DNA of 64,000 bases from a virus. Position numbers and translations under genes: made by a program. The notes under the pieces were generated by a model. The model was not told the DNA's origin and searched no databases. It saw nothing but the letters and a program-made list of their open reading frames with translations. The stretch's first letter is position 1. Every line of letters begins with the position of its first letter. Where the stretch lies: the IMG/VR virus record IMGVR_UViG_3300042893_000309, positions 1 to 64,000 of that record, one strand, 5' to 3'. Positions 1 through 64,000 of the stretch are shown piece after piece.

Positions 1-414
1 TTCCAATATCCAACTACTTGAATTTTTCTTTGTGTTTCCGCCAACTCCAAATACAAACTCTAGTTTATCGTCTACTAAGTCCATTTCATGTATATTTTCT
101 TTTGTACGGTCTCCACCGTTGGCAAAAATAATAGTAGCATCGGGGTACATAGCTCTAACACCTGTGATAGTGTTTTTACTACTACCGTCGGCATCAGGGT
201 AACAAACCACTTTATCTACAACTTTAAGAGATTCAATGATGCGGCAACGTTCGTATTCTTCCATAAAGGCCTGACCCTTTTTACGAACTAACCAATCATC
301 TGTATTAATACCAACAATCAGCATGTCACCTAGTTTACTAGCTGCTTCAAAGTACTCAATATGCCCAGAATGAAGGGGGTCGAAACCCCCTGTTACAAGT
401 ACGATTCTTTTCAT
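1..414 (-). CDS. HxGH nucleotidyltransferase (cytidylyltransferase-like), 3' truncated by window edge
   Basis: The visible 138 codons begin MKRIVLVTGGFDPLHSGHIE, the N-terminal signature of the nucleotidyltransferase superfamily (TagD/RfaE-type cytidylyltransferases). The HSGH at residues 16-19 is the HxGH nucleotide-binding motif, and a Rossmann-like fold follows. Family members transfer a nucleotidyl group to a sugar phosphate, alcohol phosphate or NMN. Substrate cannot be told from this fragment. The C-terminus, where the second ISSTxxR-type motif would lie, runs off the window; the last visible residues are a Ser-rich NSSSW. The start is fixed by the ATG at 412-414, eight bases past the thyX stop. 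A TATAAATA box lies 4 nt upstream of the ATG. This is separate from the HxGH protein at 32938-33795. Confidence 0.75.
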   Translation of the reverse strand, partial: MKRIVLVTGGFDPLHSGHIEYFEAASKLGDMLIVGINTDDWLVRKKGQAFMEEYERCRIIESLKVVDKVVCYPDADGSSKNTITGVRAMYPDATIIFANGGDRTKENIHEMDLVDDKLEFVFGVGGNTKKNSSSWILE

Positions 415-430
415 ACACTATTTATAGTGT
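415..430 (-). promoter_or_regulatory. TATAAATA late-type box inside a small hairpin
   Basis: On the minus strand TATAAATA (419-426) matches the T4 late promoter exactly. It is enclosed by a 6-bp inverted repeat ACACTA/TAGTGT with a 4-nt loop, and overlaps the thyX stop codon. It lies only 4 nt before the ATG of the downstream nucleotidyltransferase, so a transcript from it would have almost no leader. This closeness makes chance occurrence possible. Confidence 0.35.
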
Positions 431-1102
431 ATTTGCCATAGGAAAAATTTCAGCAATTACTTTAGCACAAGCAAGAGCGATATGTTGATGTTCTTTTTGA
501 GTACCGTTTTCTTTGCGGAGATCAATGTAGTGAATCCAACTACGCAATGTACCATTCATATACATACGGCTGATAGTAAGCCCTTCAGGCAGCACTGCTC
601 TAGCTTGTTCTTTAGCAATGCCGTTCTTGATAGCCCACGCATACTCTTGTTTGACCGAAAAAAGCACTCGTTTTTGGGCCCGCTCCCATTCAATGGCAAT
701 TAATTTTTGTGCTTCGTCACTCATATCTGCTTCTACACTATTCTGACGATTTTTTGTATCTTGGAATCTAGCTTCACGCAATACAAACGCTTCGTCTAGT
801 TCTGCTGTTGGATCAGCATAACGCTGACTAAATTCTTGAAAGCTAAAACTGCGATGACGTAGAATTTGTCTAGCAATATCACGTGTGGTTTCAATTTCAA
901 TACAGGCACTTACCATTTCAAGAGGACTCCAGTGTTGATGCTTAATCAAATATTTGATTAATTTCTCACTTGTCTCTGTGTTAAATTGGTTGGCAGGATT
1001 ACTGACTCTCGCACAATACGCAACAAGATCTAATGCGTCTTTGATATTTTGTTGACGAAATTCTTCTGTTGGCTGACTATTCGATACTAATTTAACTTTC
1101 AT
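422..1102 (-). CDS. thyX: Flavin-dependent thymidylate synthase ThyX
   Basis: The 226-residue protein makes dTMP from dUMP using methylene-tetrahydrofolate and FAD/NADPH. The ThyX signature RHRxxSxxxxSxR is present as RHRSFSFQEFSQR, near residue 80, and the length fits the family. Phages carry thyX to keep dTTP supply up while the host genome is degraded. The start overlaps the upstream gene at 1099-1419 by 4 nt (ATGA), so the two are probably translationally coupled. With the dCMP-deaminase-like gene at 42907 it forms the pyrimidine part of the phage dNTP pathway. Confidence 0.93.
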   Translation of the reverse strand: MKVKLVSNSQPTEEFRQQNIKDALDLVAYCARVSNPANQFNTETSEKLIKYLIKHQHWSPLEMVSACIEIETTRDIARQILRHRSFSFQEFSQRYADPTAELDEAFVLREARFQDTKNRQNSVEADMSDEAQKLIAIEWERAQKRVLFSVKQEYAWAIKNGIAKEQARAVLPEGLTISRMYMNGTLRSWIHYIDLRKENGTQKEHQHIALACAKVIAEIFPMANTL

Positions 1103-1419
1103 TTTAATTTCTTGTTATTTAAAAATTTGTTGGTGTGTTTGGTTATATCTTTTTTAATTCGATTAGTATCTAATTTAAAATCGACATTTTCGATAGTATC
1201 TTCATATTCTAATACAATCTCTTTCATCTGCCGTTCAAAGTTACCCCAACTTCCTTCATTAAGTTCTTTTTCTAATTCTATTTCCCAAATCTTTTTATTT
1301 TTGAATGTAATTGTAACCGAATGAAGATATCGGAGAGGAACTACATTAAGTGTTATCTCTCCGAATACTTCGGGCCAGCGATCTATTACGTCTTTGGGAA
1401 GTGTTTTCCCACGTGTCAC
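1099..1419 (-). CDS. Conserved T4-like phage protein, unknown function
   Basis: A 106-residue protein that is N-terminally mixed and C-terminally Lys-rich (DITKHTNKFLNNKKLK). The opening TRGKTLPKDVIDRWPEVFGE resembles small conserved proteins of marine T4-like phages as I remember them, none with a known role. No signal peptide or membrane segment is visible. It overlaps both neighbours by 4 nt, so it belongs to one transcription unit with thyX. Confidence 0.7.
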   Translation of the reverse strand: MTRGKTLPKDVIDRWPEVFGEITLNVVPLRYLHSVTITFKNKKIWEIELEKELNEGSWGNFERQMKEIVLEYEDTIENVDFKLDTNRIKKDITKHTNKFLNNKKLK

Positions 1420-2036
1420 TTTACTTTCTTCGTAGGCACAAGTTCTTCAGCTTTACGTCTAAAATCAGCAGCCTGTTTTGCTAACTTGTCTGCGTCACTT
1501 CTAAACTTTTTAGCCTGAGCTTCAGGGCTAAGATTTTCTACCATGGGTTGAATATCTTCGTTTACACTTTGTGATGTGGTTTTTGCCGAAGGGCTAATGT
1601 CTTTGACAGTGGCCACATCGACAACTTCAACGTTAGTAGGAATTTTTACTACGTCTTTAACAGCTAAATCATCCACTGCAATTCCACGTTGCTCTGCAAT
1701 TAACTGATTAAGTTCATCTAGGCTAATGCGTGTTGTAAAATTTGGAATCATTTCAACTTCACTAGTAGATACTTTTGTTAACATACCCTTAGTGTGTAAA
1801 CTAGGCAGCATTGTACTACCATCTGGAAACTTTGCTCTGGCTAGTACTTCAGAAAATTCAAATGCTTCCTGTGCTGAATTATTTTCTACAAGCTGTATTA
1901 GAGCATCGTGGTAACTATCGGACAAATTTTCTGTTGGGATGATTAGACAACTGTAAGAATCGCCGGGCAATGTCCTGTACGCTACTAATACTTTACGGCC
2001 AGTTTTTTTCATTCGGCCTACGTGTTTAATATCCAT
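1416..2036 (-). CDS. Conserved phage protein with C-terminal charged coil
   Basis: The 206-residue protein has an N-terminal globular part (MDIKHVGRMKKTGRKVLVAY) and a C-terminal stretch from about residue 165 rich in Ala, Lys and Glu, which probably forms a coiled coil. I recognise the general pattern from marine T4-like phages but know no function. It is preceded by a good Shine-Dalgarno sequence (AAGGAGAATAATATG in minus-strand sense) and ends in an ATGA overlap with the next gene. Confidence 0.7.
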   Translation of the reverse strand: MDIKHVGRMKKTGRKVLVAYRTLPGDSYSCLIIPTENLSDSYHDALIQLVENNSAQEAFEFSEVLARAKFPDGSTMLPSLHTKGMLTKVSTSEVEMIPNFTTRISLDELNQLIAEQRGIAVDDLAVKDVVKIPTNVEVVDVATVKDISPSAKTTSQSVNEDIQPMVENLSPEAQAKKFRSDADKLAKQAADFRRKAEELVPTKKVK

Positions 2037-2037
2037 A

Positions 2038-2283
2038 TTATTCTCCTTGAGCAGGCGCTGCAGGTTGTGCTTTCTGCGCCGCTTCTAAGAAGCTATTTAA
2101 TTTATCAAACAATACACCAACGCTTGATAATTCGATAGCTTTGAATGCGCCGCGTGTAGTTACTACGTCGATTAGATTACGCATAGCAATTAAATCATTA
2201 ATGTTAAGTTCTGGCGCTGCAGCGGGTGCGGCCTCTACCGGCGTTTCGACGCCATTTTGTTCTGTTACAACTTGTTCAATCAT
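2038..2283 (-). CDS. Small conserved phage protein, paralogue A
   Basis: An 81-residue protein with an Ala/Pro-rich N-terminus followed by a helical domain, INDLIAMRNLIDVVTTRGAF. The same domain occurs in the gene immediately upstream (2280-2489), so the two look like a tandem duplication. Similar proteins occur in T4-like cyanophages, function unknown. Its start overlaps the stop of its paralogue by 4 nt. Confidence 0.65.
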   Translation of the reverse strand: MIEQVVTEQNGVETPVEAAPAAAPELNINDLIAMRNLIDVVTTRGAFKAIELSSVGVLFDKLNSFLEAAQKAQPAAPAQGE

Positions 2284-2489
2284 TTTGTTTCTCCTTGGTT
2301 TTGTTTAACACCTTCTAAAAAGGTTGTTAGTTTGTTATAAGTTTGCCCGACAATCATCATTTCGTTCGGTTTAAACGTACCTCTAGCACTTGCGATATCG
2401 ATAATGCTTTTCATTGCCGCTAAATCGGTAAGTGTTAATTGAGCAGGATCCTGTTGAGGAACCTCTTGGTTATTAGTTTCTTCAGTCAT
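2280..2489 (-). CDS. Small conserved phage protein, paralogue B
   Basis: A 69-residue protein whose core LTDLAAMKSIIDIASARGTF aligns without gaps with that of the downstream paralogue. It is preceded by a strong Shine-Dalgarno sequence (GAGGAG). A TATAAT-like box lies in the 40-nt gap before it, but I see no good -35 at the right distance. Confidence 0.65.
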   Translation of the reverse strand: MTEETNNQEVPQQDPAQLTLTDLAAMKSIIDIASARGTFKPNEMMIVGQTYNKLTTFLEGVKQNQGETK

Positions 2490-2529
2490 ATAAACTCCTC
2501 GTAAATTATATATGCTTATAATTTATCTA

Positions 2530-2808
2530 TTAGGCTAAATGTGGACAAGCAAGTCTGAAAAAACTAAGTTCTTTTTCAGATTCGAATCCTATACGTGTAG
2601 TATAAATTATGGTATTGTCGATAATGCCTATGTATTGCCCTACATAATATCGACTATTAAGATTGGCATAGATCCAGCGATCTATATGATTAGACAATAC
2701 AGGATTGTACTTGGGTACATCTGTATAGTGAAAATGATGCGCTGGAAACGAGACTTTTCTCAGATCCAGCGCATTAAGCGGATTTATTTTACCGTTTTTT
2801 AACGCCAT
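2530..2808 (-). CDS. Hypothetical protein
   Basis: A 92-residue protein with no recognised motif. It is rich in aromatic residues (HHFHYTD, RYYVGQYIG) and has no membrane segment. Its ATG overlaps the stop of the metallopeptidase/VWA gene (TAATG), so it is probably translated from the same mRNA. Confidence 0.6.
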   Translation of the reverse strand: MALKNGKINPLNALDLRKVSFPAHHFHYTDVPKYNPVLSNHIDRWIYANLNSRYYVGQYIGIIDNTIIYTTRIGFESEKELSFFRLACPHLA

Positions 2809-4019
2809 TAACTACTTGCTTCTTCTTCGTAATAAGCATGGGCGCCCCAAGGTGGCACAATGCTGGTAGTACCGTGAATAATAAACACTGTATCGCAGTA
2901 GTTTTCATCACCCCATGAATCCCACGGATAACCGTCTGTGAACATGATAAACTTCTTAGGGTTAATGTCATGTTGCTTCATGTATTCCCAGTTAGCCATA
3001 AAGTCAGTACCACCACCGCCCATTGGTTCGTACTCGGTAATATCGTTGCCGCCGTAACCGTCGAAGTCTTGTTCGTTATAGACTTTAGTATCGAAACACC
3101 AAACTTTAATACTGTAGTCCTTGTACTCGTCCATAATGCCTTTAATTTCAGTTAAGAAATCTTTAGCTTGCTCATCGCTAATAGAACCTGACATGTCAAT
3201 ACTAATACAAATGTCGATAGTTTCATCAAAATTCATACCTGGCAAAATAGCACCAGTGTGCCATGCCTTACGACTAGGACGACTAAAGGTATAGTCATGC
3301 TTGATAGTGCTTTGAATTTGCTGACGCAAAATTTGACGCCAGTTCATTTTAGGTTCTGTCAACTCACGGATTATACGCTGAATTTCAGCAGGAGTGTTAC
3401 CTGCTCCAGCAGTCTGCGCCGCGGTGATAGTAGCTTCGCGAATTTCGTCACGAATCTTTTTCAATTCTTCTTTACTATATTGTGGCCGACCTTTACCGGA
3501 TCCGGGTTGATTACCACTACCATCGCCATCACCTTTTTGCCAATCGATATGTTCGTCGAGCAATTGACCAAGAGCAGACAAACTTTGTTCGTCCATGTCT
3601 TCGTAAATTTCGTCGTACACTTGTTCAGCACTTTTGCCGTAATGCTTAGGATCGTGGAAAATTTTAATACCTTTTGGCTGATCTCCAATACGGTCTCGAA
3701 CCAATTGCCCATTTACACAATAGTCGATTGCGGCATTCCAAATGCCTCGATCTCTGCCTTCTGTGCGGGCAATGTGGTCAAATACATTGTGTAGGATTTC
3801 GTGTGCCACCACAAACTCAACTTCTTTAGCACTGAGTTTTTCAAAGAACGGTCGGCTGTAGTACAGGCTGCGCCCATCTGTAGCCGCAGTATTACACCAT
3901 TCGCTGGCATCGACAATTTTCAATCGCGTTGCCATGTTGCCAAAGAAAGGATGGCGGAGTAGCAAACCAATCCGTGCTACAATAATTTTATCAACAATTG
4001 GGTCTAAATCATGCGACAT
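2808..4019 (-). CDS. Putative metallopeptidase plus VWA-like protein (DUF2201 type), MoxR partner
   Basis: A 403-residue two-domain protein. The N-terminal domain carries HEILH (H73-H77), the zinc-binding HExxH motif of the PF13203-type putative metallopeptidase domain. After a Gly-rich linker (about residues 165-180), the C-terminal part is VWA-like: DMSGS, near residue 275, is a MIDAS motif (DxSxS), with TDG further on. In bacteria such VWA proteins are encoded beside MoxR AAA+ ATPases, and the pair is thought to act as a chaperone or remodelling machine for particular protein complexes. The next upstream gene here is exactly such an ATPase. A consensus sigma70 promoter sits between the two genes, so this gene can also be expressed alone. 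The substrate in infection is unknown. Confidence 0.82.
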   Translation of the reverse strand: MSHDLDPIVDKIIVARIGLLLRHPFFGNMATRLKIVDASEWCNTAATDGRSLYYSRPFFEKLSAKEVEFVVAHEILHNVFDHIARTEGRDRGIWNAAIDYCVNGQLVRDRIGDQPKGIKIFHDPKHYGKSAEQVYDEIYEDMDEQSLSALGQLLDEHIDWQKGDGDGSGNQPGSGKGRPQYSKEELKKIRDEIREATITAAQTAGAGNTPAEIQRIIRELTEPKMNWRQILRQQIQSTIKHDYTFSRPSRKAWHTGAILPGMNFDETIDICISIDMSGSISDEQAKDFLTEIKGIMDEYKDYSIKVWCFDTKVYNEQDFDGYGGNDITEYEPMGGGGTDFMANWEYMKQHDINPKKFIMFTDGYPWDSWGDENYCDTVFIIHGTTSIVPPWGAHAYYEEEASS

Positions 4020-4048
4020 ACTTGCTCCTGTTATTTGCTATAGTATAT

Positions 4049-4077
4049 ATTATAACACCGCCCGCAGGCGGTGTCAA
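4049..4077 (-). promoter_or_regulatory. Perfect-consensus sigma70 promoter with palindromic spacer
   Basis: Reading the minus strand, TTGACA (4072-4077) and TATAAT (4049-4054) are separated by exactly 17 bp. Both hexamers match the sigma70 consensus at all six positions. The spacer is almost entirely an inverted repeat (next entry). Predicted start is near 4042, giving a leader of about 23 nt with an AGGAG ribosome binding site before the ATG at 4019. Confidence 0.85.
4055..4074 (-). terminator. GC-rich hairpin between moxR-like and VWA genes (terminator or operator)
   Basis: ACACCGCC and GGCGGTGT form a perfect 8-bp stem with a 4-nt loop, 20 bp downstream of the moxR stop. There is no T-run, only TATAATATATA, so it may end moxR transcription weakly, serve as an operator inside the promoter spacer, or both. 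Confidence 0.6.
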
Positions 4078-4094
4078 TTGGATTTGGCTACTAA

Positions 4095-5186
4095 TCAACG
4101 CTTTTCTGTGGCCGCCGCAATGTACTTACCGAACTTAGCATGGAATGCGTCAAAACACTCAATCTCATCTGGATCCAAAGGCAGTTGATATTGTGTCAAC
4201 GCAAGTTTAGTACCCATAACAACCAATTCAGTTTCGAAATTGTCCATCATGAATTGGAAGAAACAGTTAACTTTATCGTTAAAGCCTTTGTCGTTTTTAT
4301 CAGACGCATCTTTCAATTCATAGCACAGGGACACAGTCAAAGAGTACATGGCACTAATTTCTTTAGTATCCATTTTCTTAACCTTGCCCTTGAGAATCTC
4401 TGTAGGGTTAGGCAGTTTAGAGGCAATCTTACGATGAGCCATAAACTTAATGGCAAGACCTTCACCAACCGCACCCGACACTAAATCTGTCAAAGTGTTT
4501 TCGTCTTCGTCGTCATCAAACAACAGTTCACTAACAAATGCCCAGCTACGTGGAGTGGCAAATGCCTTTGAGCTAGAACGAGGATCAAAATCGTACAAGT
4601 CTTTCTTGCTAAAAGTCAAAAAGCCCACAACGTCTTTGTGTTGGCGATTTTCAGTAGCCCAGCTAAAGTAGTCGTCCCAATCAACACGCATCTCCATGTG
4701 AACAAAACGGTTAGCCAACGGAGCAGGCATACGATAAGTAACGCCCTTGTCAGCTTCACGGTTACCTGCTGCCACAATGAACACATTGTCAGGCAGTTTA
4801 TAAGTACCTACGCGGCGATTCAAAACCAACTGATAAGCCGCTGCCTGTACAGCAGGAGCCGCACTGTTCATTTCGTCCATGAACAGGATAATGTTTTTAT
4901 GCTTGGACGCTTCGACTTCGTTAGGCAACTCAATTGGAGGAGCCCATGCCATGCGGCTAGTGTTAGCATCAAAGTAAGGGATACCTTTAATGTCAGTAGG
5001 TTCCCACAAGCTCAAACGAATATCAATAACATGAGCTTCTAATTCTTCGCCCAATTGCTTGACAATATCTGACTTACCAATTCCGGGAGGACCCCAAAGG
5101 AACACAGGACGTTGTGCCTTAAAAGCACGACGAAGGGACTTTTTAGCGGCTTTAGGGCCAACGGTGCGTGAAACAATCTCGCTCAT
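4095..5186 (-). CDS. MoxR-family AAA+ ATPase
   Basis: A 363-residue AAA+ protein with Walker A GPPGIGKSD, Walker B ILFMDEMN and the following pattern PAVQAAAYQLVLNRR typical of MoxR/ATPase_5-type enzymes. These ATPases work with VWA-domain partners to remodel or activate protein complexes in the cytoplasm. The partner here is the metallopeptidase/VWA gene just downstream. The gene has its own strong promoter (5236-5264) and a leader of about 43 nt. It is expected to be made early because the promoter is of host sigma70 type. Confidence 0.88.
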   Translation of the reverse strand: MSEIVSRTVGPKAAKKSLRRAFKAQRPVFLWGPPGIGKSDIVKQLGEELEAHVIDIRLSLWEPTDIKGIPYFDANTSRMAWAPPIELPNEVEASKHKNIILFMDEMNSAAPAVQAAAYQLVLNRRVGTYKLPDNVFIVAAGNREADKGVTYRMPAPLANRFVHMEMRVDWDDYFSWATENRQHKDVVGFLTFSKKDLYDFDPRSSSKAFATPRSWAFVSELLFDDDEDENTLTDLVSGAVGEGLAIKFMAHRKIASKLPNPTEILKGKVKKMDTKEISAMYSLTVSLCYELKDASDKNDKGFNDKVNCFFQFMMDNFETELVVMGTKLALTQYQLPLDPDEIECFDAFHAKFGKYIAAATEKR

Positions 5187-5235
5187 ATATACTCCAGGGT
5201 TAAAAAAACGTTGTAAACTAAGTGTCTATGTATGT

Positions 5236-5264
5236 ATTATAAACGATATCTGTGCCCACGTCAA
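5236..5264 (-). promoter_or_regulatory. Sigma70-type promoter for the moxR-like gene
   Basis: In minus-strand sense TTGACG (5259-5264), a 17-bp spacer and TATAAT (5236-5241) precede the gene by about 50 bp. Only one base of twelve deviates from consensus. Confidence 0.8.
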
Positions 5265-5271
5265 CTGTTTT

Positions 5272-5679
5272 TTAACTTTTTTCTTCGTTTTGAGCATCCT
5301 TTTTTCGAGCATTCATAGCTTTGACTAGTCCATATTTTCGAATATCATCCGAAAACATGTATAGCTCAAAAGCCTTTTTTTCCGAAAAAACGGTTAAACT
5401 TTGTCCTGTTAAGAAATAAGGGCAGTCCAAATAGTTGTCAAAAAATATGATTGTTTGGGGACTAAGTTCAATTTTATCTGTGAAAGGAACTTCAAATTCT
5501 TCCAATTTAAGTTCGCCAATTAAAAATTCATATCCTTCTAGACTCAGTCGCAGTGCTCCGGATTCTTTGGTACGTTTACTTTGCCACCATTTGTGTAAGT
5601 GTAGTTTGACATTGGCTTCATCTGTACTACGTTCCATTGATTTAAGGAAAATTCTAGTGTAAAGTTCTCGACTAATCAT
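5272..5679 (-). CDS. Conserved T4-like phage protein, unknown function
   Basis: A 135-residue protein with N-terminal ISRELYTRIFLKSMERSTDE and a charged Lys/Glu-rich C-terminus. The composition and length resemble a small conserved protein of marine T4-like phages, but I cannot name a function. The moxR promoter starts just after its stop codon, so the two are likely on separate transcripts. Its start overlaps the upstream SGNH gene by 4 nt. Confidence 0.65.
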   Translation of the reverse strand: MISRELYTRIFLKSMERSTDEANVKLHLHKWWQSKRTKESGALRLSLEGYEFLIGELKLEEFEVPFTDKIELSPQTIIFFDNYLDCPYFLTGQSLTVFSEKKAFELYMFSDDIRKYGLVKAMNARKKDAQNEEKS

Positions 5680-6536
5680 AATTGATCTTTTATTTTTTCA
5701 AACACATTTTCAGCAAATCTTCTATGTGAAATTTTACCAAGGTGCATGCCATCTCTTGCCACGTCTTGATGATTAAAAGTTATATCTAAATTATTAAAAT
5801 TTGATAATCTATCACATATTGTTTGTATTATATTACAATCTGGATTATTGGACCATGTGTTTTCTTGATTTTCTATTCCGATATGGTAGTGTATTTTAGA
5901 TTCTTTAAATCTAGCAAGAGTGTTGATTAACATCAAATTTTTATAACTTTCAAAAGCGGCATAGCCCTCGTCCATAAATGTTGGATCTGCTTTAGTTAAC
6001 TTTCTCTGTAGACTGTCAGAATATTCCGCATACTCCTGCCAATTTGGAACATAGTCTACTACTGCATCTTCTAATATAATCTCACGTCTGTACATACCAG
6101 GAACTGAAAAAAATATTAATTTTGGATTAAGTTTGTGTATATGTTTTTCTAATAGCATTGCCTGTCTATCTATACTCGATCCAGCTGTTGCCAAGTTCCA
6201 AAACGGAATTTTTTTACCTGTATAGTCTTTAATTTTGTTTAACAGTACGTTTGACCATACATCTTGAATTTCTAAACCAACTCCTGATGTATGACTACAC
6301 CCTAAAAATACTATAGGTAGTTCACTGGTAGTTGTAAATTCGTCGCATCTAAATCTTTGACTATTGTACTTATAACTGTATGTTTTTGATCGTTCCAATG
6401 CCAAGTTGGGGTGTTCTTTTAAATCATGATTTGACCAAAATCGTGGTTCGTCAGTCGCACAAAAAATATGTTCTGAACCACCTTCGTAAAAGCAAACAGT
6501 ACTGGCGTGATCTAGAAGATGATTTATGCGACTCAT
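5676..6536 (-). CDS. SGNH/GDSL-type hydrolase-like protein
   Basis: The 286-residue protein shows the SGNH pattern. Block I is FLGCSHTSGVG with the nucleophile Ser near residue 80, a Gly/Asn block follows at NLATAGSS, and the C-terminal DGMH supplies the catalytic Asp-His pair (DxxH) near residue 265. The family hydrolyses esters, often acyl groups on sugars or lipids. There is no signal peptide, so it either acts in the cytoplasm or is carried in the virion. The substrate is unknown. It is coupled by 4-nt overlaps to both neighbours. Confidence 0.65.
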   Translation of the reverse strand: MSRINHLLDHASTVCFYEGGSEHIFCATDEPRFWSNHDLKEHPNLALERSKTYSYKYNSQRFRCDEFTTTSELPIVFLGCSHTSGVGLEIQDVWSNVLLNKIKDYTGKKIPFWNLATAGSSIDRQAMLLEKHIHKLNPKLIFFSVPGMYRREIILEDAVVDYVPNWQEYAEYSDSLQRKLTKADPTFMDEGYAAFESYKNLMLINTLARFKESKIHYHIGIENQENTWSNNPDCNIIQTICDRLSNFNNLDITFNHQDVARDGMHLGKISHRRFAENVFEKIKDQL

Positions 6537-6817
6537 TTAACGATTTCTCCAGCAGTTAATCTAACCACCTGAAAATCACCACAATCGAACATCTGATTTA
6601 ATTTTTTTGCTAGATTGATAGCATGTCCAGGGTTGCTAAATGATACTTTCTTATATTTAGGACCTGGGTAGGATGTAAGGCTGTTAAAGCTCTTTAAATT
6701 GAAAGGTTCGTTTTTGTAAAATACTGCCCAAATAGCATCGGACTCTAAAACTTGTTCGGTTTTATAGTTCTTTTTATTGGTGTATTCTAAAAGTACCTTA
6801 GGCTTGGGTCTACTCAT
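6533..6817 (-). CDS. Conserved phage protein under late-promoter/hairpin control
   Basis: A 94-residue basic protein beginning MSRPKPKVLLEYTNKKNY, of a type seen in T4-like marine phages, function unknown. The ATG is the last part of a perfect 10-bp hairpin (6816-6844) whose loop holds the AAGGA ribosome binding site, and a GATAAATA late box overlaps the hairpin's 5' arm. This suggests that expression is restricted to late infection. Confidence 0.68.
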   Translation of the reverse strand: MSRPKPKVLLEYTNKKNYKTEQVLESDAIWAVFYKNEPFNLKSFNSLTSYPGPKYKKVSFSNPGHAINLAKKLNQMFDCGDFQVVRLTAGEIVK

Positions 6818-6844
6818 ATATGCGTCCTTAATATACGCATATAT
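6816..6844 (-). promoter_or_regulatory. Hairpin covering ribosome binding site and start codon
   Basis: ATATATGCGT and ACGCATATAT form a perfect 10-bp stem around a 9-nt loop containing TTAAGG. On a read-through transcript this would hide the start codon of the 6533-6817 gene. A transcript starting from the adjacent late promoter (start expected near 6836) would lack most of the 5' arm. The layout matches the known T4 gene e and soc type of control. Confidence 0.6.
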
Positions 6845-6849
6845 TTATC
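6842..6849 (-). promoter_or_regulatory. Late promoter box GATAAATA
   Basis: Matches the NATAAATA late consensus reported for marine T4-like phages. It lies 25 bp before the ATG at 6817, just after the stop of the 6852-7094 gene. Confidence 0.6.
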
Positions 6850-6851
6850 AT

Positions 6852-7094
6852 CTAGGTAGTGGAAAATCCCCCACCATCCATTTTGATAGTAACTTCGCTG
6901 CCTTGCGCCTGTGCCAATTTGCTTAACAATTCGTCTTGATCTTCTAGCAATTTGGCAGTTATTTCACCTAGACTATAAGCCAGCATCTTTGCTGACTTAA
7001 TGTCTATTTTTACTTCTTTTTGCTGTGCCAATTCAGCACTTTTTACCTGCTGAATAAACTGCTGAATAGGCAGTGTGTTAATTGGATTTGACAT
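6852..7094 (-). CDS. Small conserved phage protein
   Basis: An 80-residue, mostly helical protein (IQQFIQQVKSAELAQQKEVK) ending in a Gly-rich tail, with no recognised domain. It overlaps the end of the upstream gene by 17 nt. Confidence 0.6.
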   Translation of the reverse strand: MSNPINTLPIQQFIQQVKSAELAQQKEVKIDIKSAKMLAYSLGEITAKLLEDQDELLSKLAQAQGSEVTIKMDGGGFSTT

Positions 7095-7557
7095 TACTTA
7101 GTACCTGTTTCATTTCAAATTCTGTTTTAAAAGGTCCACGGTTCTCGTAGCGTTCAATTGTAATTAGTTTAGGGCAGAAACTTTTAACCCAACCTTTGTC
7201 AAATCGAATAATATAATAACCTGCGCAATACAAACTTTTGCTAGCTTCACTTTTTGTAAACAGGGGCAATTTCTTTTGTACATTATACATGGGATTACAT
7301 GGAGTACAGCTTGTTGGATACCCGTGTACATCTTTGCTTTCATCTTGACTAATAGTAGTTGTAATTTTACCACTAAAAAAATCCTTCCCGAATGCTTTAA
7401 TAAGCTCTTCTTTTTTGCCAAAGAAACTACTGCCGTCTTTGCCACTTAACATATATTTGTTATTTTCTTTCTTGTGTAATGTACCAATCTTTTCTCCGTC
7501 TTGTTCTACAATCCAAAACTTGCCATCTACGATGGGCTTGGCGTGAATTTCTGTCAT
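7078..7557 (-). CDS. Conserved phage protein with CxxC
   Basis: I start this at the ATG at 7557, which has a GAGGAAA ribosome binding site 8 nt upstream, and not at the ATG at 7620, which has none. The resulting 159-residue protein begins MTEIHAKPIVDGKFWIVEQD and contains a CTPC pair near residue 85, followed by CAGYY and a C-terminal basic region. The Cys pairs hint at metal binding or a disulphide. I cannot assign a function. Confidence 0.62.
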   Translation of the reverse strand: MTEIHAKPIVDGKFWIVEQDGEKIGTLHKKENNKYMLSGKDGSSFFGKKEELIKAFGKDFFSGKITTTISQDESKDVHGYPTSCTPCNPMYNVQKKLPLFTKSEASKSLYCAGYYIIRFDKGWVKSFCPKLITIERYENRGPFKTEFEMKQVLSNVKSN

Positions 7558-7616
7558 AATATTTTCCTCACAATCTTGTGTTTCATTTGGACATGTATTT
7601 TTATATAAACATATTG

Positions 7617-8579
7617 TCATTTGTATTTTGCCTGAAATGGTTCAGCATACTGCTGAATGCTGTCAATCATACGTTTCATATCGTATAGTTGACAAAATTT
7701 TAATAGTCTAATGCCCACTTGATCAACAGTCTTGGGTACAGCATTAGTTGTAATTGTTTCTTTAATAAAAGACTTAATGTCTTCAGGCTGTGCTTTAAGG
7801 TCGATCAGCTGACGATTACGGTGGTAGTCATCTAGCACCCTGTGTTCACCGCCATTGTGATCAACCCACCTCTGCAACATGAGATTGTTCCACGCGAAGC
7901 CTTTGTTACTGCGGTCCTTAAATGCGTCTTCTAATTTGTTCTTACGAACTTTAGGATAGGCACTAAAGACATTATCGCTACTATCGCCACGCATACACTT
8001 CTCGAACAAAATCCATTCAGGATTAGGAATATCTTTAGGCAAGCCAGTCTTAGTGTCTTTAACCATTTTACCTTTTTTATCAAAGATGCCTTCGATAGTG
8101 GTAAGTGTTTCAGCTACGCCGTTATACTGTTTGACATTGTCGGCAATCAGCTGATGAAAATCGCTGTCTGTTGAAATGATCACGTGGCTATCATCAGGAT
8201 GATCCGCAATGAACCCAGCAATTAAATCGTCTGCTTCTAGCTGACTATGTTGTAATACTGTACAGTTAGTTTTCTCTGTAATGAACTTTTTAAACTCGTC
8301 AAACGCTTCCCAGAACAACTTATCTTCTTCTGCTTCTTTGACAGTCATGGCCGCACGAGTTTCTGCCCTATTAGCCTTGTAGGGCTTGTAATAATCTTTG
8401 CGCCAGCTTCGACCTTCGAGGCAGAAGACCACGTGCTTCCCTTCAAAGTCATTCCATGCTTTTTTGATACTGTTAAATGTGATATGGAATGCCATACCTA
8501 CTTTAATATCGGCATCGCCGCGAATAACGTGTCTAGCACGAAAGAATGTGTTAGCAGTATCAACTAAAATATATGTCAT
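7617..8579 (-). CDS. rnh: 5'-3' flap/RNase H-type exonuclease (T4 Rnh-like)
   Basis: A 320-residue FEN-family nuclease that removes RNA primers and flaps from lagging-strand fragments. Conserved acidic clusters are visible: LVDTANTFFRAR at the N-terminus, EADDLIAGFI in the middle and ISTDSDFHQLI shortly after. The latter two supply metal ligands of the active site. T4 RNase H is 305 residues, so the length fits. It is encoded apart from gp43 and gp45 but on the same strand. Its start overlaps the upstream gene by 4 nt. Confidence 0.85.
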   Translation of the reverse strand: MTYILVDTANTFFRARHVIRGDADIKVGMAFHITFNSIKKAWNDFEGKHVVFCLEGRSWRKDYYKPYKANRAETRAAMTVKEAEEDKLFWEAFDEFKKFITEKTNCTVLQHSQLEADDLIAGFIADHPDDSHVIISTDSDFHQLIADNVKQYNGVAETLTTIEGIFDKKGKMVKDTKTGLPKDIPNPEWILFEKCMRGDSSDNVFSAYPKVRKNKLEDAFKDRSNKGFAWNNLMLQRWVDHNGGEHRVLDDYHRNRQLIDLKAQPEDIKSFIKETITTNAVPKTVDQVGIRLLKFCQLYDMKRMIDSIQQYAEPFQAKYK

Positions 8580-9046
8580 GAAACCTCTGACTTGCCTTTG
8601 GCAATTGGAACTACGTTAATATAACCGGCACCTCTACTAGTGTCCAGACCTTCCTCGCCTAGCATGTTTCTAACAATGTCACGGAACCAACGATCTACAA
8701 TCTCTTCGTCCGGGTCACCATCGAAACCGTATCCAGCTTGTTTCAATTGTAACACAAAAAGTTCATTCCAGTCAAGCTCAAAGAAGCCATTACGGATATT
8801 ATCTTTGTTAACGTGCGTATCCAAAACACTTACCCACGGCTCGCCTTTGGCAGTAGCACGATCTTTTGGTGTCATCTTGGCAACGGCTTCTGCCTTCTGC
8901 GCTGCCTCGGCGGCATCGAGTGCGGTTTTAGCAATCTTGGCAGAATCTTCTGCGGCTTTTAATGACGCTTCTGCTTCCTCTTTAGCCTTGGCCTTTATCT
9001 TATCGATGCCGGTTAAGCGTTCAATTATGTCTGTTATTTTCCCCAT
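8576..9046 (-). CDS. Conserved phage protein with N-terminal coiled coil
   Basis: The Ala/Lys/Glu-rich N-terminal third (about residues 15-60) should form a coiled coil. A conserved-looking domain then follows with ELDWNELFVLQLKQAGY and VDRWFRDIVRNML. I chose the ATG at 9046 because a GGGGGA sequence lies just before it; the ATG at 9058 has no ribosome binding site. Function unknown. It overlaps the end of queE. Confidence 0.65.
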   Translation of the reverse strand: MGKITDIIERLTGIDKIKAKAKEEAEASLKAAEDSAKIAKTALDAAEAAQKAEAVAKMTPKDRATAKGEPWVSVLDTHVNKDNIRNGFFELDWNELFVLQLKQAGYGFDGDPDEEIVDRWFRDIVRNMLGEEGLDTSRGAGYINVVPIAKGKSEVS

Positions 9047-9894
9047 CCGTTCCCCCATAAGTCTACGTGTAGTCTTGGGCTATAGTAATAGCCTCTTTTT
9101 AATGCTTCGTCGGCAATGTGTATACGATTACCATCATACACACTGACAACACCGCCCACAGGCATAACGTACACCGGTCCTACAAAACCTGCGTCACGAT
9201 ATGCCATCACAGCTTGATCAACTTCGTCAAAGTGTTCTAACTGATCCACTACGAATTTCAAATATACAAAACCGTATTGTTGATAGTCTGCTACCACATC
9301 GGGTTTAACAGCATCATTCCATTTTTCTCCGCTTGCGCTTAATTTAGGACTTACGCTAAATGTAATTTCTCTAAACGAGTGATACCAATTATCTAAAAAT
9401 GTTTTAAATTCTTCATGTAACGGCTGGGTACCGTTTGTTTCAAATGTTAGATTTTTTAAATCCTGCATTTTTGTATGATTCAGTAATGCGGGATATAACT
9501 GTTGCCAGCCCAGCAAAGGCTCACCGCCTGTGATAACAAGATGTACATCGTTACCGTTGCTTTGTACCCAAGTATTTTTATTAGGTGTTAATCCCAGTAT
9601 CTTAGATACAATCTCGTCAATGGTATAATAAGGACTTAGTTCTTTGAATGCCGGATGCCAACTAGCATAGCTATCACAACCTGTGTTAACTAAGGGTAAT
9701 TGTTCAAATGTTTTGTAAAGGTGAACACTGTTAGCAATAGGTTCTACCTCGTTAGTTAGTTCGCCTTTAGGCATGCCAAATCCAGCACATTTAAAATTAC
9801 ATCCGAATGTTCTTAAGAACACACTAGGTACACCAATAAATCTACCTTCGCCTTGTGCTGAATAAAATACCTCACTGATTTTTATCTTGTCCAT
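9034..9894 (-). CDS. queE: 7-carboxy-7-deazaguanine synthase-like radical SAM enzyme (QueE)
   Basis: QueE converts 6-carboxy-tetrahydropterin to 7-carboxy-7-deazaguanine (CDG) using SAM and a 4Fe-4S cluster. The 286-residue protein opens with the QueE signature ISEVFYSAQGEGRFIGVPSV and carries ITGGEPLL, the SAM-binding GGEP. The cluster motif is odd. C32 and C36 fit CxxxC, but the third Cys, in the QueE-like context GCDSYASW, is C73 instead of three residues after C36, so about 36 extra residues lie in between. I use the ATG at 9894; an earlier ATG at 9918 lacks a ribosome binding site. FolE, a QueD-like protein and DpdA are encoded in the same window. Confidence 0.85.
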   Translation of the reverse strand: MDKIKISEVFYSAQGEGRFIGVPSVFLRTFGCNFKCAGFGMPKGELTNEVEPIANSVHLYKTFEQLPLVNTGCDSYASWHPAFKELSPYYTIDEIVSKILGLTPNKNTWVQSNGNDVHLVITGGEPLLGWQQLYPALLNHTKMQDLKNLTFETNGTQPLHEEFKTFLDNWYHSFREITFSVSPKLSASGEKWNDAVKPDVVADYQQYGFVYLKFVVDQLEHFDEVDQAVMAYRDAGFVGPVYVMPVGGVVSVYDGNRIHIADEALKRGYYYSPRLHVDLWGNGWGK

Positions 9895-10123
9895 CTTCTT
9901 TCTCTTTCTTAAATTCATTGTACGAAGTAGTAATACTATCCCATACTGCCCACTTAAACAACCAAGACAACAAGGATGTTAAACCTAATACTAGCAATAA
10001 AGCACCAATAATTCCAGGTAGTAGAAATCCTATAATAACAGAAGTCATAGCAATAACATAAACCTTTTGCCAAGGTTTCCATTTACTCCATTGCCATACT
10101 ACAAAATTGTAAACGTCTTTCAA
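9872..10123 (-). CDS. Small membrane protein
   Basis: An 83-residue protein with two hydrophobic segments (about residues 22-40 and 42-60) and a charged tail, EFKKEKEDGQDKNQ. No family recognised. It overlaps queE by 23 nt and the upstream gene by 4 nt. Confidence 0.6.
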   Translation of the reverse strand: MKDVYNFVVWQWSKWKPWQKVYVIAMTSVIIGFLLPGIIGALLLVLGLTSLLSWLFKWAVWDSITTSYNEFKKEKEDGQDKNQ

Positions 10124-10437
10124 TTTTTTAAACTTTCCAATGTTGCGATTTTGGCAATACGTTCTCCAAAATCTTGATCTTGTGTAATTATGTATGTTTG
10201 ATGATCACTGCGATCCTGTCTGCGATCATATCGACTAAATTCTACTATTTTACCACCTATGGCATTATAGACTTTAAAGTGTAGCGTTGGTTCACTATCG
10301 ATAGACTGTTTGCTAACAGCTATACCTATACCTATACTACCTTTAGATATTGTGTTATAATGTACTGGTTGTTCTTCCCGTGCGTTTTCCCAATCATCTC
10401 GCACCCATTTAATTACCATTCTTTTAAACCAGTTCAT
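10120..10437 (-). CDS. Conserved phage protein
   Basis: A 105-residue protein with basic N-terminal MNWFKRMVIKWVRDDW and a central beta-rich part (GIGIAVSKQ, LHFKVYNAIGGKIVEF). Similar proteins occur in T4-like phages, to my recollection without known function. It has ATGA-type overlaps on both sides. Confidence 0.62.
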   Translation of the reverse strand: MNWFKRMVIKWVRDDWENAREEQPVHYNTISKGSIGIGIAVSKQSIDSEPTLHFKVYNAIGGKIVEFSRYDRRQDRSDHQTYIITQDQDFGERIAKIATLESLKN

Positions 10438-10652
10438 TTACATATCTCCAACCAATTATCTAATTTTTTTGCTGCCTCGTCGAACTCTAAAGCCCACACC
10501 GTAGCATATATTGTAGCATCTTCTATACGTAAGTCAAATGGTACTACGCCATTAATTCTAAAATCTTCCGGCACTCTAGTAGTAACTTCGAATTCTTGTA
10601 AATTCTTAGCACGACTAATAAAGTGATCCATTATATCTTTAGCTGTTTCCAT
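10434..10652 (-). CDS. Hypothetical protein
   Basis: A 72-residue acidic protein with mixed alpha/beta composition, beginning METAKDIMDHFISRAKNL. No motif recognised. It directly follows the 10654-11154 gene and has an AGGAG ribosome binding site. Confidence 0.58.
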   Translation of the reverse strand: METAKDIMDHFISRAKNLQEFEVTTRVPEDFRINGVVPFDLRIEDATIYATVWALEFDEAAKKLDNWLEICK

Positions 10653-10653
10653 A

Positions 10654-11154
10654 TTACTCCTTTGGAAATTCTTGACTAAAAGGCCACGATGTATTTGGAT
10701 CGGGTCTCGGCTTTAGCTTAACATTCTCTTCAATAACTTCACCTGTTATTTCATCACAAAGGCTAACTTGATATGGAGCAATAATATGTACAGCACAATC
10801 TTCCTCCTGCCAATCATGTTCTCCATCATAGAGCCAACCTGAGCCACCTTCGTAGTAGAGTTCTTTGAGTTCTTGTTGTTCTAATTCTGAAATGTCATCG
10901 CTGAATTCCCACTCGACACTAATGCTGTCATCGAACTCACAACCCCACCCTACATCGGTCTTAGCGTAGGCAACATCATCTCCTTCCCACGGAAGATTAC
11001 AGTCTAAGTCTTCTTCGATAAAGCCTTGACCCCAACGATATGTTTCGTCAATGTTAAACCAACTAATAGATCCATCTTCGTTTTCACGAAACATCTCTAC
11101 GTGATATACAATGCTTTTCTTTTCTAAAGGTTTTATAAGATAAACGTGGCTCAT
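10654..11154 (-). CDS. Acidic tryptophan-rich phage protein
   Basis: A strongly acidic 166-residue protein with many Trp residues (YRWGQGF, WGCEFDD, GSGWLYDGEHDW). A net negative charge of this size can reflect DNA mimicry, but nothing specific supports that here. No domain recognised. Its ATG overlaps the stop of the 57-residue membrane ORF upstream. Confidence 0.55.
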   Translation of the reverse strand: MSHVYLIKPLEKKSIVYHVEMFRENEDGSISWFNIDETYRWGQGFIEEDLDCNLPWEGDDVAYAKTDVGWGCEFDDSISVEWEFSDDISELEQQELKELYYEGGSGWLYDGEHDWQEEDCAVHIIAPYQVSLCDEITGEVIEENVKLKPRPDPNTSWPFSQEFPKE

Positions 11155-11324
11155 TTAAACATCCTTGCATCTAAGATAATTGCTGCACCCAAGATTAGCC
11201 ATACTATTCCAGGCCAAACACTACCACCGGCGATTGCGGCAATACCAGAACCTAAGTTAACACCACCGACTAGGTAGCCGATCGTTTTACGGTTACGACC
11301 AAACCATTCAAAAAACTTATTCAT
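11151..11324 (-). CDS. 57-residue membrane protein
   Basis: A short gene filling the gap before the 10654-11154 gene. The protein starts MNKFFEWFGRNRKTIGYLVG and has two hydrophobic stretches (about 17-32 and 36-51). It is supported by tight packing: its ATG overlaps the stop of the next upstream small gene (TAATG), and its stop overlaps the following ATG (ATGA). Confidence 0.6.
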   Translation of the reverse strand: MNKFFEWFGRNRKTIGYLVGGVNLGSGIAAIAGGSVWPGIVWLILGAAIILDARMFK

Positions 11325-11437
11325 TATATTTCCTTAATGTAGTATTGTGAAGCAGGGTATGTTTGTTGTAGCCATTCTAACAAGCCTTCTTCGACTGGCA
11401 AGCGAATGCTTTCAAACTTGTTTGTAATATATTTCAT
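11324..11437 (-). CDS. 37-residue hypothetical protein
   Basis: A very short gene beginning MKYITNKFESIRLPVEEGLL. It is framed by an ATGA overlap with the end of folE and a TAATG overlap with the next gene, the pattern used throughout this genome. No function can be inferred. Confidence 0.5.
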   Translation of the reverse strand: MKYITNKFESIRLPVEEGLLEWLQQTYPASQYYIKEI

Positions 11438-12180
11438 CGCGGAGCAAACTCCTGTTGCATCTTAATGTTGTCAAAGAATTCTTTCTTAGTACCCATGTCT
11501 GTATTAAATGCGCCTTTGAGTACTGTAGTCTGTGTCAATGAGCTATGTGCCATAATGCCACGATTCTCACAGCATCCGTGTGTGGCTTGAATATACACTG
11601 CTACGTTTTCTGATTCAGTAGCTTTGCTAATCTCACGGGCAATGTCGTTACAAAGTTCCTCCTGGAGAGTACCGCGTCGAGCACACCACTGAGCGATCCG
11701 TGTGTATTTCGAGAGACCAATAAGTTTATTAGCGGCAATGATACCGATGTAGGCAACCCCAGATACAGGCTGGTGATGATGAGAACACATACTTCGAAGT
11801 TCACTACGTACCACAAGCATACCTTCGTAACGGTCCTCTGAATCATTGGGAAATGCTGTTGCGTCTGGTGCTCTTTCATATCTTCCTGCCATAATTTCAT
11901 TAAAATACATTTTAGCAAGACGTCTTGCGGTGCCTTTACTGTTGGGATCATTCTCGCGATCAATTAGTAACTTATCTAAGATTTGTTCGAATGCCGGTGT
12001 TGCTTCGTCAATTAGTTTTTCTACGTCGCCTTCGTGTAGATAATCACTGATGTTATCGCCAGCCCAAAACCGTTTGTTATCACGTTTCATCTTAAAGCGA
12101 AGATGATCTCCTAGATATGCTTCTTGATAACCGCCATCACCTGCCATTGCGTCAAGTGCTGTTTCTTTTTTATCTGTCAT
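11434..12180 (-). CDS. folE: GTP cyclohydrolase I
   Basis: The 248-residue enzyme opens GTP to dihydroneopterin triphosphate, the first step of folate and of 7-deazaguanine synthesis. Family motifs are clear: CSHHHQP (zinc Cys and catalytic His pair), GLSKYTRIAQWCARR (substrate binding) and the C-terminal CCENRG that replaces HECMTMRG and retains a zinc Cys. With QueE and DpdA in the same window, the pathway use is more likely DNA base modification than folate. It has its own sigma70-type promoter (12224-12253) and an AGGAAA ribosome binding site. Confidence 0.92.
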   Translation of the reverse strand: MTDKKETALDAMAGDGGYQEAYLGDHLRFKMKRDNKRFWAGDNISDYLHEGDVEKLIDEATPAFEQILDKLLIDRENDPNSKGTARRLAKMYFNEIMAGRYERAPDATAFPNDSEDRYEGMLVVRSELRSMCSHHHQPVSGVAYIGIIAANKLIGLSKYTRIAQWCARRGTLQEELCNDIAREISKATESENVAVYIQATHGCCENRGIMAHSSLTQTTVLKGAFNTDMGTKKEFFDNIKMQQEFAPR

Positions 12181-12223
12181 TTTATTTTCCTATGTTAAGG
12201 CAGAGGTCATTGCCATTTGTATT

Positions 12224-12253
12224 AGTATACACTATTATTTAGGTTTTTGTCAA
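12224..12253 (-). promoter_or_regulatory. Sigma70-type promoter for folE
   Basis: In minus-strand sense TTGACA (12248-12253), an 18-bp spacer and TATACT (12224-12229). The -35 lies inside the 3' end of the upstream dehydrogenase-like gene. The leader is about 37 nt. Confidence 0.72.
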
Positions 12254-13036
12254 CCTTAGTAATGTATTTTTCTTAACTGCTTCTTTCAAAACATTTAAAT
12301 TTATATCTAGTGTTTCTGCGTACTTTAATAAGGCACTAGTATCTTTGGGAAAACACATACCGCCGAATCCGTTGTACCCATCTGGACCCGGTACTTGGGT
12401 ATGGCTGATGTTAATGCGATTGTCTTTGGCAACCATGCCTCGAATCCTATTCCAGTCATGTCCTTGCGCTTTTGCCAATTGACACATCTCGTTCATAAAA
12501 ACTACCTTGGTTGCTAGAAACGAATTAATAATATATTTTACCATGGCAGCTTCGCCAATAGTACAGAACACTGAATCTACATTTGGTTTGGTATATTTTA
12601 TAACACGTTCTGCTTCTCTTTGATAGGCCAGTGTGCTACCGCCAATAATAGCCCAGTTTTCTTTGGCATAATCCTGAGCAGCATTAGCGGCAGTTAAAAA
12701 TTCAGGCACATGTACTAGATTGGAATATTGGGTTTGTAAATATTCGTATACATTGGGAGTAGCTGTCACTTTTGAAATGATGACCCCTTTAAAGTTTTTT
12801 AAATTAGTCAACGTAGATACTAGGGGCAGAGTATTACAACTTCCATCATCATTCATGGGACTAGGTACACAAACAAACACAGCTTCGGCATCTGTTAAAT
12901 CAGCGTATGTGCTGTTAAAACCTTTACTAGGATCTGTATCGATAATTACCAGGTTGGCAAATCCTTCATAGTTGGAGGCAATAGCACTACCAACAAAGCC
13001 GCATCCCACGATACCAATTTTTGGCAGATCAAACAT
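12239..13036 (-). CDS. UDP-glucose/GDP-mannose dehydrogenase-like protein, short form
   Basis: Full-length enzymes of this family oxidise nucleotide sugars to uronic acids. Here the Rossmann NAD-binding domain (IGIVGCGFVGSAIA) and the central helical domain with the active-site Cys motif GFGGMCFPKD are present. The protein ends soon afterwards at 266 residues, against about 400 for typical enzymes, so the C-terminal nucleotide-sugar-binding domain is missing. It may use another substrate or work with a partner. The start at 13036 is chosen for its GGGAGAA ribosome binding site; 26 upstream codons are open but lack one. Confidence 0.78.
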   Translation of the reverse strand: MFDLPKIGIVGCGFVGSAIASNYEGFANLVIIDTDPSKGFNSTYADLTDAEAVFVCVPSPMNDDGSCNTLPLVSTLTNLKNFKGVIISKVTATPNVYEYLQTQYSNLVHVPEFLTAANAAQDYAKENWAIIGGSTLAYQREAERVIKYTKPNVDSVFCTIGEAAMVKYIINSFLATKVVFMNEMCQLAKAQGHDWNRIRGMVAKDNRINISHTQVPGPDGYNGFGGMCFPKDTSALLKYAETLDINLNVLKEAVKKNTLLRLTKT

Positions 13037-13310
13037 TATTTTCTTTCTCCCATTCACCTCTACCATGATCCCAGTGTCGATTATCGTAAAAATTAAAATG
13101 TACACAATAACCAAACAGGCCTGCTTCTAAGTCTAGTCCCGCATGACTTTGACGTACAGTCCAATTGAACATGAGAGACATTAATGTGAAATCTCGAGTA
13201 ACTTCTAATTCAATATGTTTATTTTTAAATGGAGTATTGTATGCACGGCACCACAAATTCTTAAAGGTGTTACTCCAAGGGTTGCGGATGTTAAAGTTAA
13301 ATGAAATCAT
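13029..13310 (-). CDS. Hypothetical phage protein
   Basis: A 93-residue, aromatic-rich protein (FNFNIRNPWSNTFKNLW, FGYCVHFNFYDNRHWDHGRG) of T4-like conserved type, function unknown. It overlaps the downstream dehydrogenase-like gene by 8 nt and the upstream gene by 4 nt. Confidence 0.6.
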   Translation of the reverse strand: MISFNFNIRNPWSNTFKNLWCRAYNTPFKNKHIELEVTRDFTLMSLMFNWTVRQSHAGLDLEAGLFGYCVHFNFYDNRHWDHGRGEWEKENNV

Positions 13311-13489
13311 ATGTAATCTACTGATTTTTTAGTTCGCAGTTTTCTACACTCGGCTTTAACTTCGGCTGGATAGTCGGGATGAAATTCTGACAAACTACAA
13401 TCGTAGATTCTGCCTCCATCATCCGGCACTGTTACTAGTATTAAGAATGCCAATACTAGAAATATTAGTGCTACTACTGCTTGTTTCAT
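13307..13489 (-). CDS. Small single-pass membrane or exported protein
   Basis: A 60-residue protein with an N-terminal hydrophobic segment (residues 4-20, VVALIFLVLAFLILVTV) and a short polar domain with two Cys (YDCSLSEF, ECRKLR). The polar part is probably periplasmic. Function unknown. Confidence 0.58.
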   Translation of the reverse strand: MKQAVVALIFLVLAFLILVTVPDDGGRIYDCSLSEFHPDYPAEVKAECRKLRTKKSVDYI

Positions 13490-13806
13490 GAATTGATATC
13501 TCCTTGATATCGTGGAATCATATGTATGTGGGGATATTTACCGTCTTGCCCGGCAATATCTCCCACACTTTGAACTAGGTTAAATCCCTGCCACTTTTCA
13601 GATTCGATTCCGTCGTAGCCCCACTTATAGGCTGCTCTGTAAGTTTCGAAGAGACAGTCCATTGATTTTTGGGTAGGCACAAAACACAAATACCCTTCAC
13701 AGGGTGCTGACGGGTCTTTAAAAATCCAAAACTTTGTTGTTCTGTATTCGATTTCTTTCCAAGGAGCGCTGCCATCATTTAGTGCCTTTTCGATATCTGT
13801 TGTCAT
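13486..13806 (-). CDS. HIT-like protein with degenerate triad
   Basis: A 106-residue protein whose C-terminal half fits the HIT (histidine triad) nucleotide hydrolase pattern: GFNL, GDIAGQ, then HIHMIPRYQGD. The usual HxHxH is here YxHxH: the first His is replaced but the middle, catalytic His is kept. HIT enzymes cleave nucleoside phosphoramidates or dinucleoside polyphosphates. Activity is uncertain. Confidence 0.6.
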   Translation of the reverse strand: MTTDIEKALNDGSAPWKEIEYRTTKFWIFKDPSAPCEGYLCFVPTQKSMDCLFETYRAAYKWGYDGIESEKWQGFNLVQSVGDIAGQDGKYPHIHMIPRYQGDINS

Positions 13807-13812
13807 TACAAT

Positions 13813-14016
13813 TTACGATACTAGACTTTGTGCTAATATTTTAAGTTCGTCATCGGTCATAAAAAACTGATAAGTTGAGGTCATGTCAACTTCTCCGTTT
13901 ATATTTTTACATTCTTGTATAAACTCAAGAGCATTTAGTGTAGCTGGGTTTACACATTTCCAGCTTTTAACCCTCAGTCTAAATCCTGCTGTATCTTTAA
14001 TTATGCTTTCTTTCAT
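13813..14016 (-). CDS. Hypothetical protein
   Basis: A 67-residue protein with two Cys (KCVNPAT, ECKN) and no recognisable motif. Its start overlaps the upstream acidic protein by 4 nt. Confidence 0.55.
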   Translation of the reverse strand: MKESIIKDTAGFRLRVKSWKCVNPATLNALEFIQECKNINGEVDMTSTYQFFMTDDELKILAQSLVS

Positions 14017-14252
14017 TGTAGTGTCCTTTTGTCTTCTCCGGCTAGACTGTTAATAAGTTTTTCAGCCCATTCGGGTTCTTCTTCCAGTAATTCTTCTAAG
14101 TCTACTTGACGACTTTGTTCGAACAGCTCACCTGAATGTGCCATTTTGGTAATTTCAGCAATCATTTCTTCAAGCTCTTCTTGCGAGCCTTCAAAATCGT
14201 CAAAAGCGCCTGGCGCAAATTCGATAGTGAGTGGTTTCTTTTCATCAGTCAT
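14013..14252 (-). CDS. Small acidic protein
   Basis: A 79-residue, very acidic protein (FEGSQEELEEMIAEI, VDLEELLEEEPEWAEKL), probably helical. No function recognised. Confidence 0.55.
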   Translation of the reverse strand: MTDEKKPLTIEFAPGAFDDFEGSQEELEEMIAEITKMAHSGELFEQSRQVDLEELLEEEPEWAEKLINSLAGEDKRTLQ

Positions 14253-14730
14253 AGTCGCCTTTTATACGTTCAAAAGTTTTATATTTTTCCAAAGCATTGA
14301 TATATTCATCAAACAGTTTCTTTAGCTTAGGATGCTTCTTCTCTAGTATAACATCTCTTTCAGGAATACACAAGACTTTTTCGATTGTGTTTAACCGTTC
14401 TTCTAAATCTCTATCATTTATAACAACTTTGCCTTTGACAGTTAAAGTTGCATCTTTTTCCAAAACAATTTCGTCTTTGCCAGATGGCACAGTCATAATA
14501 GGTTTGCCATTGCTATTATTAAATTGAGTGCTTGAATTAGTCCAACTAGTACCATTCAATCCGCTTGTTAAAAACTGACCACTGCTGCCACCACCTAGAC
14601 TTGTATTATTAGTAGTATAAACTGTTCCAACTGTTAGTGGTGTTGTAGCAAGTGGTATTGTACCGTAGCCAACACTCACTGTACTGCCAACAAACCCATT
14701 ACTGACGACGTTGTTCAAGGTATTGCTCAT
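14245..14730 (-). CDS. Fibre-like N-terminus with conserved phage C-terminal domain
   Basis: The N-terminal 90 residues are Gly/Ser/Thr/Asn rich and include GQFLTSGLNGTSW, the same GQ-x-L-NG-x-W module found in the tail-fibre genes at 46922, 57699 and 61427. The C-terminal part (NDRDLEERLNTIEKVL) is helical and resembles a short conserved domain of T4-like marine phages. It could be a small virion or adaptor protein, although it lies within a metabolic block. Confidence 0.55.
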   Translation of the reverse strand: MSNTLNNVVSNGFVGSTVSVGYGTIPLATTPLTVGTVYTTNNTSLGGGSSGQFLTSGLNGTSWTNSSTQFNNSNGKPIMTVPSGKDEIVLEKDATLTVKGKVVINDRDLEERLNTIEKVLCIPERDVILEKKHPKLKKLFDEYINALEKYKTFERIKGDYD

Positions 14731-15178
14731 TGTGTATCCATTTGTTCTTTACAAGAAAGCCCCATTCTCTTTTTTGTGGTCCTGGCATAAACAATGTCCA
14801 CGCCGTTATATTAGGATCAAGCTCAATGCGATGATATGATGTGGCTTTACAAATACGGAAATGTCCAGGCCCCCGCCACTTTGCTATCTCAGTTATCTTT
14901 CGACCGTCTGAATTAAATTGTGGAATCCATTCCCAATAGCCGCCTGACAGTATTAAAGTAAAATAAGGCCATGGATGATCATGTACGTCATCGGGATCCG
15001 ATTTAAGAAACTTGTGTAGAAACACATTAAAGGGAAAACGGTTTCTGTCTTTAAGGAAGATATAATAACGTTCGAGATATGGCTCTTCACTAACTCTGTC
15101 CATAATAATTCTTTTTCTGTCATGCTGTTCTAACCAAGCAAAAAACTTATTCTTTATCTTTTGGATTATCATAATCAT
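14699..15178 (-). CDS. Cupin-like phage protein
   Basis: A 159-residue protein with a His-rich pattern HDHPWPYFTLILSGG and a later SYHRIEL, which looks like the two metal-binding halves of a cupin (RmlC-like) barrel. Similar proteins occur in T4-like cyanophages. The role may be sugar or small-molecule modification, given the surrounding glycosyltransferase and oxidoreductases. Several in-frame ATGs make the start uncertain; 15178 has a GGAT sequence upstream. Confidence 0.55.
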   Translation of the reverse strand: MIMIIQKIKNKFFAWLEQHDRKRIIMDRVSEEPYLERYYIFLKDRNRFPFNVFLHKFLKSDPDDVHDHPWPYFTLILSGGYWEWIPQFNSDGRKITEIAKWRGPGHFRICKATSYHRIELDPNITAWTLFMPGPQKREWGFLVKNKWIHNEQYLEQRRQ

Positions 15179-15536
15179 CCTTTACAAGTGTATACACTGT
15201 TCGAAAATTTCTTAATGCGATTTCTAGTCCAGGATACTGTTTGCACATATTTTGAACACGTTGCCAGTCCGGAAACAAGTCTACAAATTCTACAGAGCTT
15301 CCCCAACTAATTTGATAATCGGTGTTAAGTGTAATAGTATCGCTAGATAACGTTGTATATGTAACCCCACTTCCACTGCCAGTTATTGATATAGTGTTCA
15401 TATTTGTATCAATATAATAACCAGACGATGCGTGTAAATCAGAAGGTAACTCTATAGTAAACGTGTCTCCCAATGCTATAAAAGACTCAGTTGGCAAGTC
15501 GCTTAATAAGTTCTGTTGCTGAGAAGAATTGCTCAT
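15147..15536 (-). CDS. Conserved phage protein, beta-rich
   Basis: A 129-residue protein with a Ser/Thr-rich beta N-terminal part (GDTFTIELPSDL, SISWGS-like strands) and a helical C-terminus (DWQRVQNMCKQYPGLEIAL). Function unknown. It overlaps both neighbours by 30-50 nt, long for this genome. Confidence 0.58.
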   Translation of the reverse strand: MSNSSQQQNLLSDLPTESFIALGDTFTIELPSDLHASSGYYIDTNMNTISITGSGSGVTYTTLSSDTITLNTDYQISWGSSVEFVDLFPDWQRVQNMCKQYPGLEIALRNFRTVYTLVKDDYDNPKDKE

Positions 15537-16587
15537 GTAATACCTCTGTTTGTTTTTTTAATTGTGGCAAAAACTGTTCGTAATGATTCATATACTGTAT
15601 GATTTTATTACACACTGAAGGTCTTGCGAAGTCGTATGCTTCAAAACTTTCAGTCCACTCACTAGGATACTTGAATGTGTCAAATGCCATCTCGCTGTAG
15701 CTTAATCTATCCGGCACCATAGGAATGGCACCTACCACAGCACCTTCGTACCAGCTAATGCCCAGCGTCTCTTGAAGATTTGCACTAAACACTATTTTAG
15801 CACGACCTAACAGTTTGTGATATTCATGTTTGTCTAGTTGCTGATCTTGACAAACGACAAATTCGTATTGAGGTAGGTGCGTAGCCAAGTCACGAAAAAT
15901 GTCAACTTGCTTCTCCGGAGCAATGCGATGAGGAAACAAAATTAGATCACGCTTGGGCGTAGTCCAGTAGTTGTCCAAAGTATCTTGCATATACTCCATG
16001 GGCCAGCCTGTTCGCACAATCTTTCCATCGGTAATTAAATCAGACTTATCCTCTTCGTGCCACGGATTTTCTGTTTTATAACCATCTTCTAATAAGTTAT
16101 CTACAAACATATCAATATGGAACTTGGTAGCAAAATAGTTGTGATCAAATGCGTGGAAAAAACTCTTCTCAGCATGTCTTACCCATTTCCTCTTACCAAC
16201 AAGACGTCCTAAAAAATCTTGTGGATCATATGATCCAGCATGCCATAAACCATGTGTAACTACCGGAATGCCCAGCAGTTCACTCATGTATTTGAGATTG
16301 ATGACGCCAGGGTGCCAAGCATCAGTAAATATAAAATGATCACCAGGGCTAACTGATCCGGAGCAAAATAAGCGACCCATCTGCTCCACTTGACTAGCCT
16401 TGTATATATTAGTGCCGCCAAAGTTGAGAAATGCGCCAGGAGTGGTAGCACTAGGAATGTCCGTAGGACCTGATATAATGTTGACATTGTGTCCTGCCTT
16501 TCGTAAGAGAGCAGGTACATGGCGCTTCCATTGCCCCGTGTACCTTGTCTCTACTGCTTCTAGATCAACGAGAAAAACTTTGCTCAT
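15487..16587 (-). CDS. Glycosyltransferase (GT-B-like)
   Basis: A 366-residue protein that I start at the ATG at 16587 (MSKVFLVDLEAVETRYTGQW). The preceding 71 open codons look like a reading-frame shadow of the upstream gene. The C-terminal half follows the GT-B pattern: PHRIAPEKQ after the linker and an LQETLGISWYEGAVVGAIPMVPD motif that binds the nucleotide sugar. The target (phage DNA base, virion or host surface) is unknown. The start overlaps the end of the upstream gene by 23 nt. Confidence 0.75.
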   Translation of the reverse strand: MSKVFLVDLEAVETRYTGQWKRHVPALLRKAGHNVNIISGPTDIPSATTPGAFLNFGGTNIYKASQVEQMGRLFCSGSVSPGDHFIFTDAWHPGVINLKYMSELLGIPVVTHGLWHAGSYDPQDFLGRLVGKRKWVRHAEKSFFHAFDHNYFATKFHIDMFVDNLLEDGYKTENPWHEEDKSDLITDGKIVRTGWPMEYMQDTLDNYWTTPKRDLILFPHRIAPEKQVDIFRDLATHLPQYEFVVCQDQQLDKHEYHKLLGRAKIVFSANLQETLGISWYEGAVVGAIPMVPDRLSYSEMAFDTFKYPSEWTESFEAYDFARPSVCNKIIQYMNHYEQFLPQLKKQTEVLHEQFFSATELIKRLAN

Positions 16588-16852
16588 TGCGTGGACCGCG
16601 ATAGTTGTTATTTCCACCGCTTCGATTAAATTCGCCACGCGGCTTGCGAGTACCATCCCATGGCTTCTTTGGACGAGTACTGTAATAGAAATTGTTCCAA
16701 ATTTGACTATTACGATTGTAAAGATTTGCCTCGTTAAAGTCACACATCTCGAAACGACAAAAATCGTGAAACTTTTCCAAGTCGTCGAAAATTTTAACAA
16801 TATCAGGACGGTTTTCTAAGTAGTTAACGTCTTTGTAATTATTCTTAGCCAT
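16565..16852 (-). CDS. Conserved T4-like phage protein
   Basis: A 95-residue protein beginning MAKNNYKDVNYLENRPDIVK, started at 16852 because of an AAGGAAAG ribosome binding site 6 nt upstream. The N-terminal PDIVKIFDDLEKFHDFCR segment is of a type common in T4-like cyanophages. The C-terminus is Arg/Gly/Asn rich, which could bind nucleic acid. Function unknown. Confidence 0.65.
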   Translation of the reverse strand: MAKNNYKDVNYLENRPDIVKIFDDLEKFHDFCRFEMCDFNEANLYNRNSQIWNNFYYSTRPKKPWDGTRKPRGEFNRSGGNNNYRGPRNEQSFSR

Positions 16853-16865
16853 TATAGCTTTCCTT

Positions 16866-17261
16866 TTAATACTTAATAAATGAACCATTTTCTCCGTCTT
16901 CGGAGACTTCAATCCAAACCTCACGGTCGGGATACCTTTGTGAGACTTGAGCGTGTAAATCATCGCTCATCATTTCGCAACTTTTGTAATCTAGCGACAA
17001 AACACCTTGTGTGCTAGAATACAGTTTTTCAAGCCATCGCTTGAATTGTATAAATTCCACATCTCTGTCATTGTGGGTGACACTAAGCCATACCCTAAAA
17101 TGAAAAATATGGCGATGAGGATTAGCCAAAAACGAAACATCATATTCATCTCCTGTTGCTAAGTTTGGATCTGTTGCGGCTGCTGGATATTTGTGAATAC
17201 CTTCTTTACGAAAGGTTACCCAAATCATTTTGTTAGGTCTAATATCTTGTTTAATAATCAT
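16866..17261 (-). CDS. QueD/6-pyruvoyl-tetrahydropterin synthase-like protein
   Basis: The 131-residue protein matches the order of elements in QueD: FRKEGIHKYPA (first zinc His), NPHRHIFHFRVWLSV in place of HGH, VEFIQFKRWLEKLY in place of the IDF helix, SCEMMSDDL in place of TSE, and a last strand VWIEVSEDGENG. QueD makes 6-carboxy-tetrahydropterin, the substrate of QueE. The catalytic Cys that precedes HGH in canonical QueD is not seen, so activity is uncertain. The match is by eye. The start overlaps the upstream gene by 4 nt; an alternative start is at 17228. Confidence 0.6.
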   Translation of the reverse strand: MIIKQDIRPNKMIWVTFRKEGIHKYPAAATDPNLATGDEYDVSFLANPHRHIFHFRVWLSVTHNDRDVEFIQFKRWLEKLYSSTQGVLSLDYKSCEMMSDDLHAQVSQRYPDREVWIEVSEDGENGSFIKY

Positions 17262-17482
17262 TCTTTTCTGAACCTTGGAGTTAAAATCTCTGCATCAACT
17301 TTATTTAAAAATTGACAATTTTCTAATCTTACTAACAGTTCATCTAACGAACCAGTATGATCTTCAACTATAACTCTAATTGGTTTAGTAGTGTCTGTTC
17401 TGTCTTCTAGAATGTATGTTAGTTTTCCATTTGCAGCTAAAATTTGCTCGCTGAAATATTCTTGTAAATTAATTAAATTCAT
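17258..17482 (-). CDS. Hypothetical protein next to the QueD-like gene
   Basis: A 74-residue protein (MNLINLQEYFSEQILAANGK). I use the ATG at 17482, which forms an ATGA overlap with the upstream stop and has AGGA upstream. No motif recognised. Confidence 0.6.
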   Translation of the reverse strand: MNLINLQEYFSEQILAANGKLTYILEDRTDTTKPIRVIVEDHTGSLDELLVRLENCQFLNKVDAEILTPRFRKE

Positions 17483-17997
17483 GTTGGTGTATCCTGTGTA
17501 TATTGATCCCAATAGGTAAATTTGTCTTTACTCATTAGGCTTTGTAGGTGATGAGTCCATACGCCAGGGTTAGTAGCACCCCAAGTACGATCATCTAGTT
17601 TGAGTGTTGCGTTATAGTTAAGTTGACTAATGTAAGGCAACTTTACACTAATCATAGGAATAAACCTATCTTGTTCGCAGTAACCGCTTTCGATTACGCC
17701 TTCAATATGTTCTACACCGAAGTCTAAAGCGACCCAGTAATTTTCTTTAAGACATCCGAGTATAACTGTATCCCATACCGCATATTCTTCTTGTGTCATT
17801 GCTTTTGGATTGAAGCTCTGACTAGTACCAAAATAAATTTGCTTAATGTCGATGTCTCTGTTTGCTTGTTGTAGTATTTCCTCTAAAGGAGGAGTGCCAA
17901 CAACAAACAAAGTTTTCATACCATAAGCAATAGTATGCTCGACCTCATACCCTGTAAAGTAAACAACATTCTGTCGTTCTTCAGTGTTTAGTCCCAT
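17479..17997 (-). CDS. Conserved phage protein
   Basis: A 172-residue protein with a conserved-looking N-terminal VVYFTGYEVEHTIAYGMKTL followed by a TLFVVGTPP strand-turn. I recall similar proteins in T4-like marine phages but no function. Its position beside the QueD-like gene may mean a shared pathway; that is inference. It overlaps the downstream end of the MDR gene by 10 nt. Confidence 0.62.
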   Translation of the reverse strand: MGLNTEERQNVVYFTGYEVEHTIAYGMKTLFVVGTPPLEEILQQANRDIDIKQIYFGTSQSFNPKAMTQEEYAVWDTVILGCLKENYWVALDFGVEHIEGVIESGYCEQDRFIPMISVKLPYISQLNYNATLKLDDRTWGATNPGVWTHHLQSLMSKDKFTYWDQYTQDTPT

Positions 17998-18869
17998 TTA
18001 ATATAACCTCTGCTGTAACCGCTTGGACGATCCATACCATCCGCAAACGCTTGCTGCCATTCAGTGTTACGATTGTAACACTTTGTCCAGAAACTATCAA
18101 CCTCAAGATAGCCGTTTTCAATCATGAACACTGCTTCTTTCATACATTGGAAAAATCCATCAGTGCGTGGACTTGGCCGAACTGTAGTACAGGCTTTCCA
18201 AAGTTGAGCTTGAGCTTCCTCACGACTAACTGCTTTGCCAACACCGTCAATAATAAGGGCATTGTTATTTAGGTTGATGTCTATACCTAACGCATATTTG
18301 CCACTCAAGTCGATAACTATATCATAACTTTCGCTAGTACCAATCAATAGTTTATCACCCCACAGTTCCGTATTGCTAGACCCTAGTACATTGATGTCTT
18401 GTTTGCGTAATATCAATCTGTGATAAGCAACCCACGCAAGGAATCCACTACCAATAATCAATATCTTGCCATTTCTTTTATTAATTTCGCCTGCGGCTTG
18501 TTCCACTACATTGATACCGCAAGCAACCGGTTCTAGTATATAGCGAGGATGTGCTTCGGGTACTAGGACATACTCTTTAGATCTTACATTATAAATATCT
18601 GCGTATGCGGGTTCGCCTCGGGTGGCAACAAAGTCTCCAAAGTTGACGTCTTTAATATTAGCACCAATTCCAATAACTTGTCCAAGTCCTTCGTGCCCTT
18701 GCATGTGTAAAGGTAACGGCCCAAAGTCTCCTACCATCATGTCGATATCACTACGACATACACCAGTCATAACACTTCGAACACAAATTTCATCTTCAGT
18801 TAACGGATCTACATGAAATTCGATTTCAGTAAAACTACCATTGCCTGTTGTTTGTAAAATTCTATTCAT
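17988..18869 (-). CDS. Zinc-type alcohol dehydrogenase-like (MDR) oxidoreductase
   Basis: A 293-residue medium-chain dehydrogenase/reductase. GVCRSDIDMM (zinc Cys) and GHEGLGQVIGIG match the catalytic domain, and ILIIGSGFLAWVA is the Rossmann nucleotide-binding loop. It is shorter than typical (about 350 residues). The ATG at 18869 overlaps the stop of the upstream Gfo/Idh-type gene (ATGA), so the two oxidoreductases are made together and may act in sequence on one sugar or polyol. Confidence 0.78.
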   Translation of the reverse strand: MNRILQTTGNGSFTEIEFHVDPLTEDEICVRSVMTGVCRSDIDMMVGDFGPLPLHMQGHEGLGQVIGIGANIKDVNFGDFVATRGEPAYADIYNVRSKEYVLVPEAHPRYILEPVACGINVVEQAAGEINKRNGKILIIGSGFLAWVAYHRLILRKQDINVLGSSNTELWGDKLLIGTSESYDIVIDLSGKYALGIDINLNNNALIIDGVGKAVSREEAQAQLWKACTTVRPSPRTDGFFQCMKEAVFMIENGYLEVDSFWTKCYNRNTEWQQAFADGMDRPSGYSRGYIKWD

Positions 18870-19741
18870 AGTTTTTCTATTTGTTCGTGAATCCACATAT
18901 CTTGCTGATATTGATTGTTCCAGAACTCATTATTATTTAGGTTTTTAACAGCAGTCTCTACCATAGTTTTGTAGGCAGATTCTGGACACAATCCTAGCTC
19001 ATGTCTTATGGCACTATTTCTCATGCTAAACGCAATACTACTGTCGTCATGATCTAGATTAGTTTTCCAGTTGGCACTTAGTATCCACGTAATGTTCTTA
19101 TTCTCGAATTCTAAATGACAAAAGTCGTCTACGTCATACGTGCCGGTATGATTGACTACACCGTAATCTGTACTGTCAATATCTTCTAGTTTATAGTTTT
19201 GAAGTGATTGTGCTTTAAGTTTAACACCATGTTTATAGTCTGTTAACGCACAATAGTAACTAAGCATATGAGGAATTAAGTCTCTGCTAACTCCGCCAAA
19301 TGCTAATTCTTTTGTAGTAAACCAACTACCGGGTTGTGGAATACGATTAGCGTTATTCCAACGAACATATACTCGTTCGCTTTGATCAGCTTGACTTTTG
19401 AATAGTTTAATCTCGTCTCTGTACTGATTATTTTTAACCATCATGAAACGTGTGTCGGGAAAGTCTTCTACTAGACAGAACCAACACTTGGCATCTTGTA
19501 CACCTGGCTTTTCAATTAGAACAATTTTACACTTGTTAGCAATAGTTCTTGCTACCAGTTCATGTGTAAAATTTGGTGTACAAATAACGACAATATCATA
19601 TTCGCCTGTGACAATATCAGCAGTTTTAAATGTTGCGTTCTTTTCCGGATTAGAATCCACAGTATCGATTTCATAGCCGAGGCCGGTGAATACGGAATGA
19701 TATAGTTGTCCTATACCCATTCCTACAATTAAGGCCTTCAT
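18866..19741 (-). CDS. Gfo/Idh/MocA-family oxidoreductase
   Basis: A 291-residue NAD(P)-dependent sugar oxidoreductase. The N-terminal ALIVGMGIGQLYH is the dinucleotide-binding loop, followed by VVICTPNFTHELVA and IEKPG, the family's EKP motif. Substrate unknown. It sits between a small BPSL0761-like gene and the MDR gene, all coupled by 4-nt overlaps. Confidence 0.8.
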   Translation of the reverse strand: MKALIVGMGIGQLYHSVFTGLGYEIDTVDSNPEKNATFKTADIVTGEYDIVVICTPNFTHELVARTIANKCKIVLIEKPGVQDAKCWFCLVEDFPDTRFMMVKNNQYRDEIKLFKSQADQSERVYVRWNNANRIPQPGSWFTTKELAFGGVSRDLIPHMLSYYCALTDYKHGVKLKAQSLQNYKLEDIDSTDYGVVNHTGTYDVDDFCHLEFENKNITWILSANWKTNLDHDDSSIAFSMRNSAIRHELGLCPESAYKTMVETAVKNLNNNEFWNNQYQQDMWIHEQIEKL

Positions 19742-19989
19742 TCTTTTTTACTTTCTTCGTATTGTTTAAACAATCTAGTAACCGGTTCCATTCGTTCTTG
19801 GAACACATCCGGCGCACCTATGGCCGCACGTTCTAAATCCCATTCACTAGGGAAATGTCGCAAGATACTATATGCTTCTCCGCGAACTTTTTTAGGAACT
19901 CTAGGATAGTCTTTGGTATTGTGGGCTATATCCTGTAAGAATCTCTTGGCCCACATTACGGAACGATATCTTTCATCTGGTAATGTCAT
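19738..19989 (-). CDS. BPSL0761-like small protein
   Basis: An 83-residue protein starting MTLPDERYRSVMWAKRFLQD with a later VRGEAYSILRHFPSEWDLE. This is the pattern of the BPSL0761 family of small proteins known mainly from betaproteobacteria and their mobile elements. Function unknown. It overlaps the end of dpdA by 17 nt. Confidence 0.6.
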   Translation of the reverse strand: MTLPDERYRSVMWAKRFLQDIAHNTKDYPRVPKKVRGEAYSILRHFPSEWDLERAAIGAPDVFQERMEPVTRLFKQYEESKKE

Positions 19990-21682
19990 GATGTATTTCG
20001 TTTTCTAGTTGATCTAGTTTGTCAATTTGGTCTTCGGCAAATTCGCCATCTTCACTTGATTGTACACTCTCTTCATCTTCTTCGTCAAATAGATTGGCAA
20101 AGTGTGTGCTAGCATTAACTGTTTTTTTACCAATAGCGCCCCGTGTTCCTGGAATAGCTTGCCAAAATTTATCAAAGCCGTCAATGATAGCATCAGCTGT
20201 TGCTCTATCAGGCGCACTAAAAATAGCATCCACTACGTCTTTAAAGTATACACGTTCGAATCTTTCATCTACTAGCATGGCAGGACATAGACCAGCATCA
20301 TACTGTCGATTAGCTTCTTGTACACTATTCAAATGTAGCCACACATTATGACCCATCATAATTGCGTATGTGAAACTATCCCACGATGTTTTACCTTCTT
20401 TACCTATCTTATTTAGGTCGCCTGGTCCGTAGATACAAATATCTTTAACTTGTACGCCATCCATCAAGGGGCTGGTAGTAAACGATTTAAAGTGTCCATC
20501 TTGTACAACAACATCCTGAAACAATCTAGTATCTTTACTATACTTCTTATTGTCTAAACTAGGCAACATGCGATATAACCATTTTTGTCTATCTACAATT
20601 TCAGTTTGTACATAAATCTGTCCGTTGGCAGTGGCAAGGAACGGACTGGCACAGTCAAAGCTGATTGTAAACTTGGGATTGTGGTACTTACGAACAGCAC
20701 GTTGAATGTCTGTCAGCAGTAATGCCCACTCTAATTTACTTGTACCCAAGAAGTGCATCCAGTCTTGATGACCTTCTTCTAGTAATCCATCAAACTTTAG
20801 AGCTACTAGTCTGCGTAGAACTAAATCTACGTCACACATATTCTGTCCACCCATAGCCCAGCCATTAAACGGTCTTTCATATTTTGTTGGATCGCAGAAG
20901 TCTTTCATTTGTTGATACCAATCTTCTGCCTGTGCGTGATTCTCACCTTGTAGAACGTTTAAGAACTTACAAGCACCTGTACGATGTTTGATAAAGTATT
21001 CATTGTTGTATTTGGTAGCGGCAACAGCTTGTTCATAACTAGCAATGCCACTGTTCTTGGCACCCACTGGACTGCGTCCAACCCATGCTGGAATATCAAG
21101 TACCATGCCGTAATCCATTAAGGCATCCATCCAAGCTAATACTTGTTCACGTTTCTTTTGTGCCGCATCTAGTTTTGCTTGAAAAAGTTTAACATGGTCA
21201 ATTTTAGTATACTTGACATTTCCGTTCTTGTCTGTTTTAGGATCACCAGTTGGGTGTAATTGTGGAACAAGTTCAACACCCTTGGCAACTGCTTCTGCCA
21301 TGCGTTGTGCTACTTCCTCACCTACTGGATCGTTCCATTCACCTTCCCACACGCCTTTACCAATTTGGAAACCTCCAGAGTCGCCTAATACCCAACTAGT
21401 TGAGCGATCTCTATTGCGAAACATATCTTCGCTTGGATCTGGCTTAGTCAAGTCTAAGTTAGCGTGTCCAGCTGAATACAAACAATGGTCAAAGTAAAAT
21501 GTCGCATTGGGATTCAAATAGTTCATGGCTTCAATGCCTAGTGGTCCAAAGCTGGCAGGTATGCGAGCAGGGTCTACATAGTTATTGTAGCGTTGCTTTC
21601 CGATATACGTACTATAAAAGCCAGATGTTGCCGGCAAAAAGTAGGCATAATCATTTTGATGTGCGGTTAAATTTTTATTCAT
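19973..21682 (-). CDS. dpdA: DpdA-like DNA 7-deazaguanine transglycosylase (TGT superfamily)
   Basis: The 569-residue protein keeps the active-site motifs of tRNA-guanine transglycosylase in order: LGDSGGFQ (D101), VLQGEN (245-246), GWAMGGQ (near 275), HFLGTSK (near 311) and SFDCASPF (D343, matching the nucleophile in FDCVLPTR). The usual CxCxxC zinc site is not evident. Phage DpdA proteins of this kind exchange guanine in DNA for a preQ0-type 7-deazaguanine and so protect against host restriction. FolE, QueE and a QueD-like protein, needed to make the base, are encoded nearby; QueC is not seen. Confidence 0.85.
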   Translation of the reverse strand: MNKNLTAHQNDYAYFLPATSGFYSTYIGKQRYNNYVDPARIPASFGPLGIEAMNYLNPNATFYFDHCLYSAGHANLDLTKPDPSEDMFRNRDRSTSWVLGDSGGFQIGKGVWEGEWNDPVGEEVAQRMAEAVAKGVELVPQLHPTGDPKTDKNGNVKYTKIDHVKLFQAKLDAAQKKREQVLAWMDALMDYGMVLDIPAWVGRSPVGAKNSGIASYEQAVAATKYNNEYFIKHRTGACKFLNVLQGENHAQAEDWYQQMKDFCDPTKYERPFNGWAMGGQNMCDVDLVLRRLVALKFDGLLEEGHQDWMHFLGTSKLEWALLLTDIQRAVRKYHNPKFTISFDCASPFLATANGQIYVQTEIVDRQKWLYRMLPSLDNKKYSKDTRLFQDVVVQDGHFKSFTTSPLMDGVQVKDICIYGPGDLNKIGKEGKTSWDSFTYAIMMGHNVWLHLNSVQEANRQYDAGLCPAMLVDERFERVYFKDVVDAIFSAPDRATADAIIDGFDKFWQAIPGTRGAIGKKTVNASTHFANLFDEEDEESVQSSEDGEFAEDQIDKLDQLENEIHHDITR

Positions 21683-21869
21683 CTGTTAAGTAATCGTTAT
21701 GCTCTTCGATCCTCCAAATATGGATGTTTTGAGGTACGTTGCCTTTCTTCTCAACGTACCCAATCCTAACATCCACATTTAATGTTCCAAGATCGGACAT
21801 AAGCTCATTAACTTCTTTTACAAGGTCCTTGAGCTTAATGACTTTTGACTTTACATTGTCGTCTTTCAT
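21675..21869 (-). CDS. Small hypothetical protein
   Basis: A 64-residue protein with a helical N-terminus (VIKLKDLVKEVNELMSDLG) and a beta C-terminus. No match recognised. It is coupled by a 4-nt overlap to the sliding-clamp gene and by 8 nt to dpdA. Confidence 0.55.
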   Translation of the reverse strand: MKDDNVKSKVIKLKDLVKEVNELMSDLGTLNVDVRIGYVEKKGNVPQNIHIWRIEEHNDYLTDE

Positions 21870-22597
21870 TTGCTCTGTGCTGGCAATATATAGTTGTATT
21901 CAACCATGCCACTATCCACAGTAATCATCATGGCGCCAGCATCACTAATCTTCATGGTCTTGTCGCCTGCTAATCCTAGAATTTGCATAACCTGTTGTAC
22001 AGGCCAAGACCAGGTGCCCTTCAGTTTTCCACCTGCCGGAGATTGGAATGTGAATTTGCCTGCGTGTGTGCTAGCATCGCCAAAGCTAACAATTAAATCG
22101 CTGTTTTCTGTTTTAACTTGGAATACAGTTTCTTCTGAGTGTGCTTGACTTTGGAACTTTAAACGTTGGATGCTGGCAACTGCTGGCTGAAACTCAATAT
22201 CCCAAGCCGCACCTTTAAACTTTACAGTCTTGAGTTTTTCGTTAATAATCTCTGTACTCATGAAACGGTAGTCATTGTGAAAGTCGCCAGTGGCGTTTTC
22301 AAAATGCATAGTAGTTGGGATTTCTGCTCCGTTGCGTTGTTGTCGCACAACTTCAATCTTGGCATTGTCTTTGTACTCTGGACACTTCAAGTGAATGTTA
22401 AGTTTGTCCAAGTTGGGCATACCAAACGTGCCTTGAAATTCTTCAACTGGCATGTGAGTTTTTGCTGTTAAAATAACACTACGGTCTTCGGCCATAGATT
22501 CAATGTTAGTTTCTTCAATTGTTCCTGAGATTTTAATGATAGGTAAAAATCCTAGAGCGTGTGTATGTGTTACGATGTCTTGTAAAATGTCTTTCAT
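21866..22597 (-). CDS. 45: Sliding clamp (gp45-like)
   Basis: A 243-residue protein of T4 gp45 type (T4: 228 residues), the trimeric ring that holds gp43 on DNA and, in T4, also activates late transcription. The opening LQDIVTHTHALGFLPIIKI and closing MVEYNYILPAQSK match the family pattern in marine T4-like phages. It lies immediately downstream of the polymerase and has its own promoter and an AAAGGA ribosome binding site. Confidence 0.82.
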   Translation of the reverse strand: MKDILQDIVTHTHALGFLPIIKISGTIEETNIESMAEDRSVILTAKTHMPVEEFQGTFGMPNLDKLNIHLKCPEYKDNAKIEVVRQQRNGAEIPTTMHFENATGDFHNDYRFMSTEIINEKLKTVKFKGAAWDIEFQPAVASIQRLKFQSQAHSEETVFQVKTENSDLIVSFGDASTHAGKFTFQSPAGGKLKGTWSWPVQQVMQILGLAGDKTMKISDAGAMMITVDSGMVEYNYILPAQSK

Positions 22598-22614
22598 AAT
22601 GATTCCTTTGTGTT

Positions 22615-22643
22615 AGTATATAGGTATTTAGGTCAGAAGTCAA
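22615..22643 (-). promoter_or_regulatory. Sigma70-type promoter for gp45
   Basis: TTGACT (22638-22643), a 17-bp spacer and TATACT (22615-22620) in minus-strand sense, placed across the stop codon of gp43. It permits expression of the clamp apart from the polymerase. Confidence 0.72.
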
Positions 22644-25299
22644 ATAATTTATTAAAAGTATTTGTCTGTTCGGTTGATCTGACGTCCCAATTAAGAACGC
22701 CAATTAAATTTGATAGTTTATTATCAATAATTGTATTTTCCATTTCTTCGTGATTAAAAGGTAAGTCTTTAAACCACTGTGGCAAACGCAATTCATCTAC
22801 GGGATAGGCTACACTGGTAAATCCTAGCGGATTATCTTTCAGTTTACAAACAATGACTTTGGCACCGTCTGTAATCCCCATTGAATATTTGTCTCCAAAC
22901 ATTCGTTTTAGTGTATTCCAGTTAATACTTGCTCTGACATGCCCTGGCATATTTGCCTTGCCTGCTTTGGCTTCTTTGTTTTGATAGTCTGTAATGTTGT
23001 TGGCACGTTTGGGACTACCTTTCTCCCACCCTGGACGTACTTTAAAGTTGGTTCTAAAGTCAGTGATAAAATCTAATACATCACGTTCCGCTTCTCCAGT
23101 TAGAACTTTTTCCAATACATCGCTTAAGAAGTTTTGAATAAATTCAGGAGTATCACTGCGCTTGAGATCCAATCCCATGGCTTTGATTTTACCAGGCTTG
23201 TCATCTACGTCAAGGCGCTTGCCTTCTTTATCATAGTACAGCACAGCATAACGTTTCTTAGTAATGAACAAACCTTTACTAGCAACAAGCTCACGACCTG
23301 CTTTGATAACTTCCCCACGACTTTTAGGACAATGAAACGAGTCCTGCATAAACTTGGGAAATGTATTGTTAACCTCATTGCTCACTTGGTCATACAACTG
23401 TATTACAGTTTCTTTTGACCACGGGATTTGACCCGAGTCGATATCTTTCTTAAGCGTCTTATAAGCACTAAAATAACAACTATCAGTATCACCGTATATA
23501 ATAGCTTTTCCACGATAATCAAACTCCCCAGTAATAATCTCATTAACTTTGCCAGCCATGTGCTTAACAATCTGACGACCTGTCAATGTAGTGCTTTGTC
23601 CAATACGTTTGTCATAGAATCGACAATGCGGATTAAGAATAGCACCGTACAAACTGTTCAGGTTAATCTTCTTGACCAGCTGACGTTTATCCCAATATTC
23701 TTCTTCTACCTTATTAGCTGCCTTAATAGCATCTTTAAGTTTGGCCTGCATGTCTTTACGTTCACTATACCAACGCTTTAGCAAGCCTGGAATAATACCT
23801 TCTTTTTCATAAGTGAAGATTGTACCATTGGCACTGATCAACAAACTGGCATTGCTTTCAAAAATCATCTTGTACACTTCTGCCGCACTCAGTAACTCAC
23901 TGCGACCATCTTCCCAGTCCACAGTAATTTCTGTGCCAATTTCTTTATTCATAATGGCAGTATATTCTACACTACCAAACATACCTTCCCATGCTGCCGC
24001 AAAGCTCTTGCCTTTGTTTACAAGATTATCAATATACTCCTGTGTTTTTTCTTGCCGCAGTTGACCCACAATAGTTTCGGGCCCCATGTTCAATGCTCTA
24101 ATAGCACTGGGATACAGACTGTTAATGTCCAAGGAGCCAATCCATTCGTGTATGCCTTCTTTGGGATAGGCAACATAGGCTCCAGCGGCACCTTCATTTT
24201 CTTCATTGTCATTTCTGCGTATCTTGTTGGGCACTTGAAAGCCACGACGATGTGCTTCGTTAATAATGGCCTGTTCAGTTACAGCCACAGCACCCATAGT
24301 TGTTTGGATCAACACAGTACATTCGTGTGCCAATGTATTAGCAAGATCCAAGAACTTTAACTTCTTATCTAGTTTATCCAACAAGGCAGTATCCTGTCTG
24401 TTGTAAACAACAAACTTACGGAAGTCATTATTGTATAGTTGATCCAGGGTGCCTTCGTAGACAGTTTTAGTTTCGCCAATTTCCATCTCACCAATAGCAT
24501 CTAGTCGATAAGTGTGGCGTTCTTCATATGTGTATTTGCGGTACAGTTCAAGACTGTCCAAGTGTACACGACCAATTAGGTCATATGTTGTGGCGGTTTT
24601 ACCATACTTTTCAAATTCACGTTTCTTGGGATATTGATCCCATAGACACATTCTGCGTGTGTCATCTTTACTGAGCACTTTAGTAATACGATTGACAGTG
24701 TAGGGCATATCAAAGCCTTCGCTGTTCCAACCGCTGAGAACATCAGCATCTTGTATTAGATTTAAGAATGTGTCTAGTAAATCTGCTTCGTTGTCAAAGA
24801 TATGTGTGTTTGGTAAATCTTTAACAAGTTCTTCGCCTTGAGCTACAGTCATGCCTTTTGGAGGCATAGCAAGACATACCAGTGTATCTAACCACTGTAA
24901 GTGAACAGCAATCGCAGTAATTGGCATGAACGCATCGTCTGGACTTGCGTAGCCGCGTTCCGGATCAAAGTCCACTTCAATGTCCCAGAAAGCGACATTT
25001 AGCTTGGGTGCGTCTTGATTTATGTAATTTTCACTTAGACATGCCACGACGGGATTGATATCCGCTTCGTAGAGTTTCTTTCCATTGTTTATTTTTAACT
25101 CTTTATGGAAATCTTTAGAGTTTCTACAGACAATGCGACTTAGTGGATCACCGTAAATTGATTGAAATTTACCACGGGAATCTTCGTAATAGAAAGTATA
25201 ACGTACAGGGAATTCTTTGAACTCTCTGTTACCGTCTTTGTTTCTTTCTACCACTCGCACAATGTCAGCATTTCTATCAAAGTATGCGTCAACGTACAA
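22633..25299 (-). CDS. 43: Family B DNA polymerase (gp43-like)
   Basis: This is the replicative polymerase with proofreading. Exo I is FWDIEVDFDP near residue 110, motif A is LDINSLYPSAI, motif B is KKINLNSLYGAI and motif C is YGDTDS. I start it at TTG 25299, which has AGGAGA six bases upstream and gives MYVDAYF, aligning with the short N-terminus of T4 gp43 (888 versus 898 residues). The ATG at 25338 would add 13 residues and has no ribosome binding site. A hairpin lies between the two, at 25341-25358 in the leader, which recalls gp43 autoregulation in T4. Confidence 0.93.
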   Translation of the reverse strand: MYVDAYFDRNADIVRVVERNKDGNREFKEFPVRYTFYYEDSRGKFQSIYGDPLSRIVCRNSKDFHKELKINNGKKLYEADINPVVACLSENYINQDAPKLNVAFWDIEVDFDPERGYASPDDAFMPITAIAVHLQWLDTLVCLAMPPKGMTVAQGEELVKDLPNTHIFDNEADLLDTFLNLIQDADVLSGWNSEGFDMPYTVNRITKVLSKDDTRRMCLWDQYPKKREFEKYGKTATTYDLIGRVHLDSLELYRKYTYEERHTYRLDAIGEMEIGETKTVYEGTLDQLYNNDFRKFVVYNRQDTALLDKLDKKLKFLDLANTLAHECTVLIQTTMGAVAVTEQAIINEAHRRGFQVPNKIRRNDNEENEGAAGAYVAYPKEGIHEWIGSLDINSLYPSAIRALNMGPETIVGQLRQEKTQEYIDNLVNKGKSFAAAWEGMFGSVEYTAIMNKEIGTEITVDWEDGRSELLSAAEVYKMIFESNASLLISANGTIFTYEKEGIIPGLLKRWYSERKDMQAKLKDAIKAANKVEEEYWDKRQLVKKINLNSLYGAILNPHCRFYDKRIGQSTTLTGRQIVKHMAGKVNEIITGEFDYRGKAIIYGDTDSCYFSAYKTLKKDIDSGQIPWSKETVIQLYDQVSNEVNNTFPKFMQDSFHCPKSRGEVIKAGRELVASKGLFITKKRYAVLYYDKEGKRLDVDDKPGKIKAMGLDLKRSDTPEFIQNFLSDVLEKVLTGEAERDVLDFITDFRTNFKVRPGWEKGSPKRANNITDYQNKEAKAGKANMPGHVRASINWNTLKRMFGDKYSMGITDGAKVIVCKLKDNPLGFTSVAYPVDELRLPQWFKDLPFNHEEMENTIIDNKLSNLIGVLNWDVRSTEQTNTFNKLFDF

Positions 25300-25340
25300 A
25301 TTTTTTCTCCTATGCGATTTAAGGCTCGCAAATACCAACG

Positions 25341-25358
25341 GATCAGTTATGGCTGATC
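25341..25358 (-). promoter_or_regulatory. Leader hairpin upstream of gp43 (candidate translational operator)
   Basis: GATCAG and CTGATC form a 6-bp stem with a 6-nt loop, about 30 nt before the AGGAGA ribosome binding site. T4 gp43 represses its own translation by binding a hairpin in its leader. Here the spacing is longer than in T4, so the role is conjectural. Confidence 0.35.
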
Positions 25359-25369
25359 AAACCCTTCTC

Positions 25370-25657
25370 TTACATATTTATAAGTCTAATATAGCCCACT
25401 ATGTCAATAGTGACTAACAGTATATAGTTGGCAACCATGCCTGTACTCTTGCGAGTCCAAGCGGCCCATCCAAAGATAGCACATTGTACAATGAATATTG
25501 GGTATAGATAAAAGAACAGTGGATCGGTTGCCCCGGCTGCTAGCGTTAGCGAACACCCGAGGCTCATAAACCATGCTGTGATTTCCAATGTAAATCGGGT
25601 GGGCCATTCTCTGTAGTCTCGCCTTGCCCAATTAAAAATGCCTTTTAAAAAATCCAT
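25370..25657 (-). CDS. Membrane protein, 3-4 TM
   Basis: A 95-residue hydrophobic protein with about three membrane segments (residues 22-40, 43-62 and 72-92), ending GMVANYILLVTIDIVGYIRL. Similar short membrane proteins occur in T4-like marine phages; some resemble transporters of the PnuC type, but this one is too short to assign. Its ATG abuts the dsbA stop. Confidence 0.6.
   Translation of the reverse strand: MDFLKGIFNWARRDYREWPTRFTLEITAWFMSLGCSLTLAAGATDPLFFYLYPIFIVQCAIFGWAAWTRKSTGMVANYILLVTIDIVGYIRLINM
25377..25407 (-). promoter_or_regulatory. Candidate promoter for gp43
   Basis: A perfect -35 TTGACA (25402-25407) and TATAAA (25377-25382) lie 19 bp apart in minus-strand sense; the spacing is long. 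The same place holds a TATAAATA late-type box (25375-25382), so which signal is used is open. Confidence 0.4.
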
Positions 25658-25923
25658 TAATCTTTCGGCAAGCGTCCAGTTACACCAAGAATCATTTCAA
25701 TTTCGTTCCAATCATTTTCATGATCTCGCCAATTGTCTTTGTGAGCAATGGTTATGGCTTTGTTAATAATGCTGGGTTTTACATCAAGTTCTTCTGCTAC
25801 TGCTTTAACAGTTTCTTTTAAACCTTCTTTGAGATCTTCAATTTCTCTCAAAACAGTCGAACCTTCGTTAATCAAACGTTCTAATTTGGCTTTTTCCTCA
25901 GGTCCATACATGCGTGTTGACAT
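25657..25923 (-). CDS. dsbA: DsbA-like double-stranded DNA-binding protein
   Basis: The 88-residue protein fits T4 DsbA (89 residues), a dsDNA-binding protein associated with late transcription. The central IEDLKEGLKETVKAVAEELD and the following SIINKAITIAHKDNW are the family's conserved helices. It is driven by a near-consensus promoter (25944-25972), divergent from the plus-strand gene at 26038, with an AAGGAGAG ribosome binding site. Confidence 0.8.
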   Translation of the reverse strand: MSTRMYGPEEKAKLERLINEGSTVLREIEDLKEGLKETVKAVAEELDVKPSIINKAITIAHKDNWRDHENDWNEIEMILGVTGRLPKD

Positions 25924-25943
25924 TTAACTCTCCTTAAAATGTA

Positions 25944-25972
25944 ATTATACAGTAGTTATCGTTGTAAGTCAA
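25944..25972 (-). promoter_or_regulatory. Sigma70-type promoter for dsbA
   Basis: TTGACT (25967-25972), a 17-bp spacer and TATAAT (25944-25949) in minus-strand sense; one mismatch to consensus. Confidence 0.82.
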
Positions 25973-26002
25973 CAACACCAAAATTAATATTGTTCAAACA
26001 CA

Positions 26003-26031
26003 TTGACTGTCTAGCTCGAAAATAGTATAAT
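26003..26031 (+). promoter_or_regulatory. Sigma70-type promoter, predicted leaderless
   Basis: TTGACT (26003-26008), a 17-bp spacer and TATAAT (26026-26031). The ATG of the following gene begins at 26038, where transcription should start, so the mRNA probably has no leader. The pair with the divergent dsbA promoter is separated by about 30 bp. Confidence 0.82.
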
Positions 26032-26037
26032 AACGCT

Positions 26038-26364
26038 ATGAAGAAACTTTTATTACTGTCAATGTTTGCCGCTCAATTGGCCAGTGCTCAGACTTTTCAC
26101 GATTGGGATAACCCCAGTAAAAAGTTTGACCTTGGTAATACTACTAAATCATTTAACATCACTGTTAAGTCGACAGATGATGTACAAAAGATATGCGAAG
26201 CAGAAAGTAAGAATAGAGGCCACGGCGGCTTTGGGTTTCAAGTAAACAGTTGTGCCTTTTGGAACACTGAACAAACTGAGTGTACTATCGTAACACCCAA
26301 ACGATCCAGCATGCACTTGCTAGGACACGAATTGCTACATTGCCTAAAAGGTAACTGGCATTAA
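26038..26364 (+). CDS. Exported protein with HExxH motif
   Basis: A 108-residue protein on the otherwise empty plus strand. A typical signal peptide (MKKLLLLSMFAAQLASA, cleavage after residue 17) precedes a small domain with three or four Cys and C-terminal GHELLHCLKGNWH. HELLH is an HExxH zinc motif, but it sits at the very end, so a third ligand beyond the terminal His is unlikely and peptidase activity is unproven. Similar small exported proteins occur in burkholderial phages and plasmids as I recall. It has its own promoter and terminator, typical of a horizontally acquired cargo (moron) gene. Confidence 0.7.
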   Translation: MKKLLLLSMFAAQLASAQTFHDWDNPSKKFDLGNTTKSFNITVKSTDDVQKICEAESKNRGHGGFGFQVNSCAFWNTEQTECTIVTPKRSSMHLLGHELLHCLKGNWH

Positions 26365-26365
26365 A

Positions 26366-26385
26366 AAAGCGCCTTGCGGCGCTTT
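26366..26385. terminator. Bidirectional terminator between convergent genes
   Basis: AAAGCGCC/GGCGCTTT forms an 8-bp stem with a TTGC loop, with an A-run on one side and a T-rich stretch on the other. It separates the plus-strand exported-protein gene from the minus-strand 26387-28807 gene. Confidence 0.85.
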
Positions 26386-26386
26386 A

Positions 26387-28807
26387 TTAGAATCGGAAAG
26401 CTGATCTAATTCGTTTAAGAATTTCGTCGTCTTCGGATTTAACATCTTCGAAAGTTGACCTATCAACATTGGGAGCACCTGCTGAAATTGGACCTGAAGA
26501 TGGCCTTGTTCTGCTCCTATCTCTGGCATCGCCTTGAGCTTTAATTAATGCCGCAGCCGCTTCTGGATATGCTGGATCCCCAGGGTTTACGACCTTACCA
26601 TTGAATGTGATAGGACCATCTGGTTTGCCCATTCGTAAAGTACCATCTACAGATTGTTTAGATTGAGTACTTGTACTTGTGTTTGTACTTGTTCCGCTTG
26701 TACTTGCGGGTACGCCAGCTGCCGGACTTGCTGCCTGATTGCTAGTACTAGCTGCAGCCACTTTATCTAATCCTTTTAACGCACTTTCTAATCGTGTTTT
26801 TAGTTCAGGAGGTAACTGAGCCATCATGTCAGTATTTTTCTGATATTGTAATATTACAGCCATGTGCTTCTTGATAAGTTCTTGATCAGCAGGATCCATC
26901 GAAGGAAGTTCATCGTCCTTGAATGTATCATACAAAGCCTTGCCCACATCGTATGCGGTCCATGCTGCCATGCCTGCTCCTACTATCAGTGCCGCAGGCC
27001 CAGCCAACGCAGAGGCTCCAGCCCGCGCCGCAATTTTCCTGCCAATACCCGAGGCCCCGCCCAGCTTGCTGGTAAACTTAGCTAACTTACCTGGTGCAGT
27101 AGGCGACCCAGATCGGCCTCCTAGTCCAAAAGGATCATTGGCGCGACTAAGAGCAGGATTAGGGTTTCGAGCCATTGCCATTCTAGCTTGTGTGCCAGCA
27201 TCACGTACTCGACCGCCTGAATTGGGCGGCACATATATGTCTGCTTCAACTAGTAGACTCCAAATCTCCATTTGTTCTTGTAATGTAAAATTAGAAATAT
27301 TTTCTAGAACTAGCGCATCGTCAGGATGTATACTTTCTGATTTGATTTTATTTTTTGCGAGAATGGCTTCGATTGCCTTGATTGAATTTTCTAATTCTGT
27401 AGTATTAGTTGTGTTTACTTTAGATCCTGCGCTTTGACCTGCACCAGCTGTAGGTTTTGCTCCACCCACTGGATTACCAGTCTTAGGATCATACCCTAAC
27501 GCAGTCATTCTTTTAACAAACTCTGGGTTTCCTAAACTTACTGTACCGGGGCCTTGACCCGGCTTAACATTATAGGCATAAGCCAATCCTGCAATGTTTG
27601 CGTACTCGTCTGTACTAACCTTGCCGCTTAAACTTCTAATAGCCGCTGTAGTTAATGGACCGTCTTTTCCATCTAAATCTAACTTTTGTCCGTGTTTTGT
27701 ATTTAGGTAGTGCTGTATAGCTTTAGTTCCAGGATTGGCCGGTCCTACTTTACCTGCTGCAGGACTTGCGGATTGTCCACCTGGTTTTGTAGTACTCCCT
27801 GCTGCGTTAGCAGACATGGCTTTACCTAGTTCAGCATCGGTACGATCTACATTATCACCGTATTCTTTTTCTCGAGCCGCCTGTGCGTTAGCAGACATGG
27901 CTTTACCTAGTTCAGCATCGGTACGATCTACATTATCACCGTATTCTTTTTCTCGAGCCGCCTGTGCGTTAGCAGACATGGCTTTACCCAGTTCAGCGTC
28001 ATCTCTATCTGCTTGATTAGGATCAACTTTTTGACCAGTTGGCGCTGCCAGTTTATCCACGGCCTTTTGTGCGGCACCTAATGCTTGTATAACAGCTGGA
28101 TCATCTATATCTGCCAGTTCTGCCATTAACGATTTAATTTCAGCAACTTCACTTTGATACTTACCCGCTGTTACACCTGTTGCTGGATTTCTAACAGGTT
28201 CGCCTGTGCCCAGTGTCACTTTTTCGTACAACTCATAGCTAAAACTTTCAACTAGTGTACGGGATATAGATCCGTCGAATGAAATAGACTCCATAGTGCT
28301 GCCACTAATCTTGGCCACTAGGTCATTTAATCTTTTTAATCTAGGAGCAACAAACGCATCACTGCTTTGTTTACCCTGTACATTGGCACTTTGTTGTTTT
28401 ACAGCACTTGATGCTTTGTCGTTGGCAGCTTGCGAATCTTTGTCTAGGCCAAATTTACCTGTACCTATTAAGCCACCTAGTGCTGAAGTCTTTGCTGTAC
28501 CTGGTACTAATCCTAGTTTTGCCAATGATTGTGTATCAGCTTCTCTTGCTGTTGCGGAAATGTCATAGTTACTCTGCCCACGATCGCCCGATGGCATACT
28601 CTGTTTTCTAACAAAGTATCCGCTTACAGGATCATACAGACCGGGCAGGTTTTCCTTCCATGCTAGGTCGTTTAAAATACCAGCACGTTTTTGTTCGTCT
28701 TTTTCTTGGCCAACAGCAGCCTGTATGTCTTTCATAGTTATGGCTTCATTTAAAATCTGTCTAGATTCAATCTTGTCCATTCTAGCTATAAGTGCTTTCA
28801 AGTCCAT
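26387..28807 (-). CDS. Large late protein with internal repeats and peptidoglycan-binding-like domain
   Basis: An 806-residue, Ala/Ser/Pro-rich protein that is probably virion associated. The N-terminus (MDLKALIARMDKIESRQILN) resembles that of the 28926-29351 gene and is helical. In the middle it has three copies of a 27-residue repeat (DAELGKAMSANAQAAREKEY...). A segment with AIQHYLNTKHGQKLDLDGKD then has the look of a PG_binding_1 domain. A Gly/Ala-rich hydrophobic stretch of about 30 residues (ALAGPAALIVGAGMAAW) lies near residue 600 and could insert into a membrane. Injection-related function is possible but inferred. Confidence 0.7.
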   Translation of the reverse strand: MDLKALIARMDKIESRQILNEAITMKDIQAAVGQEKDEQKRAGILNDLAWKENLPGLYDPVSGYFVRKQSMPSGDRGQSNYDISATAREADTQSLAKLGLVPGTAKTSALGGLIGTGKFGLDKDSQAANDKASSAVKQQSANVQGKQSSDAFVAPRLKRLNDLVAKISGSTMESISFDGSISRTLVESFSYELYEKVTLGTGEPVRNPATGVTAGKYQSEVAEIKSLMAELADIDDPAVIQALGAAQKAVDKLAAPTGQKVDPNQADRDDAELGKAMSANAQAAREKEYGDNVDRTDAELGKAMSANAQAAREKEYGDNVDRTDAELGKAMSANAAGSTTKPGGQSASPAAGKVGPANPGTKAIQHYLNTKHGQKLDLDGKDGPLTTAAIRSLSGKVSTDEYANIAGLAYAYNVKPGQGPGTVSLGNPEFVKRMTALGYDPKTGNPVGGAKPTAGAGQSAGSKVNTTNTTELENSIKAIEAILAKNKIKSESIHPDDALVLENISNFTLQEQMEIWSLLVEADIYVPPNSGGRVRDAGTQARMAMARNPNPALSRANDPFGLGGRSGSPTAPGKLAKFTSKLGGASGIGRKIAARAGASALAGPAALIVGAGMAAWTAYDVGKALYDTFKDDELPSMDPADQELIKKHMAVILQYQKNTDMMAQLPPELKTRLESALKGLDKVAAASTSNQAASPAAGVPASTSGTSTNTSTSTQSKQSVDGTLRMGKPDGPITFNGKVVNPGDPAYPEAAAALIKAQGDARDRSRTRPSSGPISAGAPNVDRSTFEDVKSEDDEILKRIRSAFRF
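27804..28008 (-). repeat. 81-bp tandem repeat, 2.5 copies
   Basis: Unit starts are at 27804, 27885 and 27966. By eye the first two copies are identical over 81 bp and the third begins to diverge after about 25 bp. It encodes the 27-residue repeats of the 806-residue protein. Confidence 0.9.
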
Positions 28808-28842
28808 ATCAATTCCTAATAATATACATGCTCACTTCTAGT

Positions 28843-28925
28843 GTGCCTTCCGGGGCACGACTCCCAAACACTCTAGGGCAGCAGCCGCCCCACACCAGTA
28901 ACGCATAACGTCCTAAGGTAGTGTG
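28843..28925 (-). promoter_or_regulatory. GC-rich intergenic region with three tandem hairpins
   Basis: The 118-bp gap between two late genes holds GTGCC/GGCAC (28843-28858), GGGC/GCCC (28876-28890) and CACACC/GGTAGTGTG (28891-28925, with a long loop). It is much richer in G+C than its surroundings. I see no ORF, tRNA fold or T-run. It could be a structured leader, a processing site or a weak terminator. Confidence 0.5.
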
Positions 28926-29351
28926 TTACTTGGGCACACAGTTTGGAACTGTCTTGCCACCTTTTTTCTTTGTACCTACAGGCTTGTAGCCTTTCCAACA
29001 AGGATTGTCCTTGGGATCTTTTAATCCTTCGATTACCTTGCTTGCTAATTTTGTTGCTTTCTGTTTAGTTCGATCCGCACTTTCGGCAAATTCTTGCTCA
29101 ACAGTTTTAAAATACTTACCAATCATGCTGGGCTTTGCGCCCACTGCCACATTCAATACTGGACTAGTAACAGTTTCTCTTGCTACTGGTTTGCTATGAT
29201 ACACAGCAATACTTTCTGCTTGCGTCAATCGATTTGAAGGGCCTTGCCCTTCTTTAATTACAGATACAAAACGTTTCATATCGTTAACGCCAACTACCGC
29301 AGGTTTTGAATCCACGCGGTCCAGCGTTTGTAGAATTTTCTTCATGTCCAT
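28926..29351 (-). CDS. Late protein, basic C-terminus
   Basis: A 141-residue protein beginning MDMKKILQTLDRVDSKPAVV, with a start similar to the large protein just downstream. The C-terminus is Lys/Gly/Pro/Cys rich (DNPCWKGYKPVGTKKKGGKT). Probably a virion protein; no function known. It overlaps the hairpin region at its stop. Confidence 0.6.
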   Translation of the reverse strand: MDMKKILQTLDRVDSKPAVVGVNDMKRFVSVIKEGQGPSNRLTQAESIAVYHSKPVARETVTSPVLNVAVGAKPSMIGKYFKTVEQEFAESADRTKQKATKLASKVIEGLKDPKDNPCWKGYKPVGTKKKGGKTVPNCVPK

Positions 29352-29359
29352 GATACTAA

Positions 29360-30604
29360 TTAACGTTTAATGCCTGCGGCAGTAAGTGCATCGGCTCTAT
29401 CTTTATAACCTTTAACACCTGGCTTAATATCTTTAGCTGACTTGCCAATAGCAGCTTTTACTTTAGGGGAAGCATCGCTTGCGTTAACATGCTTCATCGT
29501 AGTTTTTTCTTGATGACTGGCTTCATACATACTGCCACATTCTTTCATACCATGTATTGGACAGCTTTTGCCTCTAGCAGTGTGATTACATTTGCCTTCG
29601 CCAAGTGCCGCACTTGCTCCTGCTTTCTTTAGATCTTGCGGTGTGGCTCTCATACCGGGAACAGTAGTTTTAGCAGTAGCAGCAATACCAGATCGCTGTG
29701 GCGCACCACTTATTGCGGTTTCTTTAACTTTAGCAAATGGATTTTTCTTTTTGTCAGCAATAGCCTTCTTCATTGGCTCTTTCTTGTTGCCGTCTTTATC
29801 CATATCTAAGAAGTCTGGCTTCTTGCCTTCTTTAAATGTTGGATTGGTTGGCCCTGGAGTTTTAGCACTCCAACGCTTGCCTTTGTGTGGACCCGAAGTT
29901 ACAACAGGATACTGACCGTCTTTGCCTTTTGGTGGAGGAGCACTAGCACCATCTGGATTCATAGGAGCCATCGATTCTTTTACTTCTTTATCTCTGTTGT
30001 CAAATTTCTCGCTGTCTTTCATGCCCCATGTTTTGGCACTCTTTGGACTTTGCTTTAGTTTTGGAGACTGTGATTTCTTCTCAGCGGCTGATTGTCCTTT
30101 AGCATGGCTTGCTTTGCCTTTGCCTGATTTCTGTTCAGATTCGCCGTCATCTTTGTAACTGGTATTAGTGTGCTTAACACCTGTTGATGTTTTTTCTAGT
30201 TCACCAGTGCGAGTCTTTTTCTTATCGCCTACTTTAGCTTTGTCATCGAAAGTTTCGTCTAAATCTTTTTGATTTTTTTCTTTTAACTTTTCTAACTTAA
30301 CTTTAGCTTCGGTTAGTTTCTTTTTGAATTCTTTGCGTACAGCTTCGGTGTACATGTCAGAATTTTCAATTTTGCTACCGTACTCACTAAACTTCATTTC
30401 GTATTCTAAATAGTGAAAAACGCTGGCAACATAATCAGCTGCTTTAGTAATTTTAGCTTGTACCCAACCTTCAAGTTGGTCACCATCTTGGATCATTTTA
30501 AATAGCTTGAAGCTATAGTTGGCTGTCTTGTAAAGATCGGCCCTGGCCATTGCGGCTTCTTGATCATCTGGATGAGGGTGATTCATCATATTCATTCCTG
30601 GCAT
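29360..30604 (-). CDS. Lys-rich low-complexity late protein
   Basis: A 414-residue basic protein, helical at the N-terminus and then largely disordered with many Lys, Pro, Ser and Gly. It contains CNHTARGKSCPIHGMKECG near residue 340, a Cys/His cluster that could bind zinc. Such basic proteins in T4-like phages are often packaged with DNA; that is inference. It is preceded by a GATAAATA late promoter and an ACGGAG ribosome binding site. Confidence 0.65.
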   Translation of the reverse strand: MPGMNMMNHPHPDDQEAAMARADLYKTANYSFKLFKMIQDGDQLEGWVQAKITKAADYVASVFHYLEYEMKFSEYGSKIENSDMYTEAVRKEFKKKLTEAKVKLEKLKEKNQKDLDETFDDKAKVGDKKKTRTGELEKTSTGVKHTNTSYKDDGESEQKSGKGKASHAKGQSAAEKKSQSPKLKQSPKSAKTWGMKDSEKFDNRDKEVKESMAPMNPDGASAPPPKGKDGQYPVVTSGPHKGKRWSAKTPGPTNPTFKEGKKPDFLDMDKDGNKKEPMKKAIADKKKNPFAKVKETAISGAPQRSGIAATAKTTVPGMRATPQDLKKAGASAALGEGKCNHTARGKSCPIHGMKECGSMYEASHQEKTTMKHVNASDASPKVKAAIGKSAKDIKPGVKGYKDRADALTAAGIKR

Positions 30605-30627
30605 AGTAGTAAACTCCGTTGTTCTAA

Positions 30628-30635
30628 TATTTATC
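30628..30635 (-). promoter_or_regulatory. Late promoter box GATAAATA
   Basis: Located 24 bp before the ATG at 30604 and overlapping the stop codon of the 30631-30870 gene. A NATAAATA match at typical distance. Confidence 0.65.
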
Positions 30636-30870
30636 GTTTTATTGCAGGTCCGCCGAACAAACTAACTCCTGTAGCCTTGTTGGGATCAACTGCTTTTACC
30701 TTGGGTTGCGGCGGTGCTTTTGTGCCGCTTTTTCCAGGGCTTCCTATATAGCTTCTTTTACCCCGGGCTGGACCTGGACTAATGTGTGGATTTACCACTG
30801 TGCCTATGTTAGCAGTACTTGTAGCACCTGCTGTAGCACTTTCTTTCATGGTTATTTCACGTATTTTCAT
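30631..30870 (-). CDS. Small late protein, Pro/Gly/Lys rich
   Basis: A 79-residue protein starting MKIREITMKESATAG, low complexity afterwards. It probably belongs to the virion-protein series in this block. No motif recognised. Confidence 0.55.
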   Translation of the reverse strand: MKIREITMKESATAGATSTANIGTVVNPHISPGPARGKRSYIGSPGKSGTKAPPQPKVKAVDPNKATGVSLFGGPAIKR

Positions 30871-30871
30871 A

Positions 30872-31504
30872 TCAAGACTCGAATAAATCCAATGCTATAT
30901 TCCAATGCGCCACACGATCTTCTAGACCAATAGTTCCACCGTTAATACGTTTACTTAACAACACAATGTCACCCTTGTCACAAATAGCGTTAAGTCCATT
31001 CTTGTGCCAAAACCAGCAGGCACTCAGTGTGGCATAAGCTGGTTGTCTTAGCAAATCTGGATTTTCTATTAGACAATCGTCGCCAAACAACTCTCTGCTA
31101 CAACGTGTATAGTTATCACGCCCTGTGATTTGTAGTATGCCACGTCCTCTAAACTTCCAACCATCACCACTTTGTTCGTTTCCGTTGGCCATACGACTAG
31201 CATATATACGATTGGCAATCATTTCAGGTTTGCGTTCATATTGTGCTGCCAGAGCATCTGTTGGAAAGTACTTGCCAAATAAACCACGTAGTCCCTTGGC
31301 ACTGTAGTTTAAGTTTTCCTGTAGCACAGTGAAGTCTAAACTTTCGTGTTGACATTGTGCGATGAATCCTGCCACGCGAGCAGGTGTTGTAATTTCAAAT
31401 GCTGGAAAGTGTTCAGCAAATGCTTCATACCACATTTGTGGATTTTTATTTTTATGTATACACTCAGCTAATTTTTCTGGTGTAAATTCAAATTCAAAAC
31501 TCAT
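30872..31504 (-). CDS. GH19-type endolysin (chitinase/lysozyme-like)
   Basis: A 210-residue muramidase of the glycoside hydrolase 19 type, which cuts peptidoglycan glycan strands. The HES near residue 55 carries the catalytic Glu, and GWKFRGRGILQITGRDNY is the characteristic substrate-binding segment. There is no signal peptide, so holin-dependent release is expected. I use the ATG at 31504, which overlaps the upstream stop and has GGGAGAG upstream; an earlier ATG at 31537 is inside the upstream gene. It lies about 7 kb from the holin/spanin-like genes. Confidence 0.85.
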   Translation of the reverse strand: MSFEFEFTPEKLAECIHKNKNPQMWYEAFAEHFPAFEITTPARVAGFIAQCQHESLDFTVLQENLNYSAKGLRGLFGKYFPTDALAAQYERKPEMIANRIYASRMANGNEQSGDGWKFRGRGILQITGRDNYTRCSRELFGDDCLIENPDLLRQPAYATLSACWFWHKNGLNAICDKGDIVLLSKRINGGTIGLEDRVAHWNIALDLFES

Positions 31505-32211
31505 TTTTCTCTCCCTGATTTCATATTGGCCATCCAATGGGCTAGTTGACCTTTTCTGCCACCTTGCTTGGCAACCTTGCGTAATGTACTTATGCTAGCC
31601 TTGGTTGGAACTCCGTGACGTTTGCTGTCACCTTTGTCTTGCGGATTTTTGCCATCCGCAAAGTTTTCTTCCAAGTCAACAGCATCATCTTTAAAAAATT
31701 CTGGATACTTTTTATTAAAGTGTCTCATTATTATGGCAGCTTGAGCATTTGCTTCGTTTTCTATTTCGCTACCAGTACCGCCGCTATTGACATCTAGTCT
31801 GTGTTCTGTATTTTGTTTAAAGTGTATAAGTTCGTGTGCCAGTGTTCTTAATATATCCAATGCGTGTCTGTTTTCTATAGCTAGATAGATTATTTGTTCA
31901 CTGTCATCGTATTTTCCAAAAGTGGGTTGCTCGTGATCTATAATAATCTTTTCTAATTTGATTTTAGGCAACTTCTTTAATGCCAGTGCATGCATGGCCA
32001 AGGGTAAAAATTTTGTAAATGCAGTCATCAACTGCGGTTTGTTATCTGTATCTTCAGACACTCCACTGTATCCTGCGTCTGCGCCGTAACTGCCAGCAGG
32101 CCCAGGACCTGCTACAGGTTTCTTAGGAGTAATATAGGCCTTGGGTTTTTTATTATATTTCTTGGCTCTAACACCTTTTTTATGTTCGTCTACGATTTGG
32201 TGAGCTTTCAT
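31501..32211 (-). CDS. Late protein with zinc-metallopeptidase-like motif
   Basis: A 236-residue protein. The first 65 residues are Lys/Pro/Gly rich (AHQIVDEHKKGVRAKKYNKK). The domain after this has LRTLAHELIHFKQ near residue 140, an HExxH zinc site, and a downstream EIENEANAQAA whose Glu could be the third ligand. The C-terminus is again basic. It might process virion or host proteins; catalytic activity is inferred from the motif alone. Confidence 0.65.
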   Translation of the reverse strand: MKAHQIVDEHKKGVRAKKYNKKPKAYITPKKPVAGPGPAGSYGADAGYSGVSEDTDNKPQLMTAFTKFLPLAMHALALKKLPKIKLEKIIIDHEQPTFGKYDDSEQIIYLAIENRHALDILRTLAHELIHFKQNTEHRLDVNSGGTGSEIENEANAQAAIIMRHFNKKYPEFFKDDAVDLEENFADGKNPQDKGDSKRHGVPTKASISTLRKVAKQGGRKGQLAHWMANMKSGREK

Positions 32212-32504
32212 CGGGGTTGCTCTCCAGTCATATAGGGCAAACTAAACCATAACTTGAACCATTCAGCATCACCGGGTCTAATATTGTTCTTACGCATTAT
32301 TTCAGCTTTCTCTGTGCCGCTTTGACCAAACGATTCGCCATAGCTGACCTGTTGCCCACGATATTCATGTAGTCTGGCTTGACCGCCAAGGCCGCCAAGG
32401 CCTGATAAAATTTTAAGTTCTTGTATGGGGTCAGCAGGATCAAGATAGCAGTCATCAGGACTGTCTCGATTCAAGTCATGGCTAGTGACCTTGTACTGCT
32501 TCAT
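32208..32504 (-). CDS. Hypothetical late protein
   Basis: A 98-residue protein (MKQYKVTSHDLNRDSPDDCY) with a Gly-rich middle (LSGLGGLGGQARL). No domain recognised. It is coupled by 4-nt overlaps to the metallopeptidase-like and Dps-like genes. Confidence 0.58.
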   Translation of the reverse strand: MKQYKVTSHDLNRDSPDDCYLDPADPIQELKILSGLGGLGGQARLHEYRGQQVSYGESFGQSGTEKAEIMRKNNIRPGDAEWFKLWFSLPYMTGEQPR

Positions 32505-32935
32505 TTTAGCGTGGCCTTTAACATCCAGCCGTGTTTGCGATGTGCGTCCATTCTTCCAGCAACAAAATCACTGAAGCCATGTTCGCCCATTTGTTCGCTT
32601 AGGTCGAACACCATCTTTAAAATTTTAACTATTTTTTCGTTATCAGTTAACAATTCAATAACCATTTGTTTGCTATCTAGGATTTCTGTTTCGTCTTCGA
32701 TTTGCGTCAGCATACTGAATCGTTGTAGACTAGATGGTGCGTAAGTGCCTAGTGCTCTTAGTTCTTCGGCAAACGTATCAATGCTGCCATAAACTTCTTG
32801 ATAGATCCTTCCAAACAATGAATGAAACGATTCGAAAAACATTCCTTCAACGTTCCAATGAAAGTTTTGTGCTTTTAAGAAAAAGCTAAATTCAGTGGCA
32901 AATGCTATCTTAGCCGCCTTTTGTAATTCTTCCAT
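32501..32935 (-). CDS. Dps-like ferritin/DNA-protection protein
   Basis: A 144-residue four-helix protein of the Dps family. AQNFHWNVEGMFFESFHSLF and the following IDTFAEELRALG supply the inter-subunit ferroxidase ligands H26, H38, D53 and E57, with the same spacing as in known Dps proteins. Such proteins form 12-mers that oxidise and store iron and can shield DNA from oxidative damage. It lies among late genes, not with early host-takeover genes. It may protect phage DNA in the cell or in the particle; the latter is speculation. Confidence 0.85.
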   Translation of the reverse strand: MEELQKAAKIAFATEFSFFLKAQNFHWNVEGMFFESFHSLFGRIYQEVYGSIDTFAEELRALGTYAPSSLQRFSMLTQIEDETEILDSKQMVIELLTDNEKIVKILKMVFDLSEQMGEHGFSDFVAGRMDAHRKHGWMLKATLK

Positions 32936-32937
32936 TA

Positions 32938-33795
32938 TTATTTCCTTGTCTTTTTAAATCTTTTGAATATGTGAAACTTTTCGCTAACTGGCTGCGTCTT
33001 AGGTTCTTCTTTCTTAGGAGGATTTAACAATTCCTGTCCACGCTTGCGACTTGCCGCACTTTTAGCTTGTTGACGATCCCATGCTTTACTTAGTTTAGCG
33101 GCAGCACTCATGCGAGCAGTCTCCGACATGTCTCGCTCAGGTTCTTTTGTTTTCTTTACAGGTTTAGCTTTTTCTTTATCTGCTTTTAGTTTGGCCTTGC
33201 TGGCCTTGTCAGCTTCCTTGGCCGCCGCCTGATCCAAGTATGGAGTTAAGAAATGTTTAACAACGTCAAAGAAAGGACGACCAGCAACACGAGTATCAGC
33301 AGGAACTCCAGCAGCACGTTCAAATGCTGCTCGGTCATTGGCTGCTACTGCTGCACGTAAATCTGTTGCGCTGGATATACGTGCCGCTGGTTCCCACACA
33401 ATGTCTCTAAACTTGTAATAGCCGTGAGGACCTTCTTTACCATTAGACTTTTGTAATGCTGGCACAAATACTTTTGAATCGTTTTCATCAGTTACAACAT
33501 GTAGCGTCACAGCACCGTGATTTTTGTAAACCATTGATGCTAAAGTGAACCAACTTTGTTCCGCTACTAGATGCCCTTCGATTTCAGGCATGATAGTTTT
33601 CATTGCGTCAATCTTTACATTAAAAGGCAATGGGTCTTTTGGGCCTTGTGTGCTTTGATTAGTACCAATATACCATTCATCAAATTTAGATGCGGTGCTC
33701 CAGGCAGCTTTGTGGCCTTGATGTGGTGGATTAAATCGACCGAATATAATGCCCACGGACTTGTTTCTTGATTCGAATAGTTCTCTTAGTTTCAT
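32938..33795 (-). CDS. HxGH nucleotidyltransferase with Lys-rich tail
   Basis: A 285-residue protein. GRFNPPHQGHK near residue 20 is the HxGH motif, and ARISSATDLR near residue 140 is the partner ISSTxxR-type motif of NadM/NadR-like adenylyltransferases. From about residue 190 the tail is low complexity and strongly basic. The N-terminal MKLRELFES contains an LxE that resembles prohead-protease sites of T4-like internal proteins. It could make NAD or a related nucleotide, and may be packaged; both are inferences. Confidence 0.7.
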   Translation of the reverse strand: MKLRELFESRNKSVGIIFGRFNPPHQGHKAAWSTASKFDEWYIGTNQSTQGPKDPLPFNVKIDAMKTIMPEIEGHLVAEQSWFTLASMVYKNHGAVTLHVVTDENDSKVFVPALQKSNGKEGPHGYYKFRDIVWEPAARISSATDLRAAVAANDRAAFERAAGVPADTRVAGRPFFDVVKHFLTPYLDQAAAKEADKASKAKLKADKEKAKPVKKTKEPERDMSETARMSAAAKLSKAWDRQQAKSAASRKRGQELLNPPKKEEPKTQPVSEKFHIFKRFKKTRK

Positions 33796-33796
33796 C

Positions 33797-34138
33797 TTAA
33801 TTCTCGTCGTAGCGACCGTCTTCTACGTTTTTTGTTTCTTGCTCGTGTAACGCATTACAAATACCTTCGCACATGTCTTTTTCAAGATCCGGCTCTAGTC
33901 CTTCTACTTTAAAAGTGCTTTGATATGATTCGTAGGCTTTTTTAACCAGTCCTTCGAAAGCTCTTGGATGTACCGACTTTCCTGATTCTACATATTCTTT
34001 AAATTTGTTCATTACAGGAAAGTATTCCTTACGATAAAACTGAGGGTCGTTTTGCATAAAACAAACCAGATCATCTTTAAGATCGTAGCCTAATTGCTTC
34101 TTGTTAGAATCTGCGGGTAATAAATCGTTAATTTCCAT
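33797..34138 (-). CDS. Conserved phage protein
   Basis: A 113-residue, acidic and helical protein (PQFYRKEYFPVMNKFKEY) seen in similar form in marine T4-like phages. Function unknown. It lies 60 bp downstream of a late promoter box that sits inside a hairpin. Confidence 0.62.
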   Translation of the reverse strand: MEINDLLPADSNKKQLGYDLKDDLVCFMQNDPQFYRKEYFPVMNKFKEYVESGKSVHPRAFEGLVKKAYESYQSTFKVEGLEPDLEKDMCEGICNALHEQETKNVEDGRYDEN

Positions 34139-34181
34139 AGCTGTGTACCAAATTTAGCAGGGACAGCTTGTACTCATGAGA

Positions 34182-34218
34182 AGTCCCCTATCTCGTGTAT
34201 TTATCGAAATAGGGGACT
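34182..34218 (-). terminator. Strong hairpin with a late promoter box in its loop
   Basis: AGTCCCCTAT and ATAGGGGACT form a 10-bp stem, extended by 3 bp after one mismatch. It begins 4 bp past the stop of the last gene in the DnaJ-ClpA operon, so it probably ends that transcript, although no T-run follows. Confidence 0.65.
34198..34205 (-). promoter_or_regulatory. Late promoter box GATAAATA
   Basis: Matches NATAAATA and lies in the loop of the hairpin at 34182-34218. It is about 60 bp upstream of the ATG at 34138. Confidence 0.6.
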
Positions 34219-34221
34219 GGC

Positions 34222-34863
34222 TTAGGCTTTAATTACAGACTCTATCTTTGCTATTGACTCACCCATAAACATCCTGACCATGGTCAGTGTTTGATCGCCT
34301 TTGACGTAAAAGTAGCTGCCGCCCCAACTTGTGTTACGGGACAAACTGCGTTTAGCTGTTGGCGTCAGCTTTATCTTCTTGTTATTTTTACACCACTCTA
34401 CAAAATTTGTATGATTTTGTTTAGTTTTACCCAGGAAAATTTTGTAATCAAAGTCTAGTTTTTTTACAATTACTGTATTGTTTGCTAATTCGGGATTAGC
34501 TTTGTTTGGTACACTGATGTATTTTACACGATCCGGATCAATTGATGCTAATTTTTCTAAGTTAACAGATACGTTTGTATAGACATTAATTAATGGGTGT
34601 TCTATTCGCAATTCGTAATCGGACAGCTTGAACATAACATTGTGTAATGTTTTACAATACTCTAAATCCTTGGGTGTTTTGATCTTGAGCCAGACTGGGT
34701 ATTGTTCGGGGTCCGCTAGTTCGCCAAATTTACTTGACACAAATGTCAAATCATTGCCTCTAAACCAATTGGCCACTGGACAAACAAGTACAATTTTGTA
34801 CTTGTACTTGTTCATAAAGAGCTTGGTAGTATCTTTAATCTTGACTGATTTTGGCAGTTTCAC
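34222..34863 (-). CDS. Conserved phage protein at end of chaperone operon
   Basis: A 213-residue basic protein (VKIKDTTKLFMNKYKYKIVL). I recall similar proteins in marine T4-like phages, function unknown. The annotated start is GTG at 34863 with AAGGAT upstream; an ATG at 34815 is possible. The 29-nt overlap with clpA couples the two. Confidence 0.62.
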   Translation of the reverse strand: MKLPKSVKIKDTTKLFMNKYKYKIVLVCPVANWFRGNDLTFVSSKFGELADPEQYPVWLKIKTPKDLEYCKTLHNVMFKLSDYELRIEHPLINVYTNVSVNLEKLASIDPDRVKYISVPNKANPELANNTVIVKKLDFDYKIFLGKTKQNHTNFVEWCKNNKKIKLTPTAKRSLSRNTSWGGSYFYVKGDQTLTMVRMFMGESIAKIESVIKA

Positions 34864-37099
34864 TTAGTGGAATCCTTGCTACCTTTGGCTTGGCAATCAA
34901 CAACAAGTTATCGTTTTCAACAACAATACTCAATGCCCCGCCGCCCTTTAGCTCTCCAAACAACATTAGTTTAGCAAGTGGCCGCTTGATTTCTTTATCG
35001 ATTACTCGCTGTAATGGCCTTGCGCCCATCTTGGCATCAAAACCTTTTTCAATCAACCAATCAATTGCGTCATCACTAATCTTGATGCGAATAGCTTTTT
35101 CTTTGATTTGTCCTTTAAGCTCAACCATGAACTTACCAACAATTTTAATCATTGTTTCTTTAGTCAGCTTGCCAAACGTAACAACACCATCCAACCGATT
35201 ACGGAATTCTGGAGCAAAGAATTTCTTAAGATCTGTATCGCTGTAATCTTTATCTTGCTTACCAAAGCCAATGGCATTCTTCTCACTTGCTTGTGCGCCA
35301 GCATTTGTGGTAATAATAAGAATTAGATTACGACAATCTGCTTGTTTTCCATTTGAACCTGTGATAAAACCATTGTCCATCATCTGTAACAAGATTGTTG
35401 ACACATCTGGGTGACTTTTTTCAATTTCGTCTAACAGTAATACACAGTTGGGACTTTCTTGAATTTTTGTAATCAGCAATCCAGCATTTTCTTCAAAGCC
35501 CACATACCCAGGTGGACTGCCAATCAACTTGGAAAGACTATGCTTTTCTTGATATTCACTCATGTCAAAGCGGACAAGTTTAGTACCCAAGTGCTTGGCC
35601 AGTGCCTTGGCTGTTTCAGTTTTACCTGTACCAGTTGGTCCCATGAACACAAAGCTACCCACCGGTTTGTTTTCACTCTTCAATCCCGCCCGGGCAACTA
35701 GAATCTTGTCTACAATTTCTGTAATAGCAGAATCTTGTCCGTACACTTCTTGTTTCAATTGACTTTCCAGGTTAGCAAGATTTCCAGCTTCCTGTTCTGC
35801 GATTTGCTCTTCAGGTATTTGAATCAGCTTTGCCATTTCAAACTGTATGCTTGCTTCGTTGACAACTCGTTCATCGGCCAGCTTCAAATTAAATCTTGAG
35901 CAAGCTAAATCAATCAAGTCAATGGCCTTGTCGGGCAACTTCTTATCTGTTTGATATTTAACACTCAATTTGATTGAGGCCTGTAGTGCATCATCTTTAA
36001 TTTTAACATTATGATGTTGCTCATAATATTTCTTAATACCCTTAAGGATTTGTAATGTTACTTCTGGTGTAGGCTCGTCGACAGTAATGCGTTGGAAACG
36101 GCGCATTAACGCACGATCCTTTTCAAAGTACTTGCGATATTCTTCCCATGTGGTGCTGGCAATAACTTTGATGTTGCCCTTACTCAACGCAGGTTTCATC
36201 ATGTTGGCAAGATCATTTGATCCATTGCTGGCACTGCCAGCACCACTAATCATGTGTGCCTCGTCGATAAACAACACTGTCTTACCTTTCTTGCTTAACC
36301 CTTTAAGCACAGCTTTAAATCGTTCTTCAAAGTCTCCACGATACTTACTACCTGCTAACATTGCGCTAATATCTAAGTTGTATACGCTGTAGTCTTTCAA
36401 GAAGTCAGGAACTGCTCCGTTTACAATGTTGTGAGCAAGACCTTCAGCAATGGCAGTCTTACCAACACCGGGATCACCCACAAGGATCACGTTGCTCTTA
36501 CTGCGCCTTCCTAATGCTAGGGCAATATTTTCTAATTCATCTATTCGACCAATAACAGGATCTACTTTGCCTTTTTTAACTTGTTCATTTAAATTTGTAG
36601 TAAATGCTTTTAGTGCTCGATCACTTTGTGTATCTTTAGGTTCGTTTTCTTCTTCCAACGGGGTTTCCACTTCATTATTAAGGTAATCTGCAAACTTGTC
36701 TTTGTCAATGTTTGCTTGCTGGATATAATAGTTACTCCAACTGCGCTTCTCACTCATCATGGCAAGAAATACATCGGTAGGTTCGATACGTTGTCTACCG
36801 TTGAATAACACCTGTGTAAACGCACGATTAAGTACACGTTCCACAGTTTGTGTTTTGCGAGGCTTGATGTCAGTGGTTACACCAATTATTTCGTCGCATT
36901 TGGTCTTGAGATAATGTTCCAGATTCTTTTTAATATAATCCGGATCGGCTCCGTAACCTGTTACACAGTTGGTAAAACTTTCTTCACAGAGCATGGCAAA
37001 CAGCAAATGCTCAATGGTAAGATACTCGTGTTTTAATTTTTTGGCAACATCTATTGCTTTTTCAAACACTAGTTGTAATTCGGTGCTGGGTTCTACCAT
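34835..37099 (-). CDS. clpA: ClpA-like AAA+ unfoldase with ClpP-binding loop
   Basis: A 754-residue, two-ring AAA+ protein. An N-domain (EYLTIEHLLFAMLCEE) is followed by Walker A of the first ring GDPGVGKTAIAEG and of the second GPTGTGKTETAKA. ClpA unfolds proteins for the ClpP peptidase. The loop ASEKNAIGFGKQD contains IGF at residues 610-612, the tripeptide that docks onto ClpP, at the place where ClpA has IGL. It may therefore redirect host ClpP, because no clpP is visible here. It has a GAGGAAA ribosome binding site and a 38-nt overlap with the deformylase gene. Confidence 0.92.
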   Translation of the reverse strand: MVEPSTELQLVFEKAIDVAKKLKHEYLTIEHLLFAMLCEESFTNCVTGYGADPDYIKKNLEHYLKTKCDEIIGVTTDIKPRKTQTVERVLNRAFTQVLFNGRQRIEPTDVFLAMMSEKRSWSNYYIQQANIDKDKFADYLNNEVETPLEEENEPKDTQSDRALKAFTTNLNEQVKKGKVDPVIGRIDELENIALALGRRSKSNVILVGDPGVGKTAIAEGLAHNIVNGAVPDFLKDYSVYNLDISAMLAGSKYRGDFEERFKAVLKGLSKKGKTVLFIDEAHMISGAGSASNGSNDLANMMKPALSKGNIKVIASTTWEEYRKYFEKDRALMRRFQRITVDEPTPEVTLQILKGIKKYYEQHHNVKIKDDALQASIKLSVKYQTDKKLPDKAIDLIDLACSRFNLKLADERVVNEASIQFEMAKLIQIPEEQIAEQEAGNLANLESQLKQEVYGQDSAITEIVDKILVARAGLKSENKPVGSFVFMGPTGTGKTETAKALAKHLGTKLVRFDMSEYQEKHSLSKLIGSPPGYVGFEENAGLLITKIQESPNCVLLLDEIEKSHPDVSTILLQMMDNGFITGSNGKQADCRNLILIITTNAGAQASEKNAIGFGKQDKDYSDTDLKKFFAPEFRNRLDGVVTFGKLTKETMIKIVGKFMVELKGQIKEKAIRIKISDDAIDWLIEKGFDAKMGARPLQRVIDKEIKRPLAKLMLFGELKGGGALSIVVENDNLLLIAKPKVARIPLSETAKISQD

Positions 37100-37595
37100 T
37101 ACGTTTCCTCTGTTTTTTAATTGCTAAATCTAGCTTTAATTTACTTACTTTTGATGTAAAACATATACCATCTAGATGATCTAACTCGTGTAGGAAACAT
37201 CTGGCATCAATGCTATCAAGTCTTATTATACAGGTATTTTTATCCCTGTCAAGGAATTCGACTACAATATGGTATGGTCGTTTAACTGTAAAGAACAATC
37301 CAGGATAGCTTAAACATCCTTCTTCGTCTTGTTCTAGCTCGTCACTCACGGCAATAATTTTGGGATTAAACACTGCAAATGGAGTAGTAACATTGGCCAA
37401 GTGTCTAGTCATTATCACAAACACTCTAGCTTCCACGCCTACTTGGCAGGCAGCAAGTCCTATGCCATTGTTTTCGTACATTATTCTAACCATTTCTTCT
37501 TCTAGAAGATGTGGATCCATTACTGGATTTTCAAAGTCGAAATTGGGTAATACTTTATCAAGTATTGGATTTGGATGTGTTATTAATTTCAGCAT
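37062..37595 (-). CDS. def: Peptide deformylase
   Basis: A 177-residue metalloenzyme that removes the formyl group from nascent proteins. The three family motifs are present: GIGLAACQ, EEGCLSYP and HELDH. Phage-borne deformylases occur in marine T4-like phages, where they are thought to aid turnover or synthesis of particular host or phage proteins. It overlaps dnaJ by 38 nt and clpA by 38 nt, unusually long for this genome. Confidence 0.93.
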   Translation of the reverse strand: MLKLITHPNPILDKVLPNFDFENPVMDPHLLEEEMVRIMYENNGIGLAACQVGVEARVFVIMTRHLANVTTPFAVFNPKIIAVSDELEQDEEGCLSYPGLFFTVKRPYHIVVEFLDRDKNTCIIRLDSIDARCFLHELDHLDGICFTSKVSKLKLDLAIKKQRKRNGRTQHRITTSV

Positions 37596-38412
37596 GGATT
37601 TTTTCTAATTTATCTTTTAGTATAGTGTCTGTTACAACGGGAACATTTAATCTTGTGTGAACAATCAAGTTTCCTTTATAACCACTATTTACGTTCCTAA
37701 ACCCCATGCCTCTAGATAAAAACTCAGTGCCTGGCTGAACACCTGCTTGTATATTAATACGCACAATGTTGTCATCCAATGTAGTAATATTTTTTGTACA
37801 TCCAATCATTGCTTCGATAGGGCTGATATCTAAGAACGCAACCAAGTCGTCACCGCGCCTATCGTAATCTTGACTGGCTTCTACCATTATAGTTACGTTG
37901 AGATCACCTTTTGGCAAGTTAGGTATGGAATCATCGCCCATACCTCCATACCTAATCACTTGACCGCTTTCTATGCCGGCAGGCACTTTGATCACGACGT
38001 TTTGATTTTTACCGGAAGGCAATGCGTAATTGGCCTCCATGTCGGCGCCGGTGTACGACTGTTTAAAAGAAACAGTACATCTAATATTTAGATCTCTGTT
38101 CTTTTGTCGAACACGTTGTTGTCTGCCAAACATATCTGCGAAAGGATGTTGTCCTCCAAACATTTGGGCAAATGGATCGAATGGGTTGCCTGTGTGGAAA
38201 TGGAACTGTGTTCCTCCACCTCTGCGCTCGGCATCGTACTGCGATCTCTTGTGGGGATCGCATAGTGTGTCATAGGCTTGACTGATAGATTGAAAAGTAG
38301 TAGTGTCACCGCCACGATCGGGATGATGTTTCATAGCCAATTTTTTGTAGGCTTTTTTTATTTCATCATCACTTGCCGTTTCGGTAACACCTAAAGTTGA
38401 ATAATAGTCCAT
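37558..38412 (-). CDS. dnaJ: DnaJ-like (CbpA-type) co-chaperone
   Basis: A 284-residue J protein. The J domain (MDYYSTLGVTETASDDEIKK) has HPD at HHPDRGG. A Gly/Phe-rich stretch with FDPFAQMFGGQ follows, then a C-terminal substrate-binding domain without the Cys-rich zinc finger, hence class B. It recruits and stimulates a host Hsp70. The ATG is 5 nt past a TATAAT box, so the mRNA is predicted to be leaderless. It heads the dnaJ-def-clpA operon. Confidence 0.93.
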   Translation of the reverse strand: MDYYSTLGVTETASDDEIKKAYKKLAMKHHPDRGGDTTTFQSISQAYDTLCDPHKRSQYDAERRGGGTQFHFHTGNPFDPFAQMFGGQHPFADMFGRQQRVRQKNRDLNIRCTVSFKQSYTGADMEANYALPSGKNQNVVIKVPAGIESGQVIRYGGMGDDSIPNLPKGDLNVTIMVEASQDYDRRGDDLVAFLDISPIEAMIGCTKNITTLDDNIVRINIQAGVQPGTEFLSRGMGFRNVNSGYKGNLIVHTRLNVPVVTDTILKDKLEKIHAEINNTSKSNT

Positions 38413-38417
38413 AGTAC

Positions 38418-38446
38418 ATTATATAGCACACAGACTAAAAAGTCAA
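38418..38446 (-). promoter_or_regulatory. Sigma70-type promoter for the dnaJ-def-clpA operon
   Basis: TTGACT (38441-38446), a 17-bp spacer and TATAAT (38418-38423) in minus-strand sense, only one mismatch. Five bases separate the -10 box from the dnaJ ATG. Confidence 0.82.
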
Positions 38447-39010
38447 CTATTCTCTTGGCGGCATGTAGTCGTCATCAACCGGACCAATATTAGCAGGCTT
38501 ACCTACTGTGGGCATTGGCTTACCTACCGGTGTTGTCCCCCAACTCGGTGCTGGTGCGTAATTTGTGCCTGCTGTTGAAGGTGCGCTTCCAAACCCGCCT
38601 CCGCTAAAGCTACTTGGTGCTGTAGAACCAAAACCGCCGGAGTTGCTGGAGCCTCCTGATTGTGGTTGGCCAAATGTTGAAGGCCCGCCCTGAAATCCTG
38701 TTGTTGATGTTTGTATTCCGCCATTGTTGGCTCCGCCTAGTTTTTCTTGTGTACGACCAAAGGCCGCAATACCTAATACTGCACCCATGGCAATGTGGAA
38801 TAGTCCAGCACCTTGAAGTGTCAGTGGCATCCATTGAGTAATTGGAGATTTAGTTGCTGTTTGTAGCAACGACCATAGGATTGGAAATATAACCATGTCC
38901 ATCATACAGACTAACATGTACATCCAACCCATAGCTGGCCGCCATTTTGAATTCATCCAATCTTCTTTTTTTGTCTCGCTTGCGCTTAAAACTTTAACTT
39001 CTTCTGACAT
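38447..39010 (-). CDS. Holin-like membrane protein with Gly/Ser-rich tail
   Basis: A 187-residue protein. Residues 21-45 (GWMYMLVCMMDMVIFPILWS) and 63-80 (GLFHIAMGAVLGIAAF) are hydrophobic, followed by about 95 residues rich in Gly, Ser, Thr and Pro. The WRPAMGW and QWMPLTLQGAG context resembles the phage 3TM holin family as I remember it. I start at 39010, with GGAG nine bases upstream; 12 more codons are open. It lies beside spanin-like genes, which fits a role in lysis. Confidence 0.55.
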   Translation of the reverse strand: MSEEVKVLSASETKKEDWMNSKWRPAMGWMYMLVCMMDMVIFPILWSLLQTATKSPITQWMPLTLQGAGLFHIAMGAVLGIAAFGRTQEKLGGANNGGIQTSTTGFQGGPSTFGQPQSGGSSNSGGFGSTAPSSFSGGGFGSAPSTAGTNYAPAPSWGTTPVGKPMPTVGKPANIGPVDDDYMPPRE

Positions 39011-39032
39011 GGTTTTCGCTCCTATTTGTCTT

Positions 39033-39149
39033 TTATTTCTTAGCAATCATTGTTTGAATTTTTTCCTGAATTGCTTTAGCCCAGAAAGGCTGCGGAAAAT
39101 TCCATCCTACAAATGCTCCAACGGCTACCCATAATAAAATATCTAACAT
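39033..39149 (-). CDS. 38-residue membrane protein
   Basis: A short gene with a strong GGAGAAGG ribosome binding site. The protein MLDILLWVAVGAFVGWNFPQ... has one membrane segment and a Lys-rich tail. It may belong to the lysis cassette. Confidence 0.6.
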   Translation of the reverse strand: MLDILLWVAVGAFVGWNFPQPFWAKAIQEKIQTMIAKK

Positions 39150-39159
39150 AACCTTCTCC

Positions 39160-39723
39160 TTAGAAAAACAAATACAATCCATTAAGACTTAATAATATTC
39201 CGAATGCTGCCACAGCAAAACTTCCCCAGAACATGGCCACACTAACCGCAAGAATACTTGCTGATAGAACAACGATTGCTAACTGGTAGGCTGTACTTGC
39301 GTACCCAATCCAAGGCGATGACTTTTTAGCTTCTTCGCGAGCTGCTTCCATTTCTCTTGCTTTGACGGCAATTTCTTTCTTGTCAGCATCCATGCGTTCT
39401 TTCTCTGCCATGAACTCTGCTTTAATTTTTGGATCAGCTGTTGTCTTAGCGGCAATTTCGTAGCTGACGCCCCGACCTGCTTTGGCTTGATACTGTGCCC
39501 AGGTGTTGTTAGCACCCAGTGTATTGTTTAATACTGTGCTGGATAGTTTGCCACCGTACCATGCGTTAACTGCTAGTAACAAAGCAAATATGCTAATAAC
39601 CATACCTGCTTTGTCTTTTAATTTTGCTTCACGTTCGCTACGTGAACCTACTGGCGGCTTGGCCGCATCTGGATCTTTTGGTGTTTTGTTTACTAAATTT
39701 AATACTGAATCTATTAATGCCAT
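39160..39723 (-). CDS. DUF4337-like membrane protein
   Basis: A 187-residue protein. An N-terminal transmembrane segment (MVISIFALLLAVNAWYGG), the motif NNTWAQYQAKAGR, a Lys/Glu helix and two C-terminal membrane segments give the organisation of DUF4337 proteins. Function unknown. It sits between the holin-like gene and the spanin-like genes. Confidence 0.58.
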   Translation of the reverse strand: MALIDSVLNLVNKTPKDPDAAKPPVGSRSEREAKLKDKAGMVISIFALLLAVNAWYGGKLSSTVLNNTLGANNTWAQYQAKAGRGVSYEIAAKTTADPKIKAEFMAEKERMDADKKEIAVKAREMEAAREEAKKSSPWIGYASTAYQLAIVVLSASILAVSVAMFWGSFAVAAFGILLSLNGLYLFF

Positions 39724-39758
39724 TTTATCCTTCTCCTGATTAATATACTACTATTTAA

Positions 39759-39980
39759 TCAAAATCCGAATAAGTTCTTCTTTGGCTCTGTTAAGAACTT
39801 CTCTGCGATTGAAGCACCTTTAGCCCTGACGTGCGGATCTGGACTATGTAACATTTCGTTAATTAACGCAGTCTTGGCCATTTTATCCATAGTTTGATCT
39901 CTGGAAACAGACTTTTGAACTTCTAGATTAGTGGCGCATCCTGTTAATAATACTAGGGAGATAATTAATGCAATTTTCAT
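39759..39980 (-). CDS. Small lipoprotein
   Basis: A 73-residue protein from the ATG at 39980, which overlaps the upstream stop by 4 nt. Signal and lipobox are MKIALIISLVLLTGC; the mature protein is 59 residues and helical. The longer reading (to 40028) would bury the signal peptide and is rejected. It could be an accessory to the spanin pair. Confidence 0.65.
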   Translation of the reverse strand: MKIALIISLVLLTGCATNLEVQKSVSRDQTMDKMAKTALINEMLHSPDPHVRAKGASIAEKFLTEPKKNLFGF

Positions 39981-40264
39981 TTTATGCTCTCGTATATTTT
40001 CTTTTGTGTATCGTACCACTCTTGCCACCCTTCCACTTTAGTTGAGCATTCGTAATACAACGAATAATTGTGTATTACAACTTTTAACATTTCTGTAATA
40101 GCCACTTTGTCACCGTCAATCTTTCTTAACTGTTCACACTTGTCTTTTAATACTTGAGGTGCTTCGGGAAACTTGGGTTTAACTGGAACAGTAGTAGTAC
40201 ACCCTGTTGCCAGAAATGCCAACGTTATAAAAAGAGCAAGAAAAAATAATTTTATCAATTTCAT
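39977..40264 (-). CDS. Outer-membrane spanin-like lipoprotein (Rz1 role)
   Basis: A 95-residue lipoprotein with signal MKLIKLFFLALFITLAFLATGC, a short Pro-rich segment (VPVKPKFPEAP) and a helical part with Cys. In gram-negative phages the outer spanin (o-spanin) is such a lipoprotein, made next to the inner spanin, and together they fuse the two membranes at lysis. The gene overlaps the adjacent inner-spanin-like gene by 4 nt. The function rests on that context. Confidence 0.6.
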   Translation of the reverse strand: MKLIKLFFLALFITLAFLATGCTTTVPVKPKFPEAPQVLKDKCEQLRKIDGDKVAITEMLKVVIHNYSLYYECSTKVEGWQEWYDTQKKIYESIK

Positions 40265-40737
40265 TTCTTACCCTCTGCTGCCTTGTTCAATTCAGTTGCT
40301 TGGTTATGTAGATCAATTATTTCTTTAGGTACAGGGCACTGCTCTATGTACTTGATAATTTCTTCTTTTTTAACAACTTCTCTATCTAGATACTGGGTAA
40401 TGTATTCTGTCTTACCTTTAATAACTTTAGTTTTTTCAACTACTTTTGATTCAACTATTGTGTTAGTTTCTTGAGATTTTTGTTCAGCAGCTTTGACTTG
40501 TGCTTCTAGTTCTCTAATTTTTACTTGCCATTTTTCTTCGTTGCTGGCAGCACCTAAACACCATACACTTAACACTACAGCTAGTATACCGCTTATTTGA
40601 ACAGGCAACTTATAATTTTTAATAAAAGGTACAGATCCTAGCACGAAACTTGCTAGTATTGCCAAACTACCAGCTATCAATAATGTGGACCAAAACCAGT
40701 CGGGTAGCAATCCTAACATCCAAGTTATTTGCATCAT
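40261..40737 (-). CDS. Inner-membrane spanin-like protein (Rz role)
   Basis: A 158-residue protein. Two N-terminal hydrophobic segments (about 12-36 and 46-66) precede a long charged helix (KWQVKIRELEAQVKAAEQKS), predicted to be a periplasmic coiled coil. This is the form of an inner spanin, although most have one membrane segment. It is coupled to the downstream lipoprotein. Confidence 0.58.
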   Translation of the reverse strand: MMQITWMLGLLPDWFWSTLLIAGSLAILASFVLGSVPFIKNYKLPVQISGILAVVLSVWCLGAASNEEKWQVKIRELEAQVKAAEQKSQETNTIVESKVVEKTKVIKGKTEYITQYLDREVVKKEEIIKYIEQCPVPKEIIDLHNQATELNKAAEGKK

Positions 40738-41474
40738 TAGATTTTCTCCAGGGCCACCGCGTTGCCTTCATTTTCAAAAATAAATGTATTACCGATTTTA
40801 GTAATATTATAATTTCCTATTACTTTTGTTAGATAGAGTATTTCGGCAATATCTGAATTTTCTATCATCATACGTCCTTGTACACTTTCGTAAACATCCT
40901 TACGTGGTCCCCAATTCTTAATTCGCATGGTCAATGGTGCAGTATATTTTTTAGAAAACGTAATACCGTCTGTATCTACATCTATACTTTCTAGATAACT
41001 TTTGTTAAAGAAGTTGGTAAAATTATTGACGCGACTTTCATGAATACGCATATCATATTCGTCAGGCGTGTTGGGAATAGTTTCTATCAAACTTTGCTCA
41101 TCTACTGGTAGAGAGTGAAAACTTTTGTGATACCTAAACTTAAATTTGTCGATGCCTGTTAGCTTACCTACCCCGTCAAGGATTTCCATAATCTGTTCGC
41201 CTATACGTCGACCACGTTCGATCTCCACGAACACTTTGTATTTGCCATCGCTTAATTCGCCCGGTGTTGCGTCAGCATCCAATACGAAATCGTAGCCACG
41301 CTCTACAAAATTTACTAGGTCTTTAGCAGGCTCATGATCCTCCACGGTAAAGCTAACAACCACAATGTCTTTGTCGCTGCCCATTTTGCTAGCATAGCTA
41401 TCAATTTCAAATATGTTGTCAACAAGATTTCGTAAATCTTCTTGACGTAGGTCTTCGTTAAACTGCTGGGACAC
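40737..41474 (-). CDS. Conserved late phage protein
   Basis: A 245-residue protein (VNFVERGYDFVLDADATPGE; MEILDGVGKLTGIDKFKFRY) that I recognise from marine T4-like phages as conserved but unnamed. It is acidic with no membrane segment. It overlaps the upstream gene by 17 nt. Confidence 0.62.
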   Translation of the reverse strand: MSQQFNEDLRQEDLRNLVDNIFEIDSYASKMGSDKDIVVVSFTVEDHEPAKDLVNFVERGYDFVLDADATPGELSDGKYKVFVEIERGRRIGEQIMEILDGVGKLTGIDKFKFRYHKSFHSLPVDEQSLIETIPNTPDEYDMRIHESRVNNFTNFFNKSYLESIDVDTDGITFSKKYTAPLTMRIKNWGPRKDVYESVQGRMMIENSDIAEILYLTKVIGNYNITKIGNTFIFENEGNAVALEKI

Positions 41475-42015
41475 TTGGAGCTCCTCCTGCTACTGGCGCT
41501 GCTGGTGCGGCGGGTTCTACTTGTGCGTTATCTGCCGGTTCTGATGGAGCAGGCAGTTGACCTTCTGTTTTGCCTATGCCCATGTGTTCTCTCATCTTGG
41601 TCATATAACCGTTGAAGGTATCTTCGACTAGTTTTCGTGGCATAACAATTTCTACCAACCATACTGGCTTACGGTCCAATTTACCCTTCTGGGTATTAGG
41701 TCGCAAGTCATCTGGCGTTTTAACTTGCCTAGGCTCTAGTAACATTGATTTTTTGTATCGAACTTTACAACCGTAGTCCAGCAATCGTTTGCCTGCCATA
41801 GGGTCGGGCATTTTGTCCATGGGCCACATAAAGCTGGCACTGATCCAGTGCCTCTCTAAAATAGGGCCTTCCGCAAGTTCGCCGTCTTGCCAATTTTTAT
41901 ATACGTACATATCCATTTCGTCAAGCACTCTTTCGAAATCCTTGAGTTGGCCTAAACTGGTATTAGCAGAATAGATGGACTCTACGTTTTTAATAACGTC
42001 TAAAATATCAAGCAT
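41458..42015 (-). CDS. Conserved late phage protein with Ala/Pro tail
   Basis: A 185-residue protein. The central WISASFMWPMDKMPDP and RKPVWLVEIVMPRKLVED are of conserved marine T4-like type, and the last 40 residues are Ala/Pro rich. Function unknown. It is preceded by a GATAAATA late box at 42041. Confidence 0.62.
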   Translation of the reverse strand: MLDILDVIKNVESIYSANTSLGQLKDFERVLDEMDMYVYKNWQDGELAEGPILERHWISASFMWPMDKMPDPMAGKRLLDYGCKVRYKKSMLLEPRQVKTPDDLRPNTQKGKLDRKPVWLVEIVMPRKLVEDTFNGYMTKMREHMGIGKTEGQLPAPSEPADNAQVEPAAPAAPVAGGAPSVPAV

Positions 42016-42040
42016 ATTTCTTCCTAGAAACTTCTACACT

Positions 42041-42048
42041 TATTTATC
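42041..42048 (-). promoter_or_regulatory. Late promoter box GATAAATA
   Basis: Located 26 bp before the ATG at 42015; a NATAAATA match. It serves the late cluster that runs through the lysis cassette. Confidence 0.65.
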
Positions 42049-42103
42049 GAAGCGTAAATCATATCTTATCATATTACTTTTTGCCAAAAGTCTTAAATAC
42101 TAT

Positions 42104-42137
42104 GCGGGACTGTAGGAAATGGTCCCTACAGTCCTGC
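42104..42137 (+). promoter_or_regulatory. Strong hairpin in the phoH leader region
   Basis: A stem of 13 bp (GGACTGTAGG/CCTACAGTCC plus 3 outer pairs including one G-U) with an 8-nt loop, in the divergent gap between phoH and the late gene at 42015. No T-run follows on either strand. It may act in the phoH mRNA leader or insulate the two units. No clear sigma70 promoter for phoH was found. Confidence 0.55.
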
Positions 42138-42160
42138 TTTACTAAAGTGGGAGAAACTTA

Positions 42161-42880
42161 ATGAGTAAAAACCGAGTGAAGAAACGTTTTACCTCGAATG
42201 TTAACGTGATTGATTTCCATACACATGCGCCTCAAAAGAAGCATAGAGTAACGCTGTTGCCACGCAACAGAAACCAAGAGAATTATCTACACCAGCTACA
42301 AGACGACAGCAAAAGCATTGTTTTTGCCATCGGCCCAGCCGGCACGGGTAAAACTCTACTTGCTGTACAAAATGGTATTAAAATGTACCAGGAAGGCCTA
42401 GTGGATAAAATCATAGTGACCAGACCCGCAGTTTCCGTCGATGAAGATTTAGGATTCTTGCCAGGCACGCTAAATGAAAAAATGGCACCTTGGACTAGAC
42501 CTATATTCGATGTGTTAGGTGAATATTATCAACAAAAGGATATAGAAAATATGCTTTATGAAGGCATAATTGAAATAAGCCCACTCGCATACATGCGCGG
42601 CCGCACGTTTAAGAATGCTTACGTTATAGCGGACGAGATGCAGAATGCAACTCAAAATCAAATGAAAATGCTATTAACTCGACTCGGTGAAAATAGCAGA
42701 ATGGTTGTGACAGGCGATTTAGCACAGGCAGATCGTGTCAAAGATAACGGTCTTGTAGACTTCTGTAACTTGCTTAAAGCACACCCACGGTTAACTCATA
42801 TAGAAGTAGTGAGGTTTGATCACAAAGACATCGAACGTCATGATGCTGTAAGAGAAGTACTTTCAGTATACGGAGATTAA
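42161..42880 (+). CDS. phoH: PhoH-like ATPase
   Basis: A 239-residue P-loop NTPase of the PhoH family, very common in marine phages. Walker A is GPAGTGKT, followed by TRPAVSVDEDLGFLPGT and IADEMQNAT (Walker B). The family is linked to phosphate stress and RNA handling, but the exact activity is unsettled. It is one of two plus-strand genes, with a GGAG ribosome binding site and a strong terminator. Confidence 0.93.
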   Translation: MSKNRVKKRFTSNVNVIDFHTHAPQKKHRVTLLPRNRNQENYLHQLQDDSKSIVFAIGPAGTGKTLLAVQNGIKMYQEGLVDKIIVTRPAVSVDEDLGFLPGTLNEKMAPWTRPIFDVLGEYYQQKDIENMLYEGIIEISPLAYMRGRTFKNAYVIADEMQNATQNQMKMLLTRLGENSRMVVTGDLAQADRVKDNGLVDFCNLLKAHPRLTHIEVVRFDHKDIERHDAVREVLSVYGD

Positions 42881-42905
42881 AAAAAGGACCTTCGGGTCCT
42901 TTTTT
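42880..42905. terminator. Bidirectional intrinsic terminator
   Basis: AAAAAAGGACC/GGTCCTTTTTT with a TTCG loop: an 11-bp stem with an A-run on one side and a T-run on the other. It ends the convergent phoH and dCMP-deaminase-like transcripts. Confidence 0.93.
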
Positions 42906-42906
42906 G

Positions 42907-43359
42907 TTATTCTACTTGTGTGATCTCTACGCCTGATTTTTCGAGAAACGCGATGCCACCAGTATCCCGATAAGAGTTACGATATAGAACGTGCCCAATA
43001 CCGCTTTGGTATATAAGTTTGGCACACTCCATACATGGAGCATGGGTAATAAACATAGTAGCGCCCAGACCACTGTTTGTACTTTTAGCCAATTTGGCAA
43101 TCGCATTAGATTCCGCATGTAATACCTCTGGTTTAGTTTTTAATCGGTGAGAGATGATAGCGCCTGGAAATCCCGCATAACTATCTACAATCTCAACCTC
43201 GCAGTTGTTGTCCCAACCTGCGGGCATGCCATTATAGCCGTAACTGATCACGCTGTCATCCTTTACAATGACTGCACCTACTTTGAGTCTTTCTGCGTGA
43301 CTAAGTTGGGCTGTGCGTTCTGCCCAATCCATATACAAGTCTATGAACTTTTGTTTCAT
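42907..43359 (-). CDS. Deoxycytidylate deaminase-like zinc enzyme
   Basis: A 150-residue protein of the cytidine/dCMP deaminase family. HAESN holds the zinc His and catalytic Glu, and PCMEC the two zinc Cys. It should convert dCMP to dUMP, the substrate of the ThyX encoded at 422-1102. It is coupled to the ferredoxin gene by a 4-nt overlap. Confidence 0.88.
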
Positions 43360-43679
43360 TCTTCTAGCAGGTCAAGTTTGTTAGGCTTATCTTTCCACTC
43401 GGCAGCATCGGGCAGTGCCTCTTTCTTTTTAGTAATGTTAGGCCACTTTTTACTCAAACGCCTATTCAAGTCAGTCCATACTATGACATTTATAGTAGTG
43501 TCGTTGTCAGGCACAATAGCGTCAACAGGACACTCTGGTACACATACCGCACAATCAATACACTCATCGGGGTTAATTGCTAGAAAATTAGGGCCTTCGT
43601 AAAAACAGTCAACAGGGCATACTTCTACACAATCGGTATGTTTACATTTAATACAATTTTCAGTTACTAAGTAAGTCAT
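43356..43679 (-). CDS. 7Fe ferredoxin (FdxA-like)
   Basis: A 107-residue ferredoxin, the usual length of proteobacterial FdxA. C9, C12, C17 and C21 with C40, C43, C46 and C50 fit one 3Fe-4S and one 4Fe-4S cluster; C9/C17/C50 and C21/C40/C43/C46 are the expected ligands. It looks close to host proteins, which suggests acquisition from a bacterium. It may supply electrons to an enzyme in this genome, such as radical SAM QueE or the desaturase. It sits between the dCMP-deaminase-like gene and gp44 with 4-nt overlaps. Confidence 0.88.
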
Positions 43680-44602
43680 TCGTTAATCCTTGCCAATCTA
43701 ATAAGTGTTGCTGATAGGTTAATTTCGGCATCGCTTACCAAAGCATGATCCACTAGCCCTTGCTTGATAATCAACACGGCGCTGTCTCTCGTATGGTCGT
43801 CTTTGCCAAACAATTCAATGTTGTCATACATCCAGCGATAAATTTCTTCCATCTCTTCGGGACGAGCTTGGCTACACAAGATTTTACGTGCTTCATTAAT
43901 CTTACCTTTCTTGAAAAGTGTGACCATTTCAATTCTGTAATCAAGTGTGCTTTCATCTGCCTCAGCACTTTGTAATTTTCCGTCTAAACTATTCATTTGT
44001 ATATTGTTAATACATTTACGAAGGTCTGGATATGTTGCCTTAACAAACGTATCCAGTGTGTCTAAATCAAACTCGACGTTTTCTTCTACAAGAATAGTGG
44101 CTGCTCTGGCTGTAAATTCTGTAATATCAGTTTTTTCAATATGTAATTTTTGGCATCTGCTGTGTAGAGGTGTAATGATACGATTCGGATAGTTACAAGT
44201 TAGAATAAATCTAACGCTGTGACTGTAATCTTCCATCAAGTTACGTAACGCAGGCTGTACGCTAGTTGGATTAAGATAGTCTGCTTCGTCCAGTATGACC
44301 ACTTTGAAATCGCCAAAGGGCATTGTTTGACAGAAACCTTCTAGCTTATCTCGCAACCAATCAATCTTTCTACCGTCTTTACTGGCGTTCACTGACATCA
44401 CATCAGTATCTTGTACATCCAGCATGTTAACAAGAATTTTTGCCAAGGTAGTTTTGCCCACACCGGCATTTCCGCTAAACAGCAAATGCGGTATACTGCC
44501 TTCCTTAATCCAGTTTTCTATCTGTGCTTTTTGATGTTCATCTTTAAACACGTATCCGTCTAGCGTATTAGGACGGTATTTTTCAACCCATAGTTCTTTC
44601 AT
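43676..44602 (-). CDS. 44: Clamp loader large subunit (gp44-like)
   Basis: A 308-residue AAA+ protein (T4 gp44: 319). Walker A is GNAGVGKTT, Walker B is [11 protein letters not shown], and the SRC motif is [11 protein letters not shown]. It loads the gp45 clamp onto primed DNA. In T4 the small subunit gp62 is encoded alongside; I do not see one next to this gene. Confidence 0.9.
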
Positions 44603-44736
44603 TCTTCGACCTTTGTAAATTCATAAACATCACAGGAGCGTATTTTATACACCACAAACTGTGTAGCATCGCGTAGCGTGGGAAACAACTTCGTCGTTCT
44701 CGTTCCGCCAATCATATAATACTTCACTCTCCACAT
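44599..44736 (-). CDS. 45-residue hypothetical protein
   Basis: A short gene (MWRVKYYMIGGTRTTKLFPT) joined by TAATG to the upstream 55-residue gene and by ATGA to gp44. The tight spacing is the main support. No function recognised. Confidence 0.5.
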   Translation of the reverse strand: MWRVKYYMIGGTRTTKLFPTLRDATQFVVYKIRSCDVYEFTKVEE

Positions 44737-44903
44737 TAAACCAACTCTTCAACAATGCCAAGTATCTCTGCCATAATAAGACAAACACCTGCCATTAGTA
44801 AATTGCCTGTAATCAAACAGCCGCCTGCTACAATACGAATGGCACTCTTTACAAGACTAACATAAAAATGTCCCTTGCTTGTATCTTTGGGTTGTATTTC
44901 CAT
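44736..44903 (-). CDS. 55-residue membrane protein
   Basis: MEIQPKDTSKGHFYVSLVKS followed by a hydrophobic segment (about 23-52). It fills the gap upstream of gp44. No family recognised. Confidence 0.52.
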   Translation of the reverse strand: MEIQPKDTSKGHFYVSLVKSAIRIVAGGCLITGNLLMAGVCLIMAEILGIVEELV

Positions 44904-44905
44904 TT

Positions 44906-45148
44906 TTAATCCTTTAAAATTTCATCTACAATTATATCACTGCCCGGGAACGTAGTTACATGATATTCAGTTTCTCCTATTAAGAAATAACTAGTCCAAC
45001 TGCGTTGATTGTTTGTTTCTTTGAAAGGCTCCATTACCGATAACAGTAATAGAATTTGTTCCTTTTCTTTGCCCTCTAATGTTTTAGTAGGTGGGCCCAA
45101 AACTTTGCGTAAAAACGCTTGGGCTTGTTCTTGAGACATTTCTTTCAT
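44906..45148 (-). CDS. Conserved small protein behind a leaderless-type promoter
   Basis: An 80-residue protein (MKEMSQEQAQAFLRKVLGPP). The ATG at 45148 begins 6 nt after a TATAAT box, so translation probably starts at the 5' end of the mRNA; a second ATG at 45139 is possible. Function unknown. Confidence 0.6.
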   Translation of the reverse strand: MKEMSQEQAQAFLRKVLGPPTKTLEGKEKEQILLLLSVMEPFKETNNQRSWTSYFLIGETEYHVTTFPGSDIIVDEILKD

Positions 45149-45154
45149 TCTCTT

Positions 45155-45183
45155 ATTATACAGAAAAAGAAAGGGTCTGTCTA
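45155..45183 (-). promoter_or_regulatory. Sigma70-type promoter upstream of the gp44 gene group
   Basis: TAGACA (45178-45183), a 17-bp spacer and TATAAT (45155-45160) in minus-strand sense. The -35 and spacer overlap a terminator hairpin. Confidence 0.72.
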
Positions 45184-45191
45184 GACCCTTT
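45170..45191 (-). terminator. Intrinsic terminator overlapping a promoter
   Basis: AAAGGGTCT/AGACCCTTT: a 9-bp stem with a 4-nt loop, followed in minus-strand sense by CTTTTTCTG. It ends the transcript of the MazG-like gene while its sequence forms the -35 region of the next promoter. Confidence 0.8.
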
Positions 45192-45194
45192 GAG

Positions 45195-45551
45195 TTATTT
45201 GCTCACAAAAGGAGCCAACTCCGGCGGCACCCACCCTATGGGTTTCAATACCTTACCGTCTTCTCGTTTACGCACTTTACCAGTGTCTCGATCAATTTTG
45301 GCAAAGTTAGTAGTCATAACTTCTTTCCATGCGCCTTCAGCATCCCACCCAGCACTGTGGATAGCACCAATGGTAACAACTAAAATATCAATAAGTGCAT
45401 CTAGTGTTTCAACATCGTTAGGCGCATCTTTGAGTTCTTTGTATTCCTCATCGATCAAATCCATATACATGTCAAACTGTGCTTGATCTCCGGTGACACT
45501 TTGATCGCAAGCCCGCATAAACTTTTCTTGATCTCTAAAAGGATTTGTCAT
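45195..45551 (-). CDS. MazG-like nucleotide pyrophosphohydrolase
   Basis: A 118-residue, all-alpha NTP pyrophosphohydrolase-like protein. EEYKELKD and LDALIDILVVTIGA give the EExxE and D metal-binding pattern. Phage MazG-type enzymes hydrolyse (d)NTPs or alarmone-related nucleotides. It has a conserved C-terminal GKVRKREDGKVLKPIGW. It lies just downstream of the GroES-like gene with a 4-nt overlap. Confidence 0.78.
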   Translation of the reverse strand: MTNPFRDQEKFMRACDQSVTGDQAQFDMYMDLIDEEYKELKDAPNDVETLDALIDILVVTIGAIHSAGWDAEGAWKEVMTTNFAKIDRDTGKVRKREDGKVLKPIGWVPPELAPFVSK

Positions 45552-45937
45552 CTTGTTATAAAGTCTTCTGGTTTGATATTGCTAGTTGGACTAGAATCAA
45601 ATTCTTCACCAATGTATAAATCGTTAGGTTTTTCATCTGTTTGAAGCATAATTGAAACAGGCTCTACACGTCTGATAACAATCTCTACTCCGCTATCGTC
45701 TACTTTAACACCGCGAGTCCACCGCCCATGTTCCACAAGAATCCATTCGCCTACTTGTACATCTAGTTGTGCTGGACCAACAGCCCACACTTTAGCCCAT
45801 CTAGGTTTGATGCCGTGTGCTTTACCGTCATCACTTTGAATAACAATACCACTGGCTGTGGTCTGTTCTTCAAAACTCATGTCTGTTACCAATACATTAT
45901 CGTGTAGTGGTCTCAGTTTTCCTTTTACAACATTCAT
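45548..45937 (-). CDS. GroES-like co-chaperonin (gp31-type)
   Basis: A 129-residue GroES-fold protein. RPLHDNVLVTDM starts the fold and SFEEQTTASGIVIQ is the mobile loop that binds GroEL. T4 gp31 (111 residues) is needed with host GroEL to fold the major capsid protein. It carries a C-terminal extension of about 25 residues. Together with DnaJ, ClpA and the deformylase it shows heavy investment in protein folding and turnover. Confidence 0.85.
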   Translation of the reverse strand: MNVVKGKLRPLHDNVLVTDMSFEEQTTASGIVIQSDDGKAHGIKPRWAKVWAVGPAQLDVQVGEWILVEHGRWTRGVKVDDSGVEIVIRRVEPVSIMLQTDEKPNDLYIGEEFDSSPTSNIKPEDFITR

Positions 45938-45946
45938 GTAAGCCTC

Positions 45947-46156
45947 TTATTCGTCTTTGGGTTGTGGACGGCCAGTATAATATTCTGCCATAACATCTTC
46001 ACGTTTGCGAACAATTTTACCGCCAGGCCCAATTTCATCACCGCGGGCATTTACACGGGCATTGCCCACAGCAAGAACAGTTTCGTTTCTATTGCGTAGT
46101 TTATCAAGGTCAATTTCTCTGCCCTGCATAGTTCTATAAGTTTGTCTTTGTGCCAT
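45947..46156 (-). CDS. Small conserved T4-like phage protein
   Basis: A 69-residue protein (MAQRQTYRTMQGREIDLDKL, then NARGDEIGPGGKIV). The GDEIGPGGKI stretch is of a type conserved in marine T4-like phages. Function unknown. It has an AGGAGAG ribosome binding site. Confidence 0.66.
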   Translation of the reverse strand: MAQRQTYRTMQGREIDLDKLRNRNETVLAVGNARVNARGDEIGPGGKIVRKREDVMAEYYTGRPQPKDE

Positions 46157-46181
46157 AATAGCTCTCCTGTTATATATGTAC

Positions 46182-46682
46182 TTATCTCAAAAATTCTCGC
46201 CAGTCCAAATCGTATTTGACACTGTCGATTTTGTGTACGCCTATCAAAAATAGCGCATAACTGGCCACGCTACTTCCTCTACCCACACCCCATAATACAT
46301 TTTTACCATGTAATGTATCTACTACATATTTAAGTACACGCAGAATATCTATCATGTTTCTTGATTGAAATTCTTGTAATTCTTCAATAAGGCGCGGGTA
46401 GTTTTGTTTAGGGCACAGATTTACTAGGAACCCTTCTATATCCATGTTTCGATATTCGCTGGGCATAAACCAATCAGTTTGGCACATTGCGTCAAATTGT
46501 GCTTGATCAACATCTAGTTGTTCAAACAATTTTAAGTTTAGTTCAGAATGTGTTTTCAGCTGTTGTGTACTGGCTGTTTTTTCTATCAGGATTTCTGAAA
46601 GGTAATCTACCTTATTAGAGTATATTAAATCAAATATATCTTTTTCTTGATAGATTACGTTGCCTAGTTGGTCATATTGCAT
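46182..46682 (-). CDS. Fragment-like homologue of DNA polymerase III alpha subunit
   Basis: A 166-residue protein whose C-terminal LWGVGRGSSVASYALFLIGV and following VKYDLDWREFL resemble the GRGSxxGSLVAY...FERFL segment of bacterial DnaE. The catalytic Asp residues that come after this segment in DnaE are absent. It therefore cannot be a complete polymerase; the phage already has gp43. Similar short proteins may exist in cyanophages. It starts 6 nt after a promoter -10 box and has no ribosome binding site. Confidence 0.6.
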   Translation of the reverse strand: MQYDQLGNVIYQEKDIFDLIYSNKVDYLSEILIEKTASTQQLKTHSELNLKLFEQLDVDQAQFDAMCQTDWFMPSEYRNMDIEGFLVNLCPKQNYPRLIEELQEFQSRNMIDILRVLKYVVDTLHGKNVLWGVGRGSSVASYALFLIGVHKIDSVKYDLDWREFLR

Positions 46683-46688
46683 GCCACT

Positions 46689-46717
46689 AGTTTAGCTGAC
46701 TTTGATCAAATTGTCAA
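46689..46717 (-). promoter_or_regulatory. Sigma70-type promoter, predicted leaderless
   Basis: Consensus TTGACA (46712-46717), a 17-bp spacer and a weaker TAAACT (46689-46694), six bases before the ATG at 46682. It lies inside the end of the upstream gene. Confidence 0.55.
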
Positions 46718-46925
46718 GATCTTTATCTCTCTTTTGATAAGTTTGTTCCCATTGTCTTGCTCTGCGCATGGCAAGTTCTGTTTTATACAAATCGATAAAA
46801 ATGGCAATTTGCTGTTTTACCGAAGGGTTTTGAGCCTGCCAATATTTTCTACTTAGCTCTTGAAGTTTTTCTTCAACTTCGGTATCTTTCAGTGTGCTAA
46901 AATCTTCTGCTAATGGATGTATCAT
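46692..46925 (-). CDS. Small conserved helical phage protein
   Basis: A 77-residue helical protein (MIHPLAEDFSTLKDTEVEEK, then KTELAMRRARQWEQTYQKRD), conserved in T4-like phages as I recall. Function unknown. Its ATG overlaps the end of the fibre gene upstream. Confidence 0.65.
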   Translation of the reverse strand: MIHPLAEDFSTLKDTEVEEKLQELSRKYWQAQNPSVKQQIAIFIDLYKTELAMRRARQWEQTYQKRDKDLDNLIKVS

Positions 46926-48922
46926 GCAAAAATTACTCCATTATTACCAACACATACCCATTTATTACTAATGTATGTCATAGTACACCCTTGCCCAGCA
47001 GCACTAAATGTCATTGTACCTGCACCTCCCCACACGGGATTTGTAACAGTGATAACCATATTCCCGCCGGCCGCTATCATGGCAAATTGTATAGTTCTTC
47101 CATTGCCACTTGCTAGTAGTGTAGCAGTCTCTGCTCCAACTGTGGAGAAATAAATAATTTCAGCTCTTGGATCAACAACTCCGCCTCCCTCCAGATCCTG
47201 GGCGTCGAGTACATCTAATATATTTTGTATGATCCAATTCGTGCCGTCGCTTACCAATGTTATTGTAGAGAAGCTGGATGCACACGTTAAATTAGTTGCA
47301 ACTCCGTCTATTAGTTTTCCATTCCTGTTTATAGTAATAAAATTAGTAGATGCGTTTCCGTTGTCAGCAAATGATACAAAATCTCCAGCAACAGTAGTAG
47401 ACGGTAATGTGATAGTAAACGGACCACCACTACTATCACCAATTATACGTTGATTAGGCATCGCAGTGTAATTTTTTCTCACTAATACCTTTGTTTCTGA
47501 GCTGCCAATCGGAATCTGTGTTTCTCCGCCTAGCTTACTAGTATCAATCATTGTGCCAGTTTCATCGCCATATACATATAAGTTTGGTGTTTCAGTACTA
47601 ACAACAATTTGAATATACGAACCTGGTAGACCGGCTGTGCCTACAACAGTAACACCTGTACTATATAAATTAACAGTTGCTGGTACTGCAGTATCCGGAG
47701 TTGTGGAAAATCTTAAAGGTCCTCCTGAATTACTACCGTCGCTCAAGTTAAATTTATATGTAAAACCTGGTACTAATTTTAATCCAGCACTAGTAATTTT
47801 ATCGCCGTCTATAAAAAATATTTCTTGAATACCAGAACCATCGTCATCGATAGTAACAGCATATTCTTTAAAATTATTGCTGTCAATGGTTATAGTATTT
47901 GTGTCTGATCTAGTTATTGTTGTTCCATATCCACTAGCAAATTTAATACTGTCAGTACCACTGCCAGAGCCGCCAGCATCTAAATCTAAATTGGCGCCAC
48001 CAGTTATTGTGCTAGCTTTAATGCTGTATGTGGTGTCAGTGTTGACAGTTTGATTAATCCAAGTTGTGTCGAAGTCTGTGTTTGATATTTTAGACAATAC
48101 TTGTCCGGTTGTGCCTCCTGTGGCTACACCTGTGCCCGCGCCGCTAGTAATACTAGCAGTAAGGTCGCTACTGTTTACCCACTGACCTCCTATGTATTTT
48201 AACACTTGTCCTGAAGAAGGTGTAATAATAGATACATTACTTAAATTATTTAAACTTAAATTTATATTGCTGTTAACCCAAGATGTTCCGTTAAATGATA
48301 ATATTTGCCCTAATGTACTTCCAGATAACGTAACATCTAATAAATCATTAATAGTAGTAGGAGATACGCCATCGGCCGCTAATTCGACAACATAAACATC
48401 AACGCCCGCATTTATAGTCCATACTTCAAATACTCTCGAAGCGGATAGGTCTGTCCCAGTGGCAATTGGATTAGTTAAACTTCCCATGAATCGTACAGCA
48501 CCGCCGCCGCTTGTGGCAAAGTTGAAGTAATAATTAGTGCCATTACTTCTAATAGAAACTTTTATTCTTCCATATAGTCCGTTACTCGGCCAATCTTGAA
48601 AAGTTAGTAAATGTGATCCTACTATTGTTATTTCGTGATACTCCCCGTCTGCTAAACTTACATTAGTAGACGACGTACTGGTAGTTGTGTACACACTGCC
48701 ATATAATTGATTGGTTACTGCGTTAGAAATAACGTTTCCGTTAAAATCGTTATCGTCGTTGAGTTTGGCAGTGTTGGTCTGTAATTCAGTAATCTCGGCA
48801 TTGGCAGTGGCCAAGCCATCTCTAATAATACTAAAGTTATCTCTGAATCCCTGACTGTCGTTGTCTACTCCGGCTACAGGAAAATCTGCGTCGATGGTAG
48901 CTGATACTATTGCGCTGGTCAT
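46922..48922 (-). CDS. Tail-fibre or baseplate-associated protein
   Basis: A 666-residue protein. The N-terminal ADFPVAGVDNDSQGFRDNFS resembles the N-terminus of T4-like short fibre or baseplate-attached proteins. The rest is Gly/Ser/Thr rich with modules of the type LDVTLSGSTLGQILSFNGTSW and TGGANLDLDAGG. A late box at 48956 lies 34 bp upstream. The C-terminus is probably the part that meets the host or carries further fibre modules. Confidence 0.72.
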   Translation of the reverse strand: MTSAIVSATIDADFPVAGVDNDSQGFRDNFSIIRDGLATANAEITELQTNTAKLNDDNDFNGNVISNAVTNQLYGSVYTTTSTSSTNVSLADGEYHEITIVGSHLLTFQDWPSNGLYGRIKVSIRSNGTNYYFNFATSGGGAVRFMGSLTNPIATGTDLSASRVFEVWTINAGVDVYVVELAADGVSPTTINDLLDVTLSGSTLGQILSFNGTSWVNSNINLSLNNLSNVSIITPSSGQVLKYIGGQWVNSSDLTASITSGAGTGVATGGTTGQVLSKISNTDFDTTWINQTVNTDTTYSIKASTITGGANLDLDAGGSGSGTDSIKFASGYGTTITRSDTNTITIDSNNFKEYAVTIDDDGSGIQEIFFIDGDKITSAGLKLVPGFTYKFNLSDGSNSGGPLRFSTTPDTAVPATVNLYSTGVTVVGTAGLPGSYIQIVVSTETPNLYVYGDETGTMIDTSKLGGETQIPIGSSETKVLVRKNYTAMPNQRIIGDSSGGPFTITLPSTTVAGDFVSFADNGNASTNFITINRNGKLIDGVATNLTCASSFSTITLVSDGTNWIIQNILDVLDAQDLEGGGVVDPRAEIIYFSTVGAETATLLASGNGRTIQFAMIAAGGNMVITVTNPVWGGAGTMTFSAAGQGCTMTYISNKWVCVGNNGVIFA

Positions 48923-51900
48923 GTTATTGTGGTCCTATCGTTTCTAAATACTAGATATTTATCTGTATATTCACCAGTAACAGAATCTATTGTGTATCTG
49001 TCTATGGTGTAATCTAAATTCTTAAAATCAAATGTTGTAGTTTTTATGTAATTTTCAATGTTTAGCAAAACAGTATCTGCGCCGCCCGGCTTACAATAGC
49101 ACAAAGGAACGGCCGCTACGTAGTTGATTTCTGTAGTTTTGCCCAGTTGAATACTGCGCATCCATAATGGCAAATAGTTACGCTCGGTGGCAGTATTCTC
49201 CATATTTTGAATCCTGTAACGCCATAAGCTAATACTGCTAGGGAATCTAATGCCAGTACCCGGATCTCCGGCAAATACATCGTTCCTATCCAATGTTACA
49301 TTGAATGGAATTGGACGATGCCAAAACGCAGTATCTTTATTAAAATCTGGACCAATATAAAATTCATTGTTTTGATCCACTGTGATGTCTATGTTACTTC
49401 TACTATATTTGATAGTTGAAGGCAAATGATCTTTTCCTTTTTCCAACGGATCTAACATTTCTACATAGATAATCTCATACACTATGGTATTTGTGCCTGG
49501 TATTTTTGCCACTGCCTTTTTAAGTTCGCCAAAGGTAAATCGTTTTGTCTTATGGTTTCGTCCCATGGCACTGATATATTCAACTGCCTGCTTGGTTTCA
49601 ATTCCTGCGTACACTAACATTTTTAAATCAGTTTGTATGCCAAAATATGGATCGCTTGGTCGATATATTACCGACTGATCAAACACTTCGCCGTCAGTTA
49701 TAAAATCTCTAAATATTGATCTTTGATTCAATTTCAAGAATGGTTTTGCTGTTAAATTGCTGTAGTAGGTATTGTTAGGTGTGTTAACTGTCAACGTAAA
49801 TGTTCTAGTTATAGCACTGTAACCCAGTTGGTCTCTAGCCCTTATAGTAAATGTATAACTTCTATCTAGTGTAGTATCGTCTGAATCTAAACTTAGGTTA
49901 AGACTGCCAACACGGTCAAATGTGGTAAGTGTTTTGTCTCTTTCAGGAAATTTATACACACTCCATTTTGTGAGATCTGTACTGAACAATGCGCTGCTAG
50001 TGTGAGCCGTAATACATTTGTAAAATGTAGGTAAATTATACGTTGTTCCTGACGCTGGCTTCATTCCTATACTAGTACCCTTATTTGGATAGTTAAAATA
50101 ATTTAACGGAATGATCAATGTCTGTCCTGCGTAAACACCTGGTGAAGTTTCAATACTAATTAACCCACTACCAAATGTTCCAGGTGTAGCATAATAATTT
50201 AAGGTAATTGTACTTGAGTTAGAGATAGTGGCAAAATATCTGCCGTTATAATTGCTATTACTATTGCCGTTGATTCTATACCAAAATTCTAAACCTGTAG
50301 ATGTGGTAAATGTTAAATCGTTGACAACATCAAGACCACCAAGGTGCGCACCGCTGACAGTTATCCGATCTCCTGGAAGATAGCCAAAACCTGGATCAAC
50401 TAAAATCACTGTGACTAGTCCAGTATAATTTGTACTGCCATTAGAGCCTTTTTCTATTTTGAATCGTGCACCAGTACCACTACCAGTTGTAGAAGCAGCA
50501 GGAACATCGTTATAAACAAACGGAACAATACTACTACTAGTTCCTTTTATTAAAGTAAAAACCGGAGCAAGTGGAGTTAATTTTTGTGTAGGAATTGTAA
50601 ATGCTACTTTAACAGATTCACTCATGATAAATGTCAAATCGTTTGTGGGACTTGTGCCACCTAACAAATTACCTACTATTTTAATTTGATCGCCGGTACT
50701 ATATCCTGACCCAGGACTTATCATTTTGATGGTTGTTACACTATTATAACCTGTTAAACTACTACGTTTAATTACGGTAAATGTTGCACCTGCGCCACCA
50801 CCCGTAACTGCTACACTGGCAACACCTGTGTATGTTCCATCAATCGCTACACTCACTCCTGAAATATTAGTATATACATCGTCGGATGTTGTTAAAGTAG
50901 ATCCAGTTAATTCAATAGCGGCAATAGTGACACTAACAGCATCATAATAGTTAAAGTTTAAATCGTCACTGACAATTTCCACTAAATCGCCAGTGACAAA
51001 ATTGTGATCTAAACTGGTAACTACTGTTGCGGTATTACGACGTCTTGTTAATGATTTAATTCCGCGGATGTTATTTTGTTTAACAACAGTGTTTATTTGA
51101 TAGCTACTGCTTGGCTTCCATAAACTTCTATAGCGTATTTGATTGGTAAGTTGATTTACCTTACCTACCACTTCTCCGTCTAGATTTAAAGTTAAGCCAG
51201 GCGGCAGTTTGCCATCTTCTAGTGTATATAGAATGGCAGATCCACTAAAGGTACTACTGGCAACTATGCTAAGTGTGCTAACATACCCGCTGTCAATGTT
51301 TCCTAGATTTTCAGGACTGGTCCAGTTCATGACACTTTCCACTTCGCCCAAGATGTCCACAGTAAATACTCGACGACTTACTGCTTGTTCTGATCCTTGT
51401 CCAAATCTAATAGCCTTGATGGTAAATTGATATGTTAAAGTGATAGCAGGTTGGTATGGAACAGTGCCAAATACTTCACCGGTAGTTTGGTCAAATATCA
51501 TACCTGTTGGTAGAACGCTATCAGTACCTATGAACACAGAACTACCATTAGTTACCGTTACTTCTAGAGCAGGACTAACAGTCAAGCGATAGATATCCCC
51601 ACCCAGCACATCAACATCTGTTATAGTATAAATTTCTTCTGTGGCACCTGTAAATTCCCCGTTGAATGAAAATTTATATCCCACTTGCGGTACTCCGTCA
51701 GCTCGTTCTATTCTAACAGCAGTCTGTCCTAGTCTATTGTCATTGGCTGTTTCTCTTATACAGATTGCGCTTATTAACGCATTGATGTCTGAGTAATCGT
51801 ACGTTACAGGTCCTAGATCACTAAAGCCTTCGTATATATCTATTTTAAATGTTTGATAGTTATTGGCTCTTCGCAAACCGAGATACTGGGGTGTTGTGAA

Positions 51901-52728
51901 TATAGGAGCACGTACATAGGACACATCGGCAGTGTACGCACCGGTACCCGCAGCTTCAATGACATTGTCGCTTCTAAAGAAATCATCGCCTACTACAAAA
52001 ATTCTAAATTTTCGTTTGGCCACACTGTCGCCATCTGTAACTGTTGCTATAAATTCGTAATTTCGATTTAGCTTGCGTGGTCTTCCGGTAGGTACACTAA
52101 AGTCAAACACAGTTAAATCAAATACGTAAGTGTCGTATCCGTTAGTACTTCTATAGCCAAAGTCGTAGGCTACATTGTCATACAAGTCTGTGTCGAAAGG
52201 ACCGTTGCCAGCAGCTAACGGAATAGACAATAACGGTTGAACAAAGCCTGTAATTCTTCCGCTTTCTGTTAAAATTAAACCTGGTGGCAACTCTCCCTCG
52301 TCGCTGGCAATAAAGAATTTAAGTTGCTGGCCAGCGGCCGTATCGGTATCTGTGACAACTAATTGAAAATCGATATAACTACTATCTAAAATATAATATG
52401 CATCGTTGGCACCGATGGGCAATGCACCAGCAGGAGTTAACCAATTGGGTTCATCGGACCCAACTACTGTAATTGTAAAAGTTCTATCCGCAAATTCACT
52501 ACTGCTACTTGCTCTAATAACAAATTTAAATTCTGTTGTTCTAGGTATTTCGTAAGGTGTTCCTACCAAGTTGCTGCCTTGAATACGCATACCCGGCGGA
52601 ATCTTTCCTGTTATTTTTTGAAAAGTTATGCCAACACTAGAGCTTATAGGCAGTGCTATACTTACTGTTTGTCTTTCATTGATTGTCCCTAAACTGTATC
52701 CAGAAGGTTGAGTCCACGTTAATGCCAT
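48919..52728 (-). CDS. Large virion protein with repeated Ig-like (He_PIG-type) modules
   Basis: A 1269-residue protein, the longest here. At least four segments follow the He_PIG pattern: KIPPGMRIQGSNLVGTP, ELPPGLILTESGRITG, VLPTGMIFDQTTGEVFG and KLPPGLTLNLDGEVVG. It lacks a signal peptide and is likely a large tail or baseplate component of marine T4-like phages. It overlaps the downstream fibre gene by 4 nt, and a GTTAAATA late-like box lies at 52746-52753. Confidence 0.7.
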   Translation of the reverse strand: MALTWTQPSGYSLGTINERQTVSIALPISSSVGITFQKITGKIPPGMRIQGSNLVGTPYEIPRTTEFKFVIRASSSSEFADRTFTITVVGSDEPNWLTPAGALPIGANDAYYILDSSYIDFQLVVTDTDTAAGQQLKFFIASDEGELPPGLILTESGRITGFVQPLLSIPLAAGNGPFDTDLYDNVAYDFGYRSTNGYDTYVFDLTVFDFSVPTGRPRKLNRNYEFIATVTDGDSVAKRKFRIFVVGDDFFRSDNVIEAAGTGAYTADVSYVRAPIFTTPQYLGLRRANNYQTFKIDIYEGFSDLGPVTYDYSDINALISAICIRETANDNRLGQTAVRIERADGVPQVGYKFSFNGEFTGATEEIYTITDVDVLGGDIYRLTVSPALEVTVTNGSSVFIGTDSVLPTGMIFDQTTGEVFGTVPYQPAITLTYQFTIKAIRFGQGSEQAVSRRVFTVDILGEVESVMNWTSPENLGNIDSGYVSTLSIVASSTFSGSAILYTLEDGKLPPGLTLNLDGEVVGKVNQLTNQIRYRSLWKPSSSYQINTVVKQNNIRGIKSLTRRRNTATVVTSLDHNFVTGDLVEIVSDDLNFNYYDAVSVTIAAIELTGSTLTTSDDVYTNISGVSVAIDGTYTGVASVAVTGGGAGATFTVIKRSSLTGYNSVTTIKMISPGSGYSTGDQIKIVGNLLGGTSPTNDLTFIMSESVKVAFTIPTQKLTPLAPVFTLIKGTSSSIVPFVYNDVPAASTTGSGTGARFKIEKGSNGSTNYTGLVTVILVDPGFGYLPGDRITVSGAHLGGLDVVNDLTFTTSTGLEFWYRINGNSNSNYNGRYFATISNSSTITLNYYATPGTFGSGLISIETSPGVYAGQTLIIPLNYFNYPNKGTSIGMKPASGTTYNLPTFYKCITAHTSSALFSTDLTKWSVYKFPERDKTLTTFDRVGSLNLSLDSDDTTLDRSYTFTIRARDQLGYSAITRTFTLTVNTPNNTYYSNLTAKPFLKLNQRSIFRDFITDGEVFDQSVIYRPSDPYFGIQTDLKMLVYAGIETKQAVEYISAMGRNHKTKRFTFGELKKAVAKIPGTNTIVYEIIYVEMLDPLEKGKDHLPSTIKYSRSNIDITVDQNNEFYIGPDFNKDTAFWHRPIPFNVTLDRNDVFAGDPGTGIRFPSSISLWRYRIQNMENTATERNYLPLWMRSIQLGKTTEINYVAAVPLCYCKPGGADTVLLNIENYIKTTTFDFKNLDYTIDRYTIDSVTGEYTDKYLVFRNDRTTIT
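48956..48963 (-). promoter_or_regulatory. Late promoter box GATAAATA
   Basis: NATAAATA match inside the last codons of the 1269-residue gene, 34 bp before the ATG at 48922. It may be fortuitous because it is within coding sequence. Confidence 0.45.
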
Positions 52729-52772
52729 TTCAGCTCCGTTTTATGTATTTAACCAAAAAACAGAACTTATGT

Positions 52773-55397
52773 TTAACCAAATCTAAAAATTCTAGGTCTG
52801 GGCCAGGCCATACCGGAGGATGGTCGTACACCTTGCGATAGTTTAGGCACTGTTTGCCCTTCTGTAGGACGTTCTTTTTTATAATATAAGTATAGATTAG
52901 GTGCTCCTTGAAGATCCCTAATATCAGTTGGGCCGCCAGTGGTTGCGCTTACCTGTCCTTGTTTTGCGACGCCTGTAATATAGGCCTTTGCTTGAACTTG
53001 ATTCCAATGCGGGTTTTGTTCTAAAACACAAGCCAGCACCCCACACACATTAGGGCTTGCCATACTGGTTCCACTAATTTTACCCAGTAGGTATGAGCCA
53101 TTTCTGCTATCGCCTATACCACTTAGATACGCACTGATAATATTAGTACCTGGTGCCCAAATGTCCACACCAGGGCCACAATCACTATAATAACTCTTTT
53201 GGTCACTGCTGTTTACATCTATTGCTCCCACACATATATTTGGGATAGCAGTATCGTTGGCAGTGGGGCTGGTGCCGCGCATATAGTAATAGGGATTAGC
53301 AACACTGGCTGGATATCTACTGGCCATTTCAAATGTGTTGTCCCAATCTAAACCACCTGGTACATCATGTTTCCATAATCCGTTGCCAGCTGCCCCTACC
53401 ATGATAACACCTTCTGCTATAGCATCTACTATGTCGGCATCACATCCTGGTACACGAGAAGGAATACGTTGCCCCGATATAAATCCCCAACCGTTCAATT
53501 GTTCTGTGGTAAATCCACCACCCACAGTTTTTCTAGCATTGGCACCCAACTGAAGATCAATTTGACTGGGTGTTGCTTCGTAAAAAACAAATTCGTTAAC
53601 CATGTTTGGACTACCAACAGTGCCACCAGTTGAAGCTGTACCTTCAAGTCTTACTCTGTATGTTCTATTGGGCGAAGTACCTTCGACACCGTAATAAATT
53701 CTTTGTACACTATTGTCGGCACACGACCACATAATCTTTGGAAGATTTGGACTTGCTGGACCAAGGCCAGCATATAAAGTTGAGCCACTGCCGAATGTAA
53801 CATAATGATTAGTGCTAACATAGATAGTGCTATATGTGTTACCTAAAAATGTAATACTGAACGGCAACACCAACGTCCAGTAGCCATCATCATTATTTCC
53901 GCTAGTTGGTGTAGTACTGCTGGCTAAAGAAGCTGCATCTAATAAGCTATTAGTTATTTCTGTAACAGTTGCCGCAGAACCAGTTGACGTAGTGTTTACC
54001 AACAAACTCATGGCAACGGCAATAGTGGGAGTTTCTGCGTTAGCTAGATCTAGTGTTGTATCAAATATAATGGTATATACGTCAGTTTCCGCTAAACTAA
54101 AATCTTCTCTAATATCAGTTTCTACTGCTATGTCAGTGAACGGACCTTGGGTGAAGGTATCAACTACACTGTTATCAGATTTTTTAATAGTAATGCTGCT
54201 TGTTAAACTAACTGTGCCACTAAAACATTCAGAAGCAACATTGTTTATTAAACTGATATCTGCAGGTCCTTGAACTGTAACAGAATAGCTGGAATCGGGC
54301 TCACTAAACGTAGTTAAGTAAGTTTGCTGTCCTTCTTGCGACCAACTAACAGGTTTAGTTAAAATGCTGCCTCCAGGGGGCGTATACGGGCCTGTAGTTG
54401 TAATTCTATTTCCAAAATTTTCAAATCCCAATAACACAGCCAATCTTTCATTAGAGTTACAAACGCCGCTATATCCAGTATAGGTAGTAGCACCACTTGG
54501 CGTATATCTTGATCCCCTGTAGGTAACTGCTGTAATATCAGTCATACTCCATTCGCTGGGGAAAATACTTTCTCCCCAACTGTTGTTACATATAGTTGGA
54601 TTACGTCTTCCAGTTGCTGGATTTACGCTTTTAGCTTTGTGAAATTCTTTTATGTAACCGAATACGTAACTAAAGTCTCCGCTATCACCTGCATCATAAT
54701 AAATGTTATAGATGTTGGAGTCTCTTGCCCATCCTTGAGTATTACCAGCAACTGTGCCGCTTACGTGTACACTATGACTGTGCGTGGCATTACTGTATGT
54801 TCCAGGAGCTGTTCCTCTCACAGCAAGATTGTGTTGAAACCAATTGTAGTTCAACATTCGTGAGCCGCCAGTACCGTTGGCGTTAACAGCATATTCTGGA
54901 TGTGCGCTATCTGGATTACCAGCGTCTACAATAACTACATCTACATTTTTTCCTGTTGATGTTATTTGTACTGTGGCTGTTTGGTTGGCAGTCCCGTCAC
55001 TGCCCCAGCCTGATCTATTAGCGCCTTCTGTACAGCGTAACAGTGCCCAATTCAACATGTTACTAGATGTAGTTCCTGATTTATTCCAAAAACTACTAGT
55101 CTGTGTTGTGGTGGCAAATGTGCCAGGCTTCATGCCTAGATATCTAGAATGTATTGACACACTTTCAACTCTAAAATCTTGTTTTAGGTCTAATGCTTCC
55201 CATTCGGTTAGCATATAGTGTGTGCTTCTGCTAAACGGTTTTTGATCTACGCAAGAAACTGCACGCTCAGGCGCTGCACTTCCTTCGAATCTACCATAGT
55301 CTGCCATCTCGGCATAAAATGAATCAAGATCATCGCTACTTTTCAAAGTAACAATATACTCTTTTGTTTCTGTATATTTTTTAATAGAGTCTGTCAT
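52773..55397 (-). CDS. Subtilisin-like (S8) protease, virion-type
   Basis: An 874-residue protein with the S8 catalytic triad in order: D158 in VDVVIVDAG, H211 in HSVHVSGTVAG, and the Ser in GTSMASPNVCG about 70 residues from the end. The N-terminal 90 residues resemble an I9-type propeptide (EYIVTLKSSDDLDSFYAEMA). Roughly 350 residues lie between the His and Ser motifs, far more than in subtilisin, and include a beta-rich inserted region. It is paralogous to the next gene. It lies among tail genes, so a virion-associated protease or a maturation factor is likely. Confidence 0.85.
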   Translation of the reverse strand: MTDSIKKYTETKEYIVTLKSSDDLDSFYAEMADYGRFEGSAAPERAVSCVDQKPFSRSTHYMLTEWEALDLKQDFRVESVSIHSRYLGMKPGTFATTTQTSSFWNKSGTTSSNMLNWALLRCTEGANRSGWGSDGTANQTATVQITSTGKNVDVVIVDAGNPDSAHPEYAVNANGTGGSRMLNYNWFQHNLAVRGTAPGTYSNATHSHSVHVSGTVAGNTQGWARDSNIYNIYYDAGDSGDFSYVFGYIKEFHKAKSVNPATGRRNPTICNNSWGESIFPSEWSMTDITAVTYRGSRYTPSGATTYTGYSGVCNSNERLAVLLGFENFGNRITTTGPYTPPGGSILTKPVSWSQEGQQTYLTTFSEPDSSYSVTVQGPADISLINNVASECFSGTVSLTSSITIKKSDNSVVDTFTQGPFTDIAVETDIREDFSLAETDVYTIIFDTTLDLANAETPTIAVAMSLLVNTTSTGSAATVTEITNSLLDAASLASSTTPTSGNNDDGYWTLVLPFSITFLGNTYSTIYVSTNHYVTFGSGSTLYAGLGPASPNLPKIMWSCADNSVQRIYYGVEGTSPNRTYRVRLEGTASTGGTVGSPNMVNEFVFYEATPSQIDLQLGANARKTVGGGFTTEQLNGWGFISGQRIPSRVPGCDADIVDAIAEGVIMVGAAGNGLWKHDVPGGLDWDNTFEMASRYPASVANPYYYMRGTSPTANDTAIPNICVGAIDVNSSDQKSYYSDCGPGVDIWAPGTNIISAYLSGIGDSRNGSYLLGKISGTSMASPNVCGVLACVLEQNPHWNQVQAKAYITGVAKQGQVSATTGGPTDIRDLQGAPNLYLYYKKERPTEGQTVPKLSQGVRPSSGMAWPRPRIFRFG

Positions 55398-55402
55398 GGC
55401 GT

Positions 55403-57697
55403 TTAAGATTTGTAAATTTTAATTCTCGGAAACACCATGCCACTAGCAGGTCTGGGTTTACAATTAATTTTAGGAAATGTATTACCTGATGTAGCACGTT
55501 CCACCTTATGAAAAAGTATTCGATTGTTTCCGCCTTGTAAACTATTAGAATCTGTGAACCCGCCACCACTGTCTGCCATCTTTCCACTTTGAGCATAACC
55601 TGTAATATAATTTTTAGCATCTGCTTGGTTCATTCGAGGATATGTTTCTAATGCCACCGCTAGCACTCCAGCAACTTGCGCCGCGGCCATGCTAGTACCA
55701 TTATACTTTTGATAATTGTCTCCACCCTCAACTACAATTCCTGCAGTATTTCCGCCGCTTCCTCCGGTGCCATCGTATACACTACTGATAACATTTTTTC
55801 CGGCAGCATATAAATCTACTCGAGGTCCAGTATTACTTGCTTGTGTTTTATTTTCGTTGCTGGTACTATCCAATGCTCCCACTATAATTATATCAGTACT
55901 GGCCGCGTTAGGACTAGAACCTCTATGATAGTAAATGGCTTCTCCGTTGTCTAAATAATAATTATTGTAATCTAGACCAGACGGTGTATCTAATTTAAAA
56001 CTGCCATTACCTGCCGAACCTACAAAAACTATACCATCGTTTATACAGTCAACCACATCAGCATCCATGCTGGCATCTCTATAAGGTGCAGCATCGCCAC
56101 CTTGCATAATACCATATTGTTCTAATTGCGCCGGTGAAAACTCTCCACGGAACGCAGCATTTTGATCCACGTGTACATCAATTTGATTAGGTGTTGCTTC
56201 GTAAAATGTCATTTCCCACAACATGGTAGGACTGCCTAATACTCCTCCATTTGCTCCATCGTGTCCTTCGAATCTGATTACGAATGTTCTGCTTCCACTG
56301 GTACCCTTGGTGCCGTACCATAGTCGTTGGCAGCTTCTATCTCCACCACTAATGATTATTTTTCTTGTAGTGGGCCTATTTGCACCTGGGTCAACTTTGT
56401 AGCAATCAGACGCTGGGTTGCCGCCAAAAGTAACAAAACTATTAGAACTCACATGAACATTTTGACTACTGCCAGTTTGGCTTGGCCCATAGTTATTAGT
56501 ACCACTATTACTAAAATATGTAATATCGAAAGGCAACGGCAATGCCCAATAGGCATCGTCATAGATATCCACACCATTCGCATCACTGCCAGTGGGCACA
56601 CCTGCGTTGGTTAGTCCACTAGTTCCTTGCATATTTTTAGTTATGCTGACAACACTAGCGGCAGTAGCGCTAGTGTTAGTTATTCTGTTGCCGCCATTGG
56701 ATAAATTAGCCAGTGTTGATGCTCTGGCAGAGGCAGTACATACTCCGCTGTAACCTGTATCTAAAGGGGTATTTCCTAAACCGTCAGGTGTTACAAACGA
56801 ACCCCTGTAATAAATTTTACTAATAATTGAATCATTACCGCCGGTGAACGTATTACGCACAGTTGGACTAATGCCAAGGCCCCAGCTGTTGTTAACTATG
56901 GTTGGGTTACGTCTTCCAGTTGTTGTATTTACACTTTTAGCATTATGGAATGCTCTTATATAATCAAATATATAATCTGAAGGCGTGTACAATCCTGGAT
57001 CTAAATTTCCTTGATCGTGCCTAAAATTGTATATGTCAGCATCTCTAGCCCAACCTTGTGTATCACCACCTATAATACCTGCAACGTGTGTTGCGTGATT
57101 GTTTGTTCCTGCGTATCCGTCACCGGGTACAGTTTCGTAATAGTTGTAGGTAGCATCAGGATTTGCACTCCATACACTTAAATTATGATTGGCAAACCAA
57201 TCATACTGTTGTGCTCGGCCGACAAACTCGCCGTGACTGGGATCGATAATCTGATCCACTACAACAACATCTACGTTTTTTCCTGTACCTGATGTCACAG
57301 CGGTAGCAGTTTCGTCGCCTTGTGATCCTTCTGAACCCCAGCCAACAATATTGTTGGCAATAGTGGATCTGTACAATCCCCAATTTCGATTGCCTATAGC
57401 GATAGTTTCACTTCTACTCCAAGTGGCAGTTTGACTTGAATGTAGTACAGCCTTGGCGCCCATTAACTTCGACTTTAAGGTCACTGCTTCAACTCTTGGA
57501 TCATTGCGTAGTTGATCAGCTTCGTCTACTGACAAACGATAATGTGTATTTCTACTAATGGGTCGTCGATTCACACACTCCGCTATTCTTGAAGGGACAT
57601 TGTTGGTAGTCCCTTCAGTTTCCATCTCAGAATAAAATTGTTCTAGGTCATCTTTATTTCTGAGCGTTACAATAAACTCTCTGAAAATTGCTGGCAT
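55403..57697 (-). CDS. Subtilisin-like (S8) protease, second copy
   Basis: A 764-residue paralogue of the preceding gene. The triad is D148 (VDVVVVDQI), H204 (NHATHVAGI) and Ser in GTSMAAAQVAG near the C-terminus. It has the same propeptide-like N-terminus (EFIVTLRNKDDLEQFYSEME), the same large insertion between His and Ser, and the same closing RPASGMVFPRIKI motif as its neighbour. The two genes are 5 nt apart. Confidence 0.85.
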   Translation of the reverse strand: MPAIFREFIVTLRNKDDLEQFYSEMETEGTTNNVPSRIAECVNRRPISRNTHYRLSVDEADQLRNDPRVEAVTLKSKLMGAKAVLHSSQTATWSRSETIAIGNRNWGLYRSTIANNIVGWGSEGSQGDETATAVTSGTGKNVDVVVVDQIIDPSHGEFVGRAQQYDWFANHNLSVWSANPDATYNYYETVPGDGYAGTNNHATHVAGIIGGDTQGWARDADIYNFRHDQGNLDPGLYTPSDYIFDYIRAFHNAKSVNTTTGRRNPTIVNNSWGLGISPTVRNTFTGGNDSIISKIYYRGSFVTPDGLGNTPLDTGYSGVCTASARASTLANLSNGGNRITNTSATAASVVSITKNMQGTSGLTNAGVPTGSDANGVDIYDDAYWALPLPFDITYFSNSGTNNYGPSQTGSSQNVHVSSNSFVTFGGNPASDCYKVDPGANRPTTRKIIISGGDRSCQRLWYGTKGTSGSRTFVIRFEGHDGANGGVLGSPTMLWEMTFYEATPNQIDVHVDQNAAFRGEFSPAQLEQYGIMQGGDAAPYRDASMDADVVDCINDGIVFVGSAGNGSFKLDTPSGLDYNNYYLDNGEAIYYHRGSSPNAASTDIIIVGALDSTSNENKTQASNTGPRVDLYAAGKNVISSVYDGTGGSGGNTAGIVVEGGDNYQKYNGTSMAAAQVAGVLAVALETYPRMNQADAKNYITGYAQSGKMADSGGGFTDSNSLQGGNNRILFHKVERATSGNTFPKINCKPRPASGMVFPRIKIYKS

Positions 57698-57698
57698 A

Positions 57699-60600
57699 TC
57701 ATGCTTCTAGTTGTAGTACAGTTAATGTAACTGTGATAGTTCTAGTAGTTCCACTCTTATTTGTTACAGCAATTGGAATACTAGCTAGTGGAGTTCCTTC
57801 GTTGTTAAAGCCTATTGTTCCAGGGCTAATTAACACTGTTTGGGCTGCACTAGTAGTAATAACTTCGGCAATAACTCCACTACCTGGTGTTGGATCAACA
57901 CCTTCAGCTCTACTAGAATCAGCACTTCTACTGGCTGTATCGGTATAAATTCTCACCCATGCTGGTTGATCTACTAATATTTTAAGTAGAGCATAAGATT
58001 TATGTCCTGTGACGGCAACGTTGCCAGTGGCTGCATCAGCTAGAGAAGCAGTTGTTCCAATTACATCGGCGCGAGTGGCCATGCTGCCACCTCCGCCACT
58101 GCTGGCAATGGTAATAGTGTTAGCGTCTGTGCGTGTTACTGTGACATTGGTACCTGCAGCTATGGTTAAGTTGTCTGTACTGGTATCTGAACCTGTGAGT
58201 CTTATGTTTGCACCACCTGATACTGTTTCAGCGCTGATGCCATAAGTCACGCCACCGCCTGATACTGTGCCTGGTTCCCAATTGCTGCGCACACTGTTCC
58301 ATACCAATGCCTGACCGTTAGACGGAGCGGCCGTAGAAGTGTCAACATCACTCAGTGCGTTGATACTAGTGGCTGAATATGCTGCTGGCACATCGCTGGC
58401 ATTGGCTAATGCGTTCCATGTGGTGCTATGTGCAAAATACATTTTGCCATCTGCGTGACTGTGCGCAATAGCACCGTGATAGGTAGTAGCATTAGGGAAG
58501 GCTGTTTGATCAGCATAGTAAAATGGTATCACTGATCCTACACCTGGTGCTGTGATTGCTCCAGTATCACTCACTGTGACCAAACTGGTCTGACTTAATT
58601 TTCCAGTTGTTCCATCAAATCTCACTAGAGCATTGTCTGTGGCACTGGCTGGACCCACCATGTCACCGGCCGATGCTGTGCCTGGCAACCATTTGCTACC
58701 AGCAGAATTCCAAACAAGTGTCTGACCATTTGTGGGCGCACTGGTAGTTGTGTCAACGTCGCTTAGAGCATCGATACTGGTCGAAGCGTAGGCTGCAGGT
58801 ATACTAGGAGTTCCGCTAAGGTCGCTGTATGCTCCTGTAGTTGCCACTGTTGACAATGTAGGAGTTCCGCTAAGATCAGCGTATGCGCCACTAGTAGCCA
58901 CAGTTGACACTGTAGTCCACTCTGTATTATAATCGGTGCCATCTATTTTCGATAATACTTGACCAACTGTTCCGCCTGTAGGTACACCTTGGCCGTTAGT
59001 ACCTGCCGGTCCTTGGAACACTCCAAGATCAACCCATGCAGAACCACTATAGCTCCATAAGTGAGTTGGGCTTGGACTTAATACAACATACGCATCACCT
59101 AACGTCATTCCTGTTAACGCTAGTAGTGCAGTATTATCTGCAACTGTTCCTTTAATTACAATACTGCCAATTGGTGCGCCGTTCACTGTAGAACCGCCAG
59201 GCAAGTTAATTGTTGTTCCCACCGCAGTAATTAATCCGCCGCCACTACCACCACTACTACCAATTCTTAAACCATTACTAGTTCCATCAATTGCGACTGT
59301 ATTAAAAAATCGAGCTGTACGATCTGAATTTAATCGTAATACTTCTTGCATTGTACCAGATGAACTAGCTACTTGTAATTTTAATACACCGGGGATTATT
59401 CCTGTAGAAATGGTTCCTGTAGCTTCCGCTTTAATTTGCGCAATTCTTACATCGAAATTATATGCGGTAACAGTGCCGGCTCCTGCTTCGGAAGTAATAT
59501 CAGGGCCAGGTGAAGTAACAGTAAAGCTAGTAGAACTAGGTACAGTTAATGTTGTAATGTTAATTAAGTTAACACTTGAGTTAGTTGTGCATACAATAGT
59601 AACAGCCCAACTAGTTGGTCCTAGACTACTAGTCGTCATGCCATGTGACCCGCTAGTGGTAACAGTTAGTATACCAGCTGTTCTGGAAATATTAGTGATA
59701 GTTGATGTTGGAGCATATCCGTCAAATCCTGACCATCTGATAGAATATATATTATCTCCAGTTAACATAGGAGTTGGTGTTCCATCAACTGAACTAATTC
59801 TTTGTAATACTAATCCTGGAAGAGTAGATGCACTTGGACTATACGATCTAAGAGTTAAAACTGGTGTGCCGCCTGCGACTGGAGCACCGTTATCTGTAAC
59901 AATTAACGAACTTCTACCTTGCCCAGGCGCACCACCAATACTAATACTTGATCCTGACAATCTAATGCTTGGCCCAACTAAATCGAGTTGCGAAGAAGCT
60001 GATACAGTAATACCGTTAGTATTTGGGGTAACACTACCTTTACCCACACCTAACACTTTATAATTGACACGACCTTCTACATATAGTGAGCTACCAGCAG
60101 CATCGTATGTTAAGAATCCGTTAGAACCCTTAACCGTAGTTCCTGGAATTTCGTAAAATGCTAAATCTAGCCCAAGACCTGATTGAACACGGCCGCTGGT
60201 GGAATTTATAGTAATAGTCCCGGCATCAGTTCTTTCAACAGAAATATCAGTGCCACTAGCCAACTTAACATCGTCTGTGCTAGAATTACTTCCTGTTAAG
60301 CGTAAGTTGGCGCCGCCAGTTGCTGTTTCTGAACTTATAGCATAAGTTGTATCAACAACATCATTTGTAATTAAGATAGTACTAGCGTCTGTTCGAGATA
60401 CGGTAATACCAGTTCCGCTGTCAATTTTAACATCGTCTGTCACCATGTCACTGCCAGTTAAACGTAAGTTGGCGCCGCCAGTTGCTGTTTCTGCACCTAC
60501 ACTATATGTTGTGCCTCCACCACCTGCATCAGCTGCCGGCGCCCATGCTGAACCGTTCCATTTTAGAACTTGTCCTGAGCTTGGAGTGTCGCTTGTTACA

Positions 60601-60794
60601 TCCGCTAGATCTGCTAGGTTAACGGGAATAGTTCCCACAGCATAGCTTAAACTAGTCCACGGAGTAGTGCCGTTACCAATTTTAAATCTACCGGTATTTG
60701 TTTCAAATCCTGGTTCGCCTGCTGCTAAGACAACAGTACCTGATGCTGTCCACTCTAAAGCAGTTCCTTTTCTCAATATAATTTGTTGGGGCAT
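57699..60794 (-). CDS. Long tail-fibre-like protein with repeated modules
   Basis: A 1031-residue protein. The N-terminus (MPQQIILRKGTALEWTASGT) is of a type seen in phage fibre or tropism proteins. The body repeats SVGAETATGGANLRLTGSD-type units three times and LADVTSDTPSSGQVLKWNGS-type units three times. The C-terminal 100 residues form a beta-rich domain that is probably the tip. A CATAAATA late box lies 23 bp upstream of the ATG. It directly precedes the protease pair. Confidence 0.72.
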   Translation of the reverse strand: MPQQIILRKGTALEWTASGTVVLAAGEPGFETNTGRFKIGNGTTPWTSLSYAVGTIPVNLADLADVTSDTPSSGQVLKWNGSAWAPAADAGGGGTTYSVGAETATGGANLRLTGSDMVTDDVKIDSGTGITVSRTDASTILITNDVVDTTYAISSETATGGANLRLTGSNSSTDDVKLASGTDISVERTDAGTITINSTSGRVQSGLGLDLAFYEIPGTTVKGSNGFLTYDAAGSSLYVEGRVNYKVLGVGKGSVTPNTNGITVSASSQLDLVGPSIRLSGSSISIGGAPGQGRSSLIVTDNGAPVAGGTPVLTLRSYSPSASTLPGLVLQRISSVDGTPTPMLTGDNIYSIRWSGFDGYAPTSTITNISRTAGILTVTTSGSHGMTTSSLGPTSWAVTIVCTTNSSVNLINITTLTVPSSTSFTVTSPGPDITSEAGAGTVTAYNFDVRIAQIKAEATGTISTGIIPGVLKLQVASSSGTMQEVLRLNSDRTARFFNTVAIDGTSNGLRIGSSGGSGGGLITAVGTTINLPGGSTVNGAPIGSIVIKGTVADNTALLALTGMTLGDAYVVLSPSPTHLWSYSGSAWVDLGVFQGPAGTNGQGVPTGGTVGQVLSKIDGTDYNTEWTTVSTVATSGAYADLSGTPTLSTVATTGAYSDLSGTPSIPAAYASTSIDALSDVDTTTSAPTNGQTLVWNSAGSKWLPGTASAGDMVGPASATDNALVRFDGTTGKLSQTSLVTVSDTGAITAPGVGSVIPFYYADQTAFPNATTYHGAIAHSHADGKMYFAHSTTWNALANASDVPAAYSATSINALSDVDTSTAAPSNGQALVWNSVRSNWEPGTVSGGGVTYGISAETVSGGANIRLTGSDTSTDNLTIAAGTNVTVTRTDANTITIASSGGGGSMATRADVIGTTASLADAATGNVAVTGHKSYALLKILVDQPAWVRIYTDTASRSADSSRAEGVDPTPGSGVIAEVITTSAAQTVLISPGTIGFNNEGTPLASIPIAVTNKSGTTRTITVTLTVLQLEA

Positions 60795-60816
60795 GTTAAA
60801 AATCCTCTATCGTTGT

Positions 60817-60824
60817 TATTTATG
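60817..60824 (-). promoter_or_regulatory. Late promoter box CATAAATA
   Basis: A NATAAATA match 23 bp before the ATG at 60794, in a 40-bp gap. Confidence 0.65.
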
Positions 60825-60834
60825 CGTTTTTGAG

Positions 60835-61410
60835 TTATGGCGTGCCGCCATCGATAACCACAGTGAAAGTGGAACCTGGACCACCACCATCCAATACTAC
60901 ATCAAATACTGTGGAACTTGGGCCGCCACCATCAATTATGCTGGTTGAGCTGTCTGTAATGCCGACGCTTACCGTGACAGCTGGAGTAATGCTGTTTAAG
61001 GTTACTGTGAATGTTTCCGCGCCTTCTGTGGTAAAATCATTGGCTACAGCAATCACCAGCGAGGCAGTATTAGAGTTAACAGTAAATGACCCTGTTAAAA
61101 TAGCCAATCCTAAATCTGCTGCAGTAATCCCTGTTCCTGTAATGGTATATGGCACACTGGTACCATTATTTACATTAGTTGTAGTCAGTGTAATAGTTAC
61201 ACTCGCGCCTTCGCTCACTGTGGCGCTACTTCTAGTTAGAGCATATGTAGGGGTAGTAGGAGCAGTGCCTCCAGATAATAAATTGCCGCCAGCTGTTACA
61301 CCGTCGCCTACATAGATTAACTTTGTATCGGTAACATAGATAAGCTCACCTTCTTCTGGTGTAAAACTTAATCTATCTGTTTCAAGACCTCGTCTTAATA
61401 ATAATGACAT
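60835..61410 (-). CDS. Small fibre-like protein with Calx-beta-type domain
   Basis: A 191-residue protein. The N-terminal MSLLLRRGLETDRLSFTPEE resembles the fibre protein beside it. Residues 55-135 have the look of a Calx-beta domain (SSATVSEGASVTITLTTT, DFTTEGAETFTVTLN). The C-terminus repeats DGGGPSSTVFDVV and DGGGPGSTFTVV. It is probably a fibre or decoration protein. Confidence 0.62.
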   Translation of the reverse strand: MSLLLRRGLETDRLSFTPEEGELIYVTDTKLIYVGDGVTAGGNLLSGGTAPTTPTYALTRSSATVSEGASVTITLTTTNVNNGTSVPYTITGTGITAADLGLAILTGSFTVNSNTASLVIAVANDFTTEGAETFTVTLNSITPAVTVSVGITDSSTSIIDGGGPSSTVFDVVLDGGGPGSTFTVVIDGGTP

Positions 61411-61426
61411 TGTTTTCCCCTAATCC

Positions 61427-62416
61427 TTAAAATGAACCTAAGTCCAATGTAAACCCACTAGGGTTTGTAAATGATCCAAAATCTAAATCTCCGCTAGAGC
61501 CACCGCCGGTAGAATTAATAGTTACATCACCCAATCCACTAATTGGACTAATAGTTACATTTGAGCCCGCTATAATTCTACTTACGCCTGACGTAATGGT
61601 ATTTGGTGTCCACGCACTACCGTTCCACACCAGAGACTGTCCAATTGTGGGTGTTGCGCTGGAAACGTCAGCAAGATCTTCTAAATTGTGATTGCCAATT
61701 GAGCTTACTGTTCCAGTCACATTGCCAATTAGCGACGAACCTGCCGTAGCAGTTACCACTCCAGTTACATTACCAGTTAAGTTTCCTTGAATGCCGTTGG
61801 ACACAGTTAAATCTGTATCAACTAGCACACCGTTTGCGCTTGTTAGTATTAACTGCAAATCAGAATCAATAACAAGTCCGTCGCCTACGGCTGTGGAAAT
61901 ATTATTAATGCCAGATGATATTTTGTTGTTACCACTGAACGTTAGGCCGTTGACACTTACACTATTGTAATTGGAAGTAACAGTGTTGTAGGCTTCTATA
62001 ACTAAACTATTATTTCGTACAACAATGTTGCCAGTGAATTCATCAGCAATTACCACACCGTCGATATCAATACTGCCAGTTCCTATAACATTAAAGTTGT
62101 TTAGGTCTAGATTGCCGCCTAGTTGTGGACTTGTATCTTCGACTAAGTTGTTTATGCTGTCTGGAGTGGCAATGCTAATATCATTGGCATTTTGTGTAAC
62201 TGTGATGTTGATGCCAGCATTGATTTTACGCAGTTGAAGATTTTTAGCTACTTTATCTTTAAATATTTCAGCGCCTAAACCTAGGTTAACAGCACTGACA
62301 ACACGGGTAAGATCTAGCTCTTCGGTATTGCTATTTACTTTGATAAATGCCGTGCGTAAATCATCGCCGGTGCCGTCGTTAGCATATGAACCTAGATTAA
62401 CTGTTTGAATTGTCAT
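61427..62416 (-). CDS. Tail-fibre-like protein
   Basis: A 329-residue protein. The opening MTIQTVNLGSYANDGTGDDL and the following RTAFIKVNSNTEEL match N-termini of marine T4-like fibre or baseplate-attached proteins. A GQSLVWNGSAWTP module recurs near residue 265. A GCTAAATA late-like box lies at 62435-62442. Confidence 0.65.
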   Translation of the reverse strand: MTIQTVNLGSYANDGTGDDLRTAFIKVNSNTEELDLTRVVSAVNLGLGAEIFKDKVAKNLQLRKINAGINITVTQNANDISIATPDSINNLVEDTSPQLGGNLDLNNFNVIGTGSIDIDGVVIADEFTGNIVVRNNSLVIEAYNTVTSNYNSVSVNGLTFSGNNKISSGINNISTAVGDGLVIDSDLQLILTSANGVLVDTDLTVSNGIQGNLTGNVTGVVTATAGSSLIGNVTGTVSSIGNHNLEDLADVSSATPTIGQSLVWNGSAWTPNTITSGVSRIIAGSNVTISPISGLGDVTINSTGGGSSGDLDFGSFTNPSGFTLDLGSF

Positions 62417-62437
62417 AATTCGTTCTCTTTAGTATAT

Positions 62438-63145
62438 TTAGCTGGTTCGCACTTTTGCTAAACCTAGACAACTTAATATACGTATATAAAACCATCCTAT
62501 GTCAAATTCATACCATTTCTGACTAAATTTGGGATTTGCTATATCTGCATGGTGATTGTTATGTAGTTCTTCGCCGCCAATCCATATGCCCCATGGCATT
62601 AAATTTGTACTTTTATCGTTAGTGTTAGTATTGCGATAACCCCACCAGTGCGCCATTCCGTTGATAAATCCAGCAGCCCAAAATGGAATCCACAACATTT
62701 GTACACCCCACACTAGAAATCCCCATGGCCCAAATAATACGAGATCTACGATCAACATTAAGAGAATGCCAAGGCGATGGTGGGGTGTATAAAGTTTACG
62801 TTCGATCCAGTCTTTGGGTGTGCCCATTCCGTATTTCATAACCATGGCCGCATCACTGCCTGCACGATTGTAATACTTGACTCCGCCAAATACTAGATTC
62901 CAAATGCCGTATACGTGTGGGCTATGCGGATCACCTTCAACGTCAGTGTTCTGATGATGCTTGCGATGTACTGCTACCCACTGCTTGGTAGTCATGCCTG
63001 TAGTCAGCCACAACCAAAAACGCATGGCATGTGCCAACACAGGATGGAACTCAACACCTCTATGACTTTGACTACGATGTAGGTACAACGTGACACTCAC
63101 TATAGTCAAGTGCGTCATTAAAAGTGTGATTAAGATTATCTCCAT
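62438..63145 (-). CDS. Fatty-acid desaturase (three histidine boxes)
   Basis: A 235-residue, membrane-bound di-iron desaturase. The boxes are HRSQSH (H23-H28), HRKHH near residue 60 and HNNHH near residue 200, with hydrophobic segments between. Acyl desaturases of this kind introduce a double bond into membrane fatty acids and need a small electron carrier. Phage-borne copies are auxiliary metabolic genes. It sits between tail genes, so it is probably made late and may change host membrane fluidity. I start at 63145, after the upstream stop. Confidence 0.88.
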   Translation of the reverse strand: MEIILITLLMTHLTIVSVTLYLHRSQSHRGVEFHPVLAHAMRFWLWLTTGMTTKQWVAVHRKHHQNTDVEGDPHSPHVYGIWNLVFGGVKYYNRAGSDAAMVMKYGMGTPKDWIERKLYTPHHRLGILLMLIVDLVLFGPWGFLVWGVQMLWIPFWAAGFINGMAHWWGYRNTNTNDKSTNLMPWGIWIGGEELHNNHHADIANPKFSQKWYEFDIGWFYIRILSCLGLAKVRTS

Positions 63146-63147
63146 TA

Positions 63148-64000
63148 TTAATCCCACGCTCCGCCACTTTGTTGCCAAGCACCGTCTGTAAAGATTAAAG
63201 TACAGATGCCACCGATATTACTATAATAACCCTCACCGGAATTTTCGTATATTCTGAATGGCAATAATGTGCCAACGCCTATATTACGACTATTGGCAAC
63301 TAATACACTTACGTTGGCCTCAACAACACCATTTTGTGCCACTAGGTACATGATTTGTCCTTCAACACCATCAGCTAGAGTATAAACACCTTCTGACAGT
63401 TTGTTAATAGTCTTAGTTAGGTCTATGGCAGTGGCTGCGATAACGTTGGTCAATGTGGCCACAGTAAATGTAGTGTCATCAACTCCCATTGTTCCACCTA
63501 GTGATCCACCACCTAATACTGTTCCATAATCGCCAACGCTGAGATTAACAGCACTATCAGTAACCACAGCACTAATGTCGCCGTTAGCTGCCACTGTGAT
63601 GTCAAGTGTAAATCCTGTACCAAATACTACACCAAGTACTGTGCCTACGTTTAGGTTAATATTGTTGCTAGGTGATATGGTGACTGTTGCGGCTTCACCT
63701 TTGCCTACATCTTCAGCTACTGGACCATTCTTGGCCACAGTGGTAACACCAGGGTAGGCAGTAGTCTGAACTGTATCATCTGGGAATGTTAATCCACCAT
63801 CACCTTTTAAAGTCCAACTTTCAAGTCCTGCTGTCAATACAACATCACTGGCAATGTCAGCCACATACCAAGTCCAGTTGCCACCGCCCGATATTCCCAT
63901 GTCAGCATAAGGAACAGTTAGTACATCACCGCCACCAGATTCGCCACCGCCTGTGTGACCAGAGCCACCGTTGACCACTACAAATGCTGGAGCATGATAG
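63148..64000 (-). CDS. Tail-fibre-like protein, 5' end beyond window
   Basis: At least 283 codons are open up to the window edge; the GTG at 63978 is probably not the true start because the frame stays open before it. It has a Gly-rich N-terminal stretch, WTLKGDGGLTFPDDTVQTTA (a motif frequent in phage fibre proteins), and a C-terminal beta-rich region. It is directly followed by the desaturase gene. Confidence 0.65.
   Translation of the reverse strand, partial: YHAPAFVVVNGGSGHTGGGESGGGDVLTVPYADMGISGGGNWTWYVADIASDVVLTAGLESWTLKGDGGLTFPDDTVQTTAYPGVTTVAKNGPVAEDVGKGEAATVTISPSNNINLNVGTVLGVVFGTGFTLDITVAANGDISAVVTDSAVNLSVGDYGTVLGGGSLGGTMGVDDTTFTVATLTNVIAATAIDLTKTINKLSEGVYTLADGVEGQIMYLVAQNGVVEANVSVLVANSRNIGVGTLLPFRIYENSGEGYYSNIGGICTLIFTDGAWQQSGGAWD

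Follow-up and report, generated by a model that had tools for sequence, protein, structure and literature searches.

The glucosyltransferases of phage T4 act on 5-hydroxymethylcytosine. QueC-less CDG/DG systems were reportedly described by Cui et al. in 2023 together with DpdL, which is said to decarboxylate 7-carboxy-7-deazaguanine (CDG) to 7-deazaguanine; we know of no coupled glycosyltransferase in that work. The DpdA2 systems of Vibrio phage nt-1 and its relatives are reported to yield mainly dPreQ0, with some dG+ and dADG (PMC6884629). A deazaguanine synthesis and incorporation system has already been published for the jumbo phage PA5oct, and the available part of that account mentions neither a glycosyltransferase nor a QueD paralogue (PMC7824862). 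The term 'queuosine' is absent from the publications on Paride and MIJ3, as is 'deazaguanine' from that on Paride, and no report of a glycosyltransferase coupled to a deazaguanine system was found in a literature set lacking key papers.

The stretch of DNA analysed here (the window) comprises the first 64,000 bases of the viral record IMGVR_UViG_3300042893_000309, a fragment of 65,293 bases. FolE, QueE and a DpdA-type transglycosylase are encoded in it, all on the minus strand, in agreement with a preliminary description of this DNA. FolE (GTP cyclohydrolase I, 11434-12180) matched PF01227 (E 8.8e-40), and the phage-type QueE (7-carboxy-7-deazaguanine synthase, 9034-9918) matched the QueE-like family phrog_2076 (E 1.5e-52) and has the cluster cysteines C40, C44 and C81, the third preceded by a long spacing. 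As in nt-1, FolE, a PTPS-like protein and a TGT-related DNA transglycosylase occur together in one stretch; in nt-1, however, QueC lies beside dpdA, the record has no QueD paralogue, and no glycosyltransferase was found in the 12.8-kb stretch scanned. The locus resembles the systems of Cui et al. in showing no QueC, in a probable CDG route through FolE, QueD and QueE, and in a further enzyme that would convert CDG. Paride shares, within a single 41-kb stretch, the DpdA (33% identity), glycosyltransferase (41%), QueD paralogue (52%), QueE (30%) and an exonuclease (49%), whereas FolE was not detected in that stretch. The likeness to T4 would lie in the glycosylation, by a phage enzyme, of a DNA base that already carries a modification; here, in contrast, the base would be a 7-deazaguanine introduced by base exchange, and the enzyme is GT4-like with an EX7E motif. 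We give about an even chance to the proposal that this locus encodes a DNA-modification module for 7-deazaguanine that does without QueC and includes a glycosylation step. The named isolates with the module are Paride, PA5oct, MIJ3, ACP17, X1, Phosso and BUCT-ZZ01.

The 569-aa product of 19973-21682 (minus strand) had no match in Pfam at E≤1 or in NCBIfam at E≤0.1, a chance-level PDB sequence match (E 0.96) and a weak match to an unnamed phrog (E 0.0039). Its AlphaFold model (mean pLDDT 85.6) gave TGT structures as the top 12 PDB matches in Foldseek (E 2.9e-7 to 1.0e-4), with TM scores of just 0.28-0.35 by query length, and its profile aligned with five proteins of the DpdA2 type, to which the nt-1 enzyme belongs (probability 92, E 5.7e-7). 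The DSGG(F)Q motif (D101, S102, G103, G104 and Q106) and a second aspartate, D343, were invariant in 46 rows, and we take these residues to be catalytic as in TGT. The preliminary description had named clustering with tRNA TGT enzymes as evidence that would count against a DpdA; in the tree, four TGTs formed a 100/100 group excluding the window protein, and DpdA2 also grouped apart from it, the deep joins being weak. The protein is therefore probably a DpdA-type transglycosylase of a divergent large-phage clade, predicted to insert a 7-deazaguanine in DNA. The genes might instead boost the supply of queuosine precursor for host tRNA with no DNA modification, as has been proposed for phages with pathway genes but without DpdA (PMC6884629). 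This is very improbable here: a DpdA is encoded next to DNA polymerase and clamp genes, groups apart from the TGTs and has no CxCxxC motif of the TGT kind, and a search of the window gave no tRNA gene. A DNA 7-deazaguanine pathway is very likely present.

The only QueD-like protein found in the interval 9034-21682 is encoded at 16866-17261 (minus strand; phrog_17812). All 15 PDB matches of its structure model (pLDDT 88.6) at E≤0.001 in Foldseek were PTPS/QueD, with TM scores of 0.65/0.70 against E. coli QueD (4ntk; E 8.6e-5). Three zinc-type histidines and Glu121 were kept in 47/47 aligned rows, the former presumably binding zinc and the latter substrate. Sequence similarity to QueD was weak (hhalign probability 16.6), so the case for kinship to QueD rests on the predicted fold and the residues. 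The cysteine before the HxH/HGY motif, which we take to be catalytic, was found in none of the 47 rows, whereas 9/9 canonical phage PTPS proteins have one. Together with the lack of a PF01242 match, this ruled out a canonical QueD; the use of this protein as the QueD of the pathway in the preliminary description is unsupported. Since the fold is present and the catalytic cysteine missing, the protein is regarded as a paralogue, and QueD chemistry is not expected of it. No match to canonical PTPS/QueD was found in the record or among window ORFs of at least 50 aa; a canonical QueD is encoded elsewhere in all nine named phages searched, and a canonical PTPS was found in 15 of 24 large viral contigs carrying the paralogue and the glycosyltransferase. 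The paralogue is a candidate CDG-processing enzyme, most likely decarboxylating CDG as DpdL is said to do.

Three viral homologue scans were performed, each keeping the best 80 loci of about 600 matches listed, so the viral loci are to be read as related and non-independent. Among the large contigs, L063 and L064 share one locus layout, as do L094 and L095; many contigs were short. The distinct viral homologues used in the alignments were 42 of 58 for DpdA, 43 of 68 for the glycosyltransferase, 38 of 64 for the QueD paralogue and 42 of 62 for the conserved 172-aa protein g172; PDB profile searches with these four alignments gave nothing useful. Among the matches listed with the DpdA query, the paralogue and the glycosyltransferase were both present in 45 of 46 viral loci. 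The remaining locus has neither, and alone carries a QueC-like gene (L213; E 2e-10 against a profile built from the QueC sequences of three phages). This count was confined to loci with 4,490 bases or more beyond DpdA, the limit being chosen after the largest DpdA-glycosyltransferase distance had been seen; it dropped 32 of 78 loci, 12 with the glycosyltransferase and 20 without it that end within 2.5 kb of DpdA. In named phages, the paralogue occurred in 10 of 14 and in none of the three with QueC, namely 2.275.O (PF06508, E 1.7e-51), nt-1 and pf16 (both annotated). The distribution of the paralogue and the glycosyltransferase is complementary to that of QueC.

QueC and QueF had no match in the 65,293-base record, which bears out the absence of QueC reported in the preliminary description for this fragment, and not directly for the whole virus. 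That description expected a preQ0-type base should QueC lie outside the window. A base of preQ0 or a derivative, with QueC lying beyond the 65-kb fragment or coming from the host, would be compatible with the fragmentary record, with the full-length QueC match in three of five bacterial genomes that have the glycosyltransferase-DpdA pair, and with the reported appearance of dPreQ0 in E. coli plasmid DNA upon expression of phage 9g dpdA by itself (PMC6884629). The search of relatives yielded no convincing case. QueC over the cut-off was found in none of four named complete relatives with the module (Paride, Phosso, ACP17 and X1), and the weak X1 match (E 6.6e-4) was by eye a NadE-like PP-loop protein. 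In the 24 viral contigs (68-353 kb), QueC was matched at E≤0.01 in four and over the cut-off in one, where the match spans positions 4-68 of a PP-loop protein that lacks the QueC zinc motif and is not a convincing QueC. Partial or weak matches were by eye NadE-like (G016) or another PP-loop protein (G001), and that in G008 was weak (11.7 bits). A 206-aa QueC-like protein with the CGxCxxC motif, scoring below the cut-off in a 270-kb relative (G002), counts against a QueC-free route. Wherever QueC was found, in phages and in one viral locus, the paralogue was absent; this and the canonical PTPS in 15 of the 24 contigs further oppose preQ0, which is an improbable outcome. Because relatives with the module have no convincing QueC, a CDG-derived base is favoured, and we are fairly confident that the base is not preQ0. 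The QueC-less DNA pathway of the preliminary description is thus supported by the genes and by the four searched relatives, and its suggestion of CDG or a derivative is favoured as regards origin but incomplete, the likely end point being what the QueD paralogue makes of CDG, probably with a sugar added, and not CDG itself.

The gene at 15487-16587 (minus strand, ATG start read at 16587) is assigned to a GT4-type glycosyltransferase through the domain of its X1 homologue and its EX7E residues. PF00534 (Glycos_transf_1) was matched over the cut-off by the X1 homologue only (E 8e-12), and below it by those of ACP17 (0.00025), Paride (0.00097) and Phosso (0.089) and by the window protein (0.088). 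E270 and E278 of EX7E, with R218 and K223, were invariant in 48 rows; we take them to be the characteristic GT4 motif and the donor-binding Arg/Lys. PF12038 was matched by none of five proteins, hence no kinship to the tRNA-queuosine mannosyltransferase family is claimed.

The glycosyltransferase may be a mere neighbour, decorating for instance virion proteins or the cell surface, with an unglycosylated dCDG or dDG as the base. For jumbo cyanophages, the glycosyltransferase clusters described are presumed to target surface polysaccharide (PMC7824862). By tblastn, 11 of 27 paralogue-bearing records had no glycosyltransferase, which speaks for a neighbour and against a glycosylated base; this search missed the BUCT-ZZ01 glycosyltransferase, which a profile search found. 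In five of these 11 (RHph_I1_18, Ahp1, Bakedbeans, phiST and D479), a profile scan of 20-30 kb detected no glycosyltransferase and no DpdA of the two types; the paralogue can thus occur apart from the other module genes. The tblastn search of 50,697 phage records gave glycosyltransferase matches in 19, and the paralogue is also present in all 15 whose coverage reached 80%. Distant matches in Erwinia Ep032 and three Xanthomonas PhiXhv phages lie outside paralogue-bearing records and also count against a glycosylated base; in PhiXhv-15 the gene is in another sugar cluster, without the paralogue. Against a mere neighbour, the glycosyltransferase tracks DpdA across phages and in bacterial loci, and in the DpdA-query loci co-varies with the paralogue, opposite to QueC. 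In ACP17, X1 and BUCT-ZZ01 the DpdA belongs to the DpdA2 kind seen in nt-1, and the linkage thus spans two DpdA types. We consider the unglycosylated base rather unlikely. The glycosyltransferase likely belongs to the pathway, and its action on the base itself is a balanced question.

The remaining genes, all on the minus strand, were counted in the best 80 glycosyltransferase loci. The conserved 95-aa protein g95 (16565-16852), between the paralogue and the glycosyltransferase, was present in 79, g172 (17479-17997) in 72 and a 'cysteine dioxygenase' (phrog_4786, E 9.2e-37; 14699-15178) in 69. For g172, a phrog match was obtained in 0/44 members and no PDB match was useful; a homologue occurs in ACP17 (E 7e-11). 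Both g172 and the glycosyltransferase were missed in the preliminary description and are conserved with the pathway genes. Optional members are a UDP-glucose/GDP-mannose dehydrogenase-like protein (12239-13114; 35 loci), matched only in its N-terminal and central domains (PF03721, E 5.3e-9; PF00984, E 1.3e-20), an alcohol dehydrogenase-like protein (17988-18896; PF08240, E 1e-8; 26 loci) and a Gfo/Idh/MocA-type oxidoreductase (18866-19741; PF01408, E 8e-6; 25 loci). As merely optional members, these three were set aside as makers of the sugar donor.

In bacterial or MAG loci unlike jumbo-phage pieces, the glycosyltransferase lay within about 1.1 kb of DpdA in 13/13, a set that may include prophage or phage fragments: L202 carries a RecT-like gene, and L194 and L195 span about 3 kb each. 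A YhhQ-like transporter was also within that distance in five of the 13. Five alphaproteobacterial loci had the glycosyltransferase and DpdA with no adjacent QueD paralogue, which counts against the proposed module. PADLOC matched none of ten proteins from the bacterial loci.

In the proposed pathway, FolE and QueE, together with a canonical QueD from another part of the viral genome or from the host, would make CDG, which the paralogue would convert to the base used, most likely by decarboxylation to 7-deazaguanine. DpdA would exchange guanine in phage DNA for this product, and the glycosyltransferase would add a sugar, most likely after insertion, which might shield the DNA from restriction. 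A decarboxylated CDG would have no C7 hydroxyl, amine or acid, and the sugar would therefore need C-glycosylation or another acceptor atom.

The travelling of the pathway genes with a glycosyltransferase in many phages and some bacteria suggests a new sugar-decorated DNA base. Tentatively, and at somewhat less than an even chance, glycosylated 7-deazaguanine may occur in the DNA of many uncultured large phages, of PA5oct-like phages and of some alphaproteobacteria. It would be made by a module of DpdA and the GT4 glycosyltransferase, supplied either through a CDG route that needs no QueC and uses a repurposed QueD, or through a YhhQ-like importer. The linkage nominates the repurposed QueD fold and g172 as pathway candidates, and flags bacterial loci with the same pair. 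If the proposal is true, DNA hypermodification would gain a new chemical class in glycosylated 7-deazaguanine, the fate of CDG in QueC-less 7-deazaguanine phages would be explained, and the loci in bacteria could serve for self-marking or as defence islands. Two separate ways in which phages hide their DNA, glycosylation and the exchange of bases by DpdA, would then be joined in one pathway.

The record is a 65,293-base fragment, of which the window covers bases 1-64,000. The genes of the module are on the minus strand and are bounded at one end by the DNA polymerase (22633-25338, phrog_262) and the clamp (21866-22597, with a homologue annotated in Phosso), and at the other end by an exonuclease homologue (7617-8579). 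Between these lie DpdA (19973-21682), MocA-like and ADH-like oxidoreductases, a 172-aa protein, g172 (17479-17997), a QueD-fold protein (16866-17261), a 95-aa protein, g95, the glycosyltransferase (15487-16587), a cysteine-dioxygenase-type protein, a UDP-sugar dehydrogenase-like protein (12239-13114), FolE (11434-12180) and QueE (9034-9918), with small ORFs interspersed. Both FolE and QueE had been predicted in the preliminary description, and both were located. In QueE, the second and third cluster cysteines (C44 to C81) are spaced by 36 residues, versus the usual two; similar-looking QueE proteins were seen in the alignment for Vibrio phage 2.275.O and some other phages. The UDP-sugar dehydrogenase-like protein had matches for its N-terminal and central domains and none for the C-terminal domain.

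In the established pathway, according to passages of PMC6884629 and PMC13329287, FolE, QueD and QueE yield CDG (7-carboxy-7-deazaguanine), QueC converts CDG to preQ0, and DpdA performs the insertion. No QueC, QueF or canonical PTPS/QueD was found in the 65,293-base fragment. To this extent the missing QueC of the preliminary description stood, and the search was extended to 24 large contigs, each carrying the QueD-fold protein and the glycosyltransferase. A QueC match at E<=0.01 was obtained in four. Only the first was over cut-off; it spans positions 4-68, and the PP-loop protein concerned lacks the QueC zinc motif. The second was NadE-like on reading, and the third scored 11.7 bits. The fourth, below cut-off, was a 206-aa PP-loop protein in L102, a 270-kb viral contig with the glycosyltransferase module; its SGGLDS and CGRCDTC (CGxCxxC) motifs mark it as divergent QueC-like. 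As canonical PTPS was present in 15 of the same 24 contigs, truncated contigs cannot by themselves account for the missing QueC, which appears to be replaced rather than simply missing. A PF06508 search of nine named records gave a single match over cut-off, in Vibrio phage 2.275.O (E 1.7e-51), and in nt-1 and pf16 an annotated QueC adjoins dpdA; none of these three phages has the QueD-fold protein, which is carried by 10 of 14 named phages.

This protein belongs to phrog_17812, a phrog without function found in 27 phage records, several of which also have a separate annotated QueD. With PF01242, canonical PTPS was detected elsewhere in all nine named records, and not in the window's record. 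Besides the QueD-fold protein, Paride (OR805295.1, 40504-43233) has a pair of canonical PTPS matches separated by about 2 kb. Sequence-profile likeness to QueD was weak (probability 16.6). The AlphaFold model (pLDDT 88.6) best matched PTPS and E. coli QueD; 15 PDB entries matched at E<=0.001, every one of them a PTPS/QueD. The three histidines and Glu121 were invariant in 47 aligned rows. The catalytic-cysteine position was Leu in 47/47, with no cysteine within eight residues ahead of HxH in any row, whereas canonical phage PTPS had the catalytic cysteine in 9/9. On this pattern and the model, the "QueD-like protein" of the preliminary description keeps a predicted QueD fold, the three histidines and the Glu, and is a paralogue with other predicted chemistry, not a canonical QueD. 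A CDG decarboxylase, DpdL, was reportedly described in 7-deazaguanine phages by Cui et al. in 2023, and we infer that the paralogue may be DpdL.

With DpdA (569 aa) as a single-sequence query, neither Pfam nor NCBIfam gave a match, and the one PDB hit was at chance level. Its AlphaFold model, built with 43 aligned sequences (pLDDT 85.6), had tRNA-guanine transglycosylases (TGTs) as its top 12 PDB matches, with modest TM-scores (0.28-0.35 by query length), followed by the CBASS protein Cap10. The DpdA profile matched five DpdA2-type proteins (probability 92, E 5.7e-7), and the TGT CxCxxC motif is absent. In a 42-row tree, four TGTs and five DpdA2 proteins each formed 100/100 groups and the window DpdA sat among viral-contig relatives; the deep joins were weak and long-branched.

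The glycosyltransferase is predicted to be of GT4 type: its X1 homologue matched PF00534 at E 8e-12 (0.088 for the window protein by itself), and the EX7E glutamates E270 and E278, with R218 and K223, were invariant in 48 sequences. By tblastn with the window protein, 19 of 50,697 phage records matched. The 15 with >=80% coverage (11 PA5oct-like, Phosso, two ACP17 and X1) all carried the paralogue; the other four (Ep032 and three PhiXhv) were partial and none was among the paralogue records. In BUCT-ZZ01, a glycosyltransferase found by profile directly follows the paralogue. A distant relative in Xanthomonas phage PhiXhv-15 (L105, 11800-12903) adjoins fructose-6-phosphate aminotransferase and deacetylase genes, with a leucyl/phenylalanyl-tRNA-protein transferase upstream; this is possibly another sugar-based modification.

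Linkage was assessed in viral contigs. The glycosyltransferase scan gave at least 596 confirmed stretches; in the best 80, many of them truncated, the paralogue was present in 75, g95 in 79, g172 in 72, the cysteine-dioxygenase-type protein in 69, DpdA and FolE in 64 each, QueE in 53, UDP-sugar dehydrogenase in 35, ADH in 26 and MocA in 25. The g172 protein, also present in ACP17, gave no phrog and no useful PDB match, and is a possible further pathway member. In the paralogue scan (79 new loci among the best 80 matches), 73 had the glycosyltransferase; in the other six, the sequence stops <=0.9 kb from the start of the paralogue reading frame. The fairest linkage test is the DpdA scan, in which 57 of 78 new loci among the best 80 matches had the glycosyltransferase. 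With >=4,490 bases past DpdA, 45 of 46 loci, which are related and not 46 independent events, had both the glycosyltransferase and the paralogue. The remaining one, L213, had neither, and was the sole locus of the 46 with a QueC-like gene (E 2e-10 against a profile of three QueC sequences). The stronger point is the agreement with bacteria and with named phages of other lineages.

In the prokaryote collection, the glycosyltransferase was found in 17 loci. Four (L189-L192) resemble jumbo-phage pieces binned with MAGs, three with the polymerase-clamp-DpdA layout and L189 a 4.6-kb piece with FolE. The other 13 comprised five Magnetospirillum loci, two from Sulfitobacter, and others from Azospirillum, Shimia, Pelagibacterium and MAGs of Verrucomicrobia, Deltaproteobacteria and Crocinitomicaceae; some may be prophage or phage pieces, and L202 has a RecT-like gene. 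In 13/13, no more than about 1.1 kb separates DpdA from the glycosyltransferase; the paralogue lies within the stretch in nine (about 8 kb off in L198) and PTPS in six. In the Magnetospirillum loci (L196, L197, L199, L200, L203), glycosyltransferase, paralogue, DpdA and canonical PTPS follow one another; CoiA-nuclease-like and HEPN proteins are encoded alongside them in L196. Five loci (L193, L198, L201, L204, L205) could be a bacterial glycosyl-deazaguanine island. Immediately ahead of their glycosyltransferase is a YhhQ/Vut_1-like transporter (PF02592 E 2.2e-5 in L205, slightly under cut-off, with homologues in the other four); YhhQ is a preQ0 transporter according to a passage of PMC6884629. 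Of five bacterial genomes with the glycosyltransferase-DpdA pair that were searched for QueC, three had a full-length match, a fourth only partial matches over cut-off and the fifth none over cut-off. A 538-592-aa protein, about 25-27% alike between Azospirillum and roseobacters, adjoins the transporter, glycosyltransferase and DpdA in all of the five transporter loci except L204. The neighbours in L205 further include two ATPases, one STAND-type and one AAA, along with a MASE1 kinase and a response regulator.

Parts of the literature already describe a deazaguanine synthesis and incorporation system in PA5oct (PMC7824862) and, in 2019, QueC-less Bipper as a possible CDG user (PMC6884629); the glycosyltransferase in a passage of PMC12028318 is an unrelated island gene. 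A mostly title-level search for DpdA-glycosyltransferase coupling, glycosylated deazaguanine and DpdL/DpdA3/dDG returned no report of this coupling, which is considered new only provisionally, as the search leaves out Cui 2023, a 2024 review, Iyer 2013 and Pyle 2024.

The simplest chain would start from CDG, which the paralogue, as the candidate enzyme, would process; DpdA would then exchange the processed base into DNA, and glycosylation of a putative acceptor, most tentative for a decarboxylated base, would follow. Alternatively, the sugar might be added to the free base before DpdA acts, or CDG might form a glycosyl ester. A weak point of the simplest chain is that the glycosyltransferase was not detected by tblastn in 11 of the 27 paralogue records. 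Profile scans of 20-30 kb each of RHph_I1_18, Ahp1, Bakedbeans, phiST and D479 found no glycosyltransferase and neither DpdA type, so in these five the paralogue would work alongside a different inserting enzyme or one whose gene lies elsewhere, or without such an enzyme. Judged from gene content, the place of QueC would be taken by the QueD paralogue plus, almost always in this clade, the glycosyltransferase.
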